Shown here one piece after another: positions 1-22,837 of a stretch of DNA of 22,837 bases. Made by a program: the position numbers and the translations under genes. Origin of the DNA: a virus; IMG/VR virus record IMGVR_UViG_3300045738_000847, positions 1 to 22,837 of that record; one strand, 5' to 3'. The number at the start of each line of letters is the position of its first letter. Positions within the stretch are counted from its first letter, which is position 1. The notes under the pieces were generated by a model. That model searched no databases, was not told the DNA's origin, and saw only the letters and a list, made by a program, of their open reading frames with translations.

Positions 1-2
1 AG

Positions 3-1691
3 ATTTCTTTTGAAGAAGCCAAGCGATACATAGCGACGTATCTCGAATGTTATTCTGGGGTGGCTACCTTTATAAATAAGTATCAGCGATTGGCAAAGAA
101 GCAGGGCTACATCAAGAACTACTTCGGTAGAGTGCGACGATTAGATAATCTATTAGATCCAGATCTGGAAGACTGGAAGCGCGAACGAGGTTACCGACAG
201 GCAGTCAACTGTATCATTCAAGGGTGCCAACACCCGGAGACCCCTATCCTTACAGACCAGGGGTACATTCCCATCAAAGATATAGCTGGTGAGTGTATCA
301 AAACCTTTACTGGTTACACCAATCAATATCGTATCTTTGAATGTGGAAAACACTCGGTGTACTCAGTGGAGACAAGTTGCGGGACCACTCATAACAGTGC
401 TGACCATAAGTTCTTTGTATATAAAGACCACGATATTGGTCTGCGAGATTGTCGAGATTTGAAGAAGGGCGATGAAGTTTTGTGTGGAGTGTTGGGTTCA
501 GGGGGACATAAAACTAATGTTGGTTTTTCCAATGCCGACCTGGAATTATGTGGGATCTTTTGTCAGTCAGGTAATTATCCAGTGGATGACGTGGAGCGTC
601 TGTCGTTTATGATCCCAGTCAATCGAGAAGGTTATCTGTTGTGGGTGACAGATTACGTTGCTAAACGGTGGCCTGGAAAGTGGTCTCTCAAGATCAACGG
701 AGACTACCACACCGGTCCTCTTCACTGTATCTCTACGGATGATGCTGACGTAAAGAAAATCTTTGACGAGTGGGGACTCTCAGCTATCACTTCATGTACC
801 AAAGAGCTTCCCCCGTGGACCTTGCGTCTATCGCGTGATGGGAAAGCGGCATTTGTACGAGGAATCTTTTGTGGAGGAGCGTACTTTGCTGAAAAGCAAG
901 TGTATATTAAGTGTCCTACGTATGCCTATGCGAATAGTTTGCAACTCCTATTGACGTCTTTAGGTATTGGTGCTACCGTCCACAGACGCAAGGGAGAACG
1001 GCAAGGGAGAAAGTTTCTCGTCAGGATATTGGGGAGTGATTTATCTCTTTTCAAATCAGTTATCGGAACGCGTGATGCTTACACTTTTGCTCTGTTAGAT
1101 CGAGTGGAGGTTGAAGAGAATGCTGCTCTTCCTAATGCTCTTGTCAAAGACATTGGTTTATTCATCCGGGAGTCACCAGAATATAAAACAAATAGAAAGC
1201 ATCAGCAGTTCACCCCTACTGATCAATCTTTTGTTTCGCAAATGATCAAAAAAGGATATGGACGAAAAGATAAAATAAGAAAAATACTAGATAAGTTACC
1301 AGCTTCAAAAGAGAGATACAATTTTTCAGACCTACTAACATCACGGTGGGCAACAGTTATAGAAGTAAAAGATTTAGGATACGAAATAGAAATGTTAGAC
1401 ATAGAACTTCAAGGAAGTGACAAGGCATACTTGGCTAGGGGATTCTATCAGCACAATTCGTGTGCAGATATGTTCAAGATAATCATCACACGTGTACGGG
1501 ATTTTCTTTCGGACAAGAAGTCTGAAATGATCATGAACATTCATGACGAGGTGGTGTTCTATTGGCACAAGGATGAGATCCATCACTTGGGAACAGTCAA
1601 ACGGATGTTTGAAGACTGGGATTTCAGGGTGCCTATCATTGCCGACATCCAATATAGCGAGGAGTCTTGGGGCTCGAAGGTGGGGTTATAA
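3..1691 (+). CDS. polA: Family A DNA polymerase (PolA-type), C-terminal part, split by an intein
   Basis: The frame is open to the left window edge, so the gene starts upstream; the GTG at 60 is an internal Val codon, not a start. The residues before and after the intein match the palm/fingers end of PolA: a segment ending in GRVRRL, then a QAVNCIIQG block, then after the intein SCADMFK, then the catalytic motif C as NIHDEVVF with the HDE triad. Together these correspond to the E. coli Pol I stretch containing PMQGTAAD and VHDE. Only about 151 extein residues are in the window. The enzyme would be the phage replicative polymerase. It leads the recombination gene run (mediator, ssDNA-binding protein, RecA). 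The stop TAA is 3 bases before the next ATG. The family call is firm; exonuclease content cannot be judged from this fragment. Confidence 0.93.
   Translation: MSFEEAKRYIATYLECYSGVATFINKYQRLAKKQGYIKNYFGRVRRLDNLLDPDLEDWKRERGYRQAVNCIIQGCQHPETPILTDQGYIPIKDIAGECIKTFTGYTNQYRIFECGKHSVYSVETSCGTTHNSADHKFFVYKDHDIGLRDCRDLKKGDEVLCGVLGSGGHKTNVGFSNADLELCGIFCQSGNYPVDDVERLSFMIPVNREGYLLWVTDYVAKRWPGKWSLKINGDYHTGPLHCISTDDADVKKIFDEWGLSAITSCTKELPPWTLRLSRDGKAAFVRGIFCGGAYFAEKQVYIKCPTYAYANSLQLLLTSLGIGATVHRRKGERQGRKFLVRILGSDLSLFKSVIGTRDAYTFALLDRVEVEENAALPNALVKDIGLFIRESPEYKTNRKHQQFTPTDQSFVSQMIKKGYGRKDKIRKILDKLPASKERYNFSDLLTSRWATVIEVKDLGYEIEMLDIELQGSDKAYLARGFYQHNSCADMFKIIITRVRDFLSDKKSEMIMNIHDEVVFYWHKDEIHHLGTVKRMFEDWDFRVPIIADIQYSEESWGSKVGL
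225..1457 (+). other. Intein (411 residues) in DNA polymerase, with degenerate LAGLIDADG endonuclease domain
   Basis: The insertion starts at Cys (codon 225-227) after IIQG and ends in His-Asn (1452-1457) before a Ser+1 extein residue (1458). The joined extein reads IIQG-SCADMFK and matches uninterrupted PolA. Block A is CQHPETPILTDQGYIPIKDI. Block B is around TTHNSADHKFFV, with its His. Blocks F and G are around LDIELQGSDKAYLARGF followed by YQHN. Between them lie about 270 residues with two LAGLIDADG-like helices: LCGIFCQSG (intein residues 108-116, 546-572) and VRGIFCGGA (855-881). In both, the acidic positions of the consensus are replaced (C and S; C and G), so DNA cleavage is probably lost while splicing residues remain. 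The last 250 bases or so of the intein look more A-rich than the flanking polymerase. The insertion point is beside the highly conserved QGTAAD region, a typical choice for inteins. Confidence 0.93.
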
Positions 1692-1694
1692 AAT

Positions 1695-2180
1695 ATGAGT
1701 GATCAGTCTTTAGTTAGAATCATTGAGAAGATCCACACTGTAAGACAGTCGTCGGTAGAAACCCTGGACCCGGCACGAGACATGTCTATTGATCGATCGG
1801 ATTTGGACAGTGAGTTTCAAAGGCAAGCTGAGCTTGCTGCGTCGTATGGATATCTGTTCGCAGAGGCAGAGGCCAACTGTAATAAATCTGAATTTGGTCT
1901 TGCAGTTTTACACGCGAAGTTGGACAAGGAAGTTCGTCTCGACCTAGCAGACAAGGGACGAGTAACAGAAAAGATGGTAGAGAATGAGGTGATTACGAAT
2001 AGCGAATATAAAAAAGCAAAACACAGACTAATTGACTGTCAAGAAAGCAAGCGACTGGTGAAGGCTGCGTGTGGCTCGCTGGATCATAAGCTCCAGGCAC
2101 TGATCAACGCAGGCGCAGATCATAGAAAATCATTTATGGAAAAACGATCTTTGGATACTCAAGACCGAGAATTATTTTAG
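1695..2180 (+). CDS. Possible UvsY-like recombination mediator
   Basis: A 161-residue, mostly helical, charged protein with no membrane segment. A central helix-rich block (about residues 45-125) holds the pattern DLADKGRVTEKMVENEV, then ITNSEYKKAKHRL. The C-terminal helix ends in LQALINAGADHRKSFMEK, which resembles in style the end of T4 UvsY (residues around ALDAIKSRG). Position agrees: it lies directly between the polymerase and the gp32-like ssDNA-binding protein, followed by RecA, the partners UvsY would bridge by helping RecA/UvsX load on protein-coated ssDNA. The similarity is recalled by eye and weak, so another helical accessory factor is possible. Start ATG 1695 follows a purine-rich GGTGGGG at about 10 bases. 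It is separated by only 10 bases from the next gene, suggesting a single operon. Confidence 0.4.
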   Translation: MSDQSLVRIIEKIHTVRQSSVETLDPARDMSIDRSDLDSEFQRQAELAASYGYLFAEAEANCNKSEFGLAVLHAKLDKEVRLDLADKGRVTEKMVENEVITNSEYKKAKHRLIDCQESKRLVKAACGSLDHKLQALINAGADHRKSFMEKRSLDTQDRELF

Positions 2181-2190
2181 GAGATAGAAA

Positions 2191-3183
2191 ATGGATTTTG
2201 TAATCAATGTAGATGATGTAATTCAAGATGAAGAAAAATTTGGAAAGAGATCACGTCTCCCCCGTATCAAGATTCAACCGGGTGAAGAACGCACGCTTCG
2301 TCTGTTGATGTCCCCCGCTAAAGGGACTCCGCACATTGTGCGCGTGCAACACTGGGGTATTCCCATCGGTGTAGGGAAGACTCCTCCTCAACTGTGCGCT
2401 TGGAAGCATAGCGGGGAGCCTTGCTATTACTGCGAGGTGGTCAACGAATACTATAACTCTGGTGATCCGCGTAAGGTGGACTTGGCTCGCCGTATGAAGG
2501 CGGGTGTGAGTTACATCAGTAACGTGTTGGATGTAAACGATCCAGTCAATGAGGATAGCTCACCGAAGGTACAGGTGTGGCAGTATTCTCAGTCGGTCTT
2601 TAGAGACTTGGCTTATTATTACAAGCGTCGTGATGAGTGGGGCGACATTGCTCACCCTGAAACTGGTCGTGACATTCGAGTGATCTCTGAGATCGTTGGC
2701 AAATCTGATGACCGTCAGTCTTACACCCGCCATCAGGTTAAGCTGCGAGGAAACTCTACGCCGTTGGCTCACCCTCAAGCTCTAGAGGTTCTTCATGATT
2801 TGGATGAAGTGTTTCCTTTGGTTCTCCATGAGTACGAGGTGCAGCAGGGAATCTTTGAAGGTACTCTAGATTTTCGTTCAGGAAAAGTCAGAGGTGGGGC
2901 GCTTCCTCCCCCACAGAGTGCGGGGAACCTTGAGGCATCTACCTCGACCACCTCTGCTCCGGTGTCGTATGAAGATGCTGATCCTCCCGCAGTGGTAGAG
3001 CAGCAAGATGATTTCGTTTCTCCTTCTAAATCTAATGGGGATGAGACGGCTCCGGTGGAGACGAAAGGAGACGATTGGGACTCTGTTCTCGATGAGGAAA
3101 CAGAGGAGAAAGAGAATGCAAGTATCGGTGCGCTGAAAGAAAAACTTCAAGCTGCAATTGATGGAAAGCAGGGAGCTAAGTAA
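2191..3183 (+). CDS. gp32-like single-stranded DNA-binding protein
   Basis: A 330-residue protein with the layout of phage gp32-type proteins. The N-terminal part is basic (KFGKRSRLPRIKIQPGEERTLRLL). A zinc site reads C69-x3-H73-x4-C78-x2-C81. The aromatic-rich middle, around residues 125-150 with WQYSQSVF and LAYYYKRRDEWGD, suits base stacking. A low-complexity Pro/Ser/Thr linker covers about residues 235-290. The C-terminal tail is strongly acidic (DDWDSVLDEETEE), the usual docking site for other replication proteins; here it is followed by a short Lys/Ala helix. It would coat ssDNA during replication and recombination. RBS AGGAG lies 8 bases before ATG. Its stop overlaps the recA start in TAATG, so the two are translationally coupled. 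Known gp32 has the same four-ligand zinc chemistry; the assignment rests on motif order and context, not on an alignment. Confidence 0.75.
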   Translation: MDFVINVDDVIQDEEKFGKRSRLPRIKIQPGEERTLRLLMSPAKGTPHIVRVQHWGIPIGVGKTPPQLCAWKHSGEPCYYCEVVNEYYNSGDPRKVDLARRMKAGVSYISNVLDVNDPVNEDSSPKVQVWQYSQSVFRDLAYYYKRRDEWGDIAHPETGRDIRVISEIVGKSDDRQSYTRHQVKLRGNSTPLAHPQALEVLHDLDEVFPLVLHEYEVQQGIFEGTLDFRSGKVRGGALPPPQSAGNLEASTSTTSAPVSYEDADPPAVVEQQDDFVSPSKSNGDETAPVETKGDDWDSVLDEETEEKENASIGALKEKLQAAIDGKQGAK

Positions 3184-4415
3184 TGCGATTATCTCCTCCT
3201 AAAGCAAAGAAGTCCGAAGCCCCGCTACTAGTGGGGCAGACTGTCCGCTTGCGTCGAGATGGAAAAGAGTCTTCGGTGCCTGCGTTACCCCCTCCTCCTA
3301 TCGTGACAGAAGCGGTAAAAGAAGAGCCTCCTCCTATTGTGATAGAAGAGGTAAAAGAAGAACCTCCTCCGAAGGAAAAGGGAGTGACTAAGGTAAAAGC
3401 AAAAGCGCCACATCCTGAGAGACAATCTGGTCTTTCTAGTTTGCTCTCTTCTATTTCCAAGAAGTATGGAGAGGGTGCGTTGATTCAGATGGATCAAGCT
3501 TCTATTAAGCGCGTAAGTAGCATCTCTTCTGGCTCTCTTGGGTTGGACTATGCTTTAGGCATCGGGGGGTACCCTCGGGGACGCATTTCTGAAGTGTATG
3601 GTCCTGCTGCAGCGGGGAAGAGCACACTCACCCTCCATGCTATAGCGGAGTGCCAAAAGGTAGGAGGAGTGGCTGCTTTTATTGATGCTGAACACGCTAT
3701 GGATCTGCAGTATGCAATGAACGTGGGAGTAGATGTAGAGTCTCTTCTCTTTGCCCAGCCAGACTACGGAGAGCAAGCCCTGAATATTACTGAAGAGATT
3801 ATTAAGGCTGACGTTGTAGACCTCATTGTCATTGATTCTGTGGCTGCCCTTACTCCCCGCGCAGAGATTGAAGCGGACATGGAGAAGATGCAGGTGGGTT
3901 TGCAAGCGAGGATGATGAGCAAAGCCCTTAGAAAACTTACGGCTATCATCAGCAAGACCGATACTTGTCTTATCTTTATCAATCAGATCCGTGAGAAAGT
4001 GGGAGTCACTTGGGGTTCCAATGAGACAGTCCCTGGTGGTCGTGCTTTGAAGTTCTACTGCTCTGTCCGCGTGGACGTGCGTCGAGTGTCCTCTGTGAAA
4101 CACAAAGAGGAGATCATCGGGAACCGAGTCAAAGTCAAAGTGACTAAGAATAAACTCTCATCTCCCCACAAAGAGTGCCAGTTTGACATCATCTTTGGGA
4201 AAGGGATCGATGCGGATGGAGACTTGATCGACATTGCCACCAGCTATGGATTGATTGATAAGTCAGGTTCATGGTTCTCGTATGAGGGAACTAAGATAGG
4301 ACAAGGGAAAGAATCTGTAGTCAAATACCTTAATGAAAACAAAGATATAAAAACTAAATTAGAAGATACAATACGCCAAGATTTATTTGGAGATGCTGAT
4401 GGGACTAAAACGTAG
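3183..4415 (+). CDS. recA: RecA recombinase with long Pro/Glu-rich N-terminal extension
   Basis: A 410-residue RecA. The core starts near residue 84 (LSSLLSSISKKYGEGAL). Walker A is GPAAAGKST (residues 140-148), the catalytic Glu is in FIDAEHA (about 167-172), Walker B is LIVIDSVAAL (214-223), and loop L2 follows FINQIREKVG with the conserved PGGRALKFY. The C-terminal domain continues to about residue 395. It forms filaments on ssDNA and exchanges strands. Bacterial RecA has about 25 residues before the core. Here there are about 80, including two 12-residue repeats PPPIVTEAVKEE and PPPIVIEEVKEE, so this is a tail specific to the phage branch, perhaps a protein-binding arm. The ATG overlaps the stop of the ssDNA-binding gene. 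The phage therefore uses a bacterial-type RecA rather than UvsX. The last bases overlap the next gene. Confidence 0.96.
   Translation: MRLSPPKAKKSEAPLLVGQTVRLRRDGKESSVPALPPPPIVTEAVKEEPPPIVIEEVKEEPPPKEKGVTKVKAKAPHPERQSGLSSLLSSISKKYGEGALIQMDQASIKRVSSISSGSLGLDYALGIGGYPRGRISEVYGPAAAGKSTLTLHAIAECQKVGGVAAFIDAEHAMDLQYAMNVGVDVESLLFAQPDYGEQALNITEEIIKADVVDLIVIDSVAALTPRAEIEADMEKMQVGLQARMMSKALRKLTAIISKTDTCLIFINQIREKVGVTWGSNETVPGGRALKFYCSVRVDVRRVSSVKHKEEIIGNRVKVKVTKNKLSSPHKECQFDIIFGKGIDADGDLIDIATSYGLIDKSGSWFSYEGTKIGQGKESVVKYLNENKDIKTKLEDTIRQDLFGDADGTKT
3291..3362 (+). repeat. Two tandem 36-bp in-frame repeats in the recA 5' part
   Basis: Codons 37-48 and 49-60 of recA encode PPPIVTEAVKEE and PPPIVIEEVKEE, and a third PPP follows. 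The DNA copies differ at only a few positions. The repeat keeps frame and lies wholly in the non-core extension, so copy number could vary without harming the ATPase core. Confidence 0.8.
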
Positions 4416-4707
4416 AGAAGTTCTGATTGAATCAAGTGTGGAGTCAGTCTCTTTTCACATAGAGAGAACAGTAAATCTAGGGAATTTCAATAGCATCAAG
4501 GTGGGACTCCAACAGTCTTATACTTATGCAAAGAACAGTGACATCCCCGTGCAGATTCAACACAAAGTATTTACTGAAGACACTGAGCAGAAGTTTGAGG
4601 AGTTGCTCAAGTCTGAGGTAAATAAGTTTTCGATTGGGAACACAAATAAGATTGTGCACGAAGGTAATAGCGAAGAATTTTTTGGGAATGAGAGCACCGA
4701 AATCTGA
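4399..4707 (+). CDS. Conserved-type small phage protein of unknown function downstream of recA
   Basis: A 102-residue soluble protein with a beta-rich N-terminal half (SVSFHIERTVNLGNFNSIKVGLQQSYTY, residues about 17-45, given here only as overall character) and a helical C-terminal half (DTEQKFEELLKSEVNKF). The RTVNLGN-F-S-K-V pattern is one I recall from short uncharacterised proteins in phage replication regions, but I know no function. The start is chosen at ATG 4399 because GGAG (4389-4392) lies 6 bases upstream; TTG 4387 and ATG 4393 are in frame but badly placed. It overlaps the recA end by 17 bases, so it is cotranscribed and probably coupled. Confidence 0.65.
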   Translation: MGLKRREVLIESSVESVSFHIERTVNLGNFNSIKVGLQQSYTYAKNSDIPVQIQHKVFTEDTEQKFEELLKSEVNKFSIGNTNKIVHEGNSEEFFGNESTEI

Positions 4708-4786
4708 AATCCAATTGGCAATCTATATTGCAATCACTGTTCTCATTATTGGGGTTGCGATAGGCATTATAAAAGAGCTTACATAA
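4688..4786 (+). CDS. 32-residue single-pass membrane micropeptide
   Basis: The frame reads MRAPKSEIQLA, then a hydrophobic run of about 18 residues (IYIAITVLIIGVAIGII), then KELT and TAA. This is a short basic head, one membrane helix and a charged tail. It fills exactly the gap between the previous gene (overlap 20 bases) and sbcD (ATG 2 bases after its stop), which is what a real coupled gene would do. There is no strong Shine-Dalgarno, only TTTGGGA upstream. Function is unknown; the length and composition do not identify a family. A chance hydrophobic ORF is possible, but a perfect helix with flanking charges in a gene-sized slot favours a real one. Confidence 0.5.
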   Translation: MRAPKSEIQLAIYIAITVLIIGVAIGIIKELT

Positions 4787-4788
4787 TC

Positions 4789-5877
4789 ATGAAGATAGTT
4801 GTTTATTCAGACCTACATGCCCACCCATTCAAGAATGGTATCGTTACAGAACACGGTCGAAACAGTCGCGTAGATGATGCGTTGGGTGTAATCGCTCAGG
4901 TCTATGACCACGCTGAATCCCTACTGGAGGAGCAAGACTATACTGCAGTGTTGTTCGGCGGTGACTTGTTTGATCGACGAAAAAGTATCGATGTAGATAC
5001 ATTCAACGGAGTGCACAACCTTATCCTGGGTCGTTCTTCTGGTGCCATCTTTACCTACATGATCCCTGGAAATCATGACCAAGCTAATAAGTCAGGGACT
5101 ATCCATGCCTTACAAAGATTTAATAATGATAACTGTGTCTCCTTTCATGCTCCAGCTTGGTGTTGTTTGGATGGAGGTAATACTTTTATGTTTGCTGTTC
5201 CCTATTACGATGATGGGGAAGTGATCGCTGCGTACATTACAGAAGGTTTAGAGAACCGTCCTGCGGAGGCGACCAATGCGTTTCTCTTGATGCACTATGG
5301 GGTGCAAGGCGCTAAGGTAGGGCCGTCTGATTATGTATTGCCTTGTGAGTTGTCCCTCCCCATGCTTCAGGTAGATCAATGGGACCTTATTTTGTCGGGG
5401 CACTATCACATCGGACAGCAATTGGGTTCCAAGTTTCACTACATCGGTAGTGCAATGCAACATAGGTGGGACGATGCGGGGTTTGATAAGAGTCTTCTTG
5501 AATTGGATACAAGCACTTGGAGTGTGTCGAGAGTGCCTTTGCTGGCTCCTAAGTTCGTTGTTATCACTGATGATCCGAAAAGTCAGAACGTGAAAAACTG
5601 TTTTGTGAGAGTTCTAAAAAATTATGAAATAGAAGATGCGGAAAAGCGTGCCTTGGTATCTAATTTGAGAGATAGAGGAGCTATCTCTGTGGAGTTTAGA
5701 GTTACACCCCCTGAAAAAGAGAGCCATTCAGAGAGAATAGTCTTTTCGGAGGAAGGTGGTTCAGTTAGTATCTTAGAGAACTATTTAGATTCAGAGATAA
5801 TTGATTTAGGTGGTCTAGATCGAGATAGATTGTTGGGAATAGGAAAAGACTTAGTACAAGAAATACAAAGTGCTTAA
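4789..5877 (+). CDS. sbcD: SbcD/Mre11-like (T4 gp47-type) recombination nuclease subunit
   Basis: A 362-residue calcineurin-type phosphoesterase with all core motifs in order: D8-x-H10 in SDLHAH, GGDLFD (D59), GNHD (94-97), H169 in LLMHYG, and GHYH (H205 and H207). These bind two metal ions that cleave DNA ends. A C-terminal part of about 130 residues without motifs probably contacts the ATPase subunit. Its partner is the SbcC-like protein at 7697. The pair would process double-strand ends to feed RecA in recombination-dependent replication. It is close in length to T4 gp47 (about 340 residues). The stop overlaps the start of the following gene. It is odd that three genes, including an endolysin, separate it from sbcC. 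Confidence 0.93.
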   Translation: MKIVVYSDLHAHPFKNGIVTEHGRNSRVDDALGVIAQVYDHAESLLEEQDYTAVLFGGDLFDRRKSIDVDTFNGVHNLILGRSSGAIFTYMIPGNHDQANKSGTIHALQRFNNDNCVSFHAPAWCCLDGGNTFMFAVPYYDDGEVIAAYITEGLENRPAEATNAFLLMHYGVQGAKVGPSDYVLPCELSLPMLQVDQWDLILSGHYHIGQQLGSKFHYIGSAMQHRWDDAGFDKSLLELDTSTWSVSRVPLLAPKFVVITDDPKSQNVKNCFVRVLKNYEIEDAEKRALVSNLRDRGAISVEFRVTPPEKESHSERIVFSEEGGSVSILENYLDSEIIDLGGLDRDRLLGIGKDLVQEIQSA

Positions 5878-6148
5878 ATCCATTCCAGTTGCTTCCAGTG
5901 GAACCAATTTCTTTATTCATGAAATTGATTTTGAGGAATTTGAAGTAGAAGAACCTAAGAAGTACTGCAAGCTGGTGCTGTGTGCCCAGCATGATGAATA
6001 CGGTAATACAATCTCTGGAAAATGTAGTCGTATCTGTGAGCATGGTTACATGACTTACACCGAAGACTTTGTCTTTAGATTTCCGTTTGCCATTGAGGAA
6101 GGAGGAATGGATGCCTCGGACTGTAAAAACCAAGAGATGAAAAGATAA
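5870..6148 (+). CDS. Small protein of unknown function with five cysteines
   Basis: A 92-residue protein starting at GTG 5870, which overlaps the sbcD stop by 8 bases. No clear Shine-Dalgarno is visible, so expression probably depends on coupling. The N-terminal half is acidic (IDFEEFEVEEPKKY). The middle has CKLVLCAQHDEYG and CSRICEHGY, a C-x4-C and C-x3-C-x-H spacing that could bind metal. Then TEDFVFRFPFAIEE. I do not recognise the family. Its last 38 bases carry the GGAGG and ATG of the interrupted gene at 6111. Confidence 0.6.
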   Translation: MLKSIPVASSGTNFFIHEIDFEEFEVEEPKKYCKLVLCAQHDEYGNTISGKCSRICEHGYMTYTEDFVFRFPFAIEEGGMDASDCKNQEMKR

Positions 6149-6416
6149 TATTGAAGTCACCCTGGATGGGCCAGACTATATTCTTTTAGATCTCGTCAAA
6201 GAGAAAGACAAAGTTGTACGACTTACTCTTATCTCGTATCAATTAGCGTGCGCGGTAAAGATTATTGGGGAAAAACTATTAGGTCATTGTGAGCCTGAAT
6301 TCACCGTGATGTTTAGAAAAGACATTGATAAGATTATTCAGTGGATCAAAGATGGAAACATACAAGAAGCATATAATTTCTTTGAGCAATATACCGAGTC
6401 TGACGATATAAATTAG
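6111..6416 (+). pseudogene. Small gene interrupted by an in-frame TGA after codon 9
   Basis: GGAGG at 6101-6105 lies 5 bases before ATG 6111. The frame reads nine codons (MPRTVKTKR), TGA at 6138-6140, then 91 open codons to TAG at 6414-6416. The part after TGA looks like a real globular protein: KDNIEVTLDGPDYILLDLV, then a helix around YQLACAVKIIGEKLL, then FRKDIDKIIQWI and an acidic tail. It has no ATG or GTG of its own until about two-thirds through, so the good start site and the long frame belong together. A point mutation (for example from TGG Trp or CGA Arg), UGA readthrough, or a sequencing error would explain it. A +1 slip from the preceding gene at its AAAAGA end would also enter this frame. 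The function of the product is not recognised. Confidence 0.55.
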
Positions 6417-6426
6417 GGGCAAGATT

Positions 6427-7659
6427 ATGCTGAGCGAGAGACAACGTGAGAAGGCAGTTTTATATAATGAGATGGGGCTCTATGGGGGTCGAGGGGCTCA
6501 ACTACTAGGTAGATTTTGGTTAGAACACGCTCCTTCTGGAAAAGAATATGCTCAAACCAATGGCGTTGACCCTATTGCTGTAGAGATGACTGGCGTTCCC
6601 TTGTTTGATGACCCCCTTACGATGGTGGATCTCATTGCAGGAGATGGCGGGATACAGGACTTTCTTTACTCGGAGGTAGGGGATGAGGCACTTGGAGTGT
6701 CCCCTGAACCGGCTACCCCGTGGGAGCGTGACGGGAAAGTAGGTCCCGGTACCATGCGAAGGCTTGATACCTATCTCGAATCTCTTTCTGAACCTGTCGA
6801 ACAGGTTGCCCCTTTAGTAGAGGATACCGAGCACGTTATTGTGGGAGGACAGAAGATAAAGGTCGATGGAGTGAAGATAATTACCTTTGAGGAACCAGGG
6901 GGACTGAGCATCGCTGGAGAATCAAAGAGTGGTTATCGTAAATGGGGGGCAGAGAAATCCCATGCTACTCACATCGCCATGCTTCATTGGGACGTTTGTT
7001 TCTCGGCGCACTCGTGTTTCAGGGTGTTGGTTAATCGAGGGTATGCCAGTTGTTTTGGTATTGATAACCCTTCTAAATCAGATGGGACTGTGACTGTGTA
7101 TCAATGGCTTGATCCAGGTACCTATCGTGCCGTGCATGGTGGGAAGTGGCCCAATAAGAGATGCTTATCCTCTGTGGACTTTTCTAACGCGGTGCGTATC
7201 AAATATGCAGAGCGTTATAAGAAGATGACTGGCATTGATAGGCCACTTATTCGGGGCAGTCGTAACCACGGCACGTCCAGTCTGCTGGGGATGTATAAGA
7301 ATCAATTGGTAGCATGGTTACGTATTGAAAGAGAACTGGGAAAGCTATGGGATATGAAGCCGTGGTTGGCTACGGGTCGCTCTAAACGCCCTGATTTCTA
7401 CCCGGCATGTACGCTTGCACCCACTAGCGTCTGGGATAAAGGTGATGACGTCACCATCCGTACCCATCTAGAGTACACCGCTAAGAAGTGGGACATTGCT
7501 GGCTATCAAGAGCAGTTGATTGTTTTGTATCTTACAGACCCAGCGTTTAGAGACGAGTTTCCATGGCTCAAAGATAATTTTAAATTGGAAGAGAGCTACT
7601 GGACTGATTGGTTGGAAACTATAAAAGAAACGTGGACGTGGGATGAGATAGGACTATAA
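6427..7659 (+). CDS. Endolysin: N-acetylmuramoyl-L-alanine amidase with peptidoglycan-binding-like N-terminus
   Basis: A 410-residue lytic enzyme. Around residues 95-118 the stretch with RDGKVGPGTMRRLDTYL resembles a peptidoglycan-binding type 1 repeat (the DG-x-x-GP-x-T pattern). Residues about 178-260 resemble an Amidase_2/PGRP fold: HIAMLHWD with the first zinc His (H187), a YASCFGIDN strand, TVYQWLDPG, then AVHGG with the second His (H237), and CLSSVDFSNA. The third ligand is not certain. It would cut the amide bond between muramic acid and the stem peptide at lysis. No signal peptide is seen, so it needs a holin; the membrane protein at 11631 is a candidate. Its place between the SbcD and SbcC genes is unusual. 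The C-terminal 110 residues or so are helical and unassigned. Confidence 0.75.
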   Translation: MLSERQREKAVLYNEMGLYGGRGAQLLGRFWLEHAPSGKEYAQTNGVDPIAVEMTGVPLFDDPLTMVDLIAGDGGIQDFLYSEVGDEALGVSPEPATPWERDGKVGPGTMRRLDTYLESLSEPVEQVAPLVEDTEHVIVGGQKIKVDGVKIITFEEPGGLSIAGESKSGYRKWGAEKSHATHIAMLHWDVCFSAHSCFRVLVNRGYASCFGIDNPSKSDGTVTVYQWLDPGTYRAVHGGKWPNKRCLSSVDFSNAVRIKYAERYKKMTGIDRPLIRGSRNHGTSSLLGMYKNQLVAWLRIERELGKLWDMKPWLATGRSKRPDFYPACTLAPTSVWDKGDDVTIRTHLEYTAKKWDIAGYQEQLIVLYLTDPAFRDEFPWLKDNFKLEESYWTDWLETIKETWTWDEIGL

Positions 7660-7696
7660 GTTTACACATATAAATAGAATATTAGAGTAACTATAA

Positions 7697-9625
7697 ATGA
7701 TTATAAAATCTATTGAACTAAATAACTTCTTCATCATTGGGAATGCCCAACTCGATCTTCACAATCGAGGATTGGTACGTATATCGGGGGAAAACCATGA
7801 TGACTCTACATCGTCTAGCAATGGGAGTGGTAAGTCAGCCTTAGTTGAGGGGATTTACTGGGCACTCTTTGGCGACACTCTGCGTAGTTTGAAGAGTGTA
7901 GACCATGTTGTTAATAACAAGATGAAAAAGGATTGTTATGTAAAGCTGGAGTTTGAAGAGGGGGAGAATGCATATCGCGTTGAACGGTATCGTAAACACT
8001 CCAAGCATAAGAATAATCTATTCTTGTTTATCAATGACGTTGATTCTCGGGGAAAAGATAATCGAGAAACTCAATCCTTTATTGAAGACCTAGTGGGGAT
8101 GGACGCTGTTTCCTTTTCCAACTCCATCATCTTTGGACAGGGATACTCTAAGAACCTTCGACGGTTCAGTGAACTCACTGATAAAGAACAGAAAGAATGC
8201 TTAGAAAAGATTTTGAACTTGGAAATATTCTCCACAGCCCATGACGAGGTGCGCGAGAAGCTCAAAGAGATGAGTTCAGATTTAGGAATCTGTAGACGAG
8301 AAAAAGATTCATTAGATATTCAGCTTTCCAAGTTGAAAAGTCGGTTGGAAGAGAGCCGACAAAGTCACGATTCTTTTTCCAACGAACAAGATAGGAAGAT
8401 TGCTGTTATTTTAGGGAAACGGGATGTAGAAATTTCAGAAGTTGAGGAGCTTCAAACTGCGTTGGAGGCTCTTCCAGTAGGTAAGAGTCTAGAAGAGTTA
8501 GAACAATCGGTTCGTAAGTATAAGGGAGAGCTTGAAACTTATACTTATAAGAAAGAACGACTAATTTCTAAGTACAACACGGCTCGTTCAGAGATTTTGG
8601 TGCTGATAAACGGCATCAAGAAAGAGGTCTCTACCCTCCATGTTCGTAGTGAGAAGTTGAGCAATGGCGAAGACGAGGGAGAAGAGTGCTTCTATTGCGG
8701 AGCTTTCATTGCGAAAGTACGGATTGATAAAAAGAAAGAAGAGATAGAATTCGACGTGATTGATAAATCTAGAACGGTTCAGTCTCTTTCAGAAAAGCTT
8801 GGTCGATTAGAGGAAAAATATAAAGGAAGGGCAGATGGAATAGTCGAAATCCTAGATATGATTGGGGAGGTCTTAGGAGATTTAGATAGTGAGAAGAATC
8901 AAATATTTTCCCACCAGCAAAATCGAGAAAAGTTGAAATATAAAATCGATTATCAACAGAAATTAGCAGACACGTACGCCGAAGAGGCTCAGAGAATAGA
9001 AGCAGAAAAGAACCCATGGAAATCCATTGTTGACGACTTGGGAGCGGGTATCGCGGAGAATGACGAGCAGTCAAAGGTATTAGATGTTTCGTGTAAAGAG
9101 ATGCAAGACCAAATGTTGTATTACGAGTTTTGGAAGAAAGGATTTTCTAGAGAGGGAATTCGTTCTTATTTATTAGATCGCATTGTTCCTTTTCTCAATG
9201 AACGGGCTAATAAGTATTTGGAGATCCTTACGGACGGAGGCATCCACGTTAATTTTAGTGCCAGAAAGCAATTAGGGAGTGGGGAATGGAAAGAGAGTTT
9301 CAATGTGGAGGTTCTCAATACCAACGCTGCGAATTCCTATGAGGGCAATAGCGGAGGAGAGAAGCGTAGAATAGACTTGGCTATCTCTTTAGCGATTAAT
9401 GACTTCATTGCCAGTCGGAGCGGTAAACGTATCAACCTTTTATTGCTTGATGAAGTCTTTGAGAATATTGATGAGACCGGTGTGTACTTTGTAGTTAAAG
9501 TCTTAGAGGAGTTGACCAAGAGTCGATCCAGTGTATTCGTCATTACGCACCATGACTCTCTTGCGTCGTACTTCAATGAAACTATTACGTTATCTAGGCG
9601 TGACGGCATAGCTTATATTAATTAG
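7697..9625 (+). CDS. sbcC: SbcC/Rad50-like (T4 gp46-type) SMC-family ATPase
   Basis: A 642-residue protein with the whole Rad50 architecture: Walker A SNGSGKSAL (41-49), a Q-loop glutamine in FGQGYSKNL (about 147), coiled coil from about 180 to 325, zinc hook C331-FY-C334, returning coiled coil to about 470, ABC signature NSGGEKRR (551-558), Walker B LLLLDEVFE (581-589) and the H-loop THHD (617-620). It dimerises through the hook, and its ATPase head binds the SbcD-like nuclease at 4789. Length is near that of T4 gp46 (560) and much below bacterial SbcC (about 1050), so the coils are short, as in phages. A 37-base AT-rich spacer precedes it with only a weak RBS. The neighbouring endolysin ends just before that spacer. 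Confidence 0.95.
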   Translation: MIIKSIELNNFFIIGNAQLDLHNRGLVRISGENHDDSTSSSNGSGKSALVEGIYWALFGDTLRSLKSVDHVVNNKMKKDCYVKLEFEEGENAYRVERYRKHSKHKNNLFLFINDVDSRGKDNRETQSFIEDLVGMDAVSFSNSIIFGQGYSKNLRRFSELTDKEQKECLEKILNLEIFSTAHDEVREKLKEMSSDLGICRREKDSLDIQLSKLKSRLEESRQSHDSFSNEQDRKIAVILGKRDVEISEVEELQTALEALPVGKSLEELEQSVRKYKGELETYTYKKERLISKYNTARSEILVLINGIKKEVSTLHVRSEKLSNGEDEGEECFYCGAFIAKVRIDKKKEEIEFDVIDKSRTVQSLSEKLGRLEEKYKGRADGIVEILDMIGEVLGDLDSEKNQIFSHQQNREKLKYKIDYQQKLADTYAEEAQRIEAEKNPWKSIVDDLGAGIAENDEQSKVLDVSCKEMQDQMLYYEFWKKGFSREGIRSYLLDRIVPFLNERANKYLEILTDGGIHVNFSARKQLGSGEWKESFNVEVLNTNAANSYEGNSGGEKRRIDLAISLAINDFIASRSGKRINLLLLDEVFENIDETGVYFVVKVLEELTKSRSSVFVITHHDSLASYFNETITLSRRDGIAYIN

Positions 9626-9637
9626 GAGAAGTGGATA

Positions 9638-9859
9638 ATGGAACGAAAAGCTGTTGAGTCTTCTAACCTGGCAGAGATTGGATACGATGAAAATGATCGC
9701 ATTCTTGAGGTGAAGTTCAAAAAGGGAGTGATATATCGATATTACGAAGTCCCGTCTACTACGTATGCGGAGATCGTGGAGGCAGAGTCTGTTGGAAGAG
9801 TCTTTCAGGAGCTTGTGAAGGCCGGAGGATATCGCTATGAGCGTCTGGAGAGTGAGTAA
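9638..9859 (+). CDS. KTSC domain protein
   Basis: 73 residues that fit the KTSC family along the full length: VESSNLAEIGYD at the start, then LEVKFKKGVIYRYYEVP, then a Y-x6-EA-S-G stretch (YAEIVEAESVGRVFQEL), ending in a Tyr/Arg-rich strand. The family is small and common in phages and bacteria; its role is not established, though it is found fused to or next to nucleic-acid enzymes. AGGAG lies 9 bases before ATG, directly after sbcC. The stop overlaps the next start (TAATG). Confidence 0.85.
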   Translation: MERKAVESSNLAEIGYDENDRILEVKFKKGVIYRYYEVPSTTYAEIVEAESVGRVFQELVKAGGYRYERLESE

Positions 9860-10047
9860 TGTATAGATTTGTCTCTTTGGTCGCGTGGTATTACGTCATC
9901 GTCATTGGCGCAGTTATCCTCACTTCCATTAAAGATAAACGTGCTGGAAAAGAGGTGAGTTTCAGTGATGTCAATTTAGACATCCCTATTATCTCTTTGA
10001 TTTATATAATCTATTATTATGCGGGGGGATTCGGTGCTAGTCCTTAG
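9859..10047 (+). CDS. Small protein with two predicted membrane helices
   Basis: 62 residues with a hydrophobic segment at about 4-23 (FVSLVAWYYVIVIGAVIL), a charged loop (SIKDKRAGKEVSFSDVN) and a second hydrophobic segment at about 41-57 (IPIISLIYIIYYYAGGF). Both ends would face the same side. Start ATG overlaps the previous stop. Holin-like topology is possible given the endolysin upstream, but there is no family signature; it is unrecognised. Confidence 0.6.
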   Translation: MYRFVSLVAWYYVIVIGAVILTSIKDKRAGKEVSFSDVNLDIPIISLIYIIYYYAGGFGASP

Positions 10048-10074
10048 TATTCTTAGCGAATATTATTATTTTTG
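10046..10074 (+). terminator. Weak intrinsic terminator candidate after the sbcC group
   Basis: A 7-bp AT-rich stem (AGTATTC with GAATATT, loop TTAGC) is followed by a T-rich tail (attattttt). It starts at the stop of the preceding gene. Stem strength is low, so termination would be partial at best. Confidence 0.35.
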
Positions 10075-10100
10075 ACGCTTTGCGCTTTTGTTCATGCAAT
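10072..10100 (+). promoter_or_regulatory. Sigma70-like promoter candidate
   Basis: TTGACG (10072-10077) and TGCAAT (10095-10100) are separated by exactly 17 bases and follow the terminator-like hairpin. The -35 matches 5 of 6 and the -10 only 4 of 6. It overlaps the start of the ORF at 10080, which would then need a later start codon. Confidence 0.25.
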
Positions 10101-10310
10101 ACTGTTGCAGTGGATGATCAGAAGCCGTATGACGTAGATGTTCATGAGATGCATGAATATGTTGTCGGCATGTTTCGGGCATTCATCGAGAGTAAAAAAT
10201 TTCGAGAGATACTCAATGATCACTTTGTGGTACGTCATTGGGTTGTAGATGATAAACTTATTCGGATTGAGGTTATAGAGAAAGATTTACAACCTAAATA
10301 TCTAAATTAG
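10080..10310 (+). CDS. Hypothetical protein, start uncertain
   Basis: Up to 76 residues. The C-terminal two-thirds look like a real alpha/beta protein: VHEMHEYVVGMFRAFIESKKFREIL as a helix, then HFVVRHWVVDDKLIRIEVIEKDL as strands. The start is unclear. TTG 10080, GTG 10110 and ATG 10149 are all in frame and none has a good Shine-Dalgarno. Its stop is followed 3 bases later by the next ATG, so it probably belongs to the following operon. The family is not recognised. Confidence 0.5.
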   Translation: MRFCSCNTVAVDDQKPYDVDVHEMHEYVVGMFRAFIESKKFREILNDHFVVRHWVVDDKLIRIEVIEKDLQPKYLN

Positions 10311-10313
10311 ATT

Positions 10314-10925
10314 ATGAAATTACATCCTGTCACCGCTTCCTCTTCTTCTATAGATCTGATTGAGCTTTCAGATTCCATTGGCCGTTCTTCGTCTGTTCGC
10401 TCTCGTGCAGGCAAGCGTGCGAAAGCTAAAGGGTCCTCTTTTGAACGTCGCATAGCGAAGTCTTTAGGGGACTGGTGGGGGACTAAATTCTATAGGACGC
10501 CTCAAAGTGGAGGCTCGTACCTCAAAGAGGGCTATGAACTGGCTGGAGATGTAGCGACCCCGGCAGAAGATTTTAGGTTTCATGTAGAGTGTAAGAACCA
10601 GCAATGCTTAGGGAAATTCCACAATTTCTTAGTGTCTGAGAAGGCGGCTGTGTGGAAGTGGTGGGAACAATGTCAATCTGATTGTCCTAAAGATAGAGTT
10701 CCTCTACTGATTTTCACCAAGAATCATATGCCTGCATGGGTGCTTATGCAGGCAGAGTTATTTGATATTTTAGTAGATAAGAGTTTGTCTTCTAATGGAG
10801 ATACTGGCCTTGAATATCAAGCTTATATTTCTGTGGGGGATGTAATCGTAGTTACATTGGAAAGGTTTCTCGCAATACCGAAGCTCGTGATGATAGAAAC
10901 TTTAAAGGAATACGGATATGTCTAA
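10314..10925 (+). CDS. PD-(D/E)XK nuclease, possibly Holliday-junction resolvase-like
   Basis: 203 residues. After a Ser-rich head and a basic segment (RAGKRAKAKGSSFERRIAK) the nuclease core appears: helix Glu E44, a strand and loop with RTPQSGGSY, D79 in AGDV, then E92-x-K94 in HVECKNQQ. This is the E...D...ExK order of PD-(D/E)XK enzymes, and the early GSSFERRIA plus a -GD-- strand resembles phage resolvase/VRR-type members. It would cut branched or recombining DNA, fitting the RecA/SbcCD genes upstream. No strong RBS is visible; the ATG lies 3 bases after the previous stop, so translational coupling is likely. The C-terminus (about 115-203) is unassigned. Exact substrate cannot be told. 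Confidence 0.7.
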   Translation: MKLHPVTASSSSIDLIELSDSIGRSSSVRSRAGKRAKAKGSSFERRIAKSLGDWWGTKFYRTPQSGGSYLKEGYELAGDVATPAEDFRFHVECKNQQCLGKFHNFLVSEKAAVWKWWEQCQSDCPKDRVPLLIFTKNHMPAWVLMQAELFDILVDKSLSSNGDTGLEYQAYISVGDVIVVTLERFLAIPKLVMIETLKEYGYV

Positions 10926-11022
10926 AGATAATAAGACAGCAGAAGTGTCAGTTCCTCGCTGCACCCATTGCGGCAACTTACTCTTACGTTGTAATTGTAC
11001 TGATAATAAAGTGAAGAAGTAG
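10918..11022 (+). CDS. 34-residue zinc-ribbon-like micropeptide
   Basis: The frame reads MSKDNKTAEVSVP, then CTHCGNLLLRCNC, then a Lys-rich end and TAG. The C-x2-C-x6-C-x-C arrangement could bind one zinc. AAGGA lies about 9 bases before ATG, the start overlaps the preceding nuclease gene by 8 bases, and the next gene begins 9 bases after the stop. The fit to the gap, RBS and cysteine pattern argue for a real gene. Function is unknown. Confidence 0.6.
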   Translation: MSKDNKTAEVSVPRCTHCGNLLLRCNCTDNKVKK

Positions 11023-11031
11023 GACCGTATC

Positions 11032-11595
11032 ATGGAAGATAAAACGTACTTCATGGCAGTAGATGTTCAGAATCTTTGGTATTCATGTAGAAATACTTAC
11101 GGCAAAGAATATCGAGTAGACTATGCTGCTCTTCTTAAATTTGTTCAAAAGCAAGTACTGGAGTCTGGCTCCACTTTAAATGTGACGGCCTACCTCATTG
11201 TTTCCAGTCATCATGATCAAACAAACTTTATCAATGCATTGCGCTCATTGGGGTTCAACATCAAAAAGCGTCATATTACGTTTGGAAAGAGCCGACAGAG
11301 TCCTCAAAACACCAATTGGGATGTGGGAATTGCCGCCGACGCCTTCATGCAAGATGATGAATACGATTCATTTATCCTCATAAGTGGGGATGGAGATTTT
11401 GTTTATCTTGCAGAACCTCTTCGAGAGCTTGAGAAGGAAGTAGTAGTGTGCTCATTTGAAGAGAGTACCAGTAAGACTTTGGCGACAGCCGCCACGAGAA
11501 CCTATTACTTTGATGACAGTGTGGTTTACAATCCTCGCGGACGGTGGGAAGAGTCTCAGGGCGCAGACTATGGGGCACCCGATTTTTCGGTCTAA
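11032..11595 (+). CDS. NYN-domain (PIN-like) protein, putative RNase
   Basis: 187 residues with the NYN/LabA-type (formerly DUF88) layout: AVDVQNLWYS with D11 and N14 at the N-terminus, NWDVGIAADAF with D97 and D103, and ISGDGDFVYL with D120 and D122, followed by the typical strand around EVVVCSFEESTSKTLA. These acidic residues form the metal site of PIN-like nucleases. Proteins of this class cut RNA or act in RNA turnover; in a phage it might act on host or phage transcripts, which is inference. The weak RBS TAGGA overlaps the stop of the zinc micropeptide. The last 25 residues or so look disordered. Confidence 0.8.
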   Translation: MEDKTYFMAVDVQNLWYSCRNTYGKEYRVDYAALLKFVQKQVLESGSTLNVTAYLIVSSHHDQTNFINALRSLGFNIKKRHITFGKSRQSPQNTNWDVGIAADAFMQDDEYDSFILISGDGDFVYLAEPLRELEKEVVVCSFEESTSKTLATAATRTYYFDDSVVYNPRGRWEESQGADYGAPDFSV

Positions 11596-11630
11596 TTTTA
11601 CTTAAATGATAGAGGGGATGTTAGGGGGAG

Positions 11631-11957
11631 ATGAGTGACAGTTTTCTTAGTCAACTTGTAGACTTTGGTGCCTTAGGCTTATTCGCCGCCTACCTTGCTA
11701 TCCAACATTTTAGAACTGAAAAGCGTTTAGATCGGCTGATTACTGATTTTCAGCAAGAACTTAAATCTATTAGCGATGCCTTTGACGCAAGGGCCAATAC
11801 TATTCGAGATCGTTACGAGCAGGTTATCTCAAATTTACGTGTAGAGTACCGCAGTGAGCGCGATAAAATAGCTGATCAAAGAGACGCTTTACATAAAGAA
11901 CTTTTAGATCGAGAGCGTCAATCCGTTATGAATTGGAAGCTACGAGATGATAAATAA
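11631..11957 (+). CDS. Membrane-anchored coiled-coil protein, possibly BhlA/UviB holin-like
   Basis: 108 residues: a single N-terminal hydrophobic segment (about 9-25, VDFGALGLFAAYLAIQHF), a basic cluster, then one long charged helix to the end (about 28-105) with heptad-like spacing. BhlA/UviB-type phage holins have this form, though usually with a shorter helix. A spanin-like role is less likely because there is no lipobox and no proline-rich part. The gene lies just before the terminase and not next to the endolysin. AGGGGG is only 3 bases before the ATG, closer than ideal. Confidence 0.45.
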   Translation: MSDSFLSQLVDFGALGLFAAYLAIQHFRTEKRLDRLITDFQQELKSISDAFDARANTIRDRYEQVISNLRVEYRSERDKIADQRDALHKELLDRERQSVMNWKLRDDK

Positions 11958-12017
11958 CGGTAATGTGAATGCTTTCCCTTTGGCATTTATATTTCTTTGG
12001 TATATTCTTTGAAATAT

Positions 12018-13766
12018 ATGGACCCTCAATCACAGAAGAGTGCCTCATTCGGCGGACTTTCCCATGTTGAATTGGAAGCCTTACGCTTAGAAAATCTTGG
12101 TGTGTGGTGTGCCCTTAATACATTCAAAGTAGATCACCGTTCATTTACGTTTGCTAAGCGTAAGTATCTCAAAAAGATATACCTTAGTACGAACCCACTT
12201 ATTAGCGTGAGAAAGTGTACCCAGGTGGGGCTTACCATTTGGATGGTCCTAAAGGTTTTACATAAGCTACGGTATGCAGAACTTATCGGGGCAAAAATAG
12301 CTAAGAAGGCAGGCTTTTATTTCCCGGTCCACGATGCTGTCTCTAAGTTTTCCAAAGATAGATTGGCCCCTTTAGTCGCCAATATTCCAGAGTTTTCTGA
12401 AGTAATGGATAACCAAGGGAGTATTGAACTGAAGCAGCTTGGTAATTCTTCTTTGTATATGTCGTACATGGGAGGTACAGCCACCAAGGATTCTACTCCT
12501 TTGGACATCATCTGCCTCGATGAGACTCGTTTGATGGATGTAGCTGATATTAATCAGGTTGAAGAGCGACTCTCAGGCTCTCTTACTCCCGAAATTTATA
12601 AGATTTCAACTGCTGGTTTACCCAACGATGCTATTGACAAGGCATTTCTCCAGGGAAATCAGCAGTTTTGGCACACTGTGTGTAACTGTAGCGACGGAGT
12701 TATCCTTTCTGATGTATTTCCAGATTGTATTGGGCAGCGTCGTAAAAAAGGTGGGGTGGTTGAGTACTTCTACCGATGTCCGGTGTGCGGGAAAGAAGAT
12801 TTAGAGCCCCAGGATGGGGATTATAGAGCGCATAATCCCTCTTCTCACATCGACAGCTTTCATATTCATCATATGCTTTCGCCTACCAAGACCCCTAAAA
12901 TTGTGTGGGAACGCTATATCACCACCGACAACATCAAAGAGTTTTATAACGCTGTATTAGGGAAACCTTATATCGATGAAGAGAATATTGGCCTAACAGA
13001 TGATGAGTTGGTGGCCTGTGTGAATACTGACCTCACGTGGGGGATGGACAAACAAAATACTTGTATGGGTGTGGACCAACGCTCAGGTCAATTGCATGTG
13101 GTTATCTTGAAGCCGTCGAGCGGGAAGAAACAAATTGTCCATGTTGAGGTAGTCGATAACTACTGTGAACGATACAAAGAGGGCGGTAAAATTGTTTCAC
13201 CTTTCAAACGTCTCTATCAGTTGATGCATGAGTATGATGTAGACATGTGCGTATTGGACGCGCTTCCCAATGCAAATGAGGCGAAAGAGTTCGCTGCTGA
13301 GTTCCCTGGACGTATATTTTTGTCTTACTATAAAGGGAGCCAAGATATGGCTCGTTGGTCTGATAAAAATCCGAAGACAAAGAATTCTGATCCTCCTCCT
13401 CTTCGTAAAAGTAAAGACTCTCTCAAGTTCAAATGGGTGGTGCTCTTAGACCGGTATAAATCAATTGAATATGCTTTGAGGCATTGGCGGGATAGAAGTG
13501 TGGAGTGTCCTCCTCCCCGAGGGTTAGTTCAAGAGGTACGAGATGAAAAGACTGGGACTTATCAACCTGAATTTGTCTGTGAAAATATACTCTTCACGCA
13601 CATGAAGAGCGTGGTACGTGAATTGGTTCAATCAAAATTGGAGCCAGGAAGGTATCGGTATCGATGGAATAACTTGGGGCTTGATCCCCACTTTTTACAT
13701 GCATTTACGTACGCTGTGATTGCCTCTGAGCGAAAGAAGCGAGCTTTCAATTTCGCATTTATCTAG
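12018..13766 (+). CDS. terL: Terminase large subunit (GpA-like ATPase/nuclease)
   Basis: 582 residues from ATG 12018; TTG starts upstream are in frame but none has an RBS. The ATPase part has the divergent Walker A RKCTQVGLT (65-73), matching the K-x2-Q-x-G-x-T form of GpA-type terminases, and Walker B DIICLDE (163-169) with catalytic Glu. A zinc ribbon follows: CNC at 222-224 and CPVC at 254-257. The nuclease part begins near MGVDQRSGQLHVVIL and has later Asp residues in DVDMCVLDALP; the C-terminus ends in HFLHAFTYAVIASE. It powers DNA packaging into the prohead and cuts the concatemer. The intergenic 60 bases before it contain an AATGC/GCATT hairpin. The next gene encodes an HTH protein that may be the small subunit. 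Confidence 0.88.
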   Translation: MDPQSQKSASFGGLSHVELEALRLENLGVWCALNTFKVDHRSFTFAKRKYLKKIYLSTNPLISVRKCTQVGLTIWMVLKVLHKLRYAELIGAKIAKKAGFYFPVHDAVSKFSKDRLAPLVANIPEFSEVMDNQGSIELKQLGNSSLYMSYMGGTATKDSTPLDIICLDETRLMDVADINQVEERLSGSLTPEIYKISTAGLPNDAIDKAFLQGNQQFWHTVCNCSDGVILSDVFPDCIGQRRKKGGVVEYFYRCPVCGKEDLEPQDGDYRAHNPSSHIDSFHIHHMLSPTKTPKIVWERYITTDNIKEFYNAVLGKPYIDEENIGLTDDELVACVNTDLTWGMDKQNTCMGVDQRSGQLHVVILKPSSGKKQIVHVEVVDNYCERYKEGGKIVSPFKRLYQLMHEYDVDMCVLDALPNANEAKEFAAEFPGRIFLSYYKGSQDMARWSDKNPKTKNSDPPPLRKSKDSLKFKWVVLLDRYKSIEYALRHWRDRSVECPPPRGLVQEVRDEKTGTYQPEFVCENILFTHMKSVVRELVQSKLEPGRYRYRWNNLGLDPHFLHAFTYAVIASERKKRAFNFAFI

Positions 13767-13771
13767 GAGAA

Positions 13772-14407
13772 ATGATGCCACGTCAGCCTATTACAGATGT
13801 AAATGACATCCCCGAGATTTTTCCCCCGCGTGATAAAGAAAGCAAAGTGAAATGTACGCAGGCTGAGATGGAGATGCGTAGGCTAGAGGTGAGTAGGCGT
13901 AGATTATGTGGCGAGCCGATTCATCAGATTGCGAATGAGTTAGGGTATAGCATTGTAACTATCTCTAAAGATATTGCTGCCATTCACGAGAGTAATATCC
14001 AGCTTATACAAAATTTTGAGCAAGAAGATTTTATATCTGAGTCATTAGAGGTTTATAAAAGGGTAGAGAGAGAAGCTTTTATGCAGCTTTATGAAGTGCC
14101 TGATGGGGATGTTCGTAAGTCAAAATTTCTCAAAGATATTCGAGACACCAGAAAAGCTACTATTGAGCTTTTACAAGACAGTGGGCTTGTTCGTAAAGAG
14201 CCGAAGAAGATCGATGTGGATATCAGTATAGATGTTTTGAATCATTGGACTGCGGCGCAAAAAACGCTAGTCTGTGATGCCATTTTAGACGCCGCCGTGA
14301 TTGGGTCAGTTGAGGAGGACGAGGAGCCCTTTGATCCTTATGCGGATGCGCTTCAAAAATCTCAGGACGTGGAAGGCGCAGCGGAATTTATAGAACAAGA
14401 GGAGTGA
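13772..14407 (+). CDS. HTH protein next to terL, possible small terminase subunit
   Basis: 211 residues. A helix-turn-helix is visible at about residues 40-70 (RRRLCGEPIHQIANELGYS, then VTISKDIAAIHESN), followed by a long helical segment, a linker and a very acidic C-terminus (VEEDEEPFDPYADAL). DNA-binding N-terminus plus oligomerising helices is the small terminase plan, and adjacency to terL supports it, though the order (after terL) is the reverse of the common one. A transcription regulator is the main alternative. AGGAGA precedes ATG 13772; ATG 13775 is also possible. It stops in TGA. Confidence 0.5.
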   Translation: MMPRQPITDVNDIPEIFPPRDKESKVKCTQAEMEMRRLEVSRRRLCGEPIHQIANELGYSIVTISKDIAAIHESNIQLIQNFEQEDFISESLEVYKRVEREAFMQLYEVPDGDVRKSKFLKDIRDTRKATIELLQDSGLVRKEPKKIDVDISIDVLNHWTAAQKTLVCDAILDAAVIGSVEEDEEPFDPYADALQKSQDVEGAAEFIEQEE

Positions 14408-14410
14408 CCC

Positions 14411-14779
14411 TTGGATCCAATTATGTGGGTAATAAAAATTGTGGTGACAGCGATGGCGCTGTTTACAACTGTCCTATGTTCTCTTGATAACCCAGTAGTC
14501 GTAGATCGCCCGTGGTATGGGGCTGAGGCGTCTTGTAATCTTTCCTACGACAACTCCGAGCTATGCTGCACGTGGAAGTATTTGATAGACCGTTACTGTT
14601 GCGAGACCGCAGACGATCCCGTGTGTGATGACGATTGTACGGAAGCAGAGCGGAAAGAAGATGAAAAGAATGCTTTGTGGGGGATTGATTCTTATTGCGT
14701 GAAGTTGGGGCAGTGTAGGTGGATATACAATGGAGGAGGTATAGATATGCCCCCTATGTATGACGATGAAGAAGATTAG
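14411..14779 (+). CDS. Exported cysteine-rich protein
   Basis: 122 residues from TTG 14411, chosen because GAGGAG (14399-14404) lies 6 bases upstream; ATG 14423 is in frame. The N-terminus carries a hydrophobic run (MWVIKIVVTAMALFTTVLC) typical of a signal peptide. The rest has nine further cysteines, including CC pairs in SELCCTWKY and DRYCCETAD, and an acidic end. The even total and exported form suggest disulfide bonds outside the cytoplasm. The Cys after TTVL lacks the small residue expected for a lipobox, so lipidation is doubtful. Location between packaging and accessory genes gives no role; unrecognised. Confidence 0.6.
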   Translation: MDPIMWVIKIVVTAMALFTTVLCSLDNPVVVDRPWYGAEASCNLSYDNSELCCTWKYLIDRYCCETADDPVCDDDCTEAERKEDEKNALWGIDSYCVKLGQCRWIYNGGGIDMPPMYDDEED

Positions 14780-14811
14780 TTTTCTCTAGCTTGATTTTTT
14801 TTGTTTGACGG

Positions 14812-14833
14812 GTAACTACCTAGGTGGTATCGT
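14812..14833 (+). promoter_or_regulatory. Phage motif GTAAC-N7-GTGGTATCGT, copy 1 (putative promoter)
   Basis: GTAAC at 14812-14816 and GTGGTATCGT at 14824-14833 with a 7-base spacer. One base (G for A) departs from the ten-base consensus. It follows a run of eight T's and a TTGACG, and lies 43 bases before the DUF932 gene start. Confidence 0.65.
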
Positions 14834-14876
14834 TGTAGTCACAAAGCAGTTGGTAACTGTTATTAGGAGATTACAA

Positions 14877-15710
14877 ATGAGACTATATAAAGTGATTGAT
14901 ACGCAGGATGTATGTTTCCCTGTTTCCAAGAAGCCCATCTTTTTTGAATCGGACGGTTTAGGGGTTCTTCAAGTGCCGGATCGATTTGCGGTTGTACGTG
15001 AAGACACACAAGAGGCTCTCTCAGTAGTGAGCGACTCTTATACTATTGTTCCTAACAAAGAGGTCATCTCTAAAGCTCGTGAGGCGTTTGAACGTCTTTC
15101 GCTTCCTACAGTGGAGGATTTTCGCACTACTAAAAATGGTGCACGTCTGTACGCGGAGTTTGTTATTCCGAGCATTGAGATCGAGGTCAAAAAGGGTGAT
15201 GTGGTTCAGATGAAGGGAATCTTCCACAATTCTTATGACACCTCCAAGTCGTATACGTTGGCTGTAGGGGGCTATAGGCTCGTGTGTTCCAATGGGATGA
15301 TGATTGGTGAGGAGTTGTTTCGAGTACGACGCAAGCACATTGGCGAGATTAACGTAGCTGAGTTAGTGCATGAGGTGGAGCGTGCGGTTGGGACTTATCA
15401 AGAGGAGGTTCTACCTTATTGGCAGAATCTTGCTCAACTTGAGATTCCCATGGTGCGTCTGGAGGAGCGATTGGAGACGGCTGTAGAGGAGCGCATCTTG
15501 CCTAAAAAGTTTGCTGCACGTGCCTTGGAGAGCGTCACTCAAAGCGACAGTCGAGATCATGCGGACTCTGCGTCTTTATGGGAGGTTTATAACGCCTTCA
15601 CTGCGCTGACTACACATGAGGTTGCTCCGCGTAGTTATGAGCGTTCTCGCCAGTTGGGAGAGATTTCTCTTGGTTTTGTGCGTGATTTATATTGTCAAGA
15701 AATCCAATAA
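14877..15710 (+). CDS. DUF932 family protein
   Basis: 277 residues from ATG 14877, preceded by AGGAGA at 7 bases. The frame is open further upstream, but that part runs through the promoter-like motif. The sequence has the DUF932 features: RFAVVREDTQEALSVVSDSYTIV near residues 35-60, a central strand pair with GDVVQMKGIFHNSYD, then GYRLVCSNGMMIG with the conserved CSNG, and a helical C-terminus around LEERLETAVEER. Such proteins are common in phages and plasmids and their activity is not established. It is the first gene of the accessory region and probably shares its transcript with the DUF2786 gene 11 bases downstream. Confidence 0.82.
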   Translation: MRLYKVIDTQDVCFPVSKKPIFFESDGLGVLQVPDRFAVVREDTQEALSVVSDSYTIVPNKEVISKAREAFERLSLPTVEDFRTTKNGARLYAEFVIPSIEIEVKKGDVVQMKGIFHNSYDTSKSYTLAVGGYRLVCSNGMMIGEELFRVRRKHIGEINVAELVHEVERAVGTYQEEVLPYWQNLAQLEIPMVRLEERLETAVEERILPKKFAARALESVTQSDSRDHADSASLWEVYNAFTALTTHEVAPRSYERSRQLGEISLGFVRDLYCQEIQ

Positions 15711-15721
15711 GGAATTTATAA

Positions 15722-16423
15722 ATGACAAAAGATAGAAATGATATTTTAGACAAAGTGAAGAAATTGTTGGCGTTGGCAAATTCAGAGAATGAGCATGAAG
15801 CATCTCAGGCGGCTTCGATGGCTCAGCGTCTTTTGCGACGTTATGACCTGTGCATTGAGGATGTCTCAGAGATTACGGCGGAAGACACTCAAATTCATGA
15901 AGAGACTGCGGCTGTGTCAGGAAGGATGGCTTCTTGGCGCACCCGGCTTCTTGAGGGGATTTCATCGGCTTTTCAGTGCCGTACCCTCGTGTACACAAGC
16001 TATAGACGTACACGGCTTGTTCTCGTAGGCTCTAAGGGCACTACGACGGCTGCAAAGGAGACCTTTGAGTACTTGTCTGGTGCAATTGATAAGTTGACGA
16101 AGAAAAATGCTTATGGCAGAGGAAATAGATTCACGCATGGGTATCGGCAAGGATTGGTAAGACGAATTAGTGAACGTTTGAGGGCTATGGCAAAACAAAA
16201 CGAGGTAGAGGTGCAAAGAGAAGCGACAGAAGCTGGGACTGCACTTGTGCTTTGTAAGCAGCAAGCCTTGAAAGAGTATATGGGGCAATTCAAAGGTCAA
16301 TATAAAGGTGCCAGTACTCAAACCGATTATTACGGTTATAATGCGGGATTCTCGGACGGAAATAATGTCTCTCTCAATAAACAATTGGGTAATAATGGAA
16401 ATGGGGGAGGCTATCTAACTTGA
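15722..16423 (+). CDS. DUF2786 domain protein
   Basis: 233 residues. The N-terminal 40 residues match DUF2786: ILDKVKKLLALANSENEHEA, then AASMAQRLLRRYDL. A second domain (about 70-170) with SSAFQCRTLVYT and LVLVGSKGTTTAAKETFEYL is the usual partner in this family. The C-terminus is Gly/Asn/Gln-rich and low in complexity (GNNGNGGGYLT). The role is unknown; the family occurs in many phages. AAGGAA precedes the start. It ends in TGA, 9 bases before a small ATCTC-TTAT-GAGAT hairpin that may help terminate transcription. Confidence 0.82.
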   Translation: MTKDRNDILDKVKKLLALANSENEHEASQAASMAQRLLRRYDLCIEDVSEITAEDTQIHEETAAVSGRMASWRTRLLEGISSAFQCRTLVYTSYRRTRLVLVGSKGTTTAAKETFEYLSGAIDKLTKKNAYGRGNRFTHGYRQGLVRRISERLRAMAKQNEVEVQREATEAGTALVLCKQQALKEYMGQFKGQYKGASTQTDYYGYNAGFSDGNNVSLNKQLGNNGNGGGYLT

Positions 16424-16505
16424 TCATCTCTTATGAGATCTTTGGCTTTTCCCCTAGCAGGAAAGGTGATCGGTTTCATAGGAGTGATGCCATCCAAGGT
16501 AAGGC

Positions 16506-16625
16506 ATGAATCCTGGACTGGATGCGGCAGGCTCGCGTTTGCTTATTCCGCTAGGTTGGGATGTCACTATCCGGTTATGTCCCAATCTAGTTTTTCAACC
16601 GGAACAAAAATTGATTGAAAGATAA
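16506..16625 (+). CDS. Possible 39-residue protein
   Basis: The frame reads MNPGLDAAGSRLLIPLGWD, continues with VTIRLCPNLVFQPEQKLIER and TAA, ending 5 bases before the next ATG. AAGG lies 6 bases upstream of the ATG. The alternation of hydrophobic and charged residues looks protein-like. A competing frame starting near ATG 16487 gives a less plausible Ser/Cys-rich product. No family is recognised. Confidence 0.4.
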   Translation: MNPGLDAAGSRLLIPLGWDVTIRLCPNLVFQPEQKLIER

Positions 16626-16630
16626 ATTAT

Positions 16631-16894
16631 ATGGCTATGATGAGAGAGTGTCCTACTTGTGGGCTGGTATTTGGCCAAATTAGAAGGCGATATCGAAAGT
16701 TGCATTTAGATAAGTGTGAGGGTGCCCATCCACTTGAGCGCAAGTATTATCAAACGTATGGGTCATGGCCCAGAAACCCTCATTCTAAACGGATGGAGAA
16801 GGAAATAGCACAGACGATTTCTGTTTCTCCTAAGGAAGATGAATTACCAAGTAATTTTAGACGTGGTATCATTGGGTATGAAAAGAAAGCTTAG
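16631..16894 (+). CDS. Small zinc-finger protein (C2HC)
   Basis: 87 residues beginning MAMMRECPTCGLVFG. The metal ligands fit C7-x2-C10 ... H25-x3-C29, with a basic stretch between (IRRRYRKLHLDKC), a typical nucleic-acid binding finger. The rest is basic with no motif. The RBS is weak. The end of the gene overlaps a copy of the regulatory motif (16851-16872) and the start of a small basic ORF at 16878. Confidence 0.65.
   Translation: MAMMRECPTCGLVFGQIRRRYRKLHLDKCEGAHPLERKYYQTYGSWPRNPHSKRMEKEIAQTISVSPKEDELPSNFRRGIIGYEKKA
16851..16872 (+). promoter_or_regulatory. Phage motif GTAAT-N7-GTGGTATCAT, copy 2 (putative promoter)
   Basis: GTAAT in place of GTAAC; the second half and the 7-base spacing are exact. 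It lies inside the coding end of the zinc-finger gene, 5 bases before the ATG at 16878, and TGGG follows it as in copy 3. Confidence 0.55.
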
Positions 16895-16997
16895 AATAAG
16901 TGGCGCTAAAAGATTCTTAAAGATTAGCCACAGAAAACTATCTGAGTTGATAAAAAATAAGAAGCGAAAGAAATCTAAAGATAAACGTCGCAGTTAG
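16878..16997 (+). CDS. Possible 39-residue, very basic peptide
   Basis: ATG 16878 sits 5 bases after regulatory copy 2 and overlaps the preceding gene by 17 bases. The product MKRKLRISGAKRFLKISHRK, then LSELIKNKKRKKSKDKRRS, has about 19 Lys/Arg residues. It could bind nucleic acid. It lacks an obvious RBS, and Lys/Arg-rich short frames arise easily in A-rich DNA, so it is only a candidate. Confidence 0.35.
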   Translation: MKRKLRISGAKRFLKISHRKLSELIKNKKRKKSKDKRRS

Positions 16998-16999
16998 AA

Positions 17000-17021
17000 G
17001 TAACCCAAAGTGTGGTATCAT
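17000..17021 (+). promoter_or_regulatory. Phage motif GTAAC-N7-GTGGTATCAT, copy 3 (putative promoter)
   Basis: Exact match in both halves. The flanks also form an AACCCA/TGGGTT inverted repeat spanning 14 bases, not shared by all copies. The next start codon with a good RBS (GAGGGAG) is ATG 17053, 31 bases downstream. Confidence 0.7.
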
Positions 17022-17052
17022 TGGGTTAGGATATAAATGAGGGAGAATAGAA

Positions 17053-17472
17053 ATGACACGTATTGAATGCCCAAGTGAAGCTTGGGATCGCTACTGTGAA
17101 GACGAAGAGCGTGCGAACACCCCTACAGATGATGAACTCACAGAACAATTGGATGCTTACGGGCACCTGACATGGGTTGTGGGCTACTCGGATGAGTGGA
17201 CAGAGGACGAGGTCTGCGGCTGCGTTAGCACATGGAAGGGGGGCAAGTTGGTGAGTGGTCCAGAAATTGAAGGGGGTAAATGCGCCAAGTGTGGAAAGAG
17301 GGAAGATCGTGGAGACTGGCTAGCTTGTTTTGATTTCAAGACGTTTGATCACCCCGATGATGGGCTAGTCATTGCCTACCATGTGGTAGTCAACAGCGAT
17401 TCCGGTGGATTCATCGAGACGTGTGATAGTGGGGTAGGGGAGCAAGACTTGAACAGCGGTGCGAAAGTTTAA
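17053..17472 (+). CDS. Hypothetical acidic protein with cysteine pairs
   Basis: 139 residues with a strongly acidic N-terminus. Two cysteine pairs, CGC near residues 56-58 and CAKC near 76-79, are spaced as in a zinc ribbon. The middle has WKGGKLVSGPEIEGG, then a beta-rich stretch (GLVIAYHVVVN). Start ATG follows GAGGGAG, and the leader resembles those of the genes at 22614 and 22826 (GGGAGAATAGA). It is the first gene after regulatory copy 3. By eye, base composition from here to about 20.2 kb is more GC-rich than the rest of the window, which may mark separately acquired genes. Not recognised. Confidence 0.65.
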   Translation: MTRIECPSEAWDRYCEDEERANTPTDDELTEQLDAYGHLTWVVGYSDEWTEDEVCGCVSTWKGGKLVSGPEIEGGKCAKCGKREDRGDWLACFDFKTFDHPDDGLVIAYHVVVNSDSGGFIETCDSGVGEQDLNSGAKV

Positions 17473-17510
17473 CAGTCGTGGGGCACGACCGATTGGAATT
17501 GGAGGCAGTA

Positions 17511-17897
17511 ATGATTGACACGAAAAAGGAGATGATACGGGCAGAGATAGCCGAGGCTGAGGGTCGAGATGTGCCGGTCGGAGTGGTGTTTTCTATGATC
17601 CATGAGATCGACAGGCTGGCCGAGACTGTGGGCGCTCTATCGGTACTGCCCCGAGGCTACGCTGTGAGTAAGACAATCACATTGACCGAAGAAGAAGCCA
17701 CATTGATTGAGGGACTGATCTTCGATGCGAAACGCGCAGCCAGCAAGCTACAGACAATGTATCTGCGTGACGAGGTAGAACCAAGGCTGGAGTTAGACCG
17801 CCTTGTTGAGCAGCGTGACCTGTATCTTAAAGCTCAAAAGATACTGCGTGAGAGGATGGCCGAGGAGGCTACGCCTTGTCTAAATAAGGGTGTTTGA
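17511..17897 (+). CDS. Hypothetical helical protein
   Basis: 128 residues from ATG 17511, where GGAGG lies 5 bases upstream; a GTG 33 bases earlier is in frame but has no RBS. Mostly helix: MIDTKKEMIRAEIAEAEG at the start, then SKTITLTEEEATLIEGLIFD and a coiled C-terminal part (EPRLELDRLVEQRDLYLKAQ). The pattern LTEEEATLIEGL occurs in short phage proteins of unknown role. No membrane segment and a single cysteine. Confidence 0.65.
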   Translation: MIDTKKEMIRAEIAEAEGRDVPVGVVFSMIHEIDRLAETVGALSVLPRGYAVSKTITLTEEEATLIEGLIFDAKRAASKLQTMYLRDEVEPRLELDRLVEQRDLYLKAQKILRERMAEEATPCLNKGV

Positions 17898-17963
17898 CCG
17901 TGGACTCAACCGGGACCATTTAGTCAACAATCGGCGGTAAGTGATTACTTTTTGTGACAGCAG

Positions 17964-17984
17964 TACCCACTTCTAGTGGGGGTA
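17964..17984 (+). other. Stem-loop in intergenic region
   Basis: TACCCAC pairs with GTGGGGGTA around a TTCTA loop (stem CCCAC/GTGGG perfect, extended by a bulged TACCC/GGGTA). No T-run follows, so it is not a classic terminator. It sits in the 124-base gap before the gene at 18022 and could be a processing or attenuating element. Confidence 0.45.
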
Positions 17985-18021
17985 GTTACACAGAATAGCA
18001 ACTCTATAGAGAGGGAGACGT

Positions 18022-18348
18022 ATGATCCACAGTGAGATCCGATGCGACGGCTGCGGAATCAAAGGCGTGGCTGACTTTTACCGATACAATAGATGGCTCG
18101 CCCACATTGGCAGGAATGAGCTTCACGAACAGGGCTGGAAGGTGGGCGAGCCGCACGGCAAGGACTATTGCCCAAAGTGCGTTGCTGAGGACGCTGGCGA
18201 TTGTGGGTGGATGGCGCGCCAAGGGTCCATGACTGAAAAAGAGATTCAACTCTCCGAAAACCGTTTAACAGCAGAGAAGGTTAACAGGAAACATGAGGAA
18301 CAATCAGCAGTTGCGCTCGACGCAAGAGAACGGGTTGAACCCGCATGA
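18022..18348 (+). CDS. Small zinc-ribbon-like protein
   Basis: 108 residues. The N-terminal half has CDGCGIKGVADFYRYN (C-x2-C) and later YCPKCVAEDAGDC (C-x2-C), a four-ligand ribbon separated by about 40 residues. The second half is a charged helix (TEKEIQLSENRLTAEKVNRK). GAGGGAG lies 6 bases before ATG. It overlaps the next gene by 56 bases in another frame. The fold suggests nucleic-acid or protein binding; the family is not known to me. Confidence 0.65.
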   Translation: MIHSEIRCDGCGIKGVADFYRYNRWLAHIGRNELHEQGWKVGEPHGKDYCPKCVAEDAGDCGWMARQGSMTEKEIQLSENRLTAEKVNRKHEEQSAVALDARERVEPA

Positions 18349-18520
18349 ATGGCTAGTTACCCCTGATAAAGCACCTTTTGATTTGCCTGACTATTGGGCA
18401 AGTATTGGAATGGACGATGGAACTGCGTGGTCTGAAAAAGAAGTGAAAGACTCGTGGGATTGTAACGAGCGATGGAACAAGGCACTCAAAGAGGCTCTTG
18501 TTCAAAAAAGTGAGAAGTAA
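18293..18520 (+). CDS. Hypothetical protein
   Basis: 75 residues. ATG 18293 has AGGA 6 bases upstream. The sequence is rich in Trp and acidic residues (PHEWLVTPDKAPFDLPDYWA, then DDGTAWSEKEVKDSWD). The 56-base overlap with the previous gene is long for this phage, so one of the two ends may be shorter in practice. It is followed, 3 bases after its stop, by the tRNA-like element. Confidence 0.55.
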   Translation: MRNNQQLRSTQENGLNPHEWLVTPDKAPFDLPDYWASIGMDDGTAWSEKEVKDSWDCNERWNKALKEALVQKSEK

Positions 18521-18523
18521 TGT

Positions 18524-18704
18524 ACCAGGGTAGCTCAGTGAATTAGAGCGCCGTTAGTAGGAAGCCGAAGATCCACACACCGGAGCAAACAGGGAAGATC
18601 GCCCCTGCCGGAATTAGTGGCGATGGGGTCCAAGGTGGAAACGTTTATGCAGAACGGATCTATGTACGAAGCGGAGGTCGGGGGTTAAAGTCCCTCCCCT
18701 GGTA
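18524..18704 (+). tRNA. tRNA-like RNA with about 107-base insertion in the anticodon loop
   Basis: All four cloverleaf stems pair: acceptor ACCAGGG (18524-18530) with CCCTGGT (18697-18703), 7 of 7; D stem GCTC/GAGC (18533-18536, 18546-18549); anticodon stem CCGTT (18551-18555) with AGCGG (18670-18674), one G-U; AGGTC variable loop (18675-18679); T stem GGGGG/CCCTC (18680-18684, 18692-18696), one G-U, with loop TTAAAGT. Between the anticodon stem strands are 114 bases instead of 7. The insert has its own helices, AGATCC/GGATCT (18569-18574, 18656-18661) and ATCGCC/GGCGAT (18598-18603, 18619-18624). No splice choice gives U33, the usual G19 and C56 are both A, and no CCA is encoded. It may be an interrupted or decayed tRNA gene or a repurposed tRNA mimic; no anticodon is assigned. 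Confidence 0.6.
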
Positions 18705-18770
18705 GCCTAACACAAAGAGGTAGTGAACCTGAGATTTCGAGTCTTTCTGGTCTGTGTAGACAGGAGGACG

Positions 18771-18953
18771 ATGATGAAAAACTCAAAAGTAATACGATGC
18801 AAGTTCTGTGGATATAGCACACGGCTTCATTGGAACGGACGCTTTAGGCAATTTGGACCTAATGATGCGTGGGAATCTTTAGTTGTGCATGTTGAGTTAG
18901 AGCATCCAGATGAATTTGAAGAGATACAAATTCTATTATGCGGTGCCATTTAG
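18771..18953 (+). CDS. Small C2H2-type zinc-finger protein
   Basis: 60 residues from ATG 18771 (or 18774), with GGAGG 5 bases upstream; an in-frame GTG at 18723 has no RBS. CKFCGYSTRLHW gives C-x2-C, and VVHVELEHPDEF gives H-x4-H about 30 residues later, so one long-loop finger is likely. It lies after the tRNA-like element and just before regulatory copy 4. Function unknown, possibly DNA or RNA binding. Confidence 0.65.
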   Translation: MMKNSKVIRCKFCGYSTRLHWNGRFRQFGPNDAWESLVVHVELEHPDEFEEIQILLCGAI

Positions 18954-18958
18954 AGTAG

Positions 18959-18980
18959 GTAACTTTGAACGTGGTATCAT
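18959..18980 (+). promoter_or_regulatory. Phage motif GTAAC-N7-GTGGTATCAT, copy 4 (putative promoter)
   Basis: Exact in both halves, 5 bases after the preceding stop codon and 12 bases before ATG 18993. A GAGG follows directly. Confidence 0.7.
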
Positions 18981-18992
18981 GAGGTATAGAAA

Positions 18993-19466
18993 ATGGAAAG
19001 CGAACCCATTTGTATAGGGGGACCTGCTGAGTGGTTGTGTGAGACTTGTGTAGAGCATAAAGCGAACAGATGTTCCTTTTCGACAGCACCCTCACCCGAC
19101 AAGAAGATTATAAATGGAGGTATAGAAATGAGTGAGAAACATACACCAGGACCGTGGACAGTAGACGCGAATGTCGTCATTGGTCCACCCAATAGTGGTC
19201 ATGAAATTGAATACGATGGTGTAGAGCACGGCGTTGTTGCCGTTCGGGATACGCTTGATCCTGTACGATGGGCGCATGATTCCGCCCTGATAGCAGCGGC
19301 ACCGGACTGTAAGAAAGCATTAGAGGAAATCTGGGACACGATCAAACAGCGTTGTGGCGAGTTTCAGACACCCACCCGTCTTCAATGGGTGGGGGTTGTA
19401 GATGACATCCTGACCCTTTGCGAAGATGCGCTCAACAAAACTGAAGTAGAGGTGTCTGATGAGTGA
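18993..19466 (+). CDS. HTPGPW-type phage protein, with in-frame cysteine-containing N-terminal extension
   Basis: The frame from ATG 18993 gives 157 residues, but a second start at ATG 19128 (MSEKHTPGPWTV) has GGAGG 7 bases upstream, better than the GAGG at 18981. From 19128 the product (112 residues) matches a common phage protein type: HTPGPW at the N-terminus and the WAHDSALIAAAPDCKKALEEI block near the middle, function unknown. The upstream 45 residues (CIGGPAEWLCETCVEHKANRC) have a zinc-like cysteine set and may be a separate small gene that lost its stop, or a true extension. Both could be made. The gene ends GATGAGTGA, overlapping the next start by 8 bases, in the segment duplicated at 20071. 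Confidence 0.7.
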   Translation: MESEPICIGGPAEWLCETCVEHKANRCSFSTAPSPDKKIINGGIEMSEKHTPGPWTVDANVVIGPPNSGHEIEYDGVEHGVVAVRDTLDPVRWAHDSALIAAAPDCKKALEEIWDTIKQRCGEFQTPTRLQWVGVVDDILTLCEDALNKTEVEVSDE

Positions 19467-19620
19467 CAGACAATGGTGTGGGTGTGAGTCGAGTGTTGCG
19501 TTGCTAGAGGCGCTCAAAGGGGTATGTGCTGCCTACAGTGGCGACCGGAGCATGAGCGCAGAGGAGTGTGTGAGTGCGTGGGAGAAAGCCAAGGCACTCA
19601 TTGCTAAATTGGATAGTGTG
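19449..19620 (+). repeat. Direct duplication, copy 1
   Basis: Starts with GAGGTGTCTG and runs through most of the 57-residue gene. Copy 2 is at 20071-20242, offset 622 bases. The encoded proteins share 42 of the first 54 residues. Confidence 0.8.
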
Positions 19621-19632
19621 GAAGGAAAGTAG
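19459..19632 (+). CDS. Small protein, paralog 1 of a tandem pair
   Basis: 57 residues: MSDRQWCGCESSVALLEALK, then GVCAAYSGDRSMSAEECVSA, then WEKAKALIAKL and a short tail to TAG 19630. It is 42/54 identical to the protein at 20081. Conserved Cys-Gly-Cys near the N-terminus and Cys at 23 and 37 hint at metal binding or a redox role; helices predominate. The start overlaps the HTPGPW gene stop and no separate RBS is needed. The differences between the copies are mostly conservative, so both appear to be kept as coding genes. No family recognised. Confidence 0.75.
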   Translation: MSDRQWCGCESSVALLEALKGVCAAYSGDRSMSAEECVSAWEKAKALIAKLDSVEGK

Positions 19633-19634
19633 AG

Positions 19635-20084
19635 ATGAGTAAGCACGCACCAGGCATTGATGGCAAAGTGTTTATTGATGCGGCATGCGCCCGTGCGGAT
19701 GTCATCGTGAACCCGGCAAAAAGAAGTCTGATGGTAGAGGGTGAATCGGAATGCGGTCAGTGCGGCAATAGGCGGTTCTTATATGAACTTATCCCTGCTC
19801 GTCGCGGTATAAGGAAAACGTGGGTCAAATCCAACCGCTCCCTAGTTTATGGCTCGGGAAAACATTTCTTTTTGGATTGCGACGTGTTGTGCCTGTGCTA
19901 CGAATGTTTCCACATTCTCACGCCGTGTAGTGTGTGCAGTTTACTGTATCGGGATTGTGGAGACAAGACTTGGATCAACCCGTACACCGCTTCCACCTTT
20001 TACAAAGATAACTACAGACCAACAGATTGGGGTGATCTTATCTGCCATTCATGCGGTGAACGGCGCTCTGGAGGTGTCCGATGA
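19635..20084 (+). CDS. Cysteine-rich, multi-zinc-type hypothetical protein
   Basis: 149 residues with several C-x2-C pairs: CGQCGNRRF near 38-41, CLCYECF near 87-92, CSVC near 98-101 and CHSCGERR near 139-142. A treble of zinc knuckles or ribbons is likely, as in phage proteins that bind nucleic acid. The start MSKHAPG recalls the MSEKHTPG start of the gene two before it. ATG 19635 follows GAAGGAAAG and the stop of paralog 1. The last 4 bases overlap paralog 2. An overlapping frame at 19849 ends in the same VSDE as the gene at 18993, but that is a by-product of the duplication. Confidence 0.65.
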   Translation: MSKHAPGIDGKVFIDAACARADVIVNPAKRSLMVEGESECGQCGNRRFLYELIPARRGIRKTWVKSNRSLVYGSGKHFFLDCDVLCLCYECFHILTPCSVCSLLYRDCGDKTWINPYTASTFYKDNYRPTDWGDLICHSCGERRSGGVR

Positions 20085-20242
20085 GTGACGGACAATGGTG
20101 TGGATGTGAGTCGAGCGTTACGCTGTTAGAAATGCTCAAGGGGATATGTGGTGCCTACAGTGGCAATCGGAGCATGAGCGCAGAGGAGTGTGTCAGTCCG
20201 TGGGAGAAAGCTAAGGTACTTATTACTAGATTGGAAGAGGTG
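20071..20242 (+). repeat. Direct duplication, copy 2
   Basis: Begins GAGGTGTCCG and matches 19449-19620 over its length, including the start region ATGAGTGAC and the first 54 codons of the small gene. Confidence 0.8.
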
Positions 20243-20263
20243 AAACATGAAAAAGCTGAGTAA
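20081..20263 (+). CDS. Small protein, paralog 2 of a tandem pair
   Basis: 60 residues: MSDGQWCGCESSVTLLEMLK, then GICGAYSGNRSMSAEECVSP, then WEKAKVLITRLEEVKHEKAE. The four cysteines and the SMSAEECVS block are the same as in paralog 1. The C-terminus differs after residue 54. It overlaps the previous gene by 4 bases and the next by 17. Function unknown. Confidence 0.75.
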   Translation: MSDGQWCGCESSVTLLEMLKGICGAYSGNRSMSAEECVSPWEKAKVLITRLEEVKHEKAE

Positions 20264-20561
20264 AGATAAAATAGCGGAACTGTATCAACTGTACGATCAG
20301 TTAGACACTGAACAGAGTGAGATTGAAGCTGCTATGGGCGTCTATAATGAGATTATGCACCAATTGAATGAGAGTCTACAAGAAGTGGCTGAAGAGATTG
20401 AAGCTTACATTGATGACCGCTCAGAGAAGTGGAAGGAGTCGGAAAGAGGGGATGCATATCAAGATTGGTTGTATTTCTTCGAGGAAGAGAAAGACGAGAT
20501 TGACGAACCTTGTTTCGATCATGGTTCAATGGATGATGTTCCTCTAGAGGTAGGGGTGTAG
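20247..20561 (+). CDS. Acidic helical protein of unknown function
   Basis: 104 residues, nearly all helix in the first 70 (KIAELYQLYDQLDTEQSEIE, then AMGVYNEIMHQLNESLQEVA), then DWLYFFEEEKDEIDEP. Strong negative charge, one Cys, no membrane segment. Coiled-coil dimerisation is likely. The start overlaps paralog 2 and is preceded by AAGAGG about 9 bases away. Regulatory copy 5 begins 7 bases after its stop. Confidence 0.6.
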   Translation: MKKLSKDKIAELYQLYDQLDTEQSEIEAAMGVYNEIMHQLNESLQEVAEEIEAYIDDRSEKWKESERGDAYQDWLYFFEEEKDEIDEPCFDHGSMDDVPLEVGV

Positions 20562-20567
20562 AATCAA

Positions 20568-20589
20568 GTAACTTTATATGTGGTAACAT
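20568..20589 (+). promoter_or_regulatory. Phage motif GTAAC-N7-GTGGTAACAT, copy 5 (putative promoter)
   Basis: First half exact, second half with one change (A for T). It ends 12 bases before ATG 20602, and AGGA follows directly. That leaves room only if transcription begins right after the motif. Confidence 0.6.
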
Positions 20590-20601
20590 AGGAAATATAT
20601 T

Positions 20602-20919
20602 ATGCCGCGTTGGAAATCTATAAATAACAAAGATAGCTTTTGCACGTCTTACAAAGGTCGAGAATTTCTCATAGAGAAGACAGGACGTGGAGTGTGGACC
20701 CTCTCGGTGGATGGTATAAAGTTTTGTACGGTGCACGGGAAAGAGGATGCCAACTCCGTCATCAACAAAGAGATATATGAGCACGCTGGGTTTTGCGACA
20801 TTTTAGACGGGAAACGCTGCACATGTACGCATTCCCCCACTGAAGTAGTGACGGAAATACCTCCTAAAAAGAAATTATCTTCTCAAGTTTTTGTAAAGAA
20901 ATTCCGAATTAATAAGTAA
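20602..20919 (+). CDS. Hypothetical protein
   Basis: 105 residues. The beta-rich middle (REFLIEKTGRGVWTLSVDGI, then KFCTVHGKEDANSVI) looks like a small single-domain fold. CDILDGKRCTC follows, and the C-terminus is basic (PKKKLSSQVFVKKFRINK). AGGA lies 9 bases upstream of ATG. It is the first gene after regulatory copy 5. Family not recognised. Confidence 0.6.
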   Translation: MPRWKSINNKDSFCTSYKGREFLIEKTGRGVWTLSVDGIKFCTVHGKEDANSVINKEIYEHAGFCDILDGKRCTCTHSPTEVVTEIPPKKKLSSQVFVKKFRINK

Positions 20920-20945
20920 CATGCAGATACTACTAGGAGGATACG

Positions 20946-21146
20946 TTGGGAATATATGGAATGGGAGTAGAATTAGAGAGGAAAAACTTTGCTAGAGACA
21001 CTTGTAGGAAGGGTTACTTTGTGGTTTACATGCACGAAGGTGAGATCGCAGTCGTTAATATGAGATTTTTTGATTTGGCAGAGGCCAAGTTACATGCGGC
21101 GACTATTTACAATGGCAAGAAGCCACGAGTGACGGAAGTAATCTGA
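20946..21146 (+). CDS. Small hypothetical protein, TTG start
   Basis: 66 residues. AGGAGG (20935-20940) lies 5 bases before TTG 20946 and 20 bases before ATG 20961, so the TTG start is favoured. GYFVVYMHEGEIAVVNMRFF, then LAEAKLHAATIYNG gives a strand-strand-helix pattern. Ends in TGA, 1 base before the next ATG. No family recognised. Confidence 0.6.
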   Translation: MGIYGMGVELERKNFARDTCRKGYFVVYMHEGEIAVVNMRFFDLAEAKLHAATIYNGKKPRVTEVI

Positions 21147-21147
21147 C

Positions 21148-21336
21148 ATGGTTGATAGTTTAGAGAAAATTACATTGGAAATTAACTTAGATAAAGATGT
21201 GTGCCCTTATGTGGGCAAGAGCTATATTACAGATGAGTATTTATCTCCATCGTTCCCTGAAATAAGGGAGACTTGTATAGATAGGAGTGATGAAAATGTT
21301 GAAGATTATAATCTTCCTAGCCATGTTTACCTTTAA
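21148..21336 (+). CDS. Small hypothetical protein
   Basis: 62 acidic residues (LEKITLEINLDKDVCPYVGK, then ITDEYLSPSFPEIRETCIDR). The start lies right after the preceding stop, implying coupling, with no own RBS. The end overlaps the secreted peptide gene by 41 bases in a different frame, so the C-terminus is the less certain part. Confidence 0.45.
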   Translation: MVDSLEKITLEINLDKDVCPYVGKSYITDEYLSPSFPEIRETCIDRSDENVEDYNLPSHVYL

Positions 21337-21475
21337 TGGTGTTCAAGACATTGCAAAGCTTCCAGGGAAAGAAGACGGATGCTTTTATGATGCCCAATGT
21401 CCGTACATTGCGTGTTACATTGTTTGGTGCCACTTAGAGCATGGAAAATGTTATAGGGTTCCTAACTGTGTTTGA
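21296..21475 (+). CDS. Secreted six-cysteine peptide
   Basis: 59 residues from ATG 21296, chosen because AGGAG (21283-21287) lies 8 bases upstream, while GTG 21287 and ATG 21290 are too close. A signal-peptide-like start MLKIIIFLAMFTFNG is followed by a mature part of about 40 residues with six cysteines in the order C-x5-C-x4-C-x4-C-x6-C-x5-C. The even number and export suggest three disulfides. The CP pair after x5 and the GKC near the end recall small eukaryotic cysteine-stabilised peptides. Such resemblance is common by chance in short sequences. It could be a superinfection or envelope-acting peptide. Function unknown. Confidence 0.6.
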   Translation: MLKIIIFLAMFTFNGVQDIAKLPGKEDGCFYDAQCPYIACYIVWCHLEHGKCYRVPNCV

Positions 21476-21617
21476 TGTAAAAACACCAGTTATTTGGTAG
21501 AGTTATAAAAATTTAATGAAAATGAGCCAAGTTATCAGGTGCGCCTATTCAACTTTAATATAGTTATGGATATGGACGCTCTTTAGATGTGTCTAAATAT
21601 AAATAATTGGAGCAGAT

Positions 21618-22271
21618 ATGATTAAGCTATTTTGTAATTATTGGCATTTATCGGCAGCGGAGTTAGGAAGATGCCTCGGTCTTTCGGCACCTCAAGAATA
21701 TATCTCTGGTGAGAAGATTTTACCGGTTCATATTTTTCGAAAGGTTTCTCAGATTTCTTCACTTGCAGAAAAGTTTGAAAATAAAGAGCTTTGTGCTGTT
21801 GATGCTTTACGCGAGCATTTGGGGGGTGGCGAGACGACATTGAGTAACGTGGTAAAAGAGACTCAGGTATCTAGGGATACGATTAAGCGTTGGTTGAGAG
21901 GTGAGGCGAAGCCTGGTCGGAGCAGTCTTGTGAAGGTAGCTGCTTTGATTGTAGAATCAGATCCAATGGATGACTTGCTTTATCAGATAGAGATATTTGT
22001 GGCGACTACACGCGCTTTGGGGATAAGTGCGAGAGCGGCAGCAAAGTTAGTGGGATTATCAGCGCCTACACTGACTGCATGGGCGAGTGGGATGATACGA
22101 CCCGATAAGGAGAATTGCGCTATTCTTCTTCCTTGGCTTAAAAAGTACAACTCTACGTCAGAGGAGTTAGTGTCTTTGTTGAAAACACAAGACCTGCCAG
22201 AGGCTGTGGTTAAAAGAGGGAGACGGTCTGGTGAATGGAAAAAGGGTTCACGTCGGTTGATGGTGAAGTAA
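21618..22271 (+). CDS. DNA-binding regulator with three helix-turn-helix-like segments
   Basis: 217 residues. Three segments look like XRE-type HTH units: about 11-30 (LSAAELGRCLGLSAPQEYIS), 74-95 (TLSNVVKETQVSRDTIKRWL) and 136-158 (ISARAAAKLVGLSAPTLTAW). The C-terminus is basic (KRGRRSGEWKKGSRRLMVK) and suits DNA backbone contacts. TTGGAG precedes ATG. The 142 bases upstream are AT-rich, with no other gene. It lies immediately before regulatory copy 6, so it might read or control the motif family, which is inference. A single-chain multi-HTH protein would contact an extended site. No specific family is known to me. Confidence 0.65.
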   Translation: MIKLFCNYWHLSAAELGRCLGLSAPQEYISGEKILPVHIFRKVSQISSLAEKFENKELCAVDALREHLGGGETTLSNVVKETQVSRDTIKRWLRGEAKPGRSSLVKVAALIVESDPMDDLLYQIEIFVATTRALGISARAAAKLVGLSAPTLTAWASGMIRPDKENCAILLPWLKKYNSTSEELVSLLKTQDLPEAVVKRGRRSGEWKKGSRRLMVK

Positions 22272-22285
22272 GAGCTAATCTATAA

Positions 22286-22307
22286 GTAACCCAAGACGTG
22301 GTATCAT
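22286..22307 (+). promoter_or_regulatory. Phage motif GTAAC-N7-GTGGTATCAT, copy 6 (putative promoter)
   Basis: Exact in both halves. The spacer (CCAAGAC) resembles that of copy 3 (CCAAAGT). A GTTAC 9 bases further on makes an imperfect inverted repeat with GTAAC. The next gene starts at GTG 22337 with AAGGAG at 22325. Confidence 0.7.
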
Positions 22308-22336
22308 GGGGTCAGTTACAAATAAAGGAGACTATC

Positions 22337-22603
22337 GTGGAAGATATTAGAAAGAATCCAAAAGAGTTGGTATCTCTACTCTCACAGTATGTGAACAGTA
22401 TGTGTGTAAACCAGAAAGACTTTGCACAGGAAGTGATGCGTGAGCATCGCACCTTGCAGCAGAGCATGTTTGGTTTGTTTCTACGCACTATTGAAGAGTG
22501 GTCTACTCAAGAGAATTACGATCCGCGTAATGAATACACTGTAGAGACTTCTAAAAAGATTATGGAACTAGTGGGTGGCTCTAGCCAGACGCCATTTATT
22601 TAG
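22337..22603 (+). CDS. Hypothetical helical protein
   Basis: 88 residues from GTG 22337, where AAGGAG (22325-22330) lies 6 bases upstream; the longer in-frame GTG at 22298 falls inside the motif and has no RBS. Mostly helix: KNPKELVSLLSQYVNSMCVN, then QKDFAQEVMREHRTLQQSMF, then LFLRTIEEWS. This looks like a small all-alpha protein, perhaps with an HTH-like core (NQKDFAQEVMREHRTLQQS). It is the first gene after regulatory copy 6. Confidence 0.65.
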   Translation: MEDIRKNPKELVSLLSQYVNSMCVNQKDFAQEVMREHRTLQQSMFGLFLRTIEEWSTQENYDPRNEYTVETSKKIMELVGGSSQTPFI

Positions 22604-22613
22604 GAGAATAGAG

Positions 22614-22823
22614 ATGCGTGTAACGATTACGGTAGATGATGTAGATCTTGAGCTTCTAAAAAAGCAAAGAGATGTTCTTTTAGATGTAATTTCATGGGCT
22701 AAGTTAGCCGATCCGCGCACCATGCGTGATTGTCGAATACATGACGTCGATCTTTTGGACGGAGTAGTTCATCTATTCGATCATGTTTTGGACGAGCATG
22801 ACCCTAAAAATAAAGGAGAATAG
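22614..22823 (+). CDS. Small hypothetical protein
   Basis: 69 residues from ATG 22614. TAGGAGAATAGAG directly precedes it, the same leader as that of the next gene; a GTG at 22575 is in frame without RBS. A short strand (RVTITVDDVD) is followed by helices LELLKKQRDVLLDVISWAK and LLDGVVHLFDHVLDEH. Soluble and acidic; not recognised. Confidence 0.6.
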   Translation: MRVTITVDDVDLELLKKQRDVLLDVISWAKLADPRTMRDCRIHDVDLLDGVVHLFDHVLDEHDPKNKGE

Positions 22824-22825
22824 AG

Positions 22826-22837
22826 ATGCCCAGATTT
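22826..22837 (+). CDS. Start of a further gene, cut by the window edge
   Basis: AAAGGAGAATAGAG precedes ATG 22826, which begins MPRF. The leader is nearly identical to the one at 22614. Only four codons are visible. Confidence 0.55.

Follow-up and report, generated by a model that had tools for sequence, protein, structure and literature searches.

In the middle promoters of phage T4, the MotA box lies 12 +/- 1 bp from the -10 element (PMC2988021). Cluster K mycobacteriophages carry start-associated sequences (SAS and ESAS), whose function is described as unclear (PMC3203893). The L5-type repressor acts as a monomer, and its two domains read an asymmetric site (PMC9283540). We analyzed a bipartite motif, GTAAC-N7-GTGGTATCAT, that is present six times in a 22.8-kb fragment of an incomplete phage genome. 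(This fragment, which is an entire IMG/VR record, is referred to as the window.) The motif set is most likely a group of coordinated phage promoters that are read by the host polymerase and have an added phage box. The copies and the genes that we discuss are listed in Table 1.

Table 1. Motif copies and associated genes in the window
Feature	Position	Strand	Description
Terminase large subunit	11997..13766	+	Query for finding relatives
Copy 1	14805..14833	+	TTGACG (-35), 17-bp spacer containing GTAACTACC, TGG, TATCGT (-10)
DUF932 gene behind copy 1	14877..15710	+	Homologue in relative G002 is 42% identical
Copy 2	16851..16872	+	GTAAT-N7-GTGGTATCAT; TTACCA at 17 bp (4/6)
Copy 3	17000..17021	+	GTAACCC...GTGGTATCAT, then inverted arm TTGGGTTA
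Copy 4	18959..18980	+	ATG 18993 is 12 nt downstream
Copy 5	20568..20589	+	TAACAT as -10; ATG 20602 is 12 nt past the motif
Helix-turn-helix protein	21618..22271	+	HTH_3, E = 2.9e-09; just upstream of copy 6
Copy 6	22286..22307	+	Followed by partly inverted arm GGGGTCAGTTAC

The six-copy motif is real and far above chance expectation. An earlier note on this DNA had listed the six copies as varying little and as lying all on one strand; its coordinates were correct, each copy is on the + strand, its halves are separated by exactly 7 bases, and it has 0-1 mismatch to GTAAC-N7-GTGGTATCAT. In 100 dinucleotide shuffles of the window, the mean number of matches with 3 or fewer mismatches was 0.52, and six matches were never reached (0/100). 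We also derived a 29-column weight matrix from the six copies, which fit it by construction (scores of 27.6-41.7). When both strands of the window were scanned, the next best site scored just 3.6, so the first 14.8 kb has no copy, as had been claimed. (The top matrix score in eight Markov-shuffled windows was 11.3.) Conservation extends slightly beyond the motif: A/G precedes GTAAC, Y follows it, and motif positions 24-26 are rich in G. AA precedes GTAAC in 4 of the 6 copies, and the G-rich bases 3' of the motif are as previously described. Among all viral contigs, the exact motif has 69 matches, each of them single, and these are scattered as expected by chance.

The copies are also placed as promoters might be. 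Non-coding DNA accounts for 8.5% of positions 14411-22603 (by our own gene calls), and 5 of the 6 copies lie wholly within gaps between genes (P about 2.5e-5). The exception is copy 2, which is within the 3' end of the ORF at 16631-16894. All six copies are on the same strand as the genes, and all are close to gene starts, which agrees with the pattern that the earlier note had seen.

The window has other repeated or unusual features. The C-terminal part of a DNA polymerase A (60-1691) is split by a LAGLIDADG-containing intein, and the extended N-terminal part of a RecA-like gene contains a 36-base tandem repeat (3291-3362). A 165-base direct repeat (19449-19613 and 20071-20235, 87% identical) involves two related small ORFs. 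Positions 18524-18707 have a tRNA-like outline: ACCAGGG (18524-18530) pairs with CCCTGGT (18697-18703), and there are D-arm-like and T-arm-like stretches with about 110 extra bases between. For this region, ARAGORN called no tRNA, and Rfam gave just a sub-threshold match to YrlA (18655-18757, E = 0.038).

The second half of the motif resembles a bacterial promoter. GTGGTATCAT contains TG-n-TATCAT, which is the form of an extended -10 element (-15 to -7). In all six copies, TG stands one base before a hexamer that resembles TATAAT and matches it at 4-5 of 6 positions. TGnTAnnnT is expected in 0.26% of random decamers with the window's composition. At 17 bp upstream of the hexamers, copies 1 to 6 match TTGACA at 5, 4, 3, 1, 2, and 3 of 6 positions, respectively. 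Taken together, the -35 similarity of the six copies at exactly 17 bp is above chance (p = 0.0014), and without copy 1 it is weakly so (p = 0.032). Only copy 1 has a near-perfect -35 element (TTGACG) at exactly 17 bp, and copies 4 and 5 are poor. In a generic promoter scan, which overall was not above shuffles, copies 1 and 2 were promoter-like, with TG. Given the -35 similarity at 17 bp and the extended -10, GTAAC (-28 to -24) would be a second box inside the spacer, just downstream of the -35 position, rather than the -35 itself.

Finding relatives of this phage required the terminase. Megablast of the window against phage records found nothing, and the nearest terminases among phage records are about 31% identical. 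Aligning the terminase with IMG/VR identified 12 contigs at 65-72% identity, which we designated G001-G012. TerL and RecA are present in 12/12 of these relatives, and TerS is present in 11/12; the contig of G010 ends inside TerL. The DUF932 and helix-turn-helix proteins, used as queries, found no relatives. The terminase had no match in genome_contigs, so there is no prophage or host link from that collection. The exact motif GTAAC-N7-GTGGTATCAT was not found in the relatives.

What the relatives do have is promoters. Mostly downstream of terL, their small genes are preceded by TTGACA-17/18-TATAAT promoters, which are followed by short leaders and strong ribosome sites. For copy 1, a comparison is possible with G002 (IMGVR_UViG_3300021356_000044), in which DUF932 and DUF2786 genes follow just as they do in the window. 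The DUF932 gene is preceded by TTGACG-17-TATCGT-TGTAGTC in the window and by TTGACA-17-TACCAC-TGTAGTC in G002, so copy 1 is the predicted promoter of the DUF932 gene, with its counterpart at the same place in G002. More broadly, G002 contains 30 sites of the form TTGAC-N13..17-TGGTA on one strand and 0 on the other; as a control, the pattern read backwards gave 1 and 0 sites. The main form of the site is TAATCTTGACGGTACTCCCTAGGGTGGTATACCTAGGGAGTAACCAACGGAGG. TGGTA is usually 26-46 bases before the start codon, and most sites directly precede a ribosome site and a start. We also noticed that G002 has, before small genes, about 28 promoter and ribosome-site cassettes that closely resemble one another (L076-L078; mostly contig 49-15377, - strand); inverted arms of 9-11 bp surround the -10 in most of them. 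When we searched viral contigs for the promoter form of G002, only G002 had multiple copies; five others had one match each, as might occur by chance.

Overall, we think it likely that the motif is a phage promoter class that is recognized by the host RNA polymerase and its main sigma factor. The -10, TG, and -35 signature, the placement of the copies, and the promoters of the relatives lend good support to the earlier note's proposal of a phage-specific promoter class. They lend equally good support to the first of its two readings, a TG-extended -10 with a regulator box, to which the -35 similarity at 17 bp also points. The simplest assumption is that the host polymerase reads the motif. Specifically, a sigma-70-type host polymerase would recognize the TG-n-TATCAT extended -10 and would initiate about 7 bases past TATCAT. 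The copies other than copy 1 would rely on the extended -10 and on a putative phage-encoded DNA-binding regulator at GTAAC. (We infer everything about this regulator: its existence, its identity, and its sign, as activator or repressor.) The copies could then coordinate the activation of separate sets of small genes that lie downstream of the terminase.

With a sigma-70 start 7 bases past the hexamer, the predicted leaders of copies 1 to 6 are 37, ~0, 25, 6, 6, and 23 bases (using the nearest ATG for copy 4). Ribosome sites are normal at copies 1, 3, and 6: for example, the leader of copy 3 (about 25 nt) has GGGAG before ATG 17053, and the leader of copy 6 (about 23 nt) has AAAGGAG before GTG 22337. 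Copy 2 is 5 nt before ATG 16878, and a leaderless start is expected for its gene. The earlier note had most copies just upstream of start codons, which is correct, except that at copy 4 the ATG 12 bases on is probably not the main start. Because the match of the copy 4 protein to the phrog_1273 family begins at residue 46, which corresponds to an in-frame ATG at 19128, the main start is probably this ATG; it is preceded by GGAGG, and the leader would then be about 140 bases. At copy 5, the SD-like AGGA is upstream of the predicted sigma-70 start, and the leader would be about 6 bases. The main difficulty with sigma-70 as the reader is that transcripts from copies 2 and 5 would have little or no leader. 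The earlier note took copy 5 to favor initiation right after the motif, and this copy stays a small anomaly for a sigma-70 start.

The spacers of the relatives' promoters may explain the GTAAC box. These spacers often hold sequences that resemble the palindrome AGTANTACT, such as AGTAATAC, GTAGTACC, GAATACC, and GACTACC. AGTANTACT was first spotted by eye, and we then used the same data to rank the 256 possible nine-base palindromes of this shape. AGTANTACT ranked first of the 256: matches at 6 or more of 8 positions are present in 29% of 38 dereplicated promoters, versus 4% of 852 other TTGAC sites. Where the relatives' spacers carry this palindrome, the window carries AAGTAAC, and five of its copies match just one half of the palindrome. 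One promoter of G012 has TTGACAAGTAATCC; at the corresponding place, copies 3 and 6 have AAGTAACCC. GTAAC would then be this phage's version of a regulator site that is common to the family, or one half of such a site.

A different reading is that the motif is an asymmetric, stoperator-like repressor site, at which a monomeric regulator with several helix-turn-helix units, perhaps the protein encoded next to copy 6, reads both GTAAC and GTGGTATCAT and blocks initiation or elongation at numerous places. Like the sites of the L5-type repressor (PMC9283540), the copies are asymmetric and bipartite, have a single orientation, and lie in short gaps. Also, a model of the protein beside copy 6 (from a single sequence, at low confidence, with a mean pLDDT of 68) is all-helical, with three HTH-like units 60-65 residues apart. 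We found no convincing homologue of this protein among the 12 relatives, so it is a candidate for a local regulator at most. The lack of a clear homologue in relatives that do carry promoters argues against the repressor site, as do the nearness of every copy to a gene start, the TG and -10 bases that are kept at promoter spacing in each copy, and the -35 similarity at exactly 17 bp. Given the precedent of the L5-type monomer, we consider this reading improbable rather than negligible, and a promoter and an operator may coincide, so it is compatible with the copies being promoters.

We also considered the inverted repeats around the -10. In G002, many copies have perfect 9-11 bp arms there. 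The left and right parts of eight G002 copies pair better within a copy than when copies are mixed (p = 0.0004), and the same is true of twelve divergent G002 sites (p = 0.0015). The arms change in step (from CCTAGG/CCTAGG to CCCAGG/CCTGGG), and where individual copies diverge, their arms differ in sequence but still match. This pairing is what one would expect of either a hairpin or a dimeric operator. Beyond G002 and the window, the evidence for pairing within copies is weak (p = 0.03). Separately, a site in G012 (L098 7479), TTGACAGGTTAGTAATACTATGGTATTACTATTAG, has perfect 9-bp arms (TAGTAATAC/GTATTACTA) around the -10, and this promoter is apparently just before a tRNA gene. Perhaps each genome in the family amplifies its own promoter cassette before small genes, with an inverted repeat that has the -10 at its centre and whose arms vary among phages and among copies yet stay self-complementary; the shape of the DNA, or a fast-coevolving dimeric regulator, would control opening, and the window's motif would be a form whose -35 has largely decayed. 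We regard this scenario as rather unlikely.

It is very unlikely that the conserved element is a hairpin, in read-through RNA or in extruded DNA, with TGGTA in its loop and not a promoter as such. Besides the pairing in G002, arms are visible in copies 1 and 3 of the window. However, pairing in the window is not above that of mixed copies (p = 0.08 for the stem and 0.28 for the energy), no window copy is strongly above shuffles, a transcript that starts after the -10 would exclude the left arm, and a dimeric repressor likewise requires palindromes around the promoter. An RNA hairpin in the window was rejected because of weak folding z-scores and non-significant pairing of the arms. TGGTA alone is not enriched in the loops of inverted repeats, and an Rfam search found nothing at the gathering score. 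We also dropped the idea that the arms belong to a repeat element or an integron site: the copies have no common flanks outside the motif, and their arms vary.

The earlier note had preferred a compact promoter for a single-subunit, T7-like RNA polymerase that initiates at the G-rich bases immediately following the motif, and it suggested looking for the gene for such a polymerase or for a MotA-like activator. Neither was found, although none of the searched contigs is rated complete, so these absences are not proof: PF00940 matched nothing in the window (as the note had said of the polymerase gene) and nothing in eight relatives, among them contigs of 128 and 101 kb, with a positive T7 control; searches of the window and four relatives for MotA and AsiA were negative, with a positive T4 control; and there was no match to RNA polymerase beta in four relatives or to Sigma70_r2 in eight relatives and the window. 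G is present at most of positions 24-26, and immediate initiation would give copy 5 a usable ribosome site, but with no polymerase found, a variable 7-base gap and a box at least 20 bases upstream that are unlike that promoter class, and ordinary TTGAC-17-TATAAT/TGGTA promoters in that part of the relatives' genomes too, this preference was not borne out and we give it almost no credence.

These results offer a map of predicted promoters, and a regulatory box open to testing, for a group of uncultivated tailed phages that have no close relative in the collection of phage records that we searched. The natural series from a full -35 and -10 to a -35-less promoter with an upstream box would lend itself to studies of how phages transfer promoters from host control to a regulator of their own. 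The amplification of promoter cassettes could be studied well in the 30-site array of G002. Promoters of this kind have been described before. What appears to be new to the collections and papers that we searched is the sequence class, together with the range from full promoters in the relatives to -35-poor ones in the window. A literature search for repeated or palindromic early phage promoters found nothing.

Compared to known systems, the copies resemble the middle promoters of T4 in that a phage box takes the place of the -35 ahead of a host -10, which often has TGn. Unlike in T4, the box is GTAAC instead of TGCTT, it is 11 bp from the -10 (one step nearer), and no protein of the MotA or AsiA families was found in the 22.8-kb fragment or the four relatives. 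The SAS and ESAS of Cluster K phages are also many near-identical short elements directly before start codons, nearly all in one orientation and some with inverted repeats (PMC3203893), but the window's elements carry a clear -10, and those of the relatives also carry a -35. Like the operators and stoperators of Cluster A phages such as L5, the copies are asymmetric repeats that are oriented with transcription and lie in short intergenic gaps (PMC9283540); in contrast, no L5-type repressor was identified, and the copies are near gene starts and promoter-like. Finally, the copies share TG-n-TATCAT with ordinary sigma-70 extended -10 promoters, as well as the 17 bp to the -35 in copy 1, and they differ from these in having a fixed extra box, GTAAC, at -28 to -24.
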